Assembly: GCF_000685215.1 (NCBI RefSeq)
Contig: NZ_ARYJ01000003.1
Location: forward strand, 248,001 to 312,000
DNA: 64,000 bases
DNA from: Hyphomonas jannaschiana VP2
GTDB lineage: Bacteria > Pseudomonadota > Alphaproteobacteria > Caulobacterales > Hyphomonadaceae
Direction: 5' to 3'
Part shown: in pieces, positions 1-64,000 of the stretch
Layout of the letters: each line of letters starts with the position of its first letter
Position numbering within the stretch: the stretch's first letter is position 1
Program-made: the position numbers and the translations under genes
The notes under the pieces: generated by a model
Databases searched by the model: none
Told to the model about the DNA's origin: nothing
Seen by the model: the letters and a program-made list of their open reading frames with translations, nothing else

Positions 1-267
1 AAAGGCCTTGATGTCGTGCTGCACAACCAGCCCTCAGGCATTGGCAGCGCAGTGATCCTGCACATGCATGCGGCCCGAGCCCGCAACATCTGTCACGCGA
101 CGGAGCTGCAGGGCCATATCATGATGGAAGACGATCTGATCAAGGACGAGATCGTCTATGAAGATGGCTTCGCGCATCTTCCCGAAGGGCCTGGCTGGGG
201 CGTGGAACTCGATGAAGACGCGATCGACAAGTACCAGATCCAGGACACGATCGTGATCGAGGCCTGA
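1..267 (+). CDS. Mandelate racemase/muconate lactonizing enzyme family protein, C-terminal end (5' cut by window)
   Basis: The reading frame is open from base 1 and ends at TGA 265-267, so only the last 88 residues are visible. The segment LPEGPGWGVELDED near the end is the usual C-terminus of the enolase-superfamily barrel, where many mandelate racemase/muconate lactonizing enzymes end in a 'PdGPGLGVElDe' stretch. The catalytic Lys/Asp/Glu/His residues lie upstream of the window, so the substrate (a sugar acid or muconate-type compound) cannot be named. It converges on the astD end of the minus-strand operon. Confidence 0.75.
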   Translation, partial: KGLDVVLHNQPSGIGSAVILHMHAARARNICHATELQGHIMMEDDLIKDEIVYEDGFAHLPEGPGWGVELDEDAIDKYQIQDTIVIEA

Positions 268-277
268 TTTCCGGCGT

Positions 278-330
278 GGGCTGGCAGACGGGAAGCTCCC
301 TCATGGAGGCCACTCTCCCGATGCCAGCCC
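278..330. terminator. Long hairpin between convergent genes
   Basis: GGGCTGGCA at 278-286 pairs perfectly with TGCCAGCCC at 322-330, and a further CGGGA/TCCCG pair lies inside. It fills the gap between the plus-strand enolase-family gene and the end of astD. There is no clear U-tract, so its role as a bidirectional terminator is an inference. Confidence 0.5.
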
Positions 331-336
331 CGCTGC

Positions 337-1779
337 TTACCGAAGGCTGGAGGGGGCCACTTGCGAGGCCTGCGGCCAGGCGCAATAGTCCGCCGCATAA
401 TAGGCGCCCGGACGGAAGTTTCCTGAAGCGCCCGGTCCACCGAAAGGCATCTGGCCACTGGCCCCGACGGTCGGCCGGTTCAGGTTGAGGATGCCGGCGC
501 GAAGCCGGCCTTTAACCCCTTCCCATGTCGGCAGGTCGTCACAGACAAGTCCGCCCGCCAGTCCGAACCGCGTTGCATTTGCCAGCGCGATAGCCTGATC
601 GATATCACCGGCGCGGTAAACCTGCAGCAGTGGACCGAACATTTCCTCATCCACTGGGGCTGCCCCCGACATGTCGATCAGCCCGGCGGAGACAAAGCCG
701 AGATTTTCGTCTTTCTGTTCCAGAGGGAGGATGGCGCGCGCGCCTTCCGAGATCAGCTTGTTCTGGAACGTCACGGCCTGCGCCGCCGCATGTGCACTGA
801 CGAGCGGGCCCATGAAGGCGGTGTCGTCATTCCATGGGCCGACGGCGAGATGCCTCGCGCGCTCTGCGATAGATTCCACAAGCTGATCTCCGAAACGCCC
901 TTCAGGCAGGATGAGGCGTCTTGCGCAGGAACATCTCTGCCCCGTGGTCAGATAGGCGGACTGTATCGCGATCTCGGCCGCCGCTTCCACATCCGTTGGT
1001 TCCCAGATGATCAGGGGATTGTTGCCACCCATCTCCAGCGCCAAGATGACCTCGGGGCGGCCCGCAAAGTAGCGGTGAAACATGCGGCCGGTGTGTTCAG
1101 AGCCTGTGAACAGGAGGCCGTTGATATCCGCCGCGAGCAAGTCCGCGCCGGTATCCCGTCCGCCCTGAACAAGGTTGACGCAGCCAGCCGGGAGGCCCGC
1201 TGCCTGGAAGGCGTCCATCATGAGGGGGGCAACGGACGGCGCCAGTTCCGACGCTTTGAACACGCACGTATTTCCGGCCAGAAGGGCAGGAACAATATGA
1301 CCATTCGGCAGGTGGCCAGGGAAGTTGTAAGGCCCGAAAACAGCCATCACGCCGTGGGGCCTGTGTGTCAGATCCAGATGTCCGAAGTCGGCCGGCAGGC
1401 TGTGCTCACCTGCGCGGTCGGCCTGGGCTTTGATCGAGACGGCAATCTTGGCGACCATTGTGTCGACTTCGATGCGGGCTTCTTTGAGCAGCTTGCCCAT
1501 GTCGCGGCTGATGGCGAGCGCCATGGCTTCTTTGCGGAGGCGCAGTTCCTCAGCATACCGTTCAAGCACGGCCTGCCGGGTGGAGAGGTTCGTTTGCTCC
1601 CATGCATCGAATGCGGCGCGAGCAGCCTCGGCGGCCTGTCCTGTCTGCGCGGCGGAAGCCGCCCGGCCCGTCCAGACCACCTCGCCGCTGGCCGAGCAGG
1701 TCTTCTGGAAAGGTGCGCCGTCTCCCGGCACCCATTTGCCATTGATATAGCAGTCGCCTGAATGGGGCTGAGCGGTCAT
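337..1779 (-). CDS. astD: N-succinylglutamate 5-semialdehyde dehydrogenase (AstD family)
   Basis: This 480-residue NAD-dependent aldehyde dehydrogenase is typical AstD length. It shows GPYNFPGHLPNGHIVPALLAGN (around 149-170), the general-base Glu249 in LALEMGG and the catalytic Cys283 in GQRCSC. The C-terminal MPFGG-GASGN-RP-AYYAADYC pattern is diagnostic of AstD. The normal reaction is N-succinylglutamate semialdehyde to N-succinylglutamate in arginine succinylation. It is the last gene of a five-gene operon, and its ATG overlaps the preceding stop as ATGA (1776-1779). No AstB or AstE gene accompanies it, and its neighbours handle C6 oxoacids, so a one-carbon-longer succinylated substrate (from lysine) is possible. 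The family is certain; the substrate is not. Confidence 0.9.
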   Translation of the reverse strand: MTAQPHSGDCYINGKWVPGDGAPFQKTCSASGEVVWTGRAASAAQTGQAAEAARAAFDAWEQTNLSTRQAVLERYAEELRLRKEAMALAISRDMGKLLKEARIEVDTMVAKIAVSIKAQADRAGEHSLPADFGHLDLTHRPHGVMAVFGPYNFPGHLPNGHIVPALLAGNTCVFKASELAPSVAPLMMDAFQAAGLPAGCVNLVQGGRDTGADLLAADINGLLFTGSEHTGRMFHRYFAGRPEVILALEMGGNNPLIIWEPTDVEAAAEIAIQSAYLTTGQRCSCARRLILPEGRFGDQLVESIAERARHLAVGPWNDDTAFMGPLVSAHAAAQAVTFQNKLISEGARAILPLEQKDENLGFVSAGLIDMSGAAPVDEEMFGPLLQVYRAGDIDQAIALANATRFGLAGGLVCDDLPTWEGVKGRLRAGILNLNRPTVGASGQMPFGGPGASGNFRPGAYYAADYCAWPQASQVAPSSLR

Positions 1780-3194
1780 TGTGTTTGCTCCGGGGAGAAG
1801 TGGACGCGGCCCAGGCGCTTTCCGGAGGTCACAGCCTCCAGTGCGGCGGAGAAGCGTCTCGTTTCAGCAGATGCGTAAGTGTCAAAGTAGCGGAAGTTTA
1901 CCGGGCCGATGCCATGTTCCGCGCTATAGCTGCCGTCAAAATCCTCGACGGCGGTTTTGATCACGGTGTCGCGGATCATCCGCTCACGGTCCGGAGTCCA
2001 GTCGCCGGGGGCGAGATGATCGACAAGATTGAAGTGAATGCCGCCATCGCCAACATGGCCGAAGTCGCAGATCTCCACATCCGGGAACAGTTCGCCGAGT
2101 TGGGCCTTCATGGCCGCCCTGAAGCGCAGCACATCGCCCCGCCGGAAAGACAGATCGAACGCGTAGAGACGGCCCCGCTTGCGGACGCCTTCAGACAGAG
2201 CGTGCCGGATGGCCCACACTTCCTCGGCCCGTCCGATCACGACATCGCCCATGTTCGCCGCGCCGCTCTCCGCGATGCCGACAAGCCCGCCGATGAGAAT
2301 GTCATCCAGCGACCGGTCCGCCTCATCCAGAGGCCAGTCGCAGGAAAGCTCAACCAGCAAGGCAATGTCAGGCAGGTCGCCACCAAATGGCCTTCTCAGC
2401 GAAGGGACGTGAGCATGCGCCGCGCGCATCGCATTGGCTGACATGAATTCAAGCGCGGAGAGAAGAGAGCCAAACCGGCGCTCCAGTTCCAGGAGGAGGT
2501 CTGGCAGTGCGCTCTCGTCAGGCAGGGCGATGAGGGCGGTTGCTTTATGCTTGGCCGTCGGTTCGACGTTGAAGGTGCATTCGGTGATGACACCGAAGCT
2601 GGCACCTGTGCCGACGAAAAGCTGCTTCCAGTCCGGGCCGGTCGCGGTCTTGCGCAGGGCGCCGCCCAGCCGGACAATTGTTCCGTTCCTGTCGCCGAGG
2701 ATGACGGTCAGGCCGAGAACGTGACGCCGGACATCGCCGTAGCGCATCAGGCGGCTTCCGCCGGTATTGGTGGCCACCATGCCACCGATGCAGGGATCAG
2801 ACCCGAGATCAATCGGCATGTAGAGTGCTTCAGGCGAGAGACGGGCGTTGATATCCGACAGGCGAAGGCCTGCGCCGCATGTGACGGTTCGGTTGATCCG
2901 GTCGAGGTGAAAGTCGCCCGTCATCCGCTCAAGACTGAGAACGGCGTGGTGCCCGTCCGGGTCCGGAACACTTGCGCCGACAAGCCCGGTCCTGCCGGAT
3001 TGCGGCACAAGCTGAATGCCCTCCTGAACGCATAAGGCAATGATGTCAGAGGCGACCTGCGTCGATCGCGGGCGCGCCACGAACAGGGCGGAGCCTTTTT
3101 CACCGCGTCCGCCCTGGCAATAGGTTTCGATGATCTGCGGATCGAGATCTATATCGTCTCGCTGGGTCAGGGAGGCAGGCAGGGACCTATTCAT
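1776..3194 (-). CDS. FAD-binding oxidoreductase, D-2-hydroxyglutarate dehydrogenase-like
   Basis: The 472-residue protein has the FAD_binding_4 (PCMH) fold signature PQSGRTGLVGASVPD near the N-terminus and the GlcD/D-lactate-dehydrogenase-type C-terminal domain. That domain carries the metal-site motif HVGDGGIHFN and AEHGIG near the end. Family members (D2HGDH/GlcD/Dld2) oxidise D-2-hydroxy acids. I chose ATG 3194 because it overlaps the hglS stop by 8 bases (ATGAATAG); the longer frame upstream is only hglS overlap. Standing directly after hglS, whose product is D-2-hydroxyglutarate, it most likely makes 2-oxoglutarate from it. That assignment rests on context. D-lactate or glycolate oxidase cannot be excluded from sequence alone. 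Confidence 0.8.
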   Translation of the reverse strand: MNRSLPASLTQRDDIDLDPQIIETYCQGGRGEKGSALFVARPRSTQVASDIIALCVQEGIQLVPQSGRTGLVGASVPDPDGHHAVLSLERMTGDFHLDRINRTVTCGAGLRLSDINARLSPEALYMPIDLGSDPCIGGMVATNTGGSRLMRYGDVRRHVLGLTVILGDRNGTIVRLGGALRKTATGPDWKQLFVGTGASFGVITECTFNVEPTAKHKATALIALPDESALPDLLLELERRFGSLLSALEFMSANAMRAAHAHVPSLRRPFGGDLPDIALLVELSCDWPLDEADRSLDDILIGGLVGIAESGAANMGDVVIGRAEEVWAIRHALSEGVRKRGRLYAFDLSFRRGDVLRFRAAMKAQLGELFPDVEICDFGHVGDGGIHFNLVDHLAPGDWTPDRERMIRDTVIKTAVEDFDGSYSAEHGIGPVNFRYFDTYASAETRRFSAALEAVTSGKRLGRVHFSPEQTQ

Positions 3195-4500
3195 GGATCG
3201 CGAGTTCTTTCGGCTGCTCATGCGCAAACAGTTGCTGCAGCGATGCGCGGGATTCCTGCTCATACAGGGCCTGAGCCTGCGAGACGGGGCAGCCGAGCGC
3301 TTCTTCAAAAGCGGCCTGATTGCCTTTCGTGCCGGTATTCGTGCTGCCCTGTGACCTCAGATTGGAGCGGAAGATGCCCGCTGCGCTGACCGGCAGGAAA
3401 TCCTCATAGGTAATCGGTTCCGGGATGATCGAACCGTCCGCGATGAGTTTCTCCAGGGCGTCAGAGCTTTCCGGGGGCGCAGCAGGCAGGCATGCGCCCG
3501 GTGCTGCGCGGTATTTGAACCAAGCGAGCTTCTTGATCCGCAACGCATTCCAGTCGGCTGGAATGGCGTCAAAATCCCCGCTCGCCAGACAGGCATTGTA
3601 GAGATCCATGCCCGCGCAGGTGAGCGCTGCCCCACGTGACTCGATTTCGCCAAAGCGGGCGGTGTGCACGCCAGCCGCATCGACACCGTCCAGATTGCGG
3701 AAGGTGACGGATTCCTCAAGCGCCCGGAAGGCCGTCTGGCGCAGCAGGATCGGGCATTTCCGCCGCGGCGGGCCTTCGATGACGGCCTTTGCGGGCAGTC
3801 CCAGATCGATCATCTTTTGCTGCGCCGCGTCGATGTCACTGACGCGTGGGGTCAGGTGATTGATGTGCGGATTGGGGAAGCAGACAACGTCAGCCAGCAG
3901 AGGGTGTTCGTTGAGCAGCGCATCATAGACGCGTTTGGTCGACAATGCTTCGCCGCGCCAGCGGAAGGTCTCGATCAGAGCGTCCAGGAAGGCCTCGCCT
4001 TCCGCGTCGGTCAGTCCGCCTTGAGCTTCTGCCCGTTCAATATAGCGCAGCGCGACGGGAGACATCACGGATCGCTCACGGGTGAGACGTTCCACTTCAT
4101 CCTTCAGCGCAGGAGAGGCGATCTGGTCAAGTCGCACGAGCGAGACAAAGAGACGAAACGGACTCCGCTCAATCGCGTCGCCATTGATGGGGCGGAACGC
4201 GGTTGAGTGGACGGGCAGTCCGGCCGCGGCGAGATCGTAATAATCGACCGGGAACATGCCCAGCACGCCAAGGGCTCTGCGCAGGAGGGAGAGTTCTTCC
4301 GGCAGGGCGAGACGAATGGCGCCGTGCCTTTCCTGACCGAGCCGCGCGCCGGAAAAGGTCGAGGCCTCGGCGTCTGCGATATTAATGTTCTCGACCAGGT
4401 CCACCAGCGTCCCATAGGCGGGCACTTCCTCGCGATACATCAGCGAGAGGCGGTCTGCGAAATTCTGGCGCAGGCGCCATGGCGGGGTGAACTCAGACAT
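3187..4500 (-). CDS. hglS: VOC-type 2-oxoadipate dioxygenase/decarboxylase (HglS, DUF1338 family)
   Basis: This 437-residue protein is not AstB, although its place in an ast operon would suggest that. It carries the DUF1338/HglS signatures: HSTAFRP with His98, INHLTPRV-DID with His215, IEGPPRR-PILLRQT-F-ALEE, and ARFGEIE-RGAALT with Glu285. The two His and the Glu are the expected Fe(II) ligands of the vicinal-oxygen-chelate fold. HglS converts 2-oxoadipate to D-2-hydroxyglutarate in bacterial lysine (2-aminoadipate) catabolism. The start ATG 4500 overlaps the astA stop by 8 bases (ATGTCTGA), showing translational coupling. Its presence means the operon must deal with a C6 oxoacid, which the standard arginine succinyltransferase pathway never produces. 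Confidence 0.9.
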   Translation of the reverse strand: MSEFTPPWRLRQNFADRLSLMYREEVPAYGTLVDLVENINIADAEASTFSGARLGQERHGAIRLALPEELSLLRRALGVLGMFPVDYYDLAAAGLPVHSTAFRPINGDAIERSPFRLFVSLVRLDQIASPALKDEVERLTRERSVMSPVALRYIERAEAQGGLTDAEGEAFLDALIETFRWRGEALSTKRVYDALLNEHPLLADVVCFPNPHINHLTPRVSDIDAAQQKMIDLGLPAKAVIEGPPRRKCPILLRQTAFRALEESVTFRNLDGVDAAGVHTARFGEIESRGAALTCAGMDLYNACLASGDFDAIPADWNALRIKKLAWFKYRAAPGACLPAAPPESSDALEKLIADGSIIPEPITYEDFLPVSAAGIFRSNLRSQGSTNTGTKGNQAAFEEALGCPVSQAQALYEQESRASLQQLFAHEQPKELAIHE

Positions 4501-5554
4501 TGTCGAGGCTCCAATTGGTGTGGGCATGGGGTTCTTTACCGGGGTTGGAAGGTGGCGGTGTGCTGATCAGAAAGCGCGTATCCTGGCCCGCATTGAGTTG
4601 GCTGATCGCAGACGCGTGGCAGGTGACGCGATCTTGGGCATCGATGCTGACGCAGCCGACATAGGCCCGGAAATCCTGAAGGGAAGAGGAGGCAAGCAGC
4701 GTCATCTGTGCGCCGGGTTCAGGATGTCCATCCATCAAGCTGACCTGCCGCGCCGTGCGTGCACTGTTCAGTTCACCGAGCGTCGACAGAACAATCGGGC
4801 CACCATCCGACATGTCGATGAGGGAGGAAGGGTGAAACCCCTCCTGAACCAGCAGGCGCAATGCGCCGGCGGCCGTGTCGTGTGGGCGCCCAATGGCGTG
4901 CAGGGCCTTTTCGTCCAGTGTGTCGAGCGGCACGTGCAGGCCGTCGAATTCCGACAGGATGAACCCGGCACCGTCCCGCGCGAGCCGGGCGTCGGACTCC
5001 TCATAGGTCTGGCCGAGGCGCGGTGACCAGATCGCGTCATAGAAGGGCGAGCATTCCGCCTCATCACACCAGCCTCTCAGTTGCGAGACGATGGGCTTGT
5101 CGAACAGGTCCGGGCGCGTGGCCATCAGCATATAGCGCGCGCGCGCCAGATAGCGCCCGGCGCCGGAGGCGCGGTGAGCGGGGTGCAGAAACAGGGAGCC
5201 GACTTCCGTAAAGCCCTGCAGTGTCCGCCGGAGGGTCAGGGCATCGGGGCGTTCGGAAGGGCCGTTCATTTCGAAGTCAGCGCACATGAACGCATCTGAT
5301 CCGACGCCGGTCTTGACGCTTGCGCACCCGACAACATCGCCGGTCTCGCAATGCTCCATCACCAGGAAATAGGTGCCTTTGGGGCTGCCTTCCGGCGAAG
5401 CGAACGAGGCTTCGCTGCAGGCGATCAGCGCGCGCAGATACGTTTCCTCTGCCTGCAGACTGGTAAAACCAGGGCCAGCCTGCAGGCAGAGGGCGAATAA
5501 CCCGGCCAGATCACCAGAACTGACGGGCCTGATGATGTATCCGGGGGGGACCAT
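4493..5554 (-). CDS. astA: Arginine/ornithine N-succinyltransferase family protein (AstA/AruG-like)
   Basis: The 353-residue protein matches the GNAT-fold AstA family in length and core motifs. These include FTSLQAEE near the N-terminus, a central SLFLHP-R-G-GRYLARARYM-MA block (acetyl/succinyl-CoA site), RGWCDEAECSPFYDAIW, and ID-SDGGP in the second half. AstA transfers succinyl from succinyl-CoA to the alpha-amino group of arginine, and some homologues use ornithine. Its ATG overlaps the astC stop by one base (TAATG). Without AstB in the operon the succinylated product could not be processed as arginine here. I therefore infer that the acceptor could be lysine or ornithine, which the sequence cannot settle. 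Confidence 0.85.
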   Translation of the reverse strand: MVPPGYIIRPVSSGDLAGLFALCLQAGPGFTSLQAEETYLRALIACSEASFASPEGSPKGTYFLVMEHCETGDVVGCASVKTGVGSDAFMCADFEMNGPSERPDALTLRRTLQGFTEVGSLFLHPAHRASGAGRYLARARYMLMATRPDLFDKPIVSQLRGWCDEAECSPFYDAIWSPRLGQTYEESDARLARDGAGFILSEFDGLHVPLDTLDEKALHAIGRPHDTAAGALRLLVQEGFHPSSLIDMSDGGPIVLSTLGELNSARTARQVSLMDGHPEPGAQMTLLASSSLQDFRAYVGCVSIDAQDRVTCHASAISQLNAGQDTRFLISTPPPSNPGKEPHAHTNWSLDNV

Positions 5555-6765
5555 TATTGCGATGAACCGGCGGCTGCCACCGGTACGCGTTGCAAGCTTT
5601 CCAGAGCGCCATCAATGATCGCGATGGCCTGCTCGATCTCTGCCGCGCTGACATTCAGCGGCGGCGCGAGGCGGACCGTGTTGTCACCAGCCACGCCCGC
5701 GAGCAGACCGTTTTCACGAAGACGGTCACGCATTGCCGTGTTGAGGCCGCTGCCGAGCTTGAAGCCCGCCAGAAGGCCCTTGCCGCGAACTTCTGTCACC
5801 AGATCCGGATATTTCGTTTTCAGACGGTTCAGCTCGCCGTGCAGCTGCGCCGATCTTTCGCGGACGTTTTCGAGAAAGCCCGGTGCAGTCAGGTGATCGA
5901 GCACCGCCGTGCCGACTGCCACTGCAAGCGGGTTGCCGCCATAGGTCGTGCCGTGTGTACCGGGCACCATGTGGCGCGCCACGTCGCCGGTCGCAAGGCA
6001 CATGCCGAGCGGGAAGCCCCCGCCGACGCCTTTGGCCGTCGCCATCAGGTCCGGCGCGGCGCGCTCGCTCCATTGGTGTGCAAACAATTGCCCGGTACGT
6101 CCGGCGCCGCATTGCACTTCATCATAGATCAGCAGGATGCCTTGCGCATCGCACAGCTCCCGCAGGGCTTCCAGATAGGAGGTGGGTGCAGGCCGCAGGC
6201 CGCCTTCGCCCTGGACAGGCTCGATCAGGATAGCGGCTGTGTGTTCGTCCGTCATGGCACGGAGGGCATCCATGTCTCCGAACGGGGCCTGTTTGTAGCC
6301 GGGAAGGCGGGGGCCGAAGCCTTCGAGATATTTCGGGTTCCCGGCTGCGTTGACCGTCGCATAGGTGCGGCCGTGGAAGGCACCTTCGAAACCGATAATG
6401 TCGATGCGTTCCGGATGGCCCTGTTCGGCGTGGAATTTGCGCGCGCTCTTGAGGGCGCATTCGATCGACTCGGCGCCGGAGTTCGTGAAGAAGACGCGAT
6501 CTGCAAAGGTCAGCTCGCAATACCGCCGCGCCAGTTCGGCCTGGCCGGGCACATCGAACATGTTGCTGAGGTGCCAGATCTTCTGCGCCTGCGTGTGCAG
6601 CGCCTCGACCAGATCCGGGTGCGCGTGGCCCAGCGTGTTGACGGAAATGCCGGCAATAAAGTCGAGATACTGGCGGCCGGACGTGTCGGTCAGCCAGCTC
6701 CCTTTGCCGTGAGAAAACTGCAGTTCTGGCGGGGCGTAAGTCGGAAACAGGCTGTCGCGGTTCAT
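5554..6765 (-). CDS. astC: Succinylornithine/acetylornithine-type aminotransferase (AstC/ArgD family)
   Basis: This 403-residue class-III PLP aminotransferase shows the FTNSGAESIECALK phosphate-binding region (93-106), Asp215 in IYDEVQCGAGRTG and the Schiff-base Lys245 in ATAKGVGGGFPLG. In the ast pathway the enzyme transaminates N2-succinylornithine to N-succinylglutamate semialdehyde. ArgD/AstC enzymes are known to be loose about acyl group and chain length, and some accept lysine-derived substrates. It is the first gene of the operon, with an AGAGGT ribosome site before ATG 6765. The divergent Lrp-type gene starts 127 bases away, so control through the shared intergenic region is likely. 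Confidence 0.88.
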   Translation of the reverse strand: MNRDSLFPTYAPPELQFSHGKGSWLTDTSGRQYLDFIAGISVNTLGHAHPDLVEALHTQAQKIWHLSNMFDVPGQAELARRYCELTFADRVFFTNSGAESIECALKSARKFHAEQGHPERIDIIGFEGAFHGRTYATVNAAGNPKYLEGFGPRLPGYKQAPFGDMDALRAMTDEHTAAILIEPVQGEGGLRPAPTSYLEALRELCDAQGILLIYDEVQCGAGRTGQLFAHQWSERAAPDLMATAKGVGGGFPLGMCLATGDVARHMVPGTHGTTYGGNPLAVAVGTAVLDHLTAPGFLENVRERSAQLHGELNRLKTKYPDLVTEVRGKGLLAGFKLGSGLNTAMRDRLRENGLLAGVAGDNTVRLAPPLNVSAAEIEQAIAIIDGALESLQRVPVAAAGSSQ

Positions 6766-6830
6766 GGGGACCTCTTTTCTGGTTCGCCCATGGGTGCCGC
6801 ATCTGCCTAATCATTGTAATCGTCAAACGG

Positions 6831-6867
6831 GGCAATATAATGCATATGATCAGGCAATATGGTGCCT
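6831..6867. promoter_or_regulatory. Paired palindromic sites in the astC/lrp divergent promoter
   Basis: AGGCA-ATATGG-TGCCT at 6852-6867 is an inverted repeat with perfect 5-base arms. A related GGCAATATAATGC lies 21 bases earlier at 6831-6843, about two helical turns apart. Lrp/AsnC proteins bind AT-centred palindromes in phased arrays, so these are likely operators for the adjacent regulator. The assignment is inferred. Confidence 0.5.
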
Positions 6868-6892
6868 CAGATATGCAAAGTGACGAAATACG

Positions 6893-7333
6893 ATGATCAG
6901 GCTGACGGACAGTGACTATGATATGATCGAGGTGCTCAAGCGCTCGGGCCGCATCAGCGTGACCGATCTTGCCAAAACGCTCTCGGTCTCCCGCTCCACC
7001 GCGCAGAAGCGGCTGGAACGGCTGGAGACGTCGGGCGTGATTGATTCCTACACCTGCATCCTGGCGGCGCCCTACCAGCGGGACTGGGTGAGCGCGCATG
7101 TCCTGGTCAATGTGGCGCCGAAGACGATGGACGCCGTGGTGCAGAAACTGTCGCGCGTGACGGGAGTTGAGGAAGTGCACTCGGTCAGCGGAGAGTTCGA
7201 CCTGATCGTCGTTATCGCGGCCCCGTCCGTGCAAAACCTTGAAGCCTATGTCGACACGGTGATCGCCATTGACGGCGTCGAGCGCACCCGCTCCTCCGTC
7301 ATCCTCTCCACCCGTATCAACCGGCGCTCTTGA
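6893..7333 (+). CDS. Lrp/AsnC-family transcriptional regulator
   Basis: The 146-residue protein has an N-terminal winged helix-turn-helix (about 5-50, with SVTDLAKTLSVSRSTAQKRLERLE) and a C-terminal RAM/AsnC ligand domain containing VSGEFDLIVVIA. Such regulators sense amino acids and commonly act on a divergent catabolic operon. It is transcribed away from astC across an intergenic stretch with two palindromes, so it probably controls the astC-astA-hglS operon in response to an amino acid. The ligand (lysine, arginine or other) is unknown. An IS6 element begins only 40 bases after its stop. Confidence 0.9.
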   Translation: MIRLTDSDYDMIEVLKRSGRISVTDLAKTLSVSRSTAQKRLERLETSGVIDSYTCILAAPYQRDWVSAHVLVNVAPKTMDAVVQKLSRVTGVEEVHSVSGEFDLIVVIAAPSVQNLEAYVDTVIAIDGVERTRSSVILSTRINRRS

Positions 7334-7373
7334 AACGGCATGGCCGCCGACTGAAAATGCGAACCTGCTTGAG

Positions 7374-8188
7374 GGTGTTGTCAGGGGAACCGGGCTTGAG
7401 TTGGCCAATCCGGGCGCTTAGCCTCAGGAAATGACAAAATCACCCTTCCGCTACTTCAAGACCTCGCCCGAAATTATCCAGCTTGCGGTCATGTTGTACG
7501 TTCGCTTTCCGCTATCTTTGCGGAATGTCGAAGATCTGCTCCATGAGCGAGGCATCGACATCTGCCATGAGACGGTCCGCCACTGGGCAGATCGTTTCGG
7601 TACTTATTTCACCCATAAAATCCGCAAGCGCCGATCTGAACGAATGAGACAATCGCCACAATGGCAGTGGCACCTGGACGAGGTGTTCGTGAAGATCCGT
7701 GGGCAGACCCACTATCTCTGGCGAGCGGTCGATCATGAGGGCGAAGTGCTCGAAACCTTTGTCACGAAGACTCGGGACAAGGCTTCCGCATTGAAATTCC
7801 TCAAGAAAGCAATGAAGCGGTATGGTAATCCGCATGTTGTGGTGACGGATAGATGCCCGTCCTATCGCGCTGCGATGAAAGTGATTGGGAACGAAGGTCG
7901 CCAAGAAACAGGGCGCCATTTCAACAACCGCGCCGAAAACTCACACTTACTATTCCGAAGACGGGAGCGGGCCATGTCACGATTCCGGCGCATGCGAAGT
8001 TTGCAGAAATTCGTCTCAGTCCATTCATCAGTGTACAATCACTTCAACTTCGAAAGGCACATCAACACCAGAATTCGGTTCAAGCAGAAACGAGACGCCG
8101 CGCTTCGCGAATGGCGGGCGCTTCTCGTCGCTTAAAACCGGCTGGTTCGCGAAAAGCGGAGACTGTTTCGAGTTTGTCTGACAGCACC
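7374..8188 (+). mobile_element. Intact IS6-family insertion sequence, about 815 bp
   Basis: The left end GGTGTTGTCAGG (7374-7385) and the right end TCTGACAGCACC (8177-8188) are inverted repeats of each other with 10 of 12 bases matching. They enclose one full transposase gene. The length and single-gene layout fit the IS6 family. The flanking 8 bases (TGCTTGAG and GCCAGCCG) are not a target duplication. Such a mismatch is common after IS6-mediated cointegrate or recombination events. Similarity of the right end to a second place in the window runs 7 bases further, so the true end could be at 8195. Confidence 0.85.
7431..8135 (+). CDS. IS6-family DDE transposase
   Basis: The protein is 234 residues, the usual IS6/IS26-type size. 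It carries an N-terminal HTH region (PLSLRNVEDLLHERGI) and an intact catalytic triad: Asp in WHLDEVFVKI, Asp in VVTDRCPSYRAA and Glu in NNRAENSHLLFRRRERAM. The frame is unbroken from ATG to TAA, so this copy could still be active. A decayed copy lies at 16588-17060 in the same orientation and a fragment at 29291-29375. Confidence 0.95.
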   Translation: MTKSPFRYFKTSPEIIQLAVMLYVRFPLSLRNVEDLLHERGIDICHETVRHWADRFGTYFTHKIRKRRSERMRQSPQWQWHLDEVFVKIRGQTHYLWRAVDHEGEVLETFVTKTRDKASALKFLKKAMKRYGNPHVVVTDRCPSYRAAMKVIGNEGRQETGRHFNNRAENSHLLFRRRERAMSRFRRMRSLQKFVSVHSSVYNHFNFERHINTRIRFKQKRDAALREWRALLVA

Positions 8189-8345
8189 GCCAGCCGGTCT
8201 GCTGATATGGCAGCAAATCCCGCAGCATTTAATTGCTATCGCAAAGGCCAGCGTATCTGTGGTTGGGCTATTATCTGGCGACACCAAGCAACGTAAATGT
8301 CAGCGATGTCCTCAATCGCATAGATTCAATGTCCGCAGCGGCGGG

Positions 8346-9155
8346 TCAGCGTTTGTAGGTCGACAACTCTATCATTTCCGTTGTCATCTGCTCCTGTCGG
8401 GCCTGCTGGTAAGCCTGCTCTACTTCCGTCCGGCGCTTGCGAAGATTGTTCTGCGCCCGCGCCATGGCTTCAACTCTTGCGCGGGCTTCCGTTTCGGCTC
8501 CCTGCATCATGACCCGGGCGACGCTGGCAAACAGTGCTTCCTGAAGAAGGCCAGTCAGTAGCTCGGCCGCGGGCAGGGTCATGATAGGCGGGATCTGCGA
8601 CGTGCCCCCCTCCGGTGGGGCTGGCGGGAACAGGCGGGATAGGGTCTGGTTGTGTCCAGCGTGTACCGATCCGGTCAGGGCGTGGATCACACCGGGATAA
8701 TGTACCGATTGTTCAACCAGCACATCTGTCGTCTGGCTGGCCAGTGCCGGAATGGCCGCAGGATGCCCCGGCAGGTCAGCCGACCAGAGGGGCGTGTGGC
8801 CGGCGGCTTTCAGCATGTCTTCAGTCCGGGCGCCGATCACGACCAGCCCCATGCCAGGCTTGAGCGTGGATTGCGCAGCCACGGCAATGTGTTCCGGATA
8901 GGCACCGCAAAAGCCCTGCGCTGCACCGACCACAAGCAGCAGGCCTGGTCCTTCCGTCTCCATCTGCGGGGCTGACGCAGCGAGCGAAGTCGCCAGCGCG
9001 TGTGTCACTGTCCCGGCATAAGCATCGATCGCCCTGACGGCGGTATCTGCGGAACTAGCGTGACCGGCCGCGATAGCGCGCAGCGCGCCGACAACATCAC
9101 CTATCTCGTCGAGGCTTTGCAGCCGTTGTTGGATTTCTTCTGGGCGCTGGCTCAT
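8346..9155 (-). CDS. atpG: N-type ATPase gamma subunit
   Basis: The 269-residue protein is the F1 central-shaft subunit. The N-terminal helix ([27 protein letters not shown]) and the C-terminal coiled-coil partner ([18 protein letters not shown], ending near EMIELSTY) are the paired helices that rotate inside alpha3beta3. It is somewhat shorter than ordinary AtpG (about 290), with a divergent middle. It is the last gene of the nine-gene N-ATPase operon and overlaps atpA by 4 bases. Between it and the IS right end are only about 157 bases with no gene. Confidence 0.88.
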
Positions 9156-10651
9156 GCCTGTTTCAGTGCAGACTGCACCACCTCCAGAATTGCGGATCTC
9201 TTCTCGTGGTCCAGTTTGGGGGCTCTCAGGTCCAGGTCGGATAATCTTGAGTCGTTTGCGAGCATGGATGGCAGTTTTGTTTTCAGATGGGCGATCTCTG
9301 CCAGATCAACATCGTCCAGCATGCCGTCATTCAGGGCGCTGAGAAGCGCAATCTGTGTGAGCAGGTCCAGCGGTGAAAGGCGGGGCTGCGCCAGCAATGC
9401 GGCGATGCGCTCGCCTCGCTTCATACGCGCGGCCATGGCCTCGTCGCCGAAGCCGCCGAACCGCGAGAACATTTTCATTTCGAGATATTGGGCATAGTCA
9501 AGCCGCAATCGTCCGGAGACGGATTTCATCGTAGCCCGTTGCGCCTTTCCGCCAACCCGGCTGACAGACAGGCCGATATCGATGGCGGGCCTCTGATTTG
9601 CGGCGAACAATGATTGCGACATGACAATCTGGCCGTCCGAAATGGAGATCAGATTGGTTGGAATATACGCCGACAGATTGCCGGCCTCGATCTCGGCAAT
9701 CGGCAGGGCGGTCAGCGATCCGCCGCCGCGCGCTTTCGACAGTTTCGCTGCGCGCTCCAGCAGGCGGGCATGAAGATAGAAGATGTCGCCAGGATAGGCT
9801 TCCCGGCCAGGCGGCTGGCGGGACAGGAGCGCCAGTTCCCGGTGCGTGGCGGCATGCTTGGTCAGATCGTCATAGACGATCAGCACATGCCGTCCCCTGT
9901 CCCGGAACCATTCGGCAATTGATGTCGCTGAGAAGGGCGCCAGCCATTGCAGGCCCGGTTCTGCAGATGCTTCTGCAACAATGAAAATCGTCTGATCCAT
10001 GCGCCCATGTTCGCGCACCGCGTCGATCACATGCCTCACGGCAGACGTTCGCTGGCCGATGGCAACATAGATTGAAATTATGTCGCTGTTGGCCTGGTTG
10101 ATGATTGTGTCGACAGCGATGGAAGTCTTACCGGTCTGGCGTTCTCCGATGATCAGTTCGCGCTGTCCGCGGCCAATCGCAAACAGCGCATCGACGACCA
10201 ACAGGCCCGTTTCAACAGGTTCGCTGACAAAGTCCCGGTCGATGATGGATGGGGCCGGGCGTTCGACGGGCAAGCGCTCTTCGCTGTCGGGCAAGGGGCC
10301 ATCATCGAGCGGCCGCCCCAGCGGATCCAGCACCCGGCCAAACAGACCCTCTCCGACCGGTACGGAGGCAAGCAGCCCCGTCCGTGTAACGCGCGTTCCC
10401 GCTGCGACATCGTCGGCCGGGTCGAGGCAGGCAACGTTAAGATGGTCTTCTTCCAGTGTAAGGACAAAGCCGCGTGCACCAGTGGCAAAGGTCACGATCT
10501 CATTGAGTTCTGCGCCGGGCAGGCCGTCCACCATGGCCAATCCATCGGCAATGGCGATCACCTTGCCACGTTCTTCAGCCTCGGCGCCAAGCTGGGCGCT
10601 GGCGATGCGCGCCCTCAGCGGATCGAGGGCGGGATCAGTCTGGTCCGTCAT
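9152..10651 (-). CDS. atpA: N-type ATPase alpha subunit
   Basis: The 499-residue F1 alpha subunit has the P-loop GERQTGKTS, the alpha-specific VAIGQR segment and VYDDLTKHA. It forms the non-catalytic nucleotide sites of the hexamer. ATG 10651 is preferred over longer starts because it gives the normal N-terminus and overlaps atpF by only 17 bases. The N-ATPase order, with atpA before atpG and no delta gene, distinguishes it from the housekeeping ATP synthase, which must be encoded elsewhere. Confidence 0.93.
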
Positions 10652-11360
10652 CTCGCATCGCTTCGGTGATCTGTTCCAGGTCGTGGGCGAGAGAATTCCG
10701 GATAGCGCCGCTGTCGGATTGCAGCTCAAGCCCGGCAATTAGCTGCGGCGCTACGGAAAATTCCGGGTTGATCTCGAATGGCGCCAGCGCCGATTTCACG
10801 AGAGCCAGGTCGCTGTCCGAAAGCGGTGCTGCACTCATCAGCGTCAGGTTCCCGCCTTTCAACAGGGCGCCCCGTTCGGTCGGAGGCATTTTCTGGAGAG
10901 AGGCCACCAGCCGGCTGAGATAGCTGCCAACATCCTGAGGCTGCGCCGTCAGGGCGCGTTCGGCAATGGCGGCGGCGAGGTCCCGGACGCGGGCCATTTG
11001 CTGCGCCTTGTTTTCGTGGATATTGCGCTCGTGCGCGGCGTGCCCATCAGACACAATTTTCTCTGCTTCGGCGTGGGCTTTCTCCAGCAGGGCAAGTCGT
11101 TCGGCCTCCGCGTCCTTGCGCGCCTGGTCGAGAACGTCCTGACGGGCCGCAGCGGTTGCGTCCGCCTCGGCCTGCGCCTTCTGGGTCGCGGCCTTCGCTT
11201 CCGCCTTCGCTTTTTCGACCGCTTCCAGGGCTGCGTCAGTCTCAGCCTGCCGGCGTGCAATCACGTTCGCGACCGGCCGGAAAAGGAAGTATCTCAGGAT
11301 CGCCAGCAGCAGCAGGACGTTGACGATCTGGAAGCCGAAGGTGACCCAGTCGAAACTCAT
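10635..11360 (-). CDS. atpF: N-type ATPase b subunit
   Basis: At 241 residues this is longer than an ordinary b subunit (about 160). It has one N-terminal membrane helix ([21 protein letters not shown]) and then a very long Ala/Glu/Lys/Arg-rich coiled coil (roughly 35-150). The C-terminal 90 residues resemble the delta-like stator extension seen in N-ATPases, which lack a separate delta subunit. It is the peripheral stalk joining Fo to F1. It overlaps atpE by 4 bases. Confidence 0.88.
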
Positions 11361-11605
11361 TGAGCGAAGGGGTTGGCGAACAGCAGCAGCAGGGAAACGA
11401 CGAGGCAGTAGATGGCCGTCGTCTCGATCATGGCGAGGCCGACGAAAAGCGTGCGGGAGATTGCTCCGGCAGACTCCGGCTGGCGGGCAATGGCCTCCAG
11501 CGCCGCCGCAACGGCCCGTCCTTCTGCCAGCGCAGGCCCAATTGCGCCGAACGCGACGGCAAACGTCGCCGCAATGATGCTGATGGCCGGAACATAATCA
11601 GTCAT
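11357..11605 (-). CDS. atpE: N-type ATPase c subunit (ion-carrying rotor ring)
   Basis: The 82-residue hairpin has two membrane helices joined by the polar loop ARQPE. Helix 2 carries the ion-binding Glu61 within ETTAIY (Thr62, Thr63, Tyr66), and helix 1 carries a second carboxylate, Glu28, where Na+-binding c subunits usually have Gln. The ETTxxY arrangement resembles the Na+ signature, yet a double-Glu N-ATPase ring has been reported as proton-specific. The ion is therefore open. N-ATPase rings are large, giving a high ion/ATP ratio suited to pumping. Confidence 0.93.
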
Positions 11606-12302
11606 GGGTCTCTTCCTTTTGTTGTGTTTCCGGGGGCGGTCCCGCTTCGTTGACCGCCGATCCGACGAAGACGAGCGCCAGAGTAGCGAAGATATATGCT
11701 TGCACCGCGCCGGTCAGCATCTCCAGCGCCATCAACGGGATGGGCACCAGCAGCCCTGCGAGCGAAAGGACGATGCTGATGATAAATGCACCGCTCATGA
11801 CATTGCCGAACAGGCGGATCATCAGGGAGAAATGACGCGTGATCTGGCCGACAAGGTTCAATGGCAGCATGAACCAGCTGGGCCGGACGAACGATACGAG
11901 CCAGCCGCCTACACCCAGTGACCGGATGCCCCAGATGATCGACGCGGCGAACACGATGACAGCCAGCGCGGCATCCGTCTCCAGATGCGCTGTCGGCGGT
12001 TCGACGCCCGGCACCAGAGAGCTCCAGTTGGCCGCGAGGATGAAGATCAGCAATGTGCCGATCAACGGGCGGAACCGGGCAGGGTCGCCGGGCACGGTCG
12101 CGCGGATTTCGCTGTCGAGCGTGGTGACAATCAGTTCAAGGACGGCCTGCGCCCGGCCAGGCTTGAGGCTCAGCTGCCGGGTGATCAGGAAGGATCCGGC
12201 GGCCAGCACCGCCATAATGACCCAGGTCACCACGACCGGCCATGTAACGCCGAGCGGACCAATCGAGAATGCGGTCTCCACATTGAACGGAGAGGCGCCC
12301 AT
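11598..12302 (-). CDS. atpB: N-type ATPase a subunit
   Basis: The 234-residue membrane protein forms the ion half-channels next to the c ring. It shows several hydrophobic helices and the essential arginine in the motif [14 protein letters not shown], followed by a last helix pair ending [11 protein letters not shown] 12302 gives the usual N-terminus (MGASPFNVE) and abuts the atpR stop (TGATG). It overlaps atpE by 8 bases. Confidence 0.92.
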
Positions 12303-12568
12303 CACCGAGCCCCCCTCAGCACGATGAACCTGCCCAGCAGGATACCCGCCGCTCCGGCCAGCAGAACCAGCGCGCCGCCTTGCGCGAACAGGAACAGCAC
12401 GCCACCCAGCAGGACCAACCGTCCAAGCTGAGCCCCGACAGCAGACAAACGGCCTTCGACGATCCTGTTCGCGACCCATTCGAGGCTCGCAAAGTGCAGC
12501 CATCCGGCGCCGATCCCGGCAAGGCCGGCCAGTAGGGCGAGTATCAGGGCGCTCACATCCGGCATCAT
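12302..12568 (-). CDS. atpR: N-ATPase accessory subunit AtpR
   Basis: This small hydrophobic protein (88 residues) has three predicted membrane helices and lies between atpQ and atpB, exactly where AtpR sits in N-ATPase operons. AtpR is found only with this ATPase type. A role in ring assembly or ion supply has been proposed for the AtpQ/AtpR pair. Two ATG codons at 12568 and 12565 overlap the atpQ stop; either could serve. Confidence 0.82.
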   Translation of the reverse strand: MMPDVSALILALLAGLAGIGAGWLHFASLEWVANRIVEGRLSAVGAQLGRLVLLGGVLFLFAQGGALVLLAGAAGILLGRFIVLRGAR

Positions 12569-12836
12569 TGCTCCTGTATCCACCGCCAGGCCAGCACGAA
12601 GCCGAATACCGCCCCGGCCATCAGCAGCGCTGCTGACATCGTGATGCCCGTATTCAGCCAGTCGTCCAGCCAGTGCCCGATGAACAGCCCGGTCAGGATA
12701 GGCACGACGATGATCCAGCCAAGTGCGCCTATAGTCGCGAACCGGCGGGCGAGCGACGGCTCCGGGTCGGCCTTGCCCGCCTTGTCCAGCGCGTCCGCAC
12801 GGCGGGCGGCTTCCTCCGTGCGGTCGCTGTCGTCGT

Positions 12837-12840
<4 letters not shown>
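12565..12840 (-). CDS. atpQ: N-ATPase accessory subunit AtpQ (AtpI-like)
   Basis: The 91-residue protein has a charged N-terminal tail (about 30 residues) and two membrane helices. These carry the AtpI/'gene 1' pattern GWIIVVPILTGLFIGHWLDD and a second GAVFGFVLAWRWI helix. It corresponds to AtpQ of N-ATPase operons. It overlaps both neighbours by 4 bases. Confidence 0.85.
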
Positions 12841-14734
<1,894 letters not shown>

Positions 14735-14967
14735 CTACCGATATTATGATAATACGCGGTTGTTTTGAATGCCGGTCTTTCCGGCAATTTACGTCCAACC
14801 CAGACATCCCGCCCACAGGCCATGGGCAATGAATCTTTTAGCTGGGTAGTGTCGAGAAAGCAGGCTCGAACGTGGTTGTGATCCAAGCTTCCATAATGAA
14901 GGGGTCAGGTAGTAGGGTAACGCAAAATAGCTCGCCAAACCTTCGTCGGCGCGCCCGCGTTCATCAA

Positions 14968-16272
14968 ATGAAAGACAAATCCATGCCCGCTATTTCGATT
15001 ACACCAGAGCAAGTGTCCGACTATATCGCACAGGCGGGGCGCGATGCCTGGATTGTGCCTGATGTACCCGCTGATACCCAACGCCGCAAAATCCAGAAAG
15101 TCGGCGTCATTGGCGCCGGAACAATGGGCGGTGGTATTTCAATGAACTTCGCCACTGTGGGCATTCCGGTGCTTGTTCTGGAGCAAAAGCAGGAAGCCCT
15201 TGATCGGGGTCTCAGCGTGGTGCGTGGTCATTATCAGCGCAGTGCCGACAAGGGACGGTTTCCGCAAGACGAAGTCGAGGCGCGTATGGCGTGCCTGACT
15301 GGCACACTGAATATGGAAGACTTTGCAGACTGTGACCTCGTCATTGAGGCCGTCTTTGAAGACATGGATCTGAAGAAGAAAATATTCTCCGAACTGGACC
15401 GGATCATGAAGCCGGGCGCGATCCTTGCCACCAATACATCCGCATTGGACATCAACGAGATCGCCAGTGTCACCAAACGGCCGGAAGATGTCATCGGACT
15501 ACACTTCTTTTCCCCCGCCAATGTGATGAAGCTTCTCGAAATTGTTCGGACAGACCACACGGCAGATGATGTGATTGCAACCTGCATGGACCTGGCCAGG
15601 ACCATCAACAAGATCGCAGTGCTCGTTGGTGTCTGTCCTGGCTTTGTGGGTAACCGCATCCTGTTTGCCCGCCAGGCCCAGGCGCAGAAGCTCGTCGCTC
15701 AAGGCGCCATGCCCTGGGATGTCGATGCGGCCCTGAATGCATTCGGGTTTCGAATGGGCCCTTATCAGATGTCAGACCTTGCCGGTCTGGATATCGGCTG
15801 GAAGAAGGGCGCAAAAACTGCCAACCCAATCCGCGACGCACTTTGCGAACTTGACCGGCGTGGCCAGAAAACCGGTGCCGGCTATTATGACTATGATGAA
15901 AACCGCCGTCCGATTCCGTCGGAGGTGACGGCAAAAGTCATTGCAGACATCACGGGCGTGGAAGCGGGATCGGCGCCGGGCCAGGAAGACATTATCGCGA
16001 CCTGTATTCACCCGATGATCAATGAAGGGCTCAAGATTCTCGAAGAGAAGAAAGCGCAACGGGCTTCAGATATCGATATTGTCTGGCTCAATGGTTATGG
16101 CTGGCCATCAGACAAAGGCGGGCCCATGCTCTATGGGGATATGGTCGGGGCCGAAGCGGTGCTCGCCACCATGGAGCGTCTTGGTGCAGAAGATGAACGC
16201 TTTGCGCCGAGTGAAACGCTCAAACGGCTCGCTAAGGATGGCGGCCGCTTCATCGACGTTCAACCCGGTTGA
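14968..16272 (+). CDS. Stand-alone 3-hydroxyacyl-CoA dehydrogenase (FadB/FadJ C-terminal-like)
   Basis: The protein is about 434 residues, with the NAD-binding motif VGVIGAGTMGGGIS near residue 50. The HCDH N-domain follows (ATNTSALDINEIA, GLHFFSPANVMKLLEIV), then two C-terminal HCDH repeats ending with DIVWLNGYGWPSDKGGPM. It oxidises 3-hydroxyacyl-CoA in beta-oxidation. The linker before the Rossmann motif (VPDVPADTQRRKI) resembles the linker that follows the enoyl-CoA hydratase half in bifunctional enzymes, and that half is absent. The gene could be a truncated fusion or a natural stand-alone form. Starts at 14968 and 14983 are both possible; no good ribosome site is visible. It lies inside the IS6-bracketed block. 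Confidence 0.85.
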   Translation: MKDKSMPAISITPEQVSDYIAQAGRDAWIVPDVPADTQRRKIQKVGVIGAGTMGGGISMNFATVGIPVLVLEQKQEALDRGLSVVRGHYQRSADKGRFPQDEVEARMACLTGTLNMEDFADCDLVIEAVFEDMDLKKKIFSELDRIMKPGAILATNTSALDINEIASVTKRPEDVIGLHFFSPANVMKLLEIVRTDHTADDVIATCMDLARTINKIAVLVGVCPGFVGNRILFARQAQAQKLVAQGAMPWDVDAALNAFGFRMGPYQMSDLAGLDIGWKKGAKTANPIRDALCELDRRGQKTGAGYYDYDENRRPIPSEVTAKVIADITGVEAGSAPGQEDIIATCIHPMINEGLKILEEKKAQRASDIDIVWLNGYGWPSDKGGPMLYGDMVGAEAVLATMERLGAEDERFAPSETLKRLAKDGGRFIDVQPG

Positions 16273-16308
16273 TGAGGCGACCTTATAGGCGCTTGGAACC
16301 TGTTCGAC

Positions 16309-16356
16309 CGCGAAAAGCGGAGACTGGTTAGAATTCGTCTGACTGCACCGCCAGCC
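16309..16356 (+). repeat. Orphan IS6 right-end sequence (48-bp repeat of 8148-8195)
   Basis: The 48 bases match 8148-8195 without gaps at 43 positions, including the TCTGACxGCACC terminal repeat (16338-16349). No transposase gene precedes it: it begins 37 bases after the dehydrogenase stop. It is therefore a leftover IS end, probably from a deletion or recombination. The stretch that follows, to 16530, shows nothing codable. Confidence 0.75.
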
Positions 16357-16530
16357 ACACTCCCAAGCAGAAAAAGCTAAACTCGCCTCCGTACAAACCC
16401 GCACACACCGCGGGCTTTGGCGCCAGGACCGCGTCTCTGTTCCGGAACAGGGCAGATTTCAGGCCCGAAATCTGCCGCCATCTCCAATCGTCAAATGCAA
16501 CAGCACCCTTAGGCCCGATTTCCCTGATAA

Positions 16531-17110
16531 GGCATACTCAGCGGAGCCGAGCCTGAGGGTGCCAATCTAGGCGTTTAGTCTCTGGAAATGACCAAAACAC
16601 TATTTCGCTATTTCAAGACGTCACCCTAGATCATCCAGCTTGCGGTGATGCTGTATGTCCGTTTCCCGTTATCTCTGCGCAATGTCGAAGACCTGCCCCA
16701 TGAACGAGGGATCGATATCTGTCGCGAAACCGTCCGTCACTGGGTAGACTGTTTCGACACTTACTTCGCGCAAGAGATCCGCAAACATCGATCTGAAAGA
16801 ATGAGGCAATCGCCGCAATGGCAGTGGCATCTGGACGAAGTCTTCGTGAAGATCCGTGGGCAGACTCACTACCTTTAGCGCGCGGTTGATCACGAAGGTG
16901 AGGTGCTAGAGTCTTTCGTCACAAAGACTCGCGATAAGGCCTCTACATTGAAATTCATGAGAAAAGCCATGAAGCGGTACGGCAAGGCTAAGGTCGTCGT
17001 CACGGACAAGCTTCGCTCGTATAGGGACTCTGGACGAGATCGGAAATGCCAGGCGCCAAGCTTGGCCTATTGCCGAAAAAAGAAGCACCACCATTCGAAG
17101 CGTAAAATCT
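16531..17110 (+). mobile_element. Degenerate second IS6-family copy, right end lost
   Basis: The left end begins GGCATACTCAGCGG at 16531, exactly 57 bases before the transposase ATG, the same spacing as in the intact copy. The transposase relic follows in the same orientation. Similarity fades after about 17060 and no right inverted repeat is found. With the intact copy at 7374 it brackets the N-ATPase operon as a direct repeat. Confidence 0.8.
16588..17060 (+). pseudogene. IS6 transposase relic (two stops, frameshift, 3' truncation)
   Basis: The translation follows the intact transposase from MTKTLFRYFKTSP onward. An in-frame TAG (16627-16629) interrupts it after residue 13, and a second TAG (16876-16878) replaces the Trp codon after QTHYL. 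Near 17020 the match jumps frame (RSYR then, in another frame, DEIGNARR), and the catalytic Glu region is gone. It cannot be functional. Confidence 0.9.
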
Positions 17111-17127
17111 TGCACTTGAGTCAATAA

Positions 17128-17143
17128 TTAGAACGTGTTCTAA
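17128..17143. promoter_or_regulatory. Palindromic operator TTAGAAC-GT-GTTCTAA
   Basis: Seven-base perfect inverted arms with a 2-base spacer lie 28 bases upstream of the first gene of the 17172-22576 operon. Size and symmetry fit a TetR-family dimer site. The operon ends with a TetR gene, so autoregulated repression is likely (inference). Confidence 0.65.
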
Positions 17144-17171
17144 ATTTATCGGATGAGCAGTGGAGGAAACC

Positions 17172-17414
17172 TTGTCCGATAACAATCTGTCAGTCGTCCG
17201 GAAATCAATCCTTCCGCGAGCCGGAGATAGCTGGGCGTCGATCGCAGAGCGCGAGCTCCCCAAGTTGAAGATCGAGGACGCAATCTCAAGCCTGCAGAGC
17301 TGGAATCTCCATGTATTCATGCGTGCGCCTGCTCCAGAGGATAGCCCGCGGGCTGGCAATCCCATCCTGCCGAGCGACGTTATCTTCATCGAGCCGCCTC
17401 TGGCCGCTGCATGA
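17172..17414 (+). CDS. Small LysM-like protein
   Basis: The protein is about 80 residues. The pattern GDSWASIAERELP followed by SLQSWNLHVFMRA and PSDVIFIEPP resembles a LysM-type fold: a D-S-W-IA start, a WNxH middle and an L-psD-i-f-epP end. There is no signal peptide, so it need not bind peptidoglycan. TTG 17172 has GGAGG five bases before it; GTG 17160 is an alternative. It overlaps the next gene by 4 bases and is the first gene of the operon behind the TTAGAAC palindrome. Its function is unknown; I would expect an accessory role for the oxidoreductase or amidohydrolase further down. Confidence 0.65.
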   Translation: MSDNNLSVVRKSILPRAGDSWASIAERELPKLKIEDAISSLQSWNLHVFMRAPAPEDSPRAGNPILPSDVIFIEPPLAAA

Positions 17415-17683
17415 GCAGCGCCGTAATCAGGCATGTCCAGATCGCGGCAGCCCATGACGGGATCGCCGAACTGATCGTAACGCTCGCGTTCGAGAATGGC
17501 GGGCGCTCACTGGTGACGCTCGATGAGTACGCCACGAGCAGGCTGATGGAATCGACCGGCGTCGAGCGACCCGAAGACCTCACCGGAACCGGCTGGGAGC
17601 ATGTGCGCGACGCGCTCGCCGCTTCTTCGGCTCGCTTTCTAAAAGACCAGAAAAAAGACCAAAGGGAAACGCCCCATGTATGA
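17411..17683 (+). CDS. Small conserved-looking hypothetical protein
   Basis: The 90-residue soluble protein has no motif I recognise. It looks like an alpha/beta fold: VRHVQIAAAHDGIAELIVTLAFENGG could be a strand-turn-strand, followed by helices ending in a charged tail. It overlaps both the LysM-like gene and the amidohydrolase gene (17676), so it is translated with them. That coupling is the main reason to believe it is real. Confidence 0.65.
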   Translation: MSSAVIRHVQIAAAHDGIAELIVTLAFENGGRSLVTLDEYATSRLMESTGVERPEDLTGTGWEHVRDALAASSARFLKDQKKDQRETPHV

Positions 17684-19373
17684 TCTCATTATCCGCAATG
17701 GCACCGTTGTCGACGGCTCCGGCTTGCCGGGCTATCAGGCCGATGTCGCGATCACCGGCAACCGTATCGCCAAGATCGGCAAGATTGCCGAAACCGCCGA
17801 CAGGGAAATTGACGCGAGCGGCAAGGTCGTTTCTCCAGGTTTTATCGACCCGCACACCCACTTTGATGCGCAGCTTCTCTGGGATGGCGCGGCCAAGCCC
17901 GCTCTCTCACATGGCGTCACCACGATCGTGCCGGGCAATTGCTCGCTGTCACTGGCGCCTCTGAAAGCTGACCACCGCATGCGCCTCGTCGGCATGTTCA
18001 ACCAGATCGAAGAGATGCCCTACAAGGCGTTCCGCGAAGGGGTCGTCTGGGATTGGGAGACATTTTCGGAGTATATCACGCGCATCCGCAAGGGCCTGGC
18101 GATCAATGTCGCCCCGCTCGTCGGCCATAGTGTGATCCGTCTCTGGGTCATGAACGATGCCGCAACCGAGCGCACTGCAACGGATGCGGAAATCGCCGAA
18201 ATGCAGGATGTTCTGCGTGAATGCCTCGACGCGGGTGCAGCCGGTCTGTCGACGAGCTATGTCGACATGGATGAAACGCTGCAGCCTGTTCCGAGCCGTT
18301 ATGCCGATGCACGCGAAGTTGACGCGCTGGCGGCTGTGCTCAGCGAATATGGCCGCATGCTTCAGATCGTGCCTGAATTCTACGATCCGGACCTCACGAT
18401 CGCCAGGCTCGACCAGCTGGCTGATCTGTCGATCAAGTACCAGATTCCGACCACCTTCTCGCCGCTCTTCGTCAATTCCGACAATGTGGACGCGGTCGAC
18501 AAGGTGATGAAGCGGGTCGACGAGCAATTCGCGCGTGGTGCTCGCGTCTGGCCGCAGGTTCAGACCCGTCCGATCGACATTTCATTCTCGTTTGCTGTGC
18601 CGAGCTTGCTCTTCATCCGCTTCCCCAATTGGTACCGCGTCATGCGTTTCGGTACACCTGAACAAATCAAGGCGCACTTCGCCGATCCCGAGAATCGAAA
18701 AGCCCGCGCCGCCGAGGTGGCTGATTTGAAGGATCTCTGGCCGCGTCTCGTGCTACGTCAGGTAAAGACCGAGGCCAATCAGAAATATGTCGGCCAGACG
18801 CTCGCCGAAATCGCAAAGGAGCGGGGTGTGACGCCGGTTGAGGCGATGATCGACCTTTCGGTCGAGGAAGACCTTGATGCGCATTTCCTGGCCGCTGACA
18901 TGGGACACAACAATGACGACAAGGTCGTCAGCCTGCTGAAGCACCCGCGCGTCCATATTGGCGCAAGTGACGGCGGTGCGCACATCCTGTCATTCTCCAC
19001 CTATGGCGATACAGGTTACCTGTTTGGCCACTTCGTCCGCAATCTGAAGACGATGCGTCTGGAAGACGCTGTGAAAAAAGTGACATCTGACACCGCCTCG
19101 ATTTGGGGTATTCCGGAACGAGGTTTTCTGCAGCCTGGCTACATTGCCGATGTTGCTGTGTTCGACCCCGAAACGGTTGACCGCGGTGTGGAGAAATTCG
19201 TTCAGGACGTGCCGGGCGATGGCAGCCGCTATGTGCGCGACTCTCACGGCGTCGATACAGTCATCGTCGGCGGCGGCATCGCGTGGTCGGTCAGGGATGG
19301 CTATCAGGATGCACGCGGGGTCGTCCTGCCGGGCGCGCGCGCAGACGCCCCGGAACTGGTTGCCGCCGAATGA
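17676..19373 (+). CDS. N-acyl-D-amino-acid deacylase-like amidohydrolase
   Basis: The 565-residue protein belongs to the metal-dependent amidohydrolase superfamily (D-aminoacylase subgroup). It starts MYDLIIRNGTVVDGSG, with the metal motif HTH at His60/His62 in GFIDPHTHFDAQ. VPGNCSLSLAP and the late metal-site Asp in GASDGGAHIL follow, with the small beta-domain closing at the C-terminus. Family members cleave N-acyl groups from D-amino acids or open cyclic amides. Context with an alpha/beta hydrolase, an FAD oxygenase and a TetR regulator points to catabolism of some amide or ester compound rather than cell-wall turnover. It overlaps the small gene before it by 8 bases and the hydrolase after it by 4. 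Confidence 0.85.
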   Translation: MYDLIIRNGTVVDGSGLPGYQADVAITGNRIAKIGKIAETADREIDASGKVVSPGFIDPHTHFDAQLLWDGAAKPALSHGVTTIVPGNCSLSLAPLKADHRMRLVGMFNQIEEMPYKAFREGVVWDWETFSEYITRIRKGLAINVAPLVGHSVIRLWVMNDAATERTATDAEIAEMQDVLRECLDAGAAGLSTSYVDMDETLQPVPSRYADAREVDALAAVLSEYGRMLQIVPEFYDPDLTIARLDQLADLSIKYQIPTTFSPLFVNSDNVDAVDKVMKRVDEQFARGARVWPQVQTRPIDISFSFAVPSLLFIRFPNWYRVMRFGTPEQIKAHFADPENRKARAAEVADLKDLWPRLVLRQVKTEANQKYVGQTLAEIAKERGVTPVEAMIDLSVEEDLDAHFLAADMGHNNDDKVVSLLKHPRVHIGASDGGAHILSFSTYGDTGYLFGHFVRNLKTMRLEDAVKKVTSDTASIWGIPERGFLQPGYIADVAVFDPETVDRGVEKFVQDVPGDGSRYVRDSHGVDTVIVGGGIAWSVRDGYQDARGVVLPGARADAPELVAAE

Positions 19374-20332
19374 CCTGGCCAGGGGTGAGCCAGCGCCGGG
19401 TCGCGACAAACGGGATCGAACTCAACGTTGCAGAAGCCGGTAAAGGGCCGCTTGTCCTGCTTCTGCACGGCTTTCCGGAATCCTGGTACTCGTGGCGCCA
19501 TCAGTTCAAGCCGATCGCGGACGCGGGATACCATGTCGTGGCGCCCGACATGCGTGGCTACGGAAAATCCGACAAGCCGCACGCGATCGAAGCATATAAC
19601 CAGGTCGAAGTTCGTAAGGATATCATGGGTCTGATCCCGGCGCTGGGTTATGAGAGCGCCATAGTGATCGGCCATGATTGGGGCGCGCCCACGGCGTGGG
19701 CGACGGCGCTTCACCATCCGGATCAGGTTAGAGCGGTGGGCGCTCTGTCCGTGCCATTCATCCCGCGCTCACCCGTTCAGCCGATGCCGGCGATTCGGGA
19801 AATGTTCAAGGGGCAGTTCTTCTACCAGCTATACTTTTTCGAACCGGGCATCGCCGAAGCAGAATTCGAAGCGGATATCCGTATGGCTTTGAAAAAGTTC
19901 CTGGTCATGGCTGGGGGGGAGACAGATCTCACTCAGCTTGCCCCCAAGGGACCAGACGACGACATGTTTTCCAGCCAGCCAGAACCGGAATCACTGCCGG
20001 GTTGGCTTAGCGAAGACGATCTAGACTTCTATACCGGGGAGTTTTCTCAGTCCGGCATGAGAGGTCCGCTGAACTATTATCGCAATCACGATCTTGCCTG
20101 GAAGCTCACAGAAGGTGCACCGACCTTCATCGATCAGCCCGCCTTCTTTGCTGCCGGTACGAATGATGGTGTGATCATGATGGCTGCCGAAGCCTATCAA
20201 GCCATGCCGAGTTTTGTCCGCGACCTCCGCATTAATGAGCTGATCCCCGGGATTGGCCACTGGACTCAGCAGGAAGCGCCGGAGAAGACCAACGAAATCA
20301 TCCTTCGCTTCCTGAAGGAGGTCGATGGATGA
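19370..20332 (+). CDS. Alpha/beta hydrolase, epoxide-hydrolase-like
   Basis: The 320-residue protein has the oxyanion motif HGFPESWYSW and an Asp nucleophile (Asp103) in VIGHDWGAPTAW. The lid region contains tyrosines, and the catalytic His lies in GIGHWTQQEAP near the C-terminus. An Asp nucleophile with HGxP is the epoxide hydrolase/haloalkane dehalogenase pattern. ATG 19370 overlaps the amidohydrolase stop (ATGA). Next to an FAD oxidoreductase it may open an epoxide formed by that enzyme; this is an inference. Confidence 0.85.
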   Translation: MTWPGVSQRRVATNGIELNVAEAGKGPLVLLLHGFPESWYSWRHQFKPIADAGYHVVAPDMRGYGKSDKPHAIEAYNQVEVRKDIMGLIPALGYESAIVIGHDWGAPTAWATALHHPDQVRAVGALSVPFIPRSPVQPMPAIREMFKGQFFYQLYFFEPGIAEAEFEADIRMALKKFLVMAGGETDLTQLAPKGPDDDMFSSQPEPESLPGWLSEDDLDFYTGEFSQSGMRGPLNYYRNHDLAWKLTEGAPTFIDQPAFFAAGTNDGVIMMAAEAYQAMPSFVRDLRINELIPGIGHWTQQEAPEKTNEIILRFLKEVDG

Positions 20333-21849
20333 GCGAAGATGTGCTGGTCGTCGGAGCCGGAATCGGTGGCCTTTGTACTGCGCTCTCACTTGCGCCGACC
20401 GGACGGCAGATTACGCTTCTTGAGCGCGATCAGCCGCCGCCGGCGGAAGATCCGGATGTCGTATTTCTTAACTGGCACAGGCGCGGCGCGGGCCATGTCC
20501 GCCAGAGTCACGCTTTTCTCGCGCGGCTGAGAAACATCATCAAACAGCACCATCCAGAACTGCTCGACGATTTGAAAGCGATGGGGGCGCGGGATCTCAC
20601 CTTCGACATGATGTTGTCTGATATCCAGCGCGCTCATTACCAGCCGCTTCCGGAAGATTCCGATCTCACCATTATCACCAGTCGTCGCACGACCCTTGAG
20701 CTTGCCATTCGCCGCTATGTCGAAAGGCTGGAGAATGTCACGATCCGATCCGGCTTCTTCGTCCGTAAACTGAGTACAAGGCCGGTAGCAAACGGAGTGG
20801 TCGAAGTAATTGGCGTGTCCGGCGAACAGGAAGACGTACCTGTTGAACTTACGACGAAGACGATTGTCGATGCCAGTGGCAAGTCCGGTTTTCTGATCGA
20901 ACAGCTGATGGAAGAAGGTGCAGCCATCACCGAAGAAAGCGAGTCGGCGGGCATCCTCTATTTCACGCGCCACTATCGCCTGCTTCCTGGCATGGAAGAA
21001 CCTGACCGCACCAAAAACCCACCAGCTAGCGGTGATCTCGGCTACATCAAGTTCGGTGTGTTTCCGGGCGACAATGGCTGCTTCTCGATTACCATATCCG
21101 TGCCCGAGGTGGAGACAGAGCTTCGCAAAGCGATCATGAATCCGGACATATTTCACGGCATCACCCTACAGCTGCCGGGTCTTTACCCCTGGACCAATTC
21201 GGAACGCGCTGAGCCGCGCGGCAAAGTACATGGCATGGGTGACCTGCACAGTCGTTGGCGTGATGTCGTAACCGATGGCAAGCCGACGGTTCTCAACTAC
21301 TACCCCTTGGGCGATACGCTGGTGCGAACCAATCCGCTTTATGGGCGGGGTTGCTCCTTTGCAGCGGTCAGCGCAGAATTGCTGCGTGAGACGTTTGACG
21401 AGACGAGTGATCCTGAAACCCGCCAGATCATCTATAACAAGCGCCTGCGCAATGAACTTCGGCCCTATTACATAAACCAACGCGCGCAAGATCGCTCCGC
21501 CATCAAGCGCGCTGAAGCGGCCCTCACGCCAGGCTATAAGAAGAGCTGGCGAGGGCGGATCATCGAAAGTTTTTTCGAAGATGGTGTGCGGATCGCCATC
21601 CGCTCTGATGTAGACCTTCTGCGCCAGGCGATGCGCGGCTTTCACATGCTGGAGCATCCCAACAAATGGCTGGGCAAGCCAAAGAATTTCAGCCGGGTGC
21701 TCTACTATTGGGCGCGCGGCAAGAAGCGCAATGTGGCGGCCTATCCGCCAGAGCCCGGGCCTGACCGAACGGAACTGATGCGCGCCCTTGAGATCGATCA
21801 CCTGTCTGATTTACGTCTCGAAGCAGTCGAGGCGAAGCCTGCAGCATGA
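20329..21849 (+). CDS. FAD-dependent oxidoreductase/monooxygenase
   Basis: The 506-residue protein starts with the FAD motif VLVVGAGIGGLCTALSLA. It has DASGKSGFLIEQL in mid-protein and YYPLGDTLVRTNPLYGRGCSFA, the second FAD-contacting GD-like segment of group A flavin monooxygenases and geranylgeranyl-reductase relatives. The C-terminal half is helical. The tryptophan-halogenase WxWxIP motif is not seen, so a monooxygenase is more likely than a halogenase. It overlaps the hydrolase gene by 4 bases (ATGA). Confidence 0.8.
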   Translation: MSEDVLVVGAGIGGLCTALSLAPTGRQITLLERDQPPPAEDPDVVFLNWHRRGAGHVRQSHAFLARLRNIIKQHHPELLDDLKAMGARDLTFDMMLSDIQRAHYQPLPEDSDLTIITSRRTTLELAIRRYVERLENVTIRSGFFVRKLSTRPVANGVVEVIGVSGEQEDVPVELTTKTIVDASGKSGFLIEQLMEEGAAITEESESAGILYFTRHYRLLPGMEEPDRTKNPPASGDLGYIKFGVFPGDNGCFSITISVPEVETELRKAIMNPDIFHGITLQLPGLYPWTNSERAEPRGKVHGMGDLHSRWRDVVTDGKPTVLNYYPLGDTLVRTNPLYGRGCSFAAVSAELLRETFDETSDPETRQIIYNKRLRNELRPYYINQRAQDRSAIKRAEAALTPGYKKSWRGRIIESFFEDGVRIAIRSDVDLLRQAMRGFHMLEHPNKWLGKPKNFSRVLYYWARGKKRNVAAYPPEPGPDRTELMRALEIDHLSDLRLEAVEAKPAA

Positions 21850-21868
21850 CCGTCAGCACCTAGGGGAA

Positions 21869-22576
21869 ATGATGACAGAAGATGTCAGCAAACGCGAACA
21901 GGCCAAGGCTGAACGCCGGCGCCGGATCGTGCGGGCCGCCCGCGATCTAATCCGCGAGACGGGTGACACTGATCTCTCCATGCGCACGCTGGCACAACGG
22001 GCTGAAGTGAGCCTGTCGACACCCTATAATTTGTTCGGATCGAAACGCGCTGTCGTTCTCGCAGTGCTGGAAGACGAACGTGACTTCGCCAAGCGTTTTC
22101 GCAAACTTAATGCCGGAAACAGTATCGACAGAATCTTTGGGGCGCACGAACTCGCCTTTGGCTATTACACGAGCGACCCGGACTTTTACCGCACGCTTTG
22201 GCGCGCCCTGCTTAGCACGTCCGGACATGACGATACTGGGCTTGCAACGCCGGAACGGCTCGCCCAGACGCGTGCAATATGGCTAGGCTTGCTGGGAAAC
22301 GCTGCGCGCGACGGGTTTCTTTCCAAAGATGTTCCGATCGAACTGATCGTTCAGGCAATGGCGCAAATTTCGGGAGGTGCACTTCTGTCTTGGGTGGTGG
22401 GAAGTCTGTCGACTTCGGCACTCACGCCAACGGTCGGCATTGGTTATGCTCTTTGCCTGAATGGTGCTTCCAATCCGTCCGGCAAGAACCTTCTTCAATC
22501 AAAAATGTCGGTTTACCAGTCGGAGCTATCAACGGTCGGCTCAGGTGCGGCGGAGTATTCTCCCGAAACGATGTAA
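21869..22576 (+). CDS. TetR-family transcriptional regulator
   Basis: The 235-residue protein has an N-terminal HTH (RRRIVRAARDLIRETGDTDLSMRTLAQRAEVSLSTPYNLFGSKRAVV) and a helical ligand domain. ATG 21869 follows GGGGAA; a second ATG follows at 21872. It closes the operon that starts behind the TTAGAAC palindrome, which it most likely binds. It faces the CoA-ligase gene convergently. Confidence 0.9.
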   Translation: MMTEDVSKREQAKAERRRRIVRAARDLIRETGDTDLSMRTLAQRAEVSLSTPYNLFGSKRAVVLAVLEDERDFAKRFRKLNAGNSIDRIFGAHELAFGYYTSDPDFYRTLWRALLSTSGHDDTGLATPERLAQTRAIWLGLLGNAARDGFLSKDVPIELIVQAMAQISGGALLSWVVGSLSTSALTPTVGIGYALCLNGASNPSGKNLLQSKMSVYQSELSTVGSGAAEYSPETM

Positions 22577-22650
22577 CGCTCAACGGCCTATCGGTTCAGC
22601 TTGGTTGAATGAATGCTTTCCGCGAGATCACGCCTGAAGGCTCAGTCGGC

Positions 22651-22685
22651 ATGAACGACCGGTTTGGATTGTCACGGCCGTTCAT
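22651..22685. terminator. Hairpin between convergent genes
   Basis: ATGAACGaCCG (22651-22661) pairs with CGGcCGTTCAT (22675-22685) with one mismatch. It lies in the 240-base gap between the TetR gene and the CoA-ligase gene. No U-tract is seen, so termination activity is uncertain. Confidence 0.45.
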
Positions 22686-22815
22686 CAGTCCGTTGGTAAC
22701 TTGGTGAAACTGCCCCCTTGCTGCCGCTGTTGTATGTCATTGTTGTGCCTGTTTGATCTCGAATCGAGCCTTGAAAGGAGGCAGGGAGAGGTCGCCGCGC
22801 TTCCTGGCGTATCAG

Positions 22816-24414
22816 CTAATTCACGGCTCGGTCTTTGCCCTGCCAGTAAGGTGCGCGCAGGTCCTTTTTCAGGATCTTTCCGGAGGCGTTGCGCGGCAGG
22901 GCTTCGACGAAGTCCACGCTCTTGGGTGCCTTGAAGCCGGCAATCCTGGAGCGGGCGAAAGACAGAATGGAGTCTGCATCCGGCCGGGCGCCGGGCTTCA
23001 GGGCAACGACGGCCTTGGCGGCCTCGCCCCACTTGTCGTCCGGCACACCGATAATGGCTACTTCGGCCACGTCCGGATGGCCATAGACGGCATTTTCCAC
23101 TTCGGCAGGGTAAATATTCTCGCCGCCGGAGATGATCATGTCTTTGACCCGGTCGTGGATGTAGAGGTAGCCGTCTTCGTCCAGGTAGCCAGCATCGCCA
23201 GTGTGGAGCCAGCCATCCTCTGCAATCGTGCTGCGCGTCGCCTCATCCAGGTTCCAATAACCCTTCATGTTGGCGCGCGAGCGCGTCACGACTTCGCCCA
23301 CCGTGTTGGGCGGCAGCACGTTGCCCTCGCTGTCCTCGATACGAATCTCCACGCCCGGCATGGGGATGCCGGCAGCACGCATGCGCTGGTTGCCGTTCGG
23401 GTCATGATCTTCAGGCGGAAGGTAGACGATCGTTCCGCACGTCTCAGTCATGCCGTATTGCTGGCAGAAACCGCAGCCAAACACCTCCATGCACTCGCGA
23501 AGCAGGTCGAGCGGTATCGGTGAGGCGCCATAAAGGATGTATTTCAGCCGCGAATAGTCGACGTTGCGGGCATTCGGCTGACGCACGACAATCTGCAGCG
23601 CCGCCGGCACCATAAACATCTTCGAGGCTCCGTCCTTTTCGATGAAATCCAGTACACGGAAAGGGTCGAACTCGCGCGCAACGATGCCCTTAGCACCGTT
23701 GTAGAGCCCAACAATGCCCCATCCCGTGCCCCCGATATGACCCACGGGCATGGCGACAAGGCTGACATCGTCCGGCCCCCACTGGTTCCAGGGCAGGTCC
23801 GCTTCAGCAGCTTCGCGGCGGCCGCCAAGGAGATTGTCATGGCTGAGCATGGCGCCCTTGGGCCGACCGGTTGTTCCGGATGTGTACAATTGCAGGGCAA
23901 CATTGTCCGGGGGGATATCGATGTCGGGGTCTGCATCGGTTTGGCCGTCACGCCAGCCGGCAAAGCCGTCAGGCCCATCCGTTTCCATGAATATGACCTG
24001 CGGTGGGTTTTCCAGTTCGGACAGCGCGGCTTTTGCCTGCTCTGCCACTTCCGGCCCGACAAACAGAAGGGAGCCTTGCCCGTCCTGAATGATATATGCC
24101 ATTTCTGCCGGTGCCAGACGCCACCCGATGGGCAATGTCACGCCGCCCATCTTCGCTGCACCGAAGAGAAGTTCGAAGTATTGATCACTGTTCTTGCCGA
24201 CATAGGCGACGCGTTCGCCCTTTTTCACACCGGACGCGATGAGGGCATTGGCGACCTTGTTCGTGTTCCGGTCGAACTGTCTGAAGCTCGTGTCCCGCCC
24301 TTCGAAGCTGAGTGCAACCGCCTCCGGCCGCTCACGCGCATGGAACCTTGCGATATCGCCCAATGTGGGCATCTGATCGAAATCTGCTTTTGTAAGGGCT
24401 TCTGAGGCGCTCAT
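22816..24414 (-). CDS. AMP-dependent acyl-CoA synthetase (FadD-like)
   Basis: The 532-residue adenylate-forming enzyme has the P-loop YTSGTTGRPKG, the A5-type QQYGMTET and the A7 TGD (LHTGDAGYLDEDGYLYIHDRVKDMI). The catalytic Lys lies in NASGKILKKDLR at the C-terminus. It activates a carboxylic acid to its CoA thioester. It is downstream of, and co-oriented with, the acyl-CoA dehydrogenase and TonB genes, but a strong terminator intervenes, so it probably has its own promoter in 24415-24530. Confidence 0.92.
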   Translation of the reverse strand: MSASEALTKADFDQMPTLGDIARFHARERPEAVALSFEGRDTSFRQFDRNTNKVANALIASGVKKGERVAYVGKNSDQYFELLFGAAKMGGVTLPIGWRLAPAEMAYIIQDGQGSLLFVGPEVAEQAKAALSELENPPQVIFMETDGPDGFAGWRDGQTDADPDIDIPPDNVALQLYTSGTTGRPKGAMLSHDNLLGGRREAAEADLPWNQWGPDDVSLVAMPVGHIGGTGWGIVGLYNGAKGIVAREFDPFRVLDFIEKDGASKMFMVPAALQIVVRQPNARNVDYSRLKYILYGASPIPLDLLRECMEVFGCGFCQQYGMTETCGTIVYLPPEDHDPNGNQRMRAAGIPMPGVEIRIEDSEGNVLPPNTVGEVVTRSRANMKGYWNLDEATRSTIAEDGWLHTGDAGYLDEDGYLYIHDRVKDMIISGGENIYPAEVENAVYGHPDVAEVAIIGVPDDKWGEAAKAVVALKPGARPDADSILSFARSRIAGFKAPKSVDFVEALPRNASGKILKKDLRAPYWQGKDRAVN

Positions 24415-24534
24415 TCGCTTTCTCCGGATCTCGTCGGCTGTTCCTGGAAGGACATTCGGGACTTATGGATACCTGAATAAAATAACATGCACAGCGGGCC
24501 TCTCGTTTAAATGCGGCACGTCGGGGGCCCCCCG

Positions 24535-24581
24535 CAAATAATAAAATAAGCTGCGCTTCCGGTTTCACGGGAAGCGCAGCT
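24535..24581 (-). terminator. Rho-independent terminator of the TonB receptor gene
   Basis: A perfect 12-base stem (24549-24560 with 24570-24581) and 9-base loop lie just after the receptor stop. Reading on the minus strand it is followed by a T-rich run (24535-24548). This is the clearest intrinsic terminator in the window. Confidence 0.9.
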
Positions 24582-24597
24582 CGTCGAGGGGAGGGGG

Positions 24598-27153
24598 CTA
24601 GAATTTGTAGCTCAATGTTGCCCCGTAGGTTCTGGGCTGTCCGGCGAACCGCAGGATGACGTTGGCGTTGGATGTGATCTGTTGCCAGTAATACTCGTCG
24701 GTCAGGTTCTTGCCCCAGATGGAGAACTCCCAGGTATCATTCAGCGAATAGACGCCTATGCTGCCGTTAAGCAGGCCGTAGGAGTCGATATCATAATTCC
24801 GATTGTCAGGGTCACCTGCCGTCGAATCGCTCTGCCAGCGACCGCTGAGGGCCCCGCGCAAGCCGAGGTTCGTGGTAATCGGCTTATCGTAGACCAATGT
24901 CAGGCTTGCCGTAGTTTCCGGACTATAGAGGAAGGGGTCTCCCTGGATATTGGTCGGCAATCCGGCCGCATCCGTGGTCGGGAAGTCGCCGAACTCGGTA
25001 TGCAGCAGGGTCAGGCCGCCGATGGCCGTCAGTTCCCGGCTCAGGAGCCATGTCACGTCCGCATCCAGACCGTAAGCCTCCCCCTCCGGGGCGTTTTGAA
25101 GCCGGGCGAGGGCCCTGTAGATCGGATCGGGGAAGAAGGATGACACCTGCTTGTCGGTATAGTCGTAATAAAACAGCGACGCGTTGGCCTGCATGCGCTG
25201 GTTAAAGAGCCCGGCCTTCACGCCGACTTCATAAGCGAGCAGGTCTTCCTGCGTGGCAGGTGCGTTCTGTTCGGACTTCGAAGCTGCGTTCACAGGCGTC
25301 GAAGCGGACTTGTAGCCTTGCGAAACGGACGCAAACAGCAGCGTGTTCGGAAGGGAATCCGGTGTCCAGTTGGCGACAACCCGCCACGACACGTTGTCTT
25401 CCTTCGTATCCGACTTGACCGGGCCGAAAGAGTTGGTGGTCACATCATAGGTATTACAGCCGTTCTCCGGGAGCGTAGCAGGCGGTGCTGAGAGCCCGTA
25501 AAGCGCTGTGAAGAAGACGCGGTTGAACACATTGACGTTGGGCTGCATCGACCCGTTCACGTCACCGGAGCAGCCGACATATTTCTGACTGTCATCCGTG
25601 TAACGAATGCCGGTCGTGAGGGAGAACTCCGGAGAGAACTCCCAATCAGCATTCGCAAAAATGCTCCACGTCCGCGACTCGAAGTCGCCGGTGTCATAAT
25701 AGGTTTGGAATGAATTGAGCAGGTCCGGATCCGAATAGGGTTGTCCCGTTTCCGGATCAACATTGACGACAGATACCAGGCCCGCAGTGCTCGCCGGGAA
25801 CCCGAGCAGCGTCGGGTCGACGGTCAGCAGATAGCTCGCATAGCTGACAAAGTTGGAGTTTGCGTTATCGCGCAGCATGGTGCGGTTGCCGTCAACCGCC
25901 TCGTCCTTGCCGTAATAGCCGCCGACCAGCCAGTTTGCGATCCCGTTCTTGCCTTCGAGACGGAGTTCCTGGCTGAATGATTTGATCTCGCCACTGACGT
26001 CCTGCAGCAGGATTTGGTAGGGCACACCCGACCAGTCGAGGATGGCGTCCCGTTCCAGCTTGTTGTAGCCGGTCAGAGAGACGAGGCGCATGTCATTGTC
26101 GAAAGTATAATCCACGCCGAGTTTGATGGCGTGGAACTTCGAGTCTTCCTCGGTCGGGCCTTTAATGCCCTGTCCGGCGCCGATATCCATGGAACGGAGA
26201 TAAGAGGGCGCCCAGTCTGCTTGCTCGCCGCTGGTCGGGAAGTTGTTGGCGAGGAAATTCGCCAGCCCGGGCTCATTGAACGCCGATGTCGTTGTTGCAT
26301 TCGCGGGATCGGTCGGTGGAGTGAATGCGATACCTTGCCCGGCGATTGTGTCAGACTTGTTGACCCAGCCATTATAGGACAGGTCTATGTTCAGCTGATC
26401 CGTCGGCTGGATGGCCAGAGCCGCGCGGTAGCCGAGCTTGTCGACCGTGCCGCGATCCTCGCCGCGGGAGATCGATTTCTGCCAGCCCTTGTCGCTGTTT
26501 TCGCTGCGGATCGCGAAGCGGGCCTGCACATTCTTGGCGATCGGAAGGTTGACCATGCCTTCGAGGTTCCAAGTGTCGTAGTTGCCGACATCTGCGGACA
26601 TGCTCGCCTGGAATTCGTCCTTGGGCTTGTTGGTCACGACGTTGATCAGGCCGGCCGTCGTGTTGCGGCCAAACAAGGTCCCCTGCGGGCCTTTCAGGAC
26701 CTCGATACGCTCGATGTCGAACATCGGACCGGAGTTCATGAACGGATAAGGATAGGCAACTTCGTCGACATAGGTGCCGACGGTCGAAGTGGCGGAAACG
26801 TTGATCGTGTTGAAGCCGATTCCGCGAAGCGTGTAGGTTGGCACGCCCTGGTAGCTCTGGGACACGGAAAAGCTGGGCACGAGGGCCTGGAGATCATCAA
26901 CCTTGTTGACCCGGAGTGTATCGAGTTGCTCTCCGCCAAAGGCCTGGATCGACATCGGCACGTCATTCGCCGATTCTTCACGCCGCTGGGCCGTCACCGT
27001 GATGGAGCCAAGCTTCAGGGAGTTTTGGCTGCTGTCAGCGGCTTCTGTGGACGCGATGTCTGCGCCCTGTGCAAGCGCAGGCAGACCTGCGCCGAGGGCC
27101 GTCAGAGAGACACCTACGCATAGTGATTTCAATACTGCAGAACGGTTTTTCAC
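24598..27153 (-). CDS. TonB-dependent outer-membrane receptor
   Basis: The 851-residue protein starts at GTG 27153, which has GGGAGGA before it. It has a signal peptide (hydrophobic LCVGVSLTALGAGLPALAQG), a TonB box-like ITVTAQRRE, and the plug domain with RIEVLKGPQGTLFGRNTTAGLINVVT. The 22-strand barrel ends in an aromatic residue (Tyr-Lys-Phe). This subgroup is frequent in sphingomonads and Hyphomonadaceae and imports bulky, often hydrophobic compounds. The co-oriented acyl-CoA dehydrogenase upstream and acyl-CoA ligase downstream suggest a steroid- or fatty-acid-like ligand, which is an inference. Confidence 0.93.
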   Translation of the reverse strand: MKNRSAVLKSLCVGVSLTALGAGLPALAQGADIASTEAADSSQNSLKLGSITVTAQRREESANDVPMSIQAFGGEQLDTLRVNKVDDLQALVPSFSVSQSYQGVPTYTLRGIGFNTINVSATSTVGTYVDEVAYPYPFMNSGPMFDIERIEVLKGPQGTLFGRNTTAGLINVVTNKPKDEFQASMSADVGNYDTWNLEGMVNLPIAKNVQARFAIRSENSDKGWQKSISRGEDRGTVDKLGYRAALAIQPTDQLNIDLSYNGWVNKSDTIAGQGIAFTPPTDPANATTTSAFNEPGLANFLANNFPTSGEQADWAPSYLRSMDIGAGQGIKGPTEEDSKFHAIKLGVDYTFDNDMRLVSLTGYNKLERDAILDWSGVPYQILLQDVSGEIKSFSQELRLEGKNGIANWLVGGYYGKDEAVDGNRTMLRDNANSNFVSYASYLLTVDPTLLGFPASTAGLVSVVNVDPETGQPYSDPDLLNSFQTYYDTGDFESRTWSIFANADWEFSPEFSLTTGIRYTDDSQKYVGCSGDVNGSMQPNVNVFNRVFFTALYGLSAPPATLPENGCNTYDVTTNSFGPVKSDTKEDNVSWRVVANWTPDSLPNTLLFASVSQGYKSASTPVNAASKSEQNAPATQEDLLAYEVGVKAGLFNQRMQANASLFYYDYTDKQVSSFFPDPIYRALARLQNAPEGEAYGLDADVTWLLSRELTAIGGLTLLHTEFGDFPTTDAAGLPTNIQGDPFLYSPETTASLTLVYDKPITTNLGLRGALSGRWQSDSTAGDPDNRNYDIDSYGLLNGSIGVYSLNDTWEFSIWGKNLTDEYYWQQITSNANVILRFAGQPRTYGATLSYKF

Positions 27154-27250
27154 GATTTCCTCCCATTGTCTCATTTGTTGAGACTTGACGAGAGGTTCCC
27201 CGGAAACAGCCTATGCCGACAAGCTGTCAAGGTTGATAGGGGAGGTGTGT

Positions 27251-28432
27251 TCAGAGCCCGAGAACGGCCTTTGCCATGATGTTTCTTTGTACTTCGTTCG
27301 ACCCGCCATAAATCGAACCCGCACGATTGTTGAGATATTTCGCGGTTGCGACTGTAAGCGCTTCCGGCCCAACCGGACTGGCGTTGGATTCCGGATACCA
27401 GGTTGCCGGTTCGTAGACATTCGCAAACTGGCCGGATGCCTCAACGGCAAGTTCATCGATCCGCTGCATCATTTCGGTTCTCTGGACTTTCAGCATGGAC
27501 GCGGCCGGCCCCGGTGGTCGACCAGCACTGAGCGAGGCGACGATCCGTTGCTCCGTTGTGCTGATTGCCTCAAGCAGAATGGATGCTGCTTCGAGTCTGG
27601 CGCGCAGCCCTGCGTCCTCGTTGCCACTGTCCATAATGAGCGTGCGCAAGCGCTCGAGCGCGGCCTCAAGACCGGCAGAGGAACCGCCGCTGCGCTCAAA
27701 TTCCAACAGGTATTTGGCAACCGTCCAGCCGTCATTTTCCTCCCCCAGCCTGTTGGAAACCGGAACGCGAACGTTGTCGAAGAAGACCTGGTTCAGCTCG
27801 TGCTCGCCGGCGAGGGTTATGATCGGATCGACCTGTATGCCCGGTGTATTCATTTCAAGCAGGAGGAAGGTGATCCCTTCCTGAGGCTTACCATCGAACC
27901 GCGTCCTTACGAGGCAGAACATGCGATTGGCATGATGCGCGTGGGTCGTCCAGATCTTGGAGCCATTGAGAATATAGTCGTCGCCGTCACGATCGGCCTT
28001 CAGTGAAAGCGAGGCCAGATCCGATCCGGATTGCGGTTCGGAATACCCCTGGCACCAGTAATCTTCACCCGCCAGAATGCGCGGAAGATAAAAGGCCTTC
28101 TGTTCCGGGGTGCCGTATCCGATGATGCAGGGACCGACCATGTTGAGCCCCATCGGAGCAAGCGGCGGGGCGCCGGCAATAGCGCATTCCGAAGCGAAAA
28201 TATAGCGCTGCATCTCGCTCCAGCCCGGCCCGCCATAAGCTTCCGGCCAGTGCGGGGCGGCCCATCCGCGCGCGTGCAGCTTCTTCTGCCAGGCAAGCGT
28301 GTATTCGGGTTCGACAAATACACTTGTGGCTTTCCGGCCAGCCGCAACAAGTTCCGGGCTCAGCTTGTCGCGAAGGAAAGCTCGCACTTCCTCCCTGAAA
28401 GCGATATCTTTTTCTGACAAGCTCAAATTCAT
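27251..28432 (-). CDS. Acyl-CoA dehydrogenase
   Basis: The 393-residue flavoprotein has YSEPQSGSDLASL and IWTTHAHHAN (FAD and substrate contacts) in the middle, and a C-terminal IYGGSNEVQRNIMAK motif that holds the FAD. ATG 28432 is chosen because MNLSLSEKDIAFREEVR is the normal N-terminus. The substrate is not evident. Related enzymes with the GPCIIGYGTPEQK pattern act on branched or steroid side-chain acyl-CoAs. It is 97 bases upstream of the TonB receptor gene and diverges from a LuxR-type regulator. Confidence 0.92.
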   Translation of the reverse strand: MNLSLSEKDIAFREEVRAFLRDKLSPELVAAGRKATSVFVEPEYTLAWQKKLHARGWAAPHWPEAYGGPGWSEMQRYIFASECAIAGAPPLAPMGLNMVGPCIIGYGTPEQKAFYLPRILAGEDYWCQGYSEPQSGSDLASLSLKADRDGDDYILNGSKIWTTHAHHANRMFCLVRTRFDGKPQEGITFLLLEMNTPGIQVDPIITLAGEHELNQVFFDNVRVPVSNRLGEENDGWTVAKYLLEFERSGGSSAGLEAALERLRTLIMDSGNEDAGLRARLEAASILLEAISTTEQRIVASLSAGRPPGPAASMLKVQRTEMMQRIDELAVEASGQFANVYEPATWYPESNASPVGPEALTVATAKYLNNRAGSIYGGSNEVQRNIMAKAVLGL

Positions 28433-28504
28433 CGCGCACCTTCCGCCCTTTATGCACACTAATGATAGCGCAGTACGGGCCTCAAGCTAGCACATCCGAT
28501 AGGT

Positions 28505-29269
28505 ATGAAACCTTCATCGCCCTCTGACACCGATTCAGAAGAGACCGAAACCGACCTGCATGCGCAGGCACTCGAAGTTGTCGCAGCAGGGAAACGTGCG
28601 GGACTTCCTTATATAGCTGCATCAGCCGATGTGAGTGATCCGGCGCCGATGTGCGGCTCAGATGGCAAACCCTATGCGGAAAGCCTGTTCAGTTGGTTCG
28701 ATCCGGACCTTCATTATTGGAATGACAGGACATTCGCGCTCCGGTCGGGCTTCATCCAGGCCGCCCGCATTTGCGCGGAACCATTCTATTTTGATGGAGA
28801 CGTGCTGAAGAGCTGGCGGCCGAACCGCGCGCTCGAAGTATTTAATGAGAATGCCGACTACGAGTCGTTCGGTGTGGCCAGCGCGATTATCTGTCCTTGT
28901 TACATGCCGTACGGCATCCTGGGTGCGATCGTCTGGGCTACAGATGGGGCTGTGGCAGATATTGCTGCCACCTTTGCCGCTCATGCGCCCGGCATGCACC
29001 TGCTGACCCTGAAATTCCTGTCCGCCTACAGAGAAAATGTTTCTTTGGATATATCACCCGACATTGTGGATCTCACGCGCCGTGAAATCCAGTGCCTGAA
29101 ATGGGCGGCGCTGGGCAAGACCGACAGCGAGATAGGAAAAATCATGAGCGTATCAGTTCCAACTGTCCGGTTTCACCTCACCAATGCAGGGCGCAAGCTG
29201 GGGGTTTCCGGACGGGCGCAGGCTGTGCGCGTTGCCACCAGCATGGGATATATCGGTCGAAGCGCCTAG
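28505..29269 (+). CDS. LuxR-type regulator with an N-terminal ligand-like domain
   Basis: The 254-residue protein has a C-terminal LuxR HTH (LTRREIQCLKWAALGKTDSEIGKIMSVSVPTVRFHLTNAGRKLGV). The preceding domain of about 180 residues is sized like an autoinducer-binding domain. There is no phosphoacceptor domain. It diverges from the acyl-CoA dehydrogenase gene with only about 70 bases between starts, so it probably controls that gene and the receptor. No luxI-like gene is in the window, making it an orphan regulator here. Confidence 0.88.
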   Translation: MKPSSPSDTDSEETETDLHAQALEVVAAGKRAGLPYIAASADVSDPAPMCGSDGKPYAESLFSWFDPDLHYWNDRTFALRSGFIQAARICAEPFYFDGDVLKSWRPNRALEVFNENADYESFGVASAIICPCYMPYGILGAIVWATDGAVADIAATFAAHAPGMHLLTLKFLSAYRENVSLDISPDIVDLTRREIQCLKWAALGKTDSEIGKIMSVSVPTVRFHLTNAGRKLGVSGRAQAVRVATSMGYIGRSA

Positions 29270-29290
29270 TGGCGGCAGCCTTTGTCATTG

Positions 29291-29375
29291 TCTTTCCTGT
29301 CCGCCGACGAGAGAGGGCGATGTCTCATTTCCGATAATGCGAAGTCTCCAGAAGTTCGCTTTGATCCATTCGCAT
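29291..29375 (+). pseudogene. IS6 transposase fragment
   Basis: The translation gives RRERAMSHFR and then, after a one-frame shift, MRSLQKFALIHS. These match RRRERAMSRFRRMRSLQKFVSVHS of the intact transposase at 7431-8135. Only about 28 codons remain and no IS end is convincing. It starts about 20 bases after the LuxR gene and marks a third site of past IS6 activity. Confidence 0.75.
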
Positions 29376-29442
29376 GACAGCACCAGTTTTATGCGCGCAT
29401 CCGCAGGGCCCTTAATAGGTAGTTATGGTTCAATTCTTTGCG

Positions 29443-30036
29443 CTATCTTGGAACGAGCCGCCAACTTCCAAGAATGTCGTATCTGGATTTTCCGATGTGG
29501 CTGTGAACCAGCGTGACTTCCCGAACGGGCAGTGTGATTTGGGGAATTGGCTGTTCGGGTACGTGCAGGCGATCCCAGACCAGTGTTACGTGAGGATTGA
29601 CTGGTGCTGTTCTGCCAGACGGGAGCCCCGACAGAATTGAGAATGTTTGCCTGATGCGGTTTACGAGGTCGTTAGCAGTGCGAGAGGAGGCTGCGTCAGC
29701 TGCCAGAACTAAAGGCTTCTCTTCCTGACTGTTACGAAAAGTCAGAAGTCTGCTCAGCGTTAGGTCAAACTCGACAAAGCGCATCGCGTCTCCAGTGAGC
29801 AGTGAGGTTTGTACGATCTTTTCGGGCAACGAGTCCGCAGCAATTATATGAAAAAGAGATACGTGCAGCCTATTGTTGGAGATCTTAGGTTTCCGAATAG
29901 GATGGCGTGTTCGGAGGTCGTTAAAAAGTCTCGAAATTCTCTGCGCATCCATGAGGGGTACCATGATGGCAAAGAATAAGCTGTGCGTTGGTCGTGTGCA
30001 TGCCGCCAATGGAGGTGTGTTCGGATTGTTTGGCAC
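29443..30036 (-). CDS. 2'-5' RNA ligase/2H phosphoesterase family protein
   Basis: The 197-residue protein has the two HxT/S motifs of the 2H phosphoesterase fold: HVSLF at about residue 59 and HVTLVW at about 149. The start FFAIMVP resembles ThpR/LigT. The first His motif has Ser in place of Thr, which the fold tolerates. Family members handle 2'-5' phosphodiester bonds or cyclic phosphates; the cellular role is usually unknown. The start is GTG 30036 with no obvious ribosome site. It sits among gene scraps, so it may be imported DNA. Confidence 0.7.
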   Translation of the reverse strand: MPNNPNTPPLAACTRPTHSLFFAIMVPLMDAQRISRLFNDLRTRHPIRKPKISNNRLHVSLFHIIAADSLPEKIVQTSLLTGDAMRFVEFDLTLSRLLTFRNSQEEKPLVLAADAASSRTANDLVNRIRQTFSILSGLPSGRTAPVNPHVTLVWDRLHVPEQPIPQITLPVREVTLVHSHIGKSRYDILGSWRLVPR

Positions 30037-30103
30037 TGAGAGTCACATAGTTGAAGCGCGCTATAAGAGAAGCACAGACGCTGGAACAAATCAAGAACAA
30101 ATT

Positions 30104-30253
30104 TGTGGGAGCTATACATCGGGCCGGCGGGAAATCGTGGAGCTGCTACGCCATGCTTCAAGGCCCTATCTCTTCTCCAACACGATTGCGCCGGTCCTGG
30201 TGGTTGGTGCGATTACGGCAGTCGAGCTGGCAGAACAGGGAGAGGATATGCGG
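30104..30253 (+). pseudogene. Fragment of glycine C-acetyltransferase (kbl-like)
   Basis: The 50 codons CGSYTSGRREIVELLR, then SRPYLFSNTIAPVLVVGAI, match the segment just after the PLP lysine in 2-amino-3-ketobutyrate CoA ligase and related alpha-oxoamine synthases. The rest of a roughly 400-residue enzyme is missing on both sides: the frame before it is unrelated and the match ends at about GEDMR. The fragment overlaps the 5' region of the RNA-ligase-like gene's surroundings but not its coding core. Confidence 0.8.
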
Positions 30254-30490
30254 GCGGTTGATATATTTGCTGCAGCGTGGGGTTCATTAAACTAATCACC
30301 CCTAAAGGGCACGCCACGTATCTTGGGTGCTCTGCATGCTGAAATCCAATGGTCCGCAAAACTTGGAGAGTGACCCGAATTCGCCATACAGCACGACTTG
30401 TATGTTTTAGCGGCCTCTCACCTGAACAGGGGAGGCGCAACACACTCGTTCATGTGATTTCTCCAAGAATTGTAATGACTGGAGAATTAC

Positions 30491-31783
30491 ATGTTCAGAA
30501 AGTGGCTTGTGCTGGGAATTTGGCTGGGTTTTGGGTCACTTGCTTCCGCGCAAGTTTCGGCTTCCGAGAATGCTTGCAACACGGGAGACGCGGAAGCCTG
30601 CTTCTACACAGGTGCGGAATATGCCCAAGGCTCCGGCGTCGCCGAAGACAAGCAGAAAGCTGTGACGTATTTTCTAAAGGCCTGCGACATGGGCGTGCCG
30701 GATGGCTGTTCAACAAGCGGTATCCTGGTCAGTCTCGGAGAAGGCAACCTCGAAAAGGATGTCTTTAAGGGGGTTGATTACCTGGAGCGTGCCTGTGGCA
30801 TGGGACATGTCGACGGTTGCAGCCGGGCCATCGGCCATCGCATCAGCGATACGTCTCCAGCATTTGATCTCCAAAAGGCTGTTGAGGTTGCAAAGGCCGG
30901 TTGCGCGGCAGGCGTCGAAAACCCTTGCTACTGGGGACTCGACTGGTCGTGGGATGGAAAGAAGGGCGAGTACCCCTCTCTGATAGATATGCCGACAGCC
31001 GGCTGGTTCGCAGAAGAAGCCTGCAACCAATTTCACGATATGATGGGATGCGACGTCGCCGCCCGCCTCTATGCCGATCCGGATGCAGCCACATTCGATG
31101 CGGAGAAGGGTCTCACCTATTCGATGATCCGTTGTGACGAGCAGAAAGCCGGAGCGCATTGCCGTAATGTCGGTGGCGTCTATCTCAGCATAGAAGAATA
31201 TGAACTCGGAGCGCTTTATATGCGGCGTGCCTGCGATTTCGGTCACGCCGACGCATGCCAGACTGCGACAGACTGGGAAACCTACAACCGCGAAATGGCT
31301 GAATACGAAGCAAAAATGGCTGCCTATCGGCAGATGGTCGATACACCCCTATCCCAAGGCCGTTACGGTGATGCCGTCAGTGCCGCGATCAATTCGGCTG
31401 GATCAAAAGACCTCGCTGAAAAAGCTATCCTGGCAACGCGGTCTGCCGGCCGGATGAGCGACATTTCCACGAACGACCTCTACGCTGCCGCACTTTGGTT
31501 CCCGACCGGCCCTGTCCGCGCGGCGGCTGATGCAGAACTGGCCGCGCGTGGAACCGGACTCGAAGGCACATTCGGAACCGGCACGAATGCACCAGGCATG
31601 GCCGACGCTCGGTGGCGTGAACTCTATGGCACCAGCGCCCCGAGCTATTCCAGTGGCAGTTCGTCTTTCAAGCCCGCACCGATGAAGAGCGCCTCGCAGA
31701 TTTCAGCTGAAACCCGCGAAAAATACCGCTGGGCTCACTGCACCATGAAAGGCAGCAATACGAGTGCAACCGTTTGCCAGTAG
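30491..31783 (+). CDS. Secreted Sel1-repeat (TPR-like) protein
   Basis: The 430-residue protein starts with a signal peptide (MFRKWLVLGIWLGFGSLASAQ). Several Sel1-like repeats follow with the pattern A-YF-KACDMG-PDGC (about 25-120 and again near 225-255). Each is rich in paired Cys, which suggests disulfide-stapled repeats in the periplasm. The C-terminal 150 residues are low-complexity (Gly/Ser/Ala) and end in Cys-Gln. Sel1 proteins act as scaffolds; no enzymatic motif is seen. Confidence 0.8.
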   Translation: MFRKWLVLGIWLGFGSLASAQVSASENACNTGDAEACFYTGAEYAQGSGVAEDKQKAVTYFLKACDMGVPDGCSTSGILVSLGEGNLEKDVFKGVDYLERACGMGHVDGCSRAIGHRISDTSPAFDLQKAVEVAKAGCAAGVENPCYWGLDWSWDGKKGEYPSLIDMPTAGWFAEEACNQFHDMMGCDVAARLYADPDAATFDAEKGLTYSMIRCDEQKAGAHCRNVGGVYLSIEEYELGALYMRRACDFGHADACQTATDWETYNREMAEYEAKMAAYRQMVDTPLSQGRYGDAVSAAINSAGSKDLAEKAILATRSAGRMSDISTNDLYAAALWFPTGPVRAAADAELAARGTGLEGTFGTGTNAPGMADARWRELYGTSAPSYSSGSSSFKPAPMKSASQISAETREKYRWAHCTMKGSNTSATVCQ

Positions 31784-31832
31784 CGTTGTGGGCTGGTCAA
31801 TAAAAGCGCGCTTCGTCACTTGATTGATATGA

Positions 31833-31868
31833 ATGGCCGGCAGGTTGGTCGCCCTGCCAGCCATTTTC
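31833..31868. terminator. Terminator-like hairpin after the Sel1 gene
   Basis: ATGGCcGGCAGG (31833-31844) pairs with CCTGCCaGCCAT (31853-31864) with one mismatch, followed by TTTT. It lies between the convergent Sel1 and response-regulator genes and could serve both. Confidence 0.65.
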
Positions 31869-31915
31869 TGGCGCCGCGTTTGGGTTTCCGAAAATGCGCA
31901 ACAAAAGTCAGTTGA

Positions 31916-32554
31916 TCAGGACTGAGTGAGGCCCATCCTTGCAGCCTGGAGCGCGGCTTCAGCCCGGCTGGAAATACCAAGCTTTGCATAGATCGATTTA
32001 ATATGACTTGCGACGGTGCTTTCGCTGAGGCCAAGCGCATTTGCGGTATCTGCGTTTCGCAGGCCCCGGCCAATCAAGCCTAAAACATCCCGCTCACGGG
32101 GAGTCAGGTCGCTACCTTCGTCATGTATTATGGCTGTTTTGCGAAAGTGCTCAACAATACGGCGGGCGATTGACGGCGAGAGGGCAGGCAGGCCCTGTTC
32201 AATCAGATTCAGCTGCCGGACGAAAACGTCAATAGGTGAGTCCTTGAGCAGGTATCCCTGCGCTCCCTGCGACAGAGCAGCAATAACGGACGCATCATCC
32301 CCCATGACAGTTGCTACGACGATCGTTGTCTCTGGGCGACTAGCCGAGAGCGCAGAGATAATATCAATTCCGGAACCGTCTGGCAGACCGAGATCGACAA
32401 TCGCAATGTCGAATTTATGGCCCTTCACAGCATAGACAGCTTCTCGAACATTTGTTGTTTCACGGATTTCACAATCTGGAAAAGCTGCTTCAGCCGCGTT
32501 GCGCAGCCATAGGCGTGTTTCAGCAATGTCCTCGACGACAAGAATTGATTTCAT
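31916..32554 (-). CDS. NarL/LuxR-family response regulator
   Basis: The 212-residue protein has an N-terminal receiver domain (acidic Glu8/Asp9, phosphoacceptor Asp54 in IVDLGLPDGSG, Lys in YLLKDSP). The C-terminal LuxR HTH follows (LTPRERDVLGLIGRGLRNADTANALGLSESTVASHIKSIYAKL). It is translated with the kinase gene before it (ATGA overlap at 32551-32554), so the two form a two-component pair. Confidence 0.95.
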   Translation of the reverse strand: MKSILVVEDIAETRLWLRNAAEAAFPDCEIRETTNVREAVYAVKGHKFDIAIVDLGLPDGSGIDIISALSASRPETTIVVATVMGDDASVIAALSQGAQGYLLKDSPIDVFVRQLNLIEQGLPALSPSIARRIVEHFRKTAIIHDEGSDLTPRERDVLGLIGRGLRNADTANALGLSESTVASHIKSIYAKLGISSRAEAALQAARMGLTQS

Positions 32555-34431
32555 GATGCTGGGGCCTCATGCGGAAAATATGCCTCCAGTTGTGCGCCAC
32601 TCGTCCCCCGGACGAGCTTGAACGCGCCGCCGATGCCTTCCACGCGAGCTTTCATGTTGGCAAGTCCTTGTCCAAGTTTGACGGTCGCTATGTCAAAGCC
32701 CGATCCGTCATCTTCGACCTCGACCTCGACCTGATTTGGAGTAATTCGTAGGCGTACATCAAGGCGCGTCGCCCCCGCATGCTTGATTGTGTTGCTTGCT
32801 GCCTCACGGACCAGAGAACGAAGTGCGTGGACCGTAGACGGTGCGAGCTGAATGCCGGCATCTGCCTGCAGGTTCCAGCGAAGAGATATACTGTGGGGTT
32901 CGAGGCGCTCAGCTGTCTCTGCGCGAAGATCAGCAAGGATCTCGTCCATTGGAAGAATAGGGCTTTGAGCATTGTTGATAACATCCCGCAGGTCCGCCAG
33001 AGTGTCGCGGATCATAGCATCTTTCCGGTCGGTTTTCGCAGAGTGCAGTGCGCGCATAAGCTGGGCGCCGATATTGTCATGGATATCCCGAGCGATCCGC
33101 AATCGTTCCGCCGAGACGCCCCGATCATAAGCAGACCGGCTGGTCTCGGCATGCTGCATCAACTGGACCAGATGTGTCACAACAGCTGCATCGCGAGGGG
33201 TGAAGAGTGCGCGACCGTTATTGGCGTGCATGAGCTGGAGAGACGGAACGCCCGCGATGCCCGGAATGCTCAGGCTGATGCCTTCGTTGCCGATTATCGG
33301 TTCAGCGATAGTCGCTTCGGCTTCGGTCAGTTCAAGAGGATGGAAGTGATTGTAGAGCAACGCTTTCCAACCGGCGGCCCGTTCCTGTTCAGTCGGCTTC
33401 AAAGCAGCATCCAGGACAAGATGAAACAAATCATCGTCATTGGCGGGGCGCCGCTGAACAATTCGTCGCCAAAGGATGTCGCGCATCGGCAAATAAGCAA
33501 AAGCGACGAACAATAGCGAAAGCCCGAGCGCCTGGCCGGGGTCGAAGGTGAACAGACTGACCAACGCTATATCCAGAAGTATCAACGCTAGCGCAGCCGA
33601 CGCGTAGAATACCAACCGGTATGCCCATGATCCCAGGTCAAACAATCGATAGCGCATAAGTCCAACCGCAAGGCCGATATAGATGATCAGGAAGAAGCTG
33701 AACGCGTAATTTTCAAGCATCAGCGGGCCGAAACCGAGCGTTAACGGGGCGGCCACGGTTGCAATAAATGCACCCGCGCCGAGCAGGGTGGATGCGCCGA
33801 GCCAGATTGCAATCGCTTGCTTTCGTGGATCGCTGGCAGAAGACCGGACCTGCCAGATCACGGCGCCGACGATCGCGAGCATTTCAAACGTGGTAATGCG
33901 CTGGACTTCTGCGAAATCCTGAAAGGGGCCGAAGGTGCGCAGCAAGGTCCATCCACCAAAACCGAAGACGGTCAAAGCAGATAGCGGCTTCCAGTGAGTT
34001 TGGCGCGAAGGATAGACCAGGAAAAGGCAGGTCATAATGATGCCAAAGGCTGAAGCCCCCAACATGTTCACGGCCCATATCGATGCGACCGTCTTCTCTG
34101 TCATGGGGAGTGAAATCCACGGAGCGAAAGAGGAAAAACAGAACGCCAATGTGGCGACGCCGCTTGCCGCAAACAAAATTGCGGGAAGATTCATGGGCTT
34201 CAGCGCCCAGACCCAGGACGAAATAAGCCAGGCGAGAAGTCCTGTGCAAAGCGATGCCCAAATGGCAGGATGTATCTTCTCCAGTGGGCGCCAATACTCT
34301 GGCGACCAGTTCCAGCCGGTCTCTGGTTGCAGAGCGACCAGAACCATTCCCATGAAAAGGACGAGGCCTGCCACTGACAGAAGGACAAGTCGCATCAGTG
34401 GCGCCAGGAGCAAAAGTCTAGTGGCTATCAT
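32551..34431 (-). CDS. Membrane sensor histidine kinase (HisKA_3/NarX-DesK type)
   Basis: The 626-residue protein has an N-terminal half of about ten hydrophobic segments, too many for a simple sensor, recalling the multi-TM sensors that detect membrane or hydrophobic cues. The dimerisation helix carries the phospho-His in RIARDIHDNIGAQ. The ATPase domain has LVREAASNTIKHAG (N box) and DDGSGFD/GLANMKARV (G boxes). ATG 34431 begins just before the first membrane helix. The stimulus is unknown. It is coupled to the response regulator. Confidence 0.88.
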   Translation of the reverse strand: MIATRLLLLAPLMRLVLLSVAGLVLFMGMVLVALQPETGWNWSPEYWRPLEKIHPAIWASLCTGLLAWLISSWVWALKPMNLPAILFAASGVATLAFCFSSFAPWISLPMTEKTVASIWAVNMLGASAFGIIMTCLFLVYPSRQTHWKPLSALTVFGFGGWTLLRTFGPFQDFAEVQRITTFEMLAIVGAVIWQVRSSASDPRKQAIAIWLGASTLLGAGAFIATVAAPLTLGFGPLMLENYAFSFFLIIYIGLAVGLMRYRLFDLGSWAYRLVFYASAALALILLDIALVSLFTFDPGQALGLSLLFVAFAYLPMRDILWRRIVQRRPANDDDLFHLVLDAALKPTEQERAAGWKALLYNHFHPLELTEAEATIAEPIIGNEGISLSIPGIAGVPSLQLMHANNGRALFTPRDAAVVTHLVQLMQHAETSRSAYDRGVSAERLRIARDIHDNIGAQLMRALHSAKTDRKDAMIRDTLADLRDVINNAQSPILPMDEILADLRAETAERLEPHSISLRWNLQADAGIQLAPSTVHALRSLVREAASNTIKHAGATRLDVRLRITPNQVEVEVEDDGSGFDIATVKLGQGLANMKARVEGIGGAFKLVRGTSGAQLEAYFPHEAPAS

Positions 34432-34785
34432 TTTTTTGGACCCATCATGATCACAAACGTCTAACCTGTCCGTAGCCCCTGTCACCTCCAGAACTGGTTT
34501 GTGCGTCGCTTTGCTGGCTTCTGGCGACACCAGGATATTTCCCGCTGCCACACTTCCGCAAAAGCTGCGCCCCCTGTTCAGGGGATAGCGGGGGCACTCG
34601 TGCAAAAGCTAGTAAAATGTCACTTGTCAGGCTGGGTGGGAACGCAAGCGCTTGACGAGCGGGCTTCTATCCCGGGTTCATGGCCCCGTCACCTCTCTCG
34701 GCAGGGTCATGAACTTGTTCCCGGTTCCTGATTATCGGAATTGCTTCACTGTCTCGGAAGGCAACCGGACAGACATACCTGAAAA
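34432..34785. other. Intergenic stretch without a recognisable gene
   Basis: About 350 bases lie between the kinase start and the ferredoxin relic. Inside I see short G/C-rich inverted repeats around 34573-34592 (CCCCTGTTCAGGGG), possibly a stem-loop. I see no coding signal. Confidence 0.5.
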
Positions 34786-35013
34786 TTGGTCATCACTTTC
34801 AGTTTGACGGACAGTGGATACCTCTCCTGTGCGACGTGCCACATATATGTGGACGGACCGTCAAAGGTGGCATTGAAGGATGCGGATGAAGCAGAGATCG
34901 AGTTGATCAGCGGTTTGCTGAACGCTCGGCCAAATTCACGCCTCAGCTGTCAGATCGAGGTCGTGCCGGAATTTGAGGGCCTGGAAATTACTGTAGCACA
35001 ACCAGAAGCCTGA
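34786..35013 (+). pseudogene. 2Fe-2S ferredoxin with an internal deletion
   Basis: The frame begins at TTG with VITFSLTDSG, like the first beta strand of an adrenodoxin-type ferredoxin. It then jumps directly to YLSCATCHIYVDGP, the cluster loop. About 35 residues expected between these, including the first cluster cysteine, are missing. The two cysteines of CATC and the later Cys in RLSCQIEV remain, so only three of four ligands are present. The C-terminal part is normal. It could not hold a standard cluster; an unusual function is possible but I favour decay. Confidence 0.7.
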
Positions 35014-35252
35014 TCAGGCCGCACTGGGAGCGCGCTGCTTGGCCACGCCACTCTCAGTGGCCTGGAACAAATTTCTGGAAAATCCGAGCATACAGGGCGA
35101 AGGCCGCTATCTATCGCTTTTGGCGGGATGAGCAGTCTCTCCGAATTTGCAGGTCTGCCGTTCGTTCTTGAAACAGATGAGCAGATCTGGAACCGCCTCA
35201 TCTCATAAAGCCTGTTCTTTTTCGGGGATGCTTTGGGGGTTGAAGGCATAAA

Positions 35253-35269
35253 ATTAGTAGGCTAACTAA
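35253..35269. promoter_or_regulatory. Shared CTAAC-type operator, site 1 (serine hydrolase promoter)
   Basis: ATTAGTAGGCTAACTAA, with inverted arms TTAGT/ACTAA, lies about 35 bases before the serine hydrolase gene. It is one of six sites matching the consensus ATAAGGCGCCTAACTAA. Confidence 0.65.
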
Positions 35270-35302
35270 ATGCTCCCGAGCGTGACATAGTGCGCTTGTA
35301 AT

Positions 35303-36610
35303 GTGCGGGAGCGGAATTCTGTGTTTGGATTTTTTAGGGGAGTCATGATCCCGGCTTTCGGCTTGGTCGTTGCCGGAATTCTGACAGGGTGCCAGATGGT
35401 CAGTAGCGACATGTCGGAACAGCCAGAGACCAGCCGACTAGACCCCGTTCAACTCTCCAGAATAAGCGAACATCTCGAAGCAAATTCGGCAGCACAATCA
35501 CGCGCCGGATATGTCGTTATCATCCGGAATGGCACAGGGGGTGAGTATGTGAAGGCGTTTGGAATGCGCGATATATCGGCTGGCGCGCCGATGGCGCTTG
35601 ATACGGAATTCCGTATCGCCAGCCTGACAAAGCCTGTCGTGTCGGCTGCGGTCATGCGTTTAGTAGAGCGGGGCGACCTGAGGCTGACAGACCCGGTCGT
35701 TCGTTACCTGCCGGAGTTCGCGCAGATGGAAGTAGGTGTCGGGCTTGCCGAAGATGGTACACTCCAGACCGAGCCTGCAAAGCGTGCGATCACGATCTAC
35801 GATTTGTTGACGCACACGGCCGGCCTCGGCGCTTCGGGACAGGCTGAGCTTCCTGCGAATGTGGTCTATGCCAAGCGCTATGCAGAGTTTTTCGAGCAGG
35901 AATCGCTCGCCGACGCGAGCAAATGGATCGCCAGTCTGCCGCTTGTCTTCCAGCCAGGAGAGGGCTGGGGATACAGCTTTAGCCTCGACGTGCTGGGTCG
36001 AATAATTGAAGTGAGAACGGGCAAATCCGTCGAAGATGCACTGGAGGAACTGGTGCTCTCACCGCTCGGGATGACGCATACTTATTACAATCGTGCAGGC
36101 ATTGACCGGTCCAATCTCGCGACCCTCTACATCTCAGACGCCGATGGCAAGCTTCAGCCCTTCGAGGATGCTGCGATCGATAAGATGCGGTTTCCCATGT
36201 CCGGTGGTGGACTCATCTCGACCGCCGGCGACTACATGAACTTCCTTGAAATGATGCGCCGCCGCGGTGAGGTAAATGGTGAGCAATTCCTGTCGCAGGC
36301 GTCGGTCGAAGCGATGACACGGAACGCATTGCCCGAGGCCATGGGGCCTATCCGCCTGGAACTCAACATGATGGGAGCGGGCTTCGGGCTTGGTTTTGGC
36401 GTTGTCAGTGAGGATCGAGGCATCCAGTCTCTACTTGCGCCAGGCGATTATTTCTGGGCGGGTGCCACCGATACGTTTGCCTTTGTGAGTCCAAGCCGCG
36501 ATATATCTGCAGTGATACTTTCTCAGTATTGGCCGAATGAGCGAACACGTGAGTGGGATACGCTCTACGACTTTGCTGACATGGCAAGCGCAGCCGTGGT
36601 CCAGCCCTGA
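35303..36610 (+). CDS. Lipoprotein serine hydrolase (class C beta-lactamase/EstB family)
   Basis: The 435-residue protein has a lipoprotein signal (hydrophobic run ending GILTGC) and the beta-lactamase-fold motif SxxK as SLTK, about 115 residues in. A GGGLISTAGDY segment follows; the Tyr motif appears as GYSFSLD rather than YxN. That is the family VIII carboxylesterase/D-aminopeptidase style, so an ester or peptide is a likelier substrate than a beta-lactam. The start is GTG 35303 or GTG 35321; ATG 35345 would remove the charged n-region. A CTAAC-type operator lies just upstream. Confidence 0.85.
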   Translation: MRERNSVFGFFRGVMIPAFGLVVAGILTGCQMVSSDMSEQPETSRLDPVQLSRISEHLEANSAAQSRAGYVVIIRNGTGGEYVKAFGMRDISAGAPMALDTEFRIASLTKPVVSAAVMRLVERGDLRLTDPVVRYLPEFAQMEVGVGLAEDGTLQTEPAKRAITIYDLLTHTAGLGASGQAELPANVVYAKRYAEFFEQESLADASKWIASLPLVFQPGEGWGYSFSLDVLGRIIEVRTGKSVEDALEELVLSPLGMTHTYYNRAGIDRSNLATLYISDADGKLQPFEDAAIDKMRFPMSGGGLISTAGDYMNFLEMMRRRGEVNGEQFLSQASVEAMTRNALPEAMGPIRLELNMMGAGFGLGFGVVSEDRGIQSLLAPGDYFWAGATDTFAFVSPSRDISAVILSQYWPNERTREWDTLYDFADMASAAVVQP

Positions 36611-36817
36611 TCCACATCTTCCCTGGTTTCGGATTGAGCGGGTGGGGTCCTTCCCATTCGAGCGGATTGTTCCGTTTCGGATAACTGGCGCTCTTCCTCA
36701 CAGGCGATATCCCTCGCAACAGCCTCATTAAAAAAATGATCTGACCCAATCGGACAGATTGACAAATAATAATAAGGAACCAAACTATAAGGATAATAAT
36801 AAATGGGAGGATAGAGT

Positions 36818-39172
36818 ATGAAACGAACCACAAAGGCTCGCCTCGGCTGGCGGCTGCTTGCTGCAACAGCCTTGGGGATATCGGGGTGGGGCCTGATCGC
36901 GTCAGCGCAAACCGCTGACGACGCCCCGGTCGCCGAATCGGAAGAAACATCGCGTATGGACGTCGTCCGGGTTACGGCACAGCGCCGGGAGCAGGATCTC
37001 GTAGATGTTCCGGTTGCCGTTACAGCCTTCGGCGCCAAGCAGCTCGAAGAGCGTGGGATAACCGACTACACACAAATCGCCAGCTCCGTACCGAACATGC
37101 AGTTCGAGGAGGTTCAGTCGCAGCGCAACCAGCGTATTATCATCCGGGGCATCTCGTCCGATACCCGTTTTGCTGGCTCAGAGTCGGCTGTTGGCGTGGT
37201 TGTCGACGGCGTCTCGCTCGCGGGTGTGGCAGGACTGACATTCGATCTTGCTGACATCGAGCGCATTGAAGTGCTTCGTGGTCCGCAGGGTACGCTCTAT
37301 GGCCGCAACACAGCCGCCGGGGTGATCAATGTGTTCACCACAAAGCCGGGCAACGAGTTCGAGGCAAGCGCGACGGCGGAGTACGGAAATTATGATCACA
37401 CGCTGCTCAAGGGATATGTCCGCGGCCCGCTGGTGAAAGACAAGTTCTATGCCAGCCTTTCGGCCATCAGCGTCGAGCGCGACGGCTACGAGACGCTGGC
37501 CGCGACAGGAGAGGACGTCAACACGCGGGATACCAAGGGCTTGCGCGGGCAGCTGCGCTGGACGCCAGCACCTGACTGGGACCTGCGCCTGATCGCCGAG
37601 TACCAGGAAGACGACTTTTCCCAGCAAAGAGGGCAGGATGATGCGCTGGAGCCCATCGATCGTGAGCTGACGAGTGTGCCCTACCGGCCGCTGGCAGACC
37701 GTGACATGCGGGGCTACTCTCTGACGGTCGACAAGGAGTTCGGGAAAGTTTCGGCCCGTTCGATCACCTCTCAACGCTCTTACACAACCCATGAACTGGA
37801 TTCGAATCTGGCTGTTGCCGGTCAGTCTTTCGTTGACCGTTTGAATGTCGAGGAGTCCAGTGAGTTTACTCAGGAATTCCAGATTAGTTCGGTTGGTGAT
37901 AATCGCATCGACTGGGTTGCCGGCGCTTTTTACCTGAATCAGCAGCTGACCTTCGACGGCCAGTATGATGTCGACATTGACGGCATCTACGGGCTGCTGT
38001 TCGGGCCGACGGCGCAACTGTTCGGCGCGCCGGGTAATCTGGCCGGCGATGTTCCATTTTTTGGCGGCGACCCTTGTCCGCTTCAGGCTCCCGCGTGCGT
38101 GGGCACGGTGCCGGCTGTCGTCAACTGGACGTTCAAGACCACGTCGCTTGCCGGTTTTGGGCAGGCTGGAATCGAACTGACTGACAGGCTGACGCTGGAT
38201 CTTGGCGCCCGGTATTCAAGCGAAAGCAAGGATTTCGTCTATGACTCGCTCGTCAATACGGCCATCCCTGGTTTGCCGGGCTTCATTCCGGATGGGGTTG
38301 TGTTCATTGCCGGCCGGGGAAATCCGGACTTCGGTGCCCCGCTTCCCTACACCGATACGATCGAGAATGACGTCTGGACCTCTCGCGTCGCGCTGACTTA
38401 CTCCGTGAACGATGAGAACAATATCTATGTCTCGGCGGCGCAAGGTTCAAAGTCCGGGACATTCTTTGCGAACATTCTCGGCATCAGCGATGGCAACAAT
38501 AACGGCATCAACGACAATGTCGAATTCCTGCGCGTGGAGCCCGAAACCTCGTGGAATTATGAGATCGGCGCGAAAGGGCGGCTGGGAATCTTTAACTATG
38601 CGGGTGCGATCTATTTCATCGACTACAAGGACCTTCAGACACAAAGGACGTTGCCGCTTCTGGCGTCGACGGTTCAGATCCTGGGCAATGCAGATGCGGA
38701 ATCCTATGGTGCGGAACTGGAGCTGAATGCCGAACTGACCGACAATCTCTCGATCGATTTCGGCCTTGGTTATAACGAGACCGAGTTCACAGACTATCCG
38801 GACTGTGCACCGATGACGGATTGTGACGGCAAGGAACTCGTCTATGCGCCGAACCTGACCTCGTCTGTGGGAATCAATTATGAGCGGTCCCTCGGCAACA
38901 GTCACAGGCTGTTCTCGCGGATTGGAGCAACCTATCGCGGTGAGCAGTACTACGATGTGACCAACAACCCGCTTTATCAGGGAAAGTCCGCGACGCTGCT
39001 GGATGCGACCATCGGGATCCAGTCTGAGACCGGAAACTGGTCTGTTGCTCTGTGGGGAAGAAACCTTGCGGACGAAGACTATGATGTCGGCAGGGCGCCG
39101 GACCAGATCGGGACCAATGTCACGCTCGGCGTGCCGCGCACATATGGTATCCGCCTCTCGGCGAAGTACTGA
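36818..39172 (+). CDS. TonB-dependent outer-membrane receptor
   Basis: The 784-residue receptor has a signal peptide (LAATALGISGWGLIASAQT) and a plug with VVRVTAQRREQDLVDVPVAV and RIEVLRGPQGTLYGRNTAAG. The barrel ends YGIRLSAKY. A GNNNGINDN loop near residue 560 resembles a Ca2+-binding loop. Its ATG follows GGGAGGA. The 207-base gap before it is AT-rich with TTGACA-like sequence near 36750, so it may have its own promoter, but it could be read through from the serine hydrolase gene. Confidence 0.93.
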   Translation: MKRTTKARLGWRLLAATALGISGWGLIASAQTADDAPVAESEETSRMDVVRVTAQRREQDLVDVPVAVTAFGAKQLEERGITDYTQIASSVPNMQFEEVQSQRNQRIIIRGISSDTRFAGSESAVGVVVDGVSLAGVAGLTFDLADIERIEVLRGPQGTLYGRNTAAGVINVFTTKPGNEFEASATAEYGNYDHTLLKGYVRGPLVKDKFYASLSAISVERDGYETLAATGEDVNTRDTKGLRGQLRWTPAPDWDLRLIAEYQEDDFSQQRGQDDALEPIDRELTSVPYRPLADRDMRGYSLTVDKEFGKVSARSITSQRSYTTHELDSNLAVAGQSFVDRLNVEESSEFTQEFQISSVGDNRIDWVAGAFYLNQQLTFDGQYDVDIDGIYGLLFGPTAQLFGAPGNLAGDVPFFGGDPCPLQAPACVGTVPAVVNWTFKTTSLAGFGQAGIELTDRLTLDLGARYSSESKDFVYDSLVNTAIPGLPGFIPDGVVFIAGRGNPDFGAPLPYTDTIENDVWTSRVALTYSVNDENNIYVSAAQGSKSGTFFANILGISDGNNNGINDNVEFLRVEPETSWNYEIGAKGRLGIFNYAGAIYFIDYKDLQTQRTLPLLASTVQILGNADAESYGAELELNAELTDNLSIDFGLGYNETEFTDYPDCAPMTDCDGKELVYAPNLTSSVGINYERSLGNSHRLFSRIGATYRGEQYYDVTNNPLYQGKSATLLDATIGIQSETGNWSVALWGRNLADEDYDVGRAPDQIGTNVTLGVPRTYGIRLSAKY

Positions 39173-39196
39173 GCGTTCCTCTCGTTCAGAACCTTC

Positions 39197-39234
39197 AGCT
39201 GGCTGCGCCATAACCGACGCAGCCAGCTATTTTC
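39197..39234 (+). terminator. Rho-independent terminator after the TonB gene
   Basis: A perfect 11-base stem AGCTGGCTGCG/CGCAGCCAGCT (39197-39207, 39218-39228) with a 10-base loop is followed by ATTTTC. The remaining stretch to 39425 shows no gene. Confidence 0.85.
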
Positions 39235-39425
39235 TGAACACAACGAACTTCAGCAGCGTGCGGGAAGGTCAAAAACACTCATCATCAGGGCCAGCCGCCA
39301 TGCTATGGCAGCGTGGATCGGGGAGATTTGTGACCAAGTTCCACATCAAGCAGTCCCATGGAATGAAAGGCCTGAGTATCGGACATTGATGTCTGGCAAA
39401 GAGTCTTTCTAGACTAGGAGCAGCA

Positions 39426-40370
39426 TTAATATCCAGATGCCCGGTCTACCACAGGCGATGGTGTGCCGCCGCTTTCGATGGTTTCGATGATCACTTGCAT
39501 CCGATCGGCAACTGCTTCCGCAAGGGCCGCGCTGGCGCAATGCGGCGTCACGGTCACCTTCGGGTGAGACCAATATGGATGGGACGCAGGAAGGGGCTCG
39601 ATAGCGAACGCGTCAAGTGTGGCTTCGCTAATGTGTCCGGAATTCAGGGAGGCCATCAGGTCTTCGTCCCTGATGATGCCGCCTCTTGATGCGTTGATAA
39701 TGGAAGCCCCAGGCGTCAGTAGGCTGAGGAAATTCTGATCGATAAGGCCGCTCGTGTCTGGTGTGAGCGGTAACAGACTGACAAGGACATCGCATTCGGA
39801 AAGAAAGGCTGGCAGTTCAGACCGACCCGCGAAGGCAGGAAAGTCGCAATCGGGTTTCGGTGTTCGTGACCAGCCTCGTACCCTGAAGCCGACCGCGGAA
39901 AGATACCCGGCCGCATGGGTGCCTAACCTGCCGAGACCGAGGATGCCGACAGTCACTTCTGTTGCGGCCGGACAGACGAACAGTTTCCATTCCGACCTCG
40001 CTTGCGCTGCCTGAATTTGTCTTAGTCGCCGCAGATGATTCAGGGCATGCTGTACGATGTACTCGCTCATTCTTTGCGCCATATCTGGCTGTATCATGCG
40101 TATGACTGGAACGTCAGGCAGGGCATCATCAGCAAGCACGTGCTCAACCCCTGCGCCGACGGGCATGATGGCTTTCAGGTTGGGAAAACGTGCGAGATAG
40201 CCATGCGGTGGCTGAAGTACGAAAGCGTAGGTAATGTCTTCCGGTACGGGCGCGTCTTCAGGTGCAAAGAAGCGGGCTTGCGGGAGCCTTTCCCTGAATG
40301 TGTCCAGATAGTAGTCGCGCCACTGATCCGGCAGGACGCAGAGAATGGAAATTGCGCGGTGTGTCATCAT
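39426..40370 (-). CDS. D-2-hydroxyacid dehydrogenase (GhrA-like glyoxylate/hydroxypyruvate reductase)
   Basis: The 314-residue protein has the NAD-binding GILGLGRLGTHAAGYL and WSRTPKP (the Arg suggests NADPH). The catalytic Arg lies in NASRGGIIRDEDL and the catalytic His in TVTPHCAS. The overall pattern, with a short GVEHVL segment and a C-terminus without a long tail, fits GhrA. ATG 40370 follows AGGAAG. It is 32 bases downstream of the alpha/beta hydrolase gene and surely co-transcribed, so it may reduce an oxoacid released by that pathway. Confidence 0.85.
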   Translation of the reverse strand: MMTHRAISILCVLPDQWRDYYLDTFRERLPQARFFAPEDAPVPEDITYAFVLQPPHGYLARFPNLKAIMPVGAGVEHVLADDALPDVPVIRMIQPDMAQRMSEYIVQHALNHLRRLRQIQAAQARSEWKLFVCPAATEVTVGILGLGRLGTHAAGYLSAVGFRVRGWSRTPKPDCDFPAFAGRSELPAFLSECDVLVSLLPLTPDTSGLIDQNFLSLLTPGASIINASRGGIIRDEDLMASLNSGHISEATLDAFAIEPLPASHPYWSHPKVTVTPHCASAALAEAVADRMQVIIETIESGGTPSPVVDRASGY

Positions 40371-40402
40371 CGGGCTTCCTGAATAGACAGCGTGAACTGG
40401 GA

Positions 40403-41296
40403 TCACGCTCTTGCGCGTGAGGGGCAGAACCTTGCAATCACGGCTTCTATTTTCTGCCGGATCAATTGCGGGTTTTGCACACCGTAAAGATGCCCTCCTG
40501 GCCACAGATCGAATGGGGTTCCACAATAGGAGGGGCCTTGGACAGTCAGTCGGTTTAGCTGGTCATATCGGCCGAGAACCGGGAAGACGTTTGAGTTGTC
40601 CGCTTTTTTCCACGCTTCAGTAAAGTTAAGCCGTGAGCGTAGCATTTCAGGGTTCCGCCGGGCCTTCGCGGCTGCCTTCACGGTCGTTAAGAAGATCTCC
40701 GCGTGAGCTGTGCCTGAAACGAAAGGGATGTAGGCATCGGCCGTATTGTAAATGATGTGGTGGCGTCCGGAGACAAAGCCGCCAAGGCTGTAGCCTGCCA
40801 CGACTTTGCAGGCGGCCCCGGTGAGTTCCGTTGACTGTAGCAGGGCTTCTGTCAGTTTCACGACACAGGCAATCATCGCGACGTAATTATTGAAATCCAC
40901 AAAGCGGTCTCGCAATTCTTCCTGTGTGGTCTGGAAGGGGGTTTTCACCGCGATCACGGTCGTTCCTGATGAGGAACCGGAGGGGTAGGCCGCGCTGATT
41001 GTGTGGTCGAATGGGATTTCGCCGCCACCCTGGTGATAGATAACGACTGGGGCATCTGCGCCCGCATCGTGAATCACGCGCAGGCCCGCCTCCATGAAGC
41101 CTGCGAGGCCATGTGCGGGCACTTTGATGAAGCTTCCATCTCGTTCCAGCTTCGGGAGGTCCAGCGAAATGGCATCCAGGTGATCCAGGAAGGCCGCAGA
41201 TTGGGCGCTTCCGCTGAAGAACGGCTTTCCAAGGAGATTGATAATGGCGAGAAACAGCTTGTCCTTCAGAATATGCGTATTCAATGGATACCCCAA
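40403..41296 (-). CDS. Alpha/beta hydrolase
   Basis: The 297-residue protein has a nucleophile elbow VAGYSLGGFVSG (Ser) and an oxyanion region VVIYHQGGGEIPF. Its His motif is WPGGHLYGV near the C-terminus. There is no signal peptide. The start appears to be TTG 41296; TTG 41284 is also possible. The CTAAC-type site 2 sits directly upstream, and the MarR gene diverges from it, the usual layout for a regulator and its target. The substrate is unknown. Confidence 0.78.
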   Translation of the reverse strand: MGYPLNTHILKDKLFLAIINLLGKPFFSGSAQSAAFLDHLDAISLDLPKLERDGSFIKVPAHGLAGFMEAGLRVIHDAGADAPVVIYHQGGGEIPFDHTISAAYPSGSSSGTTVIAVKTPFQTTQEELRDRFVDFNNYVAMIACVVKLTEALLQSTELTGAACKVVAGYSLGGFVSGRHHIIYNTADAYIPFVSGTAHAEIFLTTVKAAAKARRNPEMLRSRLNFTEAWKKADNSNVFPVLGRYDQLNRLTVQGPSYCGTPFDLWPGGHLYGVQNPQLIRQKIEAVIARFCPSRARA

Positions 41297-41302
41297 TAAT
41301 AG

Positions 41303-41319
41303 TTTACTACCTAACTATA
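41303..41319. promoter_or_regulatory. Shared CTAAC-type operator, site 2 (hydrolase/marR divergent promoter)
   Basis: GTTTACTACCTAACTAT, within a TAGTT...AACTA inverted repeat (41301-41318), lies between the divergent hydrolase and MarR genes. This site ties the motif family to the MarR protein. Confidence 0.65.
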
Positions 41320-41414
41320 TGTGCGGGCAAATATTTGCAATTTCTGAATCTCCCATTTAACTGAGAAATACGATAAGAATTGCGTATTGCAGCGGATTTA
41401 ATGAGAAAATCGAT

Positions 41415-41975
41415 ATGAGTGACCTTCTGGTACCTAAGGACCTGCCCGCGCTGGATGAAATCAGCCAGCAAATTCGGGATTATCCGCAACTGGATGCTCT
41501 GGCGATCTTCACGATGAACGAGCTTTTGCGGACGGCCCGGACCCTGGAGCTCGAGCTGGACAAGGACCTTTCAGCCCACAATTTGACGATGGGGCGTCAT
41601 GTTACGCTCTGGTGCGTGGCTGTGCTGGGCGCGGATGAGGGGATTACGCCTGCTGAAATATCCGAGCAGCTGGGTGTTACCCGGGCGACGATAACCGGCT
41701 TGCTGGACGCTCTGGAAAAGGAAAAGCTGATCATCCGGCAGCGCCGGGAAGACGATCGGCGTAAAATCTCAGTCTTCCTGACGGCGAAAGGGCTCAAGAA
41801 GGTCGAGCAGGTCTATCCACCCCATTACCTCAACATTACGCAGGCAATGAAGGTGCTCAGCAAGGCAGAGAAGATGCAGCTGATCGGTCTCCTGCGTCGA
41901 TTGCGTGCTGCGGCGCCCGCTCTGTCCAAGCCGCAGACGAAGCCCATGCGTCCGAAATCTCGCGCGGCAGGCTGA
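41415..41975 (+). CDS. MarR-family transcriptional regulator
   Basis: The 186-residue protein has the winged-helix core GITPAEISEQLGVTRATITGLLDALEKEKLIIRQRREDDRRKISVFLTAKG (about 75-125). The DxRxxxV-type wing motif is present as DDRRKISVFLT. MarR dimers bind palindromes of 16-20 bases and usually repress; small aromatic ligands release them. The six-site motif set, one in its own promoter, makes it the best candidate to control this whole region. Confidence 0.92.
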   Translation: MSDLLVPKDLPALDEISQQIRDYPQLDALAIFTMNELLRTARTLELELDKDLSAHNLTMGRHVTLWCVAVLGADEGITPAEISEQLGVTRATITGLLDALEKEKLIIRQRREDDRRKISVFLTAKGLKKVEQVYPPHYLNITQAMKVLSKAEKMQLIGLLRRLRAAAPALSKPQTKPMRPKSRAAG

Positions 41976-42117
41976 TATAAATCCACGTAGCAGGAACGGA
42001 CGGACCGGCCAAGCATTGCTCGACCGGAAAGCCGTTGATTCGCCTTCTTTGGAACTTTCTGTTTCGGGCACAATTTTCGACCTGGGGCATATTGCCTATG
42101 GAAATACGTTGCGAATA

Positions 42118-42134
42118 AAAGTTAGGAGGCTTAT
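42118..42134. promoter_or_regulatory. Shared CTAAC-type operator, site 3 (cupin promoter)
   Basis: On the minus strand the site reads ATAAGCCTCCTAACTTT, matching the consensus at 13 of 17 positions. It is 58 bases upstream of the cupin start. Confidence 0.6.
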
Positions 42135-42192
42135 TAATATGCCGGACCGTCCATGCGACGGCACCTGATACGAGCAGTGGGAGGACAGACCT

Positions 42193-42678
42193 GTGGCAAA
42201 ACTTGATGACGGCAGCTTTTTGTATGCGATGGATGACAAGCCCTGGTACCGGTTCATTCAAAATCCGGATGATGCAATCAGACTGCTTCACGTAGATGAA
42301 ACAGCTCAGCAGGTTGTCTTTGTACAACGCTTCAGCGCCGATACTCGCCACCACATGCACACCCATCACTGCACGGCGATCGCCTATACACTGTCGGGCA
42401 CCTGGAAGTATGATGATACCGAAATTCCAGAAGGTACGCTGGCTTATGAACCTTACAAATCCACCCACACGCCGATGACTTCCGATGGGAATGTTGCCGA
42501 CGTTCTGGTGATCCTGACAGCGATCAATAAGGATGGGCGTTTTCTGGAACTACATGGTGAGGATGGCGAATCCTTCGAGCTAAATCTTGAAGTGTTCAAG
42601 CTCATGGATTCCATGAGTCCGGAAGAATTCCTCGACTTCCAGAGAGCTCAGGCGGGCGCTGGTGGAAGCGCAGATTGA
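42193..42678 (+). CDS. Cupin-domain protein
   Basis: The 161-residue protein has a cupin core with a His-rich metal motif HHMHTHHCTAIAYTLSG and a second motif EPYKSTHTP with a further His. The single-domain size and motif resemble ChrR-type cupins and small dioxygenases (2,4'-dihydroxyacetophenone dioxygenase-like). An Fe(II)-dependent oxygenase role is plausible given the aromatic-type regulator. The start is GTG 42193 after GGGAGGACAG. Confidence 0.8.
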   Translation: MAKLDDGSFLYAMDDKPWYRFIQNPDDAIRLLHVDETAQQVVFVQRFSADTRHHMHTHHCTAIAYTLSGTWKYDDTEIPEGTLAYEPYKSTHTPMTSDGNVADVLVILTAINKDGRFLELHGEDGESFELNLEVFKLMDSMSPEEFLDFQRAQAGAGGSAD

Positions 42679-42746
42679 CGATCTGGAGCGTGTACCGGAA
42701 GAGGCCAATCGACCCTTCTGAATGGGGCGACGGGTCCCTTCCTCCG

Positions 42747-42762
42747 CTCCGCCATGGCGGAG
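42747..42762. terminator. Perfect 16-base palindrome after the cupin gene
   Basis: CTCCGCCATGGCGGAG is fully palindromic and can fold only with a tight loop. It lies in the gap before the small membrane protein. A weak terminator is the simplest reading. Confidence 0.4.
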
Positions 42763-42836
42763 AAGGTTGGTTTGAAGGGGCTCTGTCGAAGGTCCGCTTT
42801 CAAACCCATTTATCACTCATAGCAGGCAAGTAGAAC

Positions 42837-43097
42837 ATGGAACCAACAACTCTGTCCTGGATCATTGTCGTGGTCACAGGGTCCGTTGTCGCAAAATTTT
42901 TAGGGCTTCTGATGAAGCGCCGTGACCCAGGCCCGGTGGCTGGGCCCGTGTTGGGCGTCATCGGAGCCGTCGCCGCCTGGCAGGGCGGAACGCTACTGGG
43001 ACTGATCGATCCGGCGAATACCGTCATGGCAGGCCTTTCCGCCGCAGCGGGCGGCGCAGTCCTGTACGTTGCTGGTGCCCTGTTTAAAGGCCGCTAA
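42837..43097 (+). CDS. Small membrane protein, GlsB/YeaQ/YmgE-like
   Basis: The 86-residue protein has three hydrophobic segments and a Gly-rich centre (PVAGPVLGVIGAVAAWQGGTLLGLI). It ends in YVAGALFKGR, like transglycosylase-associated GlsB/YeaQ proteins. Those are small stress-related membrane proteins of unclear role. The match is by overall pattern, so the family call is tentative. Confidence 0.65.
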   Translation: MEPTTLSWIIVVVTGSVVAKFLGLLMKRRDPGPVAGPVLGVIGAVAAWQGGTLLGLIDPANTVMAGLSAAAGGAVLYVAGALFKGR

Positions 43098-43127
43098 CAG
43101 GGCAGGGCTGGGCCGTCGCGCGGCTCG

Positions 43128-43709
43128 TCACCCGCGTCCCTCCCGCCAGGCTTTGAGCGCTTCATTGTTGGGATCCGGACGGCTGGAAAGGTCAACCGGA
43201 GGATCTTCAGGCGAGATGTCAAATGTCTCGATCAGACGGGTCTGCATAAGGTAAAAGCCGATTGCCTGCACAAGCTCGACAAGCTCTCTCAGGGGAAGTC
43301 TCTGGCGAAAATACTCGAACGTTTCGGGGGAAGGGCGCGGGCCGGCGGCAAGTTCTTCGCCCATCCGGGCTGCCATGCGGTGATGTTCTGACAAGGTTTC
43401 GCAGGAGCTTCCCTGCCGGGCCGAAAGGATCAGTTCTTCAGTCAGGCCGACGCCGCGCGAGACGCTCTCGAGAAGGATGCGCTCGTATTTCGAGCCAACA
43501 ACAGTGCACATGCGGATGAGCGCCACCTGACGCGTTACGGGGTCCAGGGTACCGCGGTTAAGCACGCTGTCTGAGAGCCGCAGAACACTTTCCATGTTTC
43601 CCGGCGCGTGGGCCATCACTTTAATGATGTTTATCTTTGGCGAGACATTGATCATGTTTTGCACACGCGGATCGAGACCTTCAGTTTCAGGATAAGGAAT
43701 ATTGGTCAT
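43128..43709 (-). CDS. Carboxymuconolactone decarboxylase/AhpD-family protein
   Basis: The 193-residue helical protein has the CMD core (VLRLSDSVLNRGTLDPVTRQVALIRMCTVVGSKYE) and a region CETLSEHHRMAARMGEELAAG. The classic CxxC peroxidase pair is not present, so a peroxidase role is unlikely. A lyase or isomerase role in lactone/aromatic breakdown is more in keeping. ATG 43709 follows GGGAGG. It diverges from the GPH transporter gene, with operator site 4 between them. Confidence 0.82.
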   Translation of the reverse strand: MTNIPYPETEGLDPRVQNMINVSPKINIIKVMAHAPGNMESVLRLSDSVLNRGTLDPVTRQVALIRMCTVVGSKYERILLESVSRGVGLTEELILSARQGSSCETLSEHHRMAARMGEELAAGPRPSPETFEYFRQRLPLRELVELVQAIGFYLMQTRLIETFDISPEDPPVDLSSRPDPNNEALKAWREGRG

Positions 43710-43744
43710 GGGTGCCTCCCGTAAAAGTTTCTTGCGACCATAAA

Positions 43745-43761
43745 GTAAGGAGGCTAACAAT
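43745..43761. promoter_or_regulatory. Shared CTAAC-type operator, site 4 (CMD/transporter divergent promoter)
   Basis: GTAAGGAGGCTAACAAT matches the consensus at 12 of 17 positions. It is 36 bases from the CMD-family start and 130 from the transporter start, so it could control both directions. Confidence 0.6.
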
Positions 43762-43891
43762 AGTGGGAATTCCTGGCAGGACAAGGTGCAATTTTCTTTG
43801 GAAACCTGCAGCTGACGTATCAGTCGAGCGCCGTAGCTTGTGGCCGGATTAGGGCGGACGGGAAGAGAGCGGTTGCACAGGAGGTCTACGG

Positions 43892-45298
43892 GTGAGCAGT
43901 CAGAAGCCAATAACAATACTCGCAGTGATCGCGCTTGCGGCACCGTCCCTTATATCTCAGTTCATCAGTGCACCATTTATTGGCGTTGTGCCGGGTCTGT
44001 ATGCAAAGTATGCAGGTCTGTCCATGGCGTCGATTTCCGCTGTAGTCCTGTTTTCGCGTATCTTTGACGCGATTACTGACCCGGTTATCGGTCTTCTTTC
44101 TGACCGATACAAAAGGGAATGGGGAACGCGGAAGCCCTGGCTCGTTTTTGGTTTTGTCGTTACGGCGCTTGCCGCCTGGTTCGTGTCTTCGCCCCCGGAA
44201 AGTTCCGGACTCATTCATTTCGCTGTATGGAGTCTTGTTTTCTATTTTGGCTGGACCATGATCGAGGTGCCGCACAACGCGTGGGCTGCCGAAATCACGG
44301 AAAACTACAATCGCCGTACCACCGTATTTTTCGCGAAGACCATGTTTGCGGCCGTTGGGGCATTTGTCTTTGCTCTTGTGCCACTTTTGCCTCTGTTTGA
44401 GACAACTGAGTTCACGTTCGAGACAATGCGTGTGGCGGCCGTGATATTCGTTCTGCTGGGTCTGGTCTGCGTCATTTCTGCTGTTCGCTTCGCCCCAAGT
44501 GGTGAGTCGCTGCCGCGGCAGAGCGGCATGAAGCTCGGGCCGGAATTCCTGTTCTCCATGTTTGAAAATGGACCGTTCGCGCGCTTCATTTTTGCTTTCG
44601 TCATTAGTGGTCTCGCGGCAGGCATGAACGGAACGCTGCAGTTCGTGTTCCTCGATTCCTATCTTGGTCTTGGTGAGCACGTGTCCGTTGCGCTTGGCAG
44701 CGGTGTTTTTCTCGGCATCTTCGGCATCGCGGGTTGGTATCTATTGATGCTGCGTATGCAGAAGCATCGCGCCTGGGCAATCTCATTGGCGCTGGGCGCT
44801 GGATGGATCCTCGCACCTGCGCTCCTCGCGCCGGGCGAGCAGGCGTTGATCCCCTATATGGTAATGTTCGCCGGCATGGTTCTCTCCATCGGTGCGGGCC
44901 TGATCGCGCCTTACACATTGCTGGGAGACATCATCGATTTTGACCGCTGGAAAACGGGGGAGGACCGTGCCGGCGCTTACTTCGCGGTGTTCCTGTTCGC
45001 AGTGAAACTGAATACCGCCCTTGGAGGGGCCGCTGCCTTCTTCCTGCTTGACCTGACCGGCTATGACGCCGCGGCCGGAAGCCAGAGCGCGGTTGCGAGT
45101 CTCGGTATACGTCTGGCATTTGCGATCGTGCCGGGGATCTTGTTCCTGGTGGGATGCGCCGTCATGTGGACCTATCCGCTGACCCGCGCGCGGCACCAGG
45201 AGATTCTCGCTGAACTGGAAGTGAGGTCCGCCGACCTTGCGAAGGATGGCCGAAAGGAGAAAGCTGTCGCCGGAAGTGCCGCGCCGGCGACGAGCTGA
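43892..45298 (+). CDS. GPH-family (MelB-like) sugar/cation or glycoside symporter
   Basis: The 468-residue protein has about twelve membrane helices and the GPH motif LFSRIFDAITDPVIGLLSDR (cation-binding Asp residues). MIEVPHNAWAAEI and LLGDIIDFDRWKTGEDRAGAYFA follow in the second half. The family imports glycosides or other polar compounds with H+ or Na+. The start is GTG 43892 after AGGAGGT. Here it probably brings in the compound degraded by the MarR-region enzymes. Confidence 0.85.
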   Translation: MSSQKPITILAVIALAAPSLISQFISAPFIGVVPGLYAKYAGLSMASISAVVLFSRIFDAITDPVIGLLSDRYKREWGTRKPWLVFGFVVTALAAWFVSSPPESSGLIHFAVWSLVFYFGWTMIEVPHNAWAAEITENYNRRTTVFFAKTMFAAVGAFVFALVPLLPLFETTEFTFETMRVAAVIFVLLGLVCVISAVRFAPSGESLPRQSGMKLGPEFLFSMFENGPFARFIFAFVISGLAAGMNGTLQFVFLDSYLGLGEHVSVALGSGVFLGIFGIAGWYLLMLRMQKHRAWAISLALGAGWILAPALLAPGEQALIPYMVMFAGMVLSIGAGLIAPYTLLGDIIDFDRWKTGEDRAGAYFAVFLFAVKLNTALGGAAAFFLLDLTGYDAAAGSQSAVASLGIRLAFAIVPGILFLVGCAVMWTYPLTRARHQEILAELEVRSADLAKDGRKEKAVAGSAAPATS

Positions 45299-45307
45299 GA
45301 TAAACTT

Positions 45308-46045
45308 TCAGTCTGTCTTGTAGAGCGTCGACTGGTAATACCGGACACATGCATAAAGCAGGATCATGTTATACAGTGTGCCTCCTATCGCGTAGATAAA
45401 GCCAGGCATCTGCGCGCCGGAGACGAAAGCGTCGAATGACATATAGCCCCAGCCAGATGGCGAAAGCAGGAAGAAATAGCGATAAACGGCATCTTCCGGG
45501 ATAAACTTCAGGGCAAGGGGGGAGATGATGATGAAGCTGATGAATTTGAACAGGGCGAGCGCTTCAACCTTATTGGCGGCATAGGACGCGACGCCAAGCG
45601 ACGTGACCGGGCCCATCAATGCAAGGCTGGCAGCCACGACAACGAGTTCACTATAAGTAATGGGCAGGGCGTGCCAGGTGATGTTCATCACAAGGACGGT
45701 CAGAAGCGGCCAGAGCAGAAGATAGATGGTCATCAGAACCGTGCGGGTCAGCAGCATAGCCGATGGCTGGATTGGCGTAATCGCGAGCGCGCTGCGTACG
45801 CCGGTATCTTTCTCGTCTACCATCAGCAGGCCGAACAGGAACCCAAAGCCGCTTGGGCCAGTCATTACAGACATGATGATCAGGAAGGGAAACCATTCCA
45901 CCATCGTGGCATTGTCGTGATTGAAGTAACCGACAACTGTGATGATCGCCACAACGACCGCGGACAGGCCGACATTGATGAGCATGACGCCGTCGCGCAT
46001 GATTCCGCGCGCATCCAGTGAGATGATCGAGGCAAAGGCACGCAT
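45308..46045 (-). CDS. ABC transporter membrane subunit (ABC-2 type)
   Basis: The 245-residue protein has six predicted membrane helices and an ABC-2-type pattern with a cytoplasmic segment LLMVDEKDTGVRSALAITPI. ATG 46045 has a strong AGGAGG. It is the third gene of the exporter operon, 16 bases after the other membrane gene. ABC-2 exporters of this small size work as a heterodimer; the substrate is unknown. Confidence 0.82.
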   Translation of the reverse strand: MRAFASIISLDARGIMRDGVMLINVGLSAVVVAIITVVGYFNHDNATMVEWFPFLIIMSVMTGPSGFGFLFGLLMVDEKDTGVRSALAITPIQPSAMLLTRTVLMTIYLLLWPLLTVLVMNITWHALPITYSELVVVAASLALMGPVTSLGVASYAANKVEALALFKFISFIIISPLALKFIPEDAVYRYFFLLSPSGWGYMSFDAFVSGAQMPGFIYAIGGTLYNMILLYACVRYYQSTLYKTD

Positions 46046-46061
46046 GATGAACCTCCTGGCC

Positions 46062-46778
46062 TTACCGGCCTTCTGAGATGATGGATTGCTTGAATTCGCG
46101 AAGGGCCCACACCCAGCCAAGGGCGATCCAGAAAACCTGGTATCCAAGCGCATATCCCCATTCTGCAGCAGAAAGGAGGCTGGGGTCTGCGGCGCCATTG
46201 AACGCCATCAGCATGGCGTAGGAGGGCAGCAAGGCAAACGCCCAGCGCGCGGGCTCAGGGATGAGGCCGAAATGCGCCAGGAGCGGTGTGAACAGTATGG
46301 TTGTGGAAAACAGGAGAATGATCATCAGCCCGTTCATGGAGGGCGCGCGCGCCACAAGGGCAAGGCCCAGTAGAACGGCAACCGTATTTGAGAGGATGAG
46401 CGACAGGATCATCAGCGGCCAGTCAAAGCTGCCGTCCAGGGCAAACCAGGCGACTGCAAGACCCGAGAGGATTCCGTTAACAGACATGGTCAGCGTTTTT
46501 GACGCCACATAGACGCTTGGTGGAGATGGGGTGACCCCGAGGGCCGACAGGACCCGGCTGGCTTTTTCCATCATGACGATGGCGCCAATGAAGCTGAGGC
46601 CGATCAGGGCGGGATCGGTGAAGATGAAGAAGGAGGCGGCCGGAACAGGTAGCGGATCGACCGGCAGGAGCAGAACGAACACAATGATCGCCGCCGTACT
46701 GATGACGTTGGCGACATAGATATAGTTGCGTGCCTGCAGGGTTATGTCCCAGCGCAGCATGTTGATGAGCTGGCTCAT
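46062..46778 (-). CDS. ABC transporter membrane subunit (ABC-2 type)
   Basis: This 238-residue, six-helix membrane protein resembles the next one in topology (MMEKASRVLSALGVTPSPPSVYVASK is the matching cytoplasmic loop). It overlaps the ATPase gene by 4 bases, so the three-gene exporter is translated together. Confidence 0.82.
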   Translation of the reverse strand: MSQLINMLRWDITLQARNYIYVANVISTAAIIVFVLLLPVDPLPVPAASFFIFTDPALIGLSFIGAIVMMEKASRVLSALGVTPSPPSVYVASKTLTMSVNGILSGLAVAWFALDGSFDWPLMILSLILSNTVAVLLGLALVARAPSMNGLMIILLFSTTILFTPLLAHFGLIPEPARWAFALLPSYAMLMAFNGAADPSLLSAAEWGYALGYQVFWIALGWVWALREFKQSIISEGR

Positions 46779-47683
46779 GGAGCCACCTCTTCGCTGTCTG
46801 CTTCAAGGTTCACGCCGGTGACTTCAACGAACACCTGATCAAGCGTTGCTTCCTGGCTGTGGATGGTCTGAATTTCGTGGTCCCGAAGGGCGCTCTGGAA
46901 GGAGGCATTCGCGCCCAGGCCGTCCAGCGGGAAGACCTCATTGTGCGGCTGTCCGTTCGAATTCAGGTAGGTAACCTTCACGTTGCGTTGGCCGTAGCGC
47001 GCCTTGAGGGCCTCCACCGAATCGAGCGCCGCCATGTTGCCTCGCACCATGAAGCCACACCGGTCGCACAGCTCTTCCACATCGAACATGTTGTGCGTGG
47101 TCAGCACGACGGTCTTTCCCATGGCCTGCTGGTCGCGGATGATTTGCTTGACGATGCGGGCATTGACGGGGTCGAGGCCGGATGTTGGTTCGTCAAAAAA
47201 GAGAAGATCAGGATCGTGAAGCAGGGCACGGATGAAATTCAGGCGCATCATCATGCCTTTGGAATAGTCGGAGACACGCACATCTGCTGCTTTTCCCAGG
47301 CCAACCATCTCCATAAGTTCCATGGGATCACGAGTCTTGCTCTTGTAGAGCGACGCGAAGAAGCGGAGGTTTTCTGCGCCGGTCAGGCGCAGGAAGTGAT
47401 TTGGTAATTCAAACCCGACGCCGATCCGTTCGTAATAATCTGCTCCCCAGCTCTCGATCCCCCGGTCGAGGATTGTCACGGAGCCGCTCTGCAGCCGCCG
47501 GAACTGGTGTGTCAGAACCTTCTGGATGGTGCTTTTGCCCGCACCGGAAGGGCCGAGCAGGCCGAACACCTCTCCCTTGCGCACGGCAAAGGAAACGCCG
47601 TTGACTGCGGGCTTCGTGGTTTTCGGGTAGGTATAGACAAGATTGCGGACATCAATGATGTCGGCGCCGGTATGAGGTTCCAT
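46775..47683 (-). CDS. ABC transporter ATP-binding subunit
   Basis: The 302-residue protein has the Walker A GPSGAGKST, a signature VSDYSKGMMMRLN (atypical YSKGM in place of LSGGQ), the Walker B LLFFDEPTSGLDPV and the H-loop TTHNM. I prefer ATG 47683 (MEPHTGADII) to ATG 47776. Operator site 5 lies only 4 bases before 47776 and would then have no room for a leader. It drives the two downstream membrane subunits. Confidence 0.88.
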   Translation of the reverse strand: MEPHTGADIIDVRNLVYTYPKTTKPAVNGVSFAVRKGEVFGLLGPSGAGKSTIQKVLTHQFRRLQSGSVTILDRGIESWGADYYERIGVGFELPNHFLRLTGAENLRFFASLYKSKTRDPMELMEMVGLGKAADVRVSDYSKGMMMRLNFIRALLHDPDLLFFDEPTSGLDPVNARIVKQIIRDQQAMGKTVVLTTHNMFDVEELCDRCGFMVRGNMAALDSVEALKARYGQRNVKVTYLNSNGQPHNEVFPLDGLGANASFQSALRDHEIQTIHSQEATLDQVFVEVTGVNLEADSEEVAP

Positions 47684-47780
47684 CCCTTTATCCTTGTTAT
47701 CCTTGGAGAGCTTTTTCGAATTCGGCGTGATCGCCAGAACTCCTGTTGTTCCGCCGGAGCGGCCTGAGTGACTCATATTG

Positions 47781-47797
47781 ATATGGCGCCTAACGAA
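47781..47797. promoter_or_regulatory. Shared CTAAC-type operator, site 5 (ABC exporter promoter)
   Basis: ATATGGCGCCTAACGAA matches the consensus at 15 of 17 positions. It sits about 100 bases before the preferred ATPase start. Confidence 0.65.
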
Positions 47798-47826
47798 TAT
47801 GTCAACAGACAGCAGACCCGTTTGGC

Positions 47827-48630
47827 CTAACTTGTGCCGACCACGCCGCCATCGCTGGTTATGACCTCGCCGACGACGTAAGCGCCGGCGCGCGAACTGA
47901 GGAAGATGGCCAGGCCAGCAATATCTTCCGGTGTGCCGACGCGTCCGCGGGGATTGGCGTCACCGAACGTTTTCCAGAGCGTGTCGTCCATACGTCCGCC
48001 AAATCCGGATGCGAGCATTTTGGTGGGGTAGGCTCCGGGTGCGATTGCGTTGCAGTTTATGTGTTCTCGCGTGAGGTGTGCAGCGAGAAAGCGTGTCAGG
48101 TGATGCACAGCCGCTTTTGAAGCTCCGTAGGAAAATACGTCGAAGCGGGAGGATTTCAGGCCATCAACCGATCCAATATTGATGATGCGCGCCGGATCAT
48201 GTTCCGTGCCGGCAGCGCGGAGTAGAGGGAGGAGCTTCTGAATAAGGAAAAAGACGCTCTTGACGTTGACGTTCATGACCTTGTCCCAGCCCGCTTCCGG
48301 GAATTCATCAATTGAGCCGCCCCAGGAGGCGCCGGCATTGTTGACGAGAATATCCAGCCCCGACTCTCGCTCCGCCATCTCGGCTGCCAGGTGCCGGACG
48401 CCGTCAAGACCAGACAAGTCGGCAGGTATGGGAATGCACTCCCCGCCATAGGTTTCCTCCAATCGCGAGGCGGTCTCGGCGCAGGCGCTTTCATTGCGGG
48501 ATGAAATGTAGACTTTGGCATCAGCGGCCAGGAAACCGGCAGCGATCATCTCTCCTATGCCGCGTGATCCGCCGGTTACCAGAACAGTCTTTCCGGTGAC
48601 CGAGAAAATGTCCTCGAAGTTGGGGCGCAT
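47827..48630 (-). CDS. Short-chain dehydrogenase/reductase
   Basis: The 267-residue classical SDR has the cofactor motif TGGSRGIGE, NNAGASWGG and the catalytic Ser-Tyr-Lys (INIGSVDG, then YGASK). C-terminal PGAYPTKM follows. The Arg in SSRNE after the second strand favours NADP(H). The likely substrate is a ketone or alcohol made in the same regulon. It is preceded by operator site 6. Confidence 0.9.
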   Translation of the reverse strand: MRPNFEDIFSVTGKTVLVTGGSRGIGEMIAAGFLAADAKVYISSRNESACAETASRLEETYGGECIPIPADLSGLDGVRHLAAEMAERESGLDILVNNAGASWGGSIDEFPEAGWDKVMNVNVKSVFFLIQKLLPLLRAAGTEHDPARIINIGSVDGLKSSRFDVFSYGASKAAVHHLTRFLAAHLTREHINCNAIAPGAYPTKMLASGFGGRMDDTLWKTFGDANPRGRVGTPEDIAGLAIFLSSRAGAYVVGEVITSDGGVVGTS

Positions 48631-48947
48631 CCCTTGTCTCCCTGACGCACACGTTTCCTGTTCCCCCCTGGTGTTCCGATTGATGAAGGCTCGGCGTGGG
48701 GGCTGCTGTGCTTATGATCGAATAAGATAAGGCGCCTAACTAAATAGTCAATTCAATATCTTCTTCGGTGTGGATAACCCTTTGAAGGGAACGGGCCTTG
48801 AGGTGATCTGTCTTGGTATGTGGCGTAGAACGATGGGGGAAACGCTCTTCAGAGGCTTAAAGGCCTCCCCGCAGATCTTGGAGGACGCGGTGTCTGAGAG
48901 CCGTTTGTCTACATGGACAAAGACTCATTCAAATCCGTCTGACGTGC
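48631..48947. other. Intergenic stretch holding operator site 6
   Basis: The 317 bases between the SDR and TetR genes contain operator site 6 and AT-rich promoter-like sequence near 48720-48770. I see no gene. Confidence 0.6.
48727..48743. promoter_or_regulatory. Shared CTAAC-type operator, site 6 (SDR promoter)
   Basis: ATAAGGCGCCTAACTAA is the best copy, with a near-perfect inner palindrome TAAGGCGCCTAA. It is 97 bases before the SDR start. Confidence 0.7.
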
Positions 48948-49667
48948 CTACTGGTCAGCTTTTCCGGGTGGATTACAGACTTCGCGAAAGCCTGCAGCCA
49001 TGAATTTCGCCATTCGTTCCTTGATGGATTCGAAGTCATCGGATTTGCAAATACCGCCAGACAGTTTGTCGATACGTCCTGTGCGTGCCAGCGTGAGCAG
49101 AAGTGCACCACTCACGAAGTGGTATCCCCAGAAAATGTCTTCTTCCGAGCACTCCGGCATCGCCTTCTTCAGGAGATCGATCAGTCGAAGGACGACCGGG
49201 TCGAAATGCTCGTCCATCATTTCGGCGCCCCATTCGGGCGTGTTTGCGATCTGCGCGCTGAGAGCGCCGTAATTTTTCCAGCCTGTGCCACCCTGGCTGT
49301 AAAGGTCTAGGTCGGTGTCGAGAAAGGCCCGCAGGGCGCCTTCGACCGTCGGTTTCCCGTTCGCGGATTTTTCGTAAGCGTCCAGGGCCTCGATCCGGGT
49401 TGTGCTCGTGATGACGGCACGACGGCCGAATGCCTTGTCGAGGAGTTGTTTCTTGTCCTTGAAATAGTAGTGCAGCAGCGTGTGGTGGACACCTGCGCGT
49501 TTGGCCACGTCTTTAAGGGTCACGCCGTGGAAGCCGTTTTTCGAGAAAAGGTATTCGGCTTCGTCGAGTATGAGTTCCATCGTCTCCGCCCGTTGTTCGG
49601 CTTTCGACATTCGACGACGGTTGTTCGTTTGCTTGGTCACTACGGTATTCACTTGTCTCGGTTCCAT
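48948..49667 (-). CDS. TetR-family transcriptional regulator
   Basis: The 239-residue protein has an HTH with GFHGVTLKDVAKRAGVHHTLLHYYFKDKKQLLDKAF (about 45-80) and a C-terminal TetR ligand domain. It is divergent from the TonB/esterase operon. The ATTCAC palindromes before that operon and before the MFS gene are its likely targets (inference). The ligand is probably a fatty acid or acyl-CoA, because such regulators in this gene context usually sense those. Confidence 0.9.
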   Translation of the reverse strand: MEPRQVNTVVTKQTNNRRRMSKAEQRAETMELILDEAEYLFSKNGFHGVTLKDVAKRAGVHHTLLHYYFKDKKQLLDKAFGRRAVITSTTRIEALDAYEKSANGKPTVEGALRAFLDTDLDLYSQGGTGWKNYGALSAQIANTPEWGAEMMDEHFDPVVLRLIDLLKKAMPECSEEDIFWGYHFVSGALLLTLARTGRIDKLSGGICKSDDFESIKERMAKFMAAGFREVCNPPGKADQ

Positions 49668-50019
49668 TTTATCAATGGTGTAACGTGTTTTCAGTCAACC
49701 TTCACACTGAGTTGCACGGACCGGAAGCATTGGGGGCTTCTTTCTGATTAGCCTTGGCGTCGCCAGTTGCATCCAATTTCCGGAAGCACGGTCTGCCACC
49801 TGAAGGAAATTGACCCAACTTTGGCGGAGCGTGCCGCAGGGCCCGCTCGCGAGCCGTCTTTCTTCTGTTTCTTTCCGAGGGGGCCGCAAATCCGGAGGCA
49901 AAGTCACGCGATTTACTTTTTTCATTCACACGAGAGTGAATTTTATTGACATGCGCTTCCAACTGGTCTCCAAGTGCCCCCCGAAAGGCGACCAAACGTC
50001 TTCGCCTAGGGAGGAAAAT
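49668..50019. other. Divergent promoter region of TetR and TonB genes
   Basis: The 352-base region holds the ATTCAC palindrome (49924-49941) and, less convincingly, a TTCACACTGAGT half-match near 49701 by the TetR start. There is no gene. Confidence 0.6.
49924..49941. promoter_or_regulatory. TetR-type palindrome ATTCAC-N6-GTGAAT
   Basis: Perfect 6-base arms with a 6-base spacer (ACGAGA) lie about 79 bases before the TonB start. It matches 60420-60437 at 14 of 18 positions. Confidence 0.7.
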
Positions 50020-52296
50020 ATGAATCTACGGCTTCTCGCTTCCGCGTCAGCAATTTCGATTTCTGTTTTGGCGGCTCCGGCGTTCGCGCAGGATAATGCA
50101 ACGAATAATGAGACTTCACGTGAAACACCCGAGGGTGAGGCACGTCAGGACAAGGTCATCGTGACGGCAACCCGGCGGGAACAAAGCCTGCAGGATGTGC
50201 CGTTGGCGGTCACAGCTTTCCAGCAGGAAGCCATGTCGGAAAAAGGTATCGTCAGCTATGACGGCCTCGCCCGCGAAACACCCGGCATCGTGCTGAACCA
50301 GCCAACGGCCAACTTCAACACAATCACCACGCGCGGCATCGCCACCAACGGCTACGGCGCCAACCTGCAGGCTGCCACCGCGATCTACATCAACGAGCTT
50401 CCGATCTCCTCGAACGGCAACTCGACCATTCTCGACCCGACCCTGTTCGATGTGGAGCGGGTGGAAGTTCTGCGCGGGCCGCAGGGTACGCTGTTCGGCG
50501 CGAACTCGCTGTCCGGCGCTGTGCGCATTCTCACCAAGAAGCCCAATCCGAACAAGTTTGAAGCGTCCACCCTGGTCGATTTCGGCCTGACCGATGGAGA
50601 TGCCCTTCGCCAGCGCTATAACGGGATGGTCAATATCCCGCTCATGGAAGACAAACTGGCGCTGCGGGTTGTTGGTTTTTACCGCGATGAGGACGGCTGG
50701 GTCGATAATCTCGGGACCGGTATCGAAGGGGCGAACTCATTGAAGGCGGTCGGTGGCCGCGCGCACCTGCTGTGGGAGCCGACCGACAAATTCGACCTCG
50801 GCCTGCTCATCATCCGTGAGGATAACGAGCCTGCGGATTCGAGTCTCACCAATCCGGACCGGGGTGAATTCATTCGTTATACGGATCGTCCTGACCTCTT
50901 CCAGTCCGACATGACCAGCTACAACCTGACGGCCAACTGGGACATGGACTTCGCGACTCTCACCAGTTCCTCGAACTATTCCAAGATCGACGGCAAGTTC
51001 ATCGTCGACCTGGCGGGCACGTTCGGCGGAACCATTCCTTTTGCACTTGATGCCGTCGGACATGACGAAAACTTCGTGCAGGAAGTCCGTCTGGCGTCTG
51101 CGGATGGCGGCAACTGGGACTGGATCGTCGGCGGCTTCTACTTCAACAAGCGCCGTGACATCGACTACGACTACCGCTCTTCGCAGGAATTCCTCGATAC
51201 GCGTGGTCTGACGGGCCTTCCGGATGAGTACTACTATCGCTTCAAGGGCTATTTCGACGCCATCGAATCGGCGGCGTTCGGTGAACTGACCTATCACTTC
51301 TCCGATAAATTGTGGGCGACGGGCGGACTGCGCTATACCGAAACCTCGGTTCAGTCTCACACCCTTGCCGGTGGCTACAACTCCAACTACCTGGTCGCTG
51401 CGCTCTACGGCCTGACCAATACGGCTCTCACGATTACGCCGGTTGTTGCGGCGGACGGGCTCAAGGTCGAAGCCGACAATTTGTCCTACAAGGGCAGCCT
51501 CTCCTACAAGCCGGTGGACAATGTGACGACTTACGCGTCGATTGCGACGGGCTTCCGCTCGCCGGTGGCGAACGCTCGTGCTGGCCTCGCCAGCGGTGTG
51601 GACCCCAACGACATCATCATCCCGAACGGCGCGGATTCGGATACGCTCATCAGTTATGAAGTCGGCATGAAGGGCGCCTTCTTCGACCGCAAACTGACCG
51701 CGAATCTCGCCGCCTACTATATCAACTGGGAAGACATCCAGGTTCAGGCCAACCGCCTGTCAGACCAGGCCCAGTTCGCGACCAATATCGGTAAGGCAGT
51801 CAGCCAGGGGCTCGAATTCGAGATCGGCTATTATCCCGGCAATGGCTTCAGCCTGTTCGCCAACGGTTCGATCAGCGACACAGAGATCACGGACCTGACC
51901 GATGAGGAAGCCGCGATCTCGGGGGCCGAGGAAGGGCTGCAACTCGCCATGCCCGACTTCCAGGGAGCCCTCACGGCGCGCTACGATTTTGATATTGGCG
52001 ACAAGGACGCCTTCGTGACCGCCACGGCCGCCTATGTCGGCGACTTCCCGGCCATGTTGCCGAACGTGCCGGGCCAGCCGGGTGTTCCAGCCGCGACGTT
52101 CGATTACACCGATGCCTACACGGTCGTGAATGCGCAGGCTGGAATCTCGAAAAACGACTGGAAAGTCGTCGCTTATGTCGAGAACCTGTTTGACGACAGC
52201 TCGATCACCTACGTCCATCCGGAAGGCTTCCTCGACAGCCGCTATGCCCGTGTGCGCCCGCAGACGGTCGGCGTCCGGTTCAGCTACGAGTACTAG
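50020..52296 (+). CDS. TonB-dependent outer-membrane receptor
   Basis: The 758-residue protein starts at ATG 50020 after AGGGAGGA. It has a signal peptide (MNLRLLASASAISISVLAAPAFAQ... region), a TonB box-like KVIVTATRREQ, the plug motif RVEVLRGPQGTLFGANSLSG and a barrel ending GVRFSYEY. It is the first gene of an operon with two esterases and an acyl-CoA synthetase, so it probably imports the ester or its product. Confidence 0.93.
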   Translation: MNLRLLASASAISISVLAAPAFAQDNATNNETSRETPEGEARQDKVIVTATRREQSLQDVPLAVTAFQQEAMSEKGIVSYDGLARETPGIVLNQPTANFNTITTRGIATNGYGANLQAATAIYINELPISSNGNSTILDPTLFDVERVEVLRGPQGTLFGANSLSGAVRILTKKPNPNKFEASTLVDFGLTDGDALRQRYNGMVNIPLMEDKLALRVVGFYRDEDGWVDNLGTGIEGANSLKAVGGRAHLLWEPTDKFDLGLLIIREDNEPADSSLTNPDRGEFIRYTDRPDLFQSDMTSYNLTANWDMDFATLTSSSNYSKIDGKFIVDLAGTFGGTIPFALDAVGHDENFVQEVRLASADGGNWDWIVGGFYFNKRRDIDYDYRSSQEFLDTRGLTGLPDEYYYRFKGYFDAIESAAFGELTYHFSDKLWATGGLRYTETSVQSHTLAGGYNSNYLVAALYGLTNTALTITPVVAADGLKVEADNLSYKGSLSYKPVDNVTTYASIATGFRSPVANARAGLASGVDPNDIIIPNGADSDTLISYEVGMKGAFFDRKLTANLAAYYINWEDIQVQANRLSDQAQFATNIGKAVSQGLEFEIGYYPGNGFSLFANGSISDTEITDLTDEEAAISGAEEGLQLAMPDFQGALTARYDFDIGDKDAFVTATAAYVGDFPAMLPNVPGQPGVPAATFDYTDAYTVVNAQAGISKNDWKVVAYVENLFDDSSITYVHPEGFLDSRYARVRPQTVGVRFSYEY

Positions 52297-52307
52297 GCAG
52301 ACCGGAG

Positions 52308-54017
52308 ATGATACCGATGCTGACAGGTTTTCCGGCCGGCAGGTGGCAGATGATGCCGAAAGCGGTTGTGTTTGCTCTGCTCATTCTTGTGTGCATGCCG
52401 CTGCTGGTGGCGGGGTGCGCAACGGAACAGGCTGGAAAGCCGGTTGGCGAAATCGTGACGGACACGCCCGCGGGGATGGTTCGGGGGCGGGTCATGGGGG
52501 ATGTCGCAGTCTATCGCGGCATCCCCTACGCTCTGCCGCCCACGGGTGCGCGTCGTTGGGCGCCGCCGCAGGCGGTTCCTGACTGGGAAGGTGAACGCTC
52601 CGCGCTGGCCTTCGGGCCAGCCTGTCCGCAACCGGCCTCCCTGCCGGGGAATATCTACGCGACCGAACTCGGCGCGACCGATGAAGATTGTCTCAGCCTC
52701 AATGTCTGGGCACCCGCAAACGCAGAGAAGGCTCCGGTTTTCGTCTGGATTCATGGCGGGTCGCTGACCAGCGGCGCCGGCAGTCTCGACATGTATGACG
52801 GCGCACGGCTGGCTAGCGAGCAGGGCCTCGTGGTCGTCACGATCAACTACCGTCTCGGCGTACTTGGCTACCTCGCTCATCCGGGGCTGAGCGCCGAGTC
52901 CGGGCAGGGCATCTCCGGCAATTACGGCCTGATGGACCAGATCCTGGCGCTGGAATGGGTCAAGCGGAACATCTCTGCCTTCGGCGGTGATGCCGACAAT
53001 GTCACGGTGGCCGGAGAGTCAGCCGGCGCCCTCAGCGTCGTCATGCTGATGACCTCGCCCAAAGCGAAAGGCCTGTTCGACAAGGCCGTTGCGGAAAGCG
53101 CCTACATGGTGACGATGGCATCGCTGAAGGAAGAGCGCAGCGGCCTGCCGTCTGCCGAGGCGACCGGTGAGGCGCTGGCCCGTAAAATGGGCGCTGACGA
53201 TGTCGGCGCCCTTCGCGCGATGTCTGCGGACAAGCTGGTCAACCTGTCCCGCAAGGCGGGCTACTTCCCGTTCCCGGTCATCGACGGCGTGTACGAGACC
53301 GGCCAGATGGTCGAGATTTTCGACAAGGGCGAGCAAGCGCCTGTGCCGGTCCTTGCCGGTTTCAATGAAGGTGAGATCCGTTCCCTCCGTTTCCTCCTGC
53401 CGCCGATACCAAAGAGTGCCGAGGCCTATGAGGCCGCGATCCGGAACGGCTATGGCGAACTATCCGGCCGCTACCTGGAGCTTTACCCCTCCGACAATCT
53501 GGATGCGAGCATGCTGGCCACCACACGTGACGCCATGTATGGCTGGACGGCGGAGCGCCTCGCCGCATCCCAAACCGCATACGGACATCCTTCCTTCTTC
53601 TACCTGTTCGACCATAGCTATCCTGAGGCCGACCGGCTTGGCCTGCGTGCCTTCCATGCTTCCGAAATTCCTTACGTGTTTGGAACCATGAAAAAAGCCG
53701 TCGCGCCATGGCCGGAGATTCCGGATACCGACGAGGAGCGGGCGCTATCGGAAGACATGATGCAATATTGGGCCAGCTTCGCGCGGAATGGCCAGCCGGT
53801 CGCCGATGGGCCCCCGGACTGGCCCGCTTATGGCAATACGGCCACAGGCATGATTTTCGCCGAAGAGCCGAAGACCTGGGACCTGCTCGCCCGAGAGCGG
53901 TTCGACTTGCACGAAGAGGTGGTTTGCCGCCGCCGCGCCGCCGGTGACATTCCATGGAACTGGAATGTCGGCATCCTCTCTCCCCCTCTGCCGCCAAAGG
54001 AAGCCGCATGCGAATGA
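52308..54017 (+). CDS. Carboxylesterase type B lipoprotein
   Basis: The 569-residue alpha/beta hydrolase of the cholinesterase/type-B family has a lipoprotein signal (LLVAGC, Cys at about 37) and an oxyanion motif IHGGSL. The nucleophile is in GESAGALS, Glu in GFNEGEI and His in FHASEIPYVFG. It is anchored to the membrane and acts in the periplasm on esters that enter through the receptor. It lies 12 bases after the TonB gene. The acyl-CoA synthetase gene overlaps its end. Confidence 0.9.
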   Translation: MIPMLTGFPAGRWQMMPKAVVFALLILVCMPLLVAGCATEQAGKPVGEIVTDTPAGMVRGRVMGDVAVYRGIPYALPPTGARRWAPPQAVPDWEGERSALAFGPACPQPASLPGNIYATELGATDEDCLSLNVWAPANAEKAPVFVWIHGGSLTSGAGSLDMYDGARLASEQGLVVVTINYRLGVLGYLAHPGLSAESGQGISGNYGLMDQILALEWVKRNISAFGGDADNVTVAGESAGALSVVMLMTSPKAKGLFDKAVAESAYMVTMASLKEERSGLPSAEATGEALARKMGADDVGALRAMSADKLVNLSRKAGYFPFPVIDGVYETGQMVEIFDKGEQAPVPVLAGFNEGEIRSLRFLLPPIPKSAEAYEAAIRNGYGELSGRYLELYPSDNLDASMLATTRDAMYGWTAERLAASQTAYGHPSFFYLFDHSYPEADRLGLRAFHASEIPYVFGTMKKAVAPWPEIPDTDEERALSEDMMQYWASFARNGQPVADGPPDWPAYGNTATGMIFAEEPKTWDLLARERFDLHEEVVCRRRAAGDIPWNWNVGILSPPLPPKEAACE

Positions 54018-55612
54018 TCGACGGTTCGATACAGGACTATGCGCTGACCCTCGACAAGCTTCTCGACCATGGTGCCAAATGGCATTCCGGGAAGGAAGTC
54101 GTGACGGCCCACGCAGATGGCAGCACGAGCCGCATAAACTATGCGGGGCTGCGAAGCCGTGCAAAGCGGGTCACCGCGATGCTCCAGAGGCTTGGCGTGT
54201 CGCAAGGCGACCGGGTAGCGACGCTTTGCTGGAATACGCAGGCGCATATGGAATGCTGGTATGGCATCATGGGCATGGGCGCGGTCTGCCATACGCTCAA
54301 CCCGCGCCTGACGGCGGAGCAGATCGCCTGGATGCTCGGACAGTCCGAAGCAGAGATCCTGTTCGTCAGTGCAGACCTTGCGCCCCTTGCGTCAAAAGTG
54401 GTGCAGCAGGCGACGCATATAAGGAAAATTCTGGTGATCGATCCGGAGCAGGCGGACTTGCCCACCCTGGGTGCCTTGCCGTCAGCTCAGCTCATGGAAG
54501 AGCTGCTCACGGACGATGATGACGACCCGCCCTGGGGAACGTTTCCGGAAACGACCCCCTGCGGCCTCTGTTTCACGTCGGGTACGACGGGTGATCCGAA
54601 AGGCGTGACTTACACGCACCGGGGAAACTTCCTGCACACATTGCGCCAGCTTCAGGCTGATGTCTCTGGGATGACATCGCATGATGTCGTGCTGCCCGTT
54701 GTTCCCATGTTCCATGCCAGCGCATGGGGGCTTCCATTTTCGGCACCTGCCACGGGGGCAAAACTCGTTTTTCCGGGCCGTCATACAGATGGCGAGCGGC
54801 TGGCACGCCTGATCGTGGATGAGGGGGTCACCATCGCCGTCGGGGTTCCGACGGTATGGCTGGGCGTGTTCGACTATGCCGATGCGGTTGGCCTGGCGTT
54901 TCCAACATTGAAAAGTGTGATGGTCGGGGGCGCCCCGATGCATCCAGCCCTTATGAAGCGGATTGAAGATCGCGGTATCAGTGTGCAGACGACATGGGGC
55001 ATGACGGAACTGTCTCCGCTCGGCACCGCTGCGCCGCCGGGGGATGCGCGCTCGCCGGACACGGCTGGCCGGCCCGCGATCGGGATCGATCTCATGCTCG
55101 CGGACAGCACAGGCAAACCGCTGGAAGAACAGAGGGGGCAGGAAGGTCACCTCTGGGTCCGGGGGACATCTGTTGTAGAGCGATATTTCGGCCATCTGGA
55201 ACCGGCGACACGCAATGGCTGGTTTTCGACAGGCGATCTCGCTCGCCTGAATGATGACGGCCAGCTCTTCATTACCGGACGTGCCAAGGACCTGATCAAG
55301 TCCGGCGGAGAATGGATAAATCCGACTGAAATCGAAACGCTCGTGTCCGGTTTGCCGGAAGTCGCGCTTGCGGCTGTTATCGGCCAGCCGCACGAGAAAT
55401 GGGGCGAGCGGCCCCTGCTTCTTGTTGAGTTCCGCAATGGAAGCGCTCTGAGCGATCAGGCGCTGCTGGAACCTTTGAAGGGGCAGGTGCCATCCTGGTG
55501 GATTCCGGAAGACATTATTCGCCTGAGCGAGATTCCTCTGGCGCCGACCGGGAAGATCGACAAGAAGCGCCTGCGCAGCATCTACAGTGCCCCGGAAGTT
55601 GCCGGCGGCTAA
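54008..55612 (+). CDS. AMP-dependent acyl-CoA synthetase (medium/long-chain type)
   Basis: The 534-residue enzyme has the P-loop FTSGTTGDPKGV, WGMTELSP, the TGD in GWFSTGDLA and the catalytic Lys near LAPTGKIDKKRLR. ATG 54008 overlaps the esterase end by 10 bases (54014 would give ATGA). It activates the carboxylic acid released by the esterases to acyl-CoA, which fits the esterase-synthetase-esterase layout. Confidence 0.92.
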   Translation: MRMIDGSIQDYALTLDKLLDHGAKWHSGKEVVTAHADGSTSRINYAGLRSRAKRVTAMLQRLGVSQGDRVATLCWNTQAHMECWYGIMGMGAVCHTLNPRLTAEQIAWMLGQSEAEILFVSADLAPLASKVVQQATHIRKILVIDPEQADLPTLGALPSAQLMEELLTDDDDDPPWGTFPETTPCGLCFTSGTTGDPKGVTYTHRGNFLHTLRQLQADVSGMTSHDVVLPVVPMFHASAWGLPFSAPATGAKLVFPGRHTDGERLARLIVDEGVTIAVGVPTVWLGVFDYADAVGLAFPTLKSVMVGGAPMHPALMKRIEDRGISVQTTWGMTELSPLGTAAPPGDARSPDTAGRPAIGIDLMLADSTGKPLEEQRGQEGHLWVRGTSVVERYFGHLEPATRNGWFSTGDLARLNDDGQLFITGRAKDLIKSGGEWINPTEIETLVSGLPEVALAAVIGQPHEKWGERPLLLVEFRNGSALSDQALLEPLKGQVPSWWIPEDIIRLSEIPLAPTGKIDKKRLRSIYSAPEVAGG

Positions 55613-55623
55613 GGGGAGTGACC

Positions 55624-57276
55624 ATGGCTTCGCAGACCCGGTTCCGGACTCTCCTTCTGGCCATTGCAGCCACAGCTCTTTCTGCCTGCGGCAATCCGGC
55701 GCCTGAAGTCTCGGCGCGGCCCCTGGTCGAACTCCGGCAGGGCGTGCTGGCGGGTGAATATGAAGGCAAACTCGATGTGTTTCGAGGCATCCCCTATGCG
55801 GCGCCTCCGGTCGGGAGCGCGCGATGGATCGCGCCCGGGCCGGCCCCCGCCTGGGAAGGCGTGCGTGATGCCTCGTCTTTCGGTCCGGCCTGCATCCAGC
55901 CACCGGTTCCCGAAACCAGCCTCTATTACGATCCGCCTACGGAAATTTCAGAGGACTGCCTCACCCTGAATGTGTGGGCTGGCGCCGATGCAGAGACAGC
56001 CCCGGTCATTGTATGGATCCATGGCGGATCCCTGCGGATCGGAAGTAGCGCTGAGCCGATGTATGACGGATCGGAATTTGCCGATCGCGGCGTCGTGTTC
56101 GTTTCGGTCAATTACCGCCTCGGCGTGCTGGGCTATCTGGCCCATGCAGATCTCAGCGCGGAAGCGCCTGACGGGGTATCCGGTAATTACGGCCTGCGCG
56201 ACCAGATCGCAGCGCTGCAATGGGTCCGGGACAATATCCACGCCTTTGGCGGCGATCCGGAGAATGTGACGATCATGGGGGAGTCGGCGGGTGCCCTCAG
56301 CGTCTCCTATCTCCTGACCAGTCCGCAGGCTGAAGGCCTTTTCCACAAGGCGATTATCGAGAGCCCCAATGCGCGGAATTTCCCGGAGCTCAAAACAGCG
56401 GCTTACGGCCTGCCATCGGCAGAAGCGACGGGGGCTTCAGTCTTTGAGAGCCTTGGCCTGGAAACGCTGGACGCTGCCCGCGCCATGGACGCTCAGGACC
56501 TGACCAACCGGGCGGGATTTTTCGCGCAGGGCACGATCGACGGCAAAGTGCTGCCGCTTCAGATTGTCGATGCTTTCGATACGGGCCGTTTCGCAAAAGT
56601 GCCCGTCCTCGCCGGGTTCAACAGCGGTGAAGTCCGCTCCCAGCGTGCCTTCGCGCCGCGCCCGCCGGATTCCGCCGAGACCTACGAAGCGGAGATCGCC
56701 GCGCGGTATGGCGACATGACGGAGGCGTTCCTCGACATATATCCCGCTGACGACCTGCAGGGATCGATCCTCGCCACGTTACGCGACGCGATCTATGGCT
56801 GGGCGGCTGAGCGGATCGTCCGGAAGGAAGCCGCAGCGGGACAGCCGGCGTTCATGTATGTCTTCGACTATTGCTACCCGGCTGCAGAGGCCGCGGATCT
56901 CTGTGCCTTCCATGCGAGTGAATTGCCGTTCGTGTTCGGCAATCTGGATTCGGAAATCCTGCCTCCGAACTGGCCCGTTCCGGACGGCGACCAGGATCGG
57001 GCCATCTCCGACACCCTGCTGGATTACTGGACGTCCTTCGCTGCAACAGGCCGGCCGGAGAGCGTCTATGGTCCGGTATGGTCATCCTATGATCAGGATC
57101 AGTCATACCTTGATATTGGTCAGACCCTGAGAAGTCGCACCGATCCCATGCCCGGAATGTTCGAACTGCACGAGCAACTGGTCGCCCAACGCAAGGCGGC
57201 CGGTGAGCCCTGGTTCCTGAATATCGGCCTGGGAGCGCAGCCCCTGAGGGATGCCGCAGGGGACGACGCAGAATAA
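55624..57276 (+). CDS. Carboxylesterase type B lipoprotein (paralogue of 52308-54017)
   Basis: The 550-residue protein starts at ATG 55624 after GGGGAG. It has a lipoprotein signal (LLLAIAATALSAC), the oxyanion IHGGSL, the nucleophile GESAGALS, Glu in GFNSGEV and His in FHASELPFVFG. It shares the order and spacing of motifs with the other esterase, so it is a tandem paralogue that may prefer another acyl or alcohol group. It ends 6 bases before the convergent propeller gene. Confidence 0.9.
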   Translation: MASQTRFRTLLLAIAATALSACGNPAPEVSARPLVELRQGVLAGEYEGKLDVFRGIPYAAPPVGSARWIAPGPAPAWEGVRDASSFGPACIQPPVPETSLYYDPPTEISEDCLTLNVWAGADAETAPVIVWIHGGSLRIGSSAEPMYDGSEFADRGVVFVSVNYRLGVLGYLAHADLSAEAPDGVSGNYGLRDQIAALQWVRDNIHAFGGDPENVTIMGESAGALSVSYLLTSPQAEGLFHKAIIESPNARNFPELKTAAYGLPSAEATGASVFESLGLETLDAARAMDAQDLTNRAGFFAQGTIDGKVLPLQIVDAFDTGRFAKVPVLAGFNSGEVRSQRAFAPRPPDSAETYEAEIAARYGDMTEAFLDIYPADDLQGSILATLRDAIYGWAAERIVRKEAAAGQPAFMYVFDYCYPAAEAADLCAFHASELPFVFGNLDSEILPPNWPVPDGDQDRAISDTLLDYWTSFAATGRPESVYGPVWSSYDQDQSYLDIGQTLRSRTDPMPGMFELHEQLVAQRKAAGEPWFLNIGLGAQPLRDAAGDDAE

Positions 57277-57282
57277 GAGAAC

Positions 57283-58896
57283 CTATTCGTGTTCGGTCTT
57301 GTTCGGCGCGGTGTAGGTGATCCCGGTATCGTAATGATCACGCCAGTTCCCGGGCGGTAAGGGCAGGGCCCGGCTGTCTTCGCTGCGAGCCGGAGTGAAC
57401 GCCTTCTGCGGCGCTGGCGTGCGCATCTGTTCCAGCCAGAAGACACCGTCATAAACACCGCTGTTCCCCCGCGTTGAAACGAGGTCGACGTCACCGTCGC
57501 CGTCCATGTCCCGCGGGATGAAACCGTCATACATGCCCCGCACGCGCCGGGAAATGTCGTGTCTTTTCCAGTCCTTACGTACGTTGCCGGGGTTCTCGAA
57601 CCAGGCGATGCGTCCCACGGTGGAGCTGGCCGTGACGCCGGGACTGTCCTCGGCGCGGGAGGCCCCTGAATAGGCCCCGGCGAGAATGTTGAGACCGGAA
57701 TACCCGCCTGTAATGGCGTCGAGGTCGCCGTCGCCATCGATGTCTGCCATCGCAATGCCTGCAATGAGATCCGGGAGGGTGTTGCCGATCCGGTAGAAGG
57801 TCCAGGGTTGGTCGAGGTTCTCCGGCTGTTTCAGCCAGCCGAGCCCGCCGATCATCGGGTTGCCGGATTCCTCTGGCGATGCTTCGTGAACCGACACGAT
57901 CAGGTCCTTGCGCCCGTCGCCATCAAGGTCTGCGAAAGCGGACTGAAAGGCATTGGACATACCGGTCCAGCCGGGCGGAACAGGAAAGCCTGCCGTGATC
58001 GCGATCGGGTGCGCTGTAACAGCGAGGCTGCCGTCCGGCAGTGTGCCGGTGTTTTCGAGGACCGCCATTTCCATCATCTGCCGCGCCGCGACCAGCACGT
58101 CCGGGTCGCCATCATTGTCGATGTCGACCGGCATGGCCGTATTCGGCACCACTTCCCATGACAGGGCCTGTTCCTGCCAGCTGTCCTGCTGCAGCGGGTC
58201 GCCATGTAGACGGAACAGGGATGTCGGGTGCGCCGCGCCTGGGTGGTTCGGGTCGAGAATGTCGGCTGTGCCCTTGTTGGCGGCAAGCACATCCAGCCGT
58301 CCGTCCCCATCCATATCCGTGATGAAAACACGCAGCCACGAACCGCGTCCCTCCGTGACTTGCGGAATGATGCGGTCCCATCTTGCCGAGCGGAAATCCT
58401 TGCCGGGGTTCTGGACATAGAGCAGATGCGCCTCTTCGCAGGCCGCGACGAGGTCTGGCCAGCCATCGCCGTCGATGTCTCCAATGGCAATATCCTCGAT
58501 GGCGCCGACTTCCGCGCCCTCCGCGACCGTGATGTTGATCCAGGTATCAGGATCGGCGGTTCCGAAGGCGATACGCAGATGGTTCGAGTCCTCGTGAACC
58601 GACACGATGTCGAGGTATCCGTCGCCGTCGAGATCCGCCATGGCAAGGCCGTCGCCGCCACGGATCGGAAGTCCGCCATTTACCTGCTCATCGTCGACCG
58701 TATGTTCCTGCCACGAAATATACCGGCCATCAGGTGCCTGCGCGTCGCTGGGTGTGTCGGCGACGGTCAGGATCGCAGGCGGCATGTCCGCCGGAGGAGG
58801 ACTGGTCGCTGACTGGCAGGCCGATGTCACCAGCACGGCGGAGCCGAGCAAAAGCGATCTGCGAAAGAGTGCGCGGGTGTCCGGTGTCTTCCTCAC
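57283..58896 (-). CDS. FG-GAP/VCBS-repeat beta-propeller lipoprotein
   Basis: The 537-residue protein has a lipoprotein signal (LLLGSAVLVTSAC) and then seven Ca2+-binding loops of the DxDxDG type: DLDGDGYLD, DIDGDGWPD, DMDGDGRLD, DIDNDGDPD, DLDGDGRKD, DIDGDGDLD and DMDGDGDVD. They are spaced as in a seven-bladed propeller. No catalytic motif is recognised. Propellers of this kind bind ligands or sugars. It overlaps the MFS gene by 4 bases and is translated with it. Confidence 0.88.
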   Translation of the reverse strand: MRKTPDTRALFRRSLLLGSAVLVTSACQSATSPPPADMPPAILTVADTPSDAQAPDGRYISWQEHTVDDEQVNGGLPIRGGDGLAMADLDGDGYLDIVSVHEDSNHLRIAFGTADPDTWINITVAEGAEVGAIEDIAIGDIDGDGWPDLVAACEEAHLLYVQNPGKDFRSARWDRIIPQVTEGRGSWLRVFITDMDGDGRLDVLAANKGTADILDPNHPGAAHPTSLFRLHGDPLQQDSWQEQALSWEVVPNTAMPVDIDNDGDPDVLVAARQMMEMAVLENTGTLPDGSLAVTAHPIAITAGFPVPPGWTGMSNAFQSAFADLDGDGRKDLIVSVHEASPEESGNPMIGGLGWLKQPENLDQPWTFYRIGNTLPDLIAGIAMADIDGDGDLDAITGGYSGLNILAGAYSGASRAEDSPGVTASSTVGRIAWFENPGNVRKDWKRHDISRRVRGMYDGFIPRDMDGDGDVDLVSTRGNSGVYDGVFWLEQMRTPAPQKAFTPARSEDSRALPLPPGNWRDHYDTGITYTAPNKTEHE

Positions 58897-60236
58897 AGTT
58901 CCAGCCTCTCAATGTCTGCCCGGATATTTCTTGCGGCGAGCACATAGTGCAGGCAAGCCCAGAGCGCGCCGATCACGCCGCAGATCAGCATGGCTGTCGC
59001 GAGTGGGGACCTGAAGCCGGAGGTCGCGAAAATATCGCTGAGCGTGCCCACGATCAGCGGGCCGAGGCCAAGGCCGATCAGGTTCAGGATGAAGAAGAGG
59101 ATGGCTGAGGTCAGGGCCCGCATCCGGGCGTTGACCAGGCTGTGCGAGACCGCAATGACCGCGCCAAGATAAGCGGCCGTCAGGAAGTGGAACGGCGCCG
59201 TCAGGATCAGTGCGACGAGAACAGAGTCCGACGTCAGCGCGACGAGCAGGACCGGGACGATCAGGAAGGTGAGGATGCCCGGTGTCCAGAGATACCAGCG
59301 AGCGTCGCGCGCCCCGAACTTGTCGGCCATCCAGCCGCCGAAGAAGGATCCCAGCGCACCGCCAATGCCGTTCGTCAGAGCCATCCAGGTGCCCACCGTG
59401 CTGAGGCTTAGCTCGAAGTTGCGCAGGAAGTAGGAGGGGAACCAGTTGCCGATGCCATAGATGAGGAAGGCCTGAAGGCTGGCCGCCATGGCGATGTGCC
59501 GGAAAGAAACCCGGGTCCAGAGGAGGCGGGCCACATCGAGCGCCGGCGGGGCCGCGATGCTCTTCTTTTCAGTGCCCTCGGACCAGCCCCGAATGGGTTC
59601 GCGGACCGTCAGCCGTACCACCAGCGCAATCACTATGCCGGGCAAGCCGACCACGAAGAAAGCGAGGCGCCAACCGAACGTTTCGGCAATCCGGCTGCCG
59701 AGGGCAAAGCCGATCAGGATGCCGATATAGATGCCGATGGAATAGACAGACAGCGCAAGGGCGCGGTTCTTCGGCTTGAAAATATCCGAAATCATGGAGT
59801 GGGCTGGCGGGCTGCCGCCTGCCTCGCCGACGCCGACGCCAATACGGGCCAGCAGGAGGTGTGTATAATTCCCGGCGAGACCACATATGGCCGTCATCGC
59901 ACTCCAGACGGTCAGTGCGAGTGCAATGATGTTGCGGCGGACTCCCTGATCCGCCCAACGGGCGATCGGGATACCGCAAATCACGTAGAAGAGCGCGAAG
60001 GCAAAGCCGGTCAGCAGGCCGAGTTGAGTGTCCGACAGGTTCAGTTCGGCCTTGATCGGCTCCTGCAGGATCACCAGCAGTTGCCGGTCCACGAAGTTGA
60101 GAACGTAAACGGTTGTCAGGATCAGAAGGACGTAAATCCGGTAAGGCCCGCTTGAGTAGGCGGTCCGTGGCTGATCCGTCGCTGGCTGTGGTCCGGGCGC
60201 GCCCGTCTGTGCGGACTGAATGTTTTCGGCCGTCAC
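58893..60236 (-). CDS. MFS transporter (spinster-like)
   Basis: The 447-residue protein has twelve membrane helices and the start VLNFVDRQLLVILQEPIKAELNLSDTQLGLL, typical of spinster-type MFS proteins. GxLADRxG-like GIPIARWADQG and GGSPPAHSMISDIFKPKNRALALS follow. GTG 60236 has GGGAGG before it. The probable operator is 184 bases further upstream. It may export or import the acid handled by the esterase operon; the direction is unknown. Confidence 0.9.
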   Translation of the reverse strand: MTAENIQSAQTGAPGPQPATDQPRTAYSSGPYRIYVLLILTTVYVLNFVDRQLLVILQEPIKAELNLSDTQLGLLTGFAFALFYVICGIPIARWADQGVRRNIIALALTVWSAMTAICGLAGNYTHLLLARIGVGVGEAGGSPPAHSMISDIFKPKNRALALSVYSIGIYIGILIGFALGSRIAETFGWRLAFFVVGLPGIVIALVVRLTVREPIRGWSEGTEKKSIAAPPALDVARLLWTRVSFRHIAMAASLQAFLIYGIGNWFPSYFLRNFELSLSTVGTWMALTNGIGGALGSFFGGWMADKFGARDARWYLWTPGILTFLIVPVLLVALTSDSVLVALILTAPFHFLTAAYLGAVIAVSHSLVNARMRALTSAILFFILNLIGLGLGPLIVGTLSDIFATSGFRSPLATAMLICGVIGALWACLHYVLAARNIRADIERLEL

Positions 60237-60700
60237 TTTTTCCTCCCATGTGGAATTTTTTGTGCGCCGCTTGCTGCGGCTGAAGAGTGCGAACGTGCAG
60301 GGTGTCTCCCGTGCGAGAAGGGGGCTTGCTTCGGCTGGGGGACAGGGGCCCCGGTTATCCGGAACGAGCGCAGGCGATGAGATAGGCGAGTCAAAAGGTT
60401 GCGGACGTGGTCGCAAGATATTCACTCAAAAGTGAGTGAAGTCAATCGTGACAGGAAGGCAGTCTTGTCTGCGATGGACAAGAGGCTGCCCTGCCGAGCT
60501 ACGGGCGGCTGGATAAGTTGTCTGTAAAGGCCCTGCAGGCGGTGCGCTGTCCGTGAGCCGCGGCATGGCTGTGGCGGCGCACGTTCCGAAAAGCTGTGAG
60601 GCGGTATGTCCATCCACCGTGTCAGCCCACCCTCAGCTGACCTGAGACGAAAGACAGCCTTACGAGGGGATCCCACGCTTCAGCTCAGGAAATCAAAGCC
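60237..60700. other. Intergenic stretch with the second ATTCAC palindrome
   Basis: The 464 bases between the MFS start and the metal-hydrolase stop have the palindrome at 60420-60437. Apart from it I see no gene or strong terminator. Confidence 0.6.
60420..60437. promoter_or_regulatory. TetR-type palindrome ATTCAC-N6-GTGAGT
   Basis: ATTCACTCAAAAGTGAGT is nearly the same as the site before the TonB gene at 49924. It also contains longer arms TTCACTC/GAGTGAA (60421-60440). It lies before the MFS-propeller operon. Confidence 0.7.
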
Positions 60701-61504
60701 TCAGTGCGCGAGGCCGTAGAGATCTATCGCACGGTCCAGAACGACGGTGTCGTCGATGTCATTCGGGTGGAAGTCCTTGCGGAAGAACTTCCAATAGTGC
60801 GTCCAGTTTCCGCGAATAAGGCCGCCGCGCGCAAAAAGAAAACGCATGGCCTGACCGACGGTGCGCCAGAATGGCGGTTTATCCCGCCGGTACATGTGCA
60901 GCAGGCTGCGCAATTGGTAGCGGACCAGAAACTCCCAGCTCATGAGCACCATGGCTTTGCGAAGCATGCCCTGAGTGCCGCCAGCCGCCTTATAGACGTC
61001 GAAGGCCACGGACTTGTGCTCGATCTCTTCGACAGCATGCCAGCGCCAGACCTGGGCGACATCCGAATTGGCGTTCTCGATCCAGCCGTCCTGTTTCAGC
61101 AACTGGCCTGCGATGGTCGCAGTGAGGTGTTCGTAGGCCACGGTCGTGGCCAGCCAGAATAACGGATCCATATCCTGAAGCGTTTTGGCGTCGCCGCGGA
61201 TCGCGCCTTCCAGATAGTCGAGGTCGTATCCTCTCAACTCGCAAAGACGTTCGTTGAACCGCTGATGCTCCCGGCGGTGAACATATTCCTGTGCCATGAA
61301 GCCGCGGACGGCCTCGCGCAAGGATTCATCCCTGACGCACGCCTCGTGCGCACGCACGCTGTCGATGAACGATTTTTCCCCATACGGAAAAAGGATCGAC
61401 ATCGAATTGAAGAAAGCCGTTCTGAACCAATCGTCATCATTCCACTCGGCTGCAAGCGCTGAACCGAGGTCAAAGCTTAAATTCCGTGGCTTGATCGAAG
61501 TCAT
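60701..61504 (-). CDS. Predicted metal-dependent hydrolase (PF10118 family)
   Basis: The 267-residue protein has the His/Glu-rich helical motifs AQEYVHRREHQRFNE and WHAVEEIEHKSVAFDVY that define the family, a di-metal helical bundle. The C-terminus (FFRKDFHPNDIDDTVVLDRAIDLYG) is also typical. ATG 61504 follows AGGAAGG. The substrate is unknown for the family. No neighbour overlaps it, so its regulation stands alone. Confidence 0.85.
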   Translation of the reverse strand: MTSIKPRNLSFDLGSALAAEWNDDDWFRTAFFNSMSILFPYGEKSFIDSVRAHEACVRDESLREAVRGFMAQEYVHRREHQRFNERLCELRGYDLDYLEGAIRGDAKTLQDMDPLFWLATTVAYEHLTATIAGQLLKQDGWIENANSDVAQVWRWHAVEEIEHKSVAFDVYKAAGGTQGMLRKAMVLMSWEFLVRYQLRSLLHMYRRDKPPFWRTVGQAMRFLFARGGLIRGNWTHYWKFFRKDFHPNDIDDTVVLDRAIDLYGLAH

Positions 61505-61599
61505 AATGGCCTTCCTCAAAAAAGTAGTAATAACTATCTTATTGGGCGCGCATGGTTTGTCAATCTTGGGAATCGTATTCCGGCGGATGGCAGAAGTGC

Positions 61600-62832
61600 C
61601 TAATTCAAAAGGTTCATCTCGGGATGGCGCCCCGAAATCCCATCGGCAATCATGCGCGCCGATCCGCAGGACATGGTCCAGCCGAGCGTTCCATGTCCGG
61701 TGTTCAGCCAGAGGTTCCGGTGCTTCGACCGGCCGACAAAGGGCACGCTGTCCGGCGTCATCGGGCGGTGCCCGCACCAGAAATTGCGTTCCTGCGTTTC
61801 GGCGAGTCCGGGGAACAGGCTGAACACGGAGCGCTCGAGTGTGCGCTGGCGTTTTGGATGGAGGCTGCGGTCGAACCCGGCAAGCTCGGCCATGCCACCG
61901 ACACGCACACGATCACCGAGACGCGTCGTTGCGACTTTGAACGTCTCGTCCAGCAAAGTCGATTGCGGTGCATACTGTTCATCCACGACCGGCAGCGTGA
62001 TGGAATAGCCCTTCACGGGATATATCGGCAGCCGGATGCCGACCTGACGCGTCAGCTGGGGCGACCAGCTGCCCCCGGCGAGCACAAACGCGTCCGCCTC
62101 CACGGCTTGCAAACCGATGTGTGCGGTGACGATGCCATCATGTTCGCTCAGGCCGTCCACCATCGTGTTCCATTGAAACTGTACGCCGCGCGCCTGCGCA
62201 ATCTCTGCCAGGGCGTTTGTGAACTTGAAGCAGTCACCCGTCTCGTCCCCCGGCAGGCGCAGGCCGCCGGTGATTGGTTCGGCGGCGCCGGCAAGGCCCG
62301 GTTCCGCCTGGCAGCAGCCCGCACGGTCCAGCAGCTCGAAAGTAATGCCGCTGGCTTTCAGGACTTCGATGTCACGGGCAGCCGTTTCGTATTGCTTCTG
62401 GGTACGGAATACCTGCAGCGTGCCTTGAGAGCGCTGGTCGTACTCGATGCCTTCCTCGGCCCGTAGTGACTGCAGCATGTCACGGCTGTATGTCGCCAGG
62501 CGCACCATCTTCGCCTTGTTTGCCGCATAGCGTTCAGAGGTGCAGTTGCGCAGCATGGCGAGCCCCCATGTCACCATGGCCGGGTCGATGCTTTGCAGGC
62601 GCAGGATCAGGGGCGCATGCTCCATGAACAGCCATTTCAGGGCTTTCGCAGGCACATCGGGTGATGCCCATGGGGCGGCATAGCCGGGCGAGATTTCGCC
62701 GGCATTGGCAAAGCTGGTTTCCTGCGCAGGCCCGGGCATGCGATCGATAACGGTCACCTCGTGGCCATCGCGCGCCGCATAATAGGCCGTGGTGATGCCC
62801 ACCACGCCGCCGCCAAGTACGACGACTTTCAT
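61600..62832 (-). CDS. dadA: D-amino-acid dehydrogenase (DadA)
   Basis: The 410-residue FAD protein begins [30 protein letters not shown] (GxGxxG). It has [35 protein letters not shown] and a late [21 protein letters not shown]-type motif. DadA oxidises D-alanine to pyruvate and ammonia in the membrane electron chain. It overlaps the alanine racemase stop by 4 bases (ATGA), giving the usual L-alanine catabolic pair. Confidence 0.93.
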   Translation of the reverse strand: [410 protein letters not shown]

Positions 62833-64000
62833 TCCGGTGTCTCCTCTGCGCCCGCGGGCGGCTCATGCAAATAGGTCCGGGCGAAACGGCGCCCGAGACC
62901 TGTCAGGATTTCATGGGGCGTTGTGGCCAGCAGCTGCGCGAGATCCGCAACCGACTGGTTCGGGCCGATCAGTTCGACTGTGTCACCGGGGCGGATCAGG
63001 TGGTCAGCAACGTCCGTTACATCGGCCGCGCAACTGTCCATCGACACCCGTCCGACCAGGGGCAGGCGATGACCGCGGAACCAGACGGCGCCGCCTTTGC
63101 CGCTGAGCGCCCGAGGCCAGCCATCGGCATAACCCGCGGAAATCGTCGCGATCCGCCGCGGACCCGGCGCGACATAGTCGAGGCCATAGCCGACGCCCGT
63201 GCCGGCTTCGATCCGGCGGATCTGGATGATGCGTGCCTCCAGCGAGACGGCAGGCTGCAGGTCAGCCCCCATGCCTGGGCCGGGCGCGACGCCATAGAGG
63301 GCAAGGCCGGGCCTGAGAACATGCCCCGCCGACGAGGGCAGGCTGAGCGTGGCGGCCGAATTTGCAATCGAGCAGGGGACGCCGGGCAGGCGGTTGGAGA
63401 AGTGCCGGAAGCGTTCGATCTGGCGGGCGTTCGCCGGGGCGTCCGGAGTGTCCGCGCAGGCCATGTGCGTCATCAGCAGGTGATGCGTCACTGATCCGGT
63501 ATAGTCCGGCATAGTCATGAGGTGGTCCAGTTCCGTCGCACTGAGACCCAGCCGGGACATGCCCGTGTCCACCTGAAGTGCCGCCGGAAGCGTCCGGCCC
63601 AGCTCGCGCGCCGTGGCCGCCCAGTCGAGGGCCTGCTCCAGCGTGTTCAGCACCGGAATGATCCGGGCCTCGGCACACAGCGCTTCGCTGCCCGGCGCCA
63701 GTCCGTTGAGCACATAGAGCGCGGCGCTGCCCGGCAGCAGGGATTTGAGAACAAGCGCTTCAGCCAGGTGGGCAACAAAGAACTCACGGCAGCCGATCTC
63801 TGCCAGCATCGGAGAAATCCGTTCTGCGCCAAGGCCGTAGGCGTTCGCCTTGACCACGGCGCCGACGCGTGATGCCGGGTGCATCCGGCCCAGCCTCTGC
63901 CAGTTTTCCGCAACAGCGCCGAGATCGACGATCAGCCGCCCGGCCTCATCCCTGCAGGGCGGTCGGTTCGAAACGGTCTGGTCAGGCAGGCAGGGGGCGG
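62829..64000 (-). CDS. alr: Alanine racemase (5' end beyond the window)
   Basis: The visible part is about 390 residues. It begins with the VDLGAVAENWQRL strand and the PLP Lys in VGAVVKANAYGLG. It continues to the catalytic Tyr region ATISAGYADGWPR and LVGRVSMDSCAADVTDV, and stops at TGA 62829-62831. Upstream of the first recognised strand the frame stays open to the edge, so the true start is probably just outside or very near position 64000. It interconverts L- and D-alanine and feeds DadA. The Alr fold is complete apart from the first residues. Confidence 0.9.
   Translation of the reverse strand, partial: APCLPDQTVSNRPPCRDEAGRLIVDLGAVAENWQRLGRMHPASRVGAVVKANAYGLGAERISPMLAEIGCREFFVAHLAEALVLKSLLPGSAALYVLNGLAPGSEALCAEARIIPVLNTLEQALDWAATARELGRTLPAALQVDTGMSRLGLSATELDHLMTMPDYTGSVTHHLLMTHMACADTPDAPANARQIERFRHFSNRLPGVPCSIANSAATLSLPSSAGHVLRPGLALYGVAPGPGMGADLQPAVSLEARIIQIRRIEAGTGVGYGLDYVAPGPRRIATISAGYADGWPRALSGKGGAVWFRGHRLPLVGRVSMDSCAADVTDVADHLIRPGDTVELIGPNQSVADLAQLLATTPHEILTGLGRRFARTYLHEPPAGAEETPE

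Follow-up and report, generated by a model that had tools for sequence, protein, structure and literature searches.

We consider it highly likely that a 13.5-kb island within the window (the whole 64,000-nucleotide stretch of Hyphomonas jannaschiana VP2 DNA analyzed here) is the local regulon of one YetL-like MarR repressor, which would act through seven operators and be released by a ligand. Computation from genome sequences established which sites form the operator set, that this set is confined to the cluster and conserved, and that it is tied to this MarR subfamily. The island comprises nine transcription units: those of a serine hydrolase, a TonB receptor, an alpha/beta hydrolase with a 2-hydroxyacid dehydrogenase, marR, a cupin, a carboxymuconolactone-decarboxylase-like (CMD) protein, a GPH symporter, an ABC exporter, and a short-chain dehydrogenase/reductase (SDR). 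The initial annotation had joined genes on both strands of this island into one MarR regulon. This proposal is supported, but its gene list was incomplete, and a seventh site adds the TonB receptor.

Operator motif and its distribution in the genome

All six copies of a 17-base motif reported in the initial annotation were present, each in a promoter position. Its consensus (ATAAGGCGCCTAACTAA) captures a motif that the six sites share, but they are not near-identical copies, and no more than two of them come within three mismatches of it. The true operator is the dyad TATAGTTAG-N4-CTAACTATA, one half of which is usually weaker. The dyad common to the six sites was (T/A)(A/T)GTTAG-N4-C(T/A)(A/T)A(C/T)T, and alignment in one orientation gave (T/A)AGTTAG-N4-CTAA(C/T)T; several of the sites were also grouped by a repeat search. 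The strong half reads GTTAG, and the weaker half reads CTTA, CTAA, or CATA.

Operator 1 lies in the serine hydrolase promoter (35249-35270, minus strand; GTTAGCCTACTAA; 14.1 bits). When a matrix was built from five of the window sites, a further strong match was found immediately in front of the gene for the TonB receptor, at 36771-36786. This is operator 2 (36768-36790, minus strand; GTTTGGTTCCTTA; 16.6 bits), with a TTGACA -35 element directly upstream. Operator 3 (41298-41319, minus strand; TATAGTTAGGTAGTAAACTATT; 12.6 bits) is located in the divergent promoter of the alpha/beta hydrolase gene and marR, where the initial annotation had indeed placed one copy. One half of this operator is degenerate: the half TATAGTTAG is intact, while the second half keeps its outer arm only, in all three genomes that carry the site. 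Judging from this form, operator 3 may be a weaker, autoregulatory operator. A reading of the site as a variant with a 3-base spacer at 41303 was rejected, since alignment with the corresponding site of a relative (L073, described below) brought the outer arms into register and left the inner half degenerate. Operators 4 and 5 are found in the cupin promoter (42117-42138, plus strand; GTTAGGAGGCTTA; 14.0 bits) and in the divergent promoter of the CMD and GPH symporter genes (43741-43762, minus strand; GTTAGCCTCCTTA; 14.1 bits). Operator 6, in the ABC exporter promoter (47777-47798, minus strand; GTTAGGCGCCATA; 13.9 bits), is spanned by TTGACA-N16-TATCAA, and operator 7, in the SDR promoter (48723-48744, minus strand; TAGTTAGGCGCCTTATCT), is spanned by TTGACT-N16-TATCTT and is the best site (16.8 bits).

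The strict core GTTAGNNNNCTWA had only four occurrences in the 3.64-Mb genome, each of them inside the cluster. Thirty other genomes of the genus, which lack any orthologue or close homologue of the MarR protein, contained ~1.9 matches each (~0.5 per Mb), a rate at which ~0.007 matches are expected in 13.5 kb. A genome-wide scan was carried out with profile R1, built from 19 sites, at E ≤ 10. Seven matches were obtained, the six already reported and the one at 36768-36790, all between 35.2 and 48.8 kb of the window. Because the training set of R1 included the sites of the window, recovery of those sites is circular, and the informative results are their exclusiveness and two held-out sites in another genome (see below). 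Many equally good matches in coding DNA, which the initial annotation had held would speak against a regulon, did not appear: the scan yielded nothing beyond the seven. As every match in the genome lies within the regulator's own cluster, the regulon is strictly local.

In six of the nine promoters, the TTG of a -35 element begins 10-12 bases ahead of the operator's 16-base core (p of about 8e-5 against the local TTG frequency), and a count by eye across three genomes found TTG at that spacing in 14 of 25 promoters. A candidate -10 element overlaps the operator edge at the CMD gene and, in the relatives, at the hydrolase gene. Most promoters have the operator positioned in the -35/-10 spacer, which makes steric repression by promoter occlusion, with release by a ligand, likely.

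The proposed YetL-like regulator

The proposed regulator is encoded by marR (41415-41975, plus strand), a predicted repressor of 186 amino acids. Its winged-helix MarR domain matched PF01047 (1.7e-12; 47.4 bits against a cut-off of 24.6), and the closest solved protein was YetL of Bacillus subtilis (7wze, 2.7e-17). The similarity extends over the full length, including the N-terminal segment (residues 8-161 against 4-156 of YetL), and the two proteins share a layout with a KDLP-like N-terminal segment and an AT(I/M)TGL recognition helix, although they are only about 29% identical. Like YetL, this MarR has an operator dyad beside its gene: TAGTTAG-N4-CTAACTA stands in its own divergent promoter at 41298-41319, with one half intact and the outer arms of the other retained. 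In a genome encoding a YetL 100% identical to the solved chain (153 residues compared), TAGTTAGGCGCCTAACTA was found beside yetL, and we take it to be the operator mapped for YetL, reportedly by Hirooka et al. in 2009. Among papers other than the primary YetL report, none of those searched printed the dyad.

The dyad was then sought without a preset motif. This MarR protein was aligned with five relatives and YetL, and the alignment retrieved 80 loci from other species; most belong to Cyanobacteria, Verrucomicrobiota, Methylophilaceae, and Archangium, and one to Brevibacillus. All dyads with 4-base arms and spacers of 0-12 bases (3,328 in total) were counted in the marR promoters of these loci. 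TTAG-N4-CTAA ranked first, being present in 63 of the 80 promoters against 0.61 expected. A second profile, R2, was built from 57 distant operators only, none from the window. At E ≤ 10, it matched this genome only at operator 1, one of the seven, found three places in the cluster of the genus relative G004, and gave no match in three control genomes of the genus lacking this MarR. Only operator 1 was recovered because the other sites have a degenerate second half (CTTA, CATA). Among MarR loci, the strict core was nearby in five of the six with full-length similarity (L008-L013), and no strict core match was detected near those MarR genes of the order whose similarity is only partial (L014-L035).

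The motif is not specific to one MarR: in genome G034, a MarR that belongs to another subfamily and has a distinct recognition helix also lies near several TTAG-N4-CTAA dyads in a TonB/MFS/CMD cluster. This cluster (L190, G034:C32:10000-29999), the second in the genus to be linked to a MarR, has dyads at contig positions 16430, 21290, 21309, 31000, and 31118, and encodes the MarR (L190:5211-5723), a TonB receptor, two MFS transporters, a CMD protein, a glyoxalase, and a CoA-transferase. It may be a parallel multi-operator regulon.

YetL is a flavonoid-responsive MarR repressor of yetL/yetM (PMC10458429). It controls one divergent FAD monooxygenase, whereas the present MarR has seven predicted operators over an island for uptake, breakdown, and export. 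Here the gene divergent from marR encodes the alpha/beta hydrolase and not an FAD-dependent monooxygenase (yetM), which sets this protein apart from YetL orthologues proper. In Verrucomicrobiota, Methylophilaceae, and Cyanobacteria, the promoters of YetL-like marR genes also contain TTAG-N4-CTAA, but the neighbors of these genes, judged from sequence, differ: RND-type efflux genes, small SnoaL-like or CBS-domain proteins, and other families. In the Verrucomicrobiota loci L087-L152, marR bearing the same dyad in its promoter is followed by genes resembling RND efflux adaptors and pumps, which suggests a toxin-export role for the subfamily. FerC, DesR, CouR, and HpaR are local MarR proteins that control aromatic catabolism and are released by a compound of the pathway (PMC10458429, PMC8481569). 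They resemble the present MarR in lying inside a catabolic cluster, but are not its closest sequence relatives. PheR of Sphingobium was also considered as a relative and ruled out, as it is an IclR repressor.

Conservation of the island and alternative explanations

MarR orthologues with 80-90% identity were found in two other genomes, with the same cluster and with operators at the corresponding promoters. One of these, G004, is the sole other genome tested in the genus with a MarR orthologue (80%). Its cluster is syntenic from the serine hydrolase through the SDR, with proteins 68-83% identical, and every promoter matching an operator promoter of the window carries an operator. Operators 1 to 7 correspond to sites at 11302, 12778 (weak), 19024, 19797, 23715, 27684, and 30142, respectively. 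In the other, locus L073 of Hyphomonadaceae CC_bin33 (MarR 90%), sites were present at the hydrolase/marR (4532), cupin (5340), and CMD/GPH (9260) promoters, the first of these having the same degenerate form as operator 3 and as its G004 counterpart. On contigs C69 and C184 of the same genome (G062), R1 blindly recovered two sites outside its training set, upstream of the orthologues of the SDR (79%; C69) and the serine hydrolase (72%), the genes behind operators 7 and 1.

The G004 cluster also contains insertions that the window's island does not have, encoding a nitronate-monooxygenase-like protein, two acyl-CoA dehydrogenases, and an AMP-dependent ligase (L065:16137-17108, L066:419-2750, and L066:7739-9331). 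An operator pair at 17126/17144 precedes the extra nitronate-monooxygenase-like gene, and at the equivalent place L073 has a 323-codon frame with an operator. A survey of the order (398 genomes) found orthologues of MarR and close orthologues of the CMD protein in the same three genomes, from two genera; one of these, G731, is apparently the L073 genome, as its contig and position are identical. The regulator and a structural gene therefore travel together and are rare. Just past the SDR end of the G004 island is a transposase with an IS240-type DDE domain (L066:10463-11167). With the transposase in G004 and the island in three of 398 genomes, horizontal transfer of the island is possible.

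These data also bear on whether another regulator binds the sites. The TetR gene at 48948-49667 (PF17939, PF00440) is only 200 bases from operator 7, and TetR regulators are common in catabolic clusters. The 40-kb G004 region, however, has no TetR homologue and yet keeps all operators, and across phyla it is this dyad that characterizes the promoters of YetL-like marR genes; control by this or another regulator is thus improbable, and the TetR protein was rejected as the regulator. Beside the island, 48948-57276 contains this TetR gene, a second TonB receptor, two carboxylesterases, and an AMP-dependent ligase, with no operator, and is probably a separate TetR-controlled catabolic unit.

Still less probable is that the motif is a shared core-promoter element, such as a sigma-factor site. 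It overlaps the -35/-10 region in most promoters, as such an element would, but it is a dyad, its orientation relative to the gene varies, it has no further occurrence in the genome, it is absent from control genomes lacking this MarR, and it adjoins marR genes in other phyla. Least credible is an origin of the copies as relics of one duplicated sequence or as chance AT-rich similarity, since, for all their degeneracy and common AT-rich flanks, the similarity among them stops at the dyad, the consensus gave 0.02 matches in shuffled sequence, and the operators retain their positions in relatives whose proteins are 68-83% identical. The two orthologous clusters, the blind recovery in G062, and the top-ranking dyad of the 80 marR promoters support the assignment of the motif to the MarR made in the initial annotation.

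Genes of the island and proposed mechanism

The serine hydrolase (35303-36610, plus strand, probable start 35345; PF00144, 1.7e-62) has a beta-lactamase fold and a lipoprotein-like N terminus, and its G004 orthologue is 73% identical. It is followed by the TonB-dependent receptor (36818-39172, plus strand; PF00593/PF07715; 83% in G004). On the minus strand, the alpha/beta hydrolase (40403-41284, start TTG at 41284) had no match in Pfam or NCBIfam. Its GYSLGG nucleophile elbow is invariant in relatives (67-70% identical), and its predicted structure was of low confidence (pLDDT 50, three-sequence alignment). The downstream gene of this unit encodes the 2-hydroxyacid dehydrogenase (39426-40370, minus strand; PF02826, 3.4e-45; 68% in G004). 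The ChrR-type, dioxygenase-like cupin (42193-42678, plus strand; PF12973, 3.2e-12) gave weak PDB and fold matches to 3ebr, 3cjx, and 2,4'-dihydroxyacetophenone dioxygenase, with a low-confidence model (pLDDT 53, three-sequence alignment). Its fold search pointed weakly to cupin dioxygenases, and its resemblance to 2,4'-dihydroxyacetophenone and acetylacetone dioxygenases is slight. A small frame after the cupin gene (42838-43098; MEPTTLSWIIVVVTG..., read by eye) apparently encodes a membrane protein and sits where G004 has the acyl-CoA dehydrogenases.

The CMD-like protein (43128-43709, minus strand; 82-84% in relatives) matched PF02627 at E 0.0043, below the curated cut-off. Plasmid records searched for relatives of the cupin and CMD proteins yielded none that were useful. 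The remaining genes encode a GPH-family cation symporter (43892-45298, plus strand; PF13347, 1.7e-62; TIGR00792, 1.6e-46), an ABC exporter (45308-47776, minus strand; PF00005, PF24686), and the SDR (47827-48630, minus strand; PF13561, 3.7e-51; 76-79% in relatives). The exporter consists of an ATPase (46775-47776), a permease (46062-46778), and a second permease (45308 to about 46050), which are 75-80% identical in G004 with gene order kept. This gene set looks like one for outer-membrane uptake, ester hydrolysis, oxidation, and export of a hydrophobic compound.

Binding by MarR, repression, ligand release, and the nature of the ligand are inferred here from sequence. In the proposed mechanism, a MarR dimer would bind TATAGTTAG-N4-CTAACTATA in seven promoter regions, mainly within the -35/-10 spacer, and block RNA polymerase. 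The ligand, probably a hydrophobic or aromatic compound entering through the TonB receptor, or its breakdown product, would free the repressor, so that uptake, hydrolysis, oxidation, and export would come on together. The weaker operator between marR and the hydrolase gene, with one half damaged, would allow basal expression of both. As there is one repressor gene with seven operators and none elsewhere in the genome, the uptake, export, and breakdown genes are very probably switched on together by one chemical signal.

Local MarR control is already a known kind of regulation, and the island is a new example that assigns one switch to nine transcription units. We tentatively suggest, as one possibility among others, that the island encodes an undescribed uptake and degradation pathway for a plant- or alga-derived aromatic or ester compound, sensed by its YetL-like repressor. 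If so, a detoxification switch known from Bacillus would have been recruited as the master switch of a mobile catabolic island. The compound releasing this MarR is probably the substrate or a product of the pathway and would offer a handle on the substrate. From Bacillus to Cyanobacteria, Verrucomicrobiota, and Alphaproteobacteria, the operator TAGTTAG-N4-CTAACTA is the mark of one MarR subfamily, whose regulons can therefore be read from genomes.
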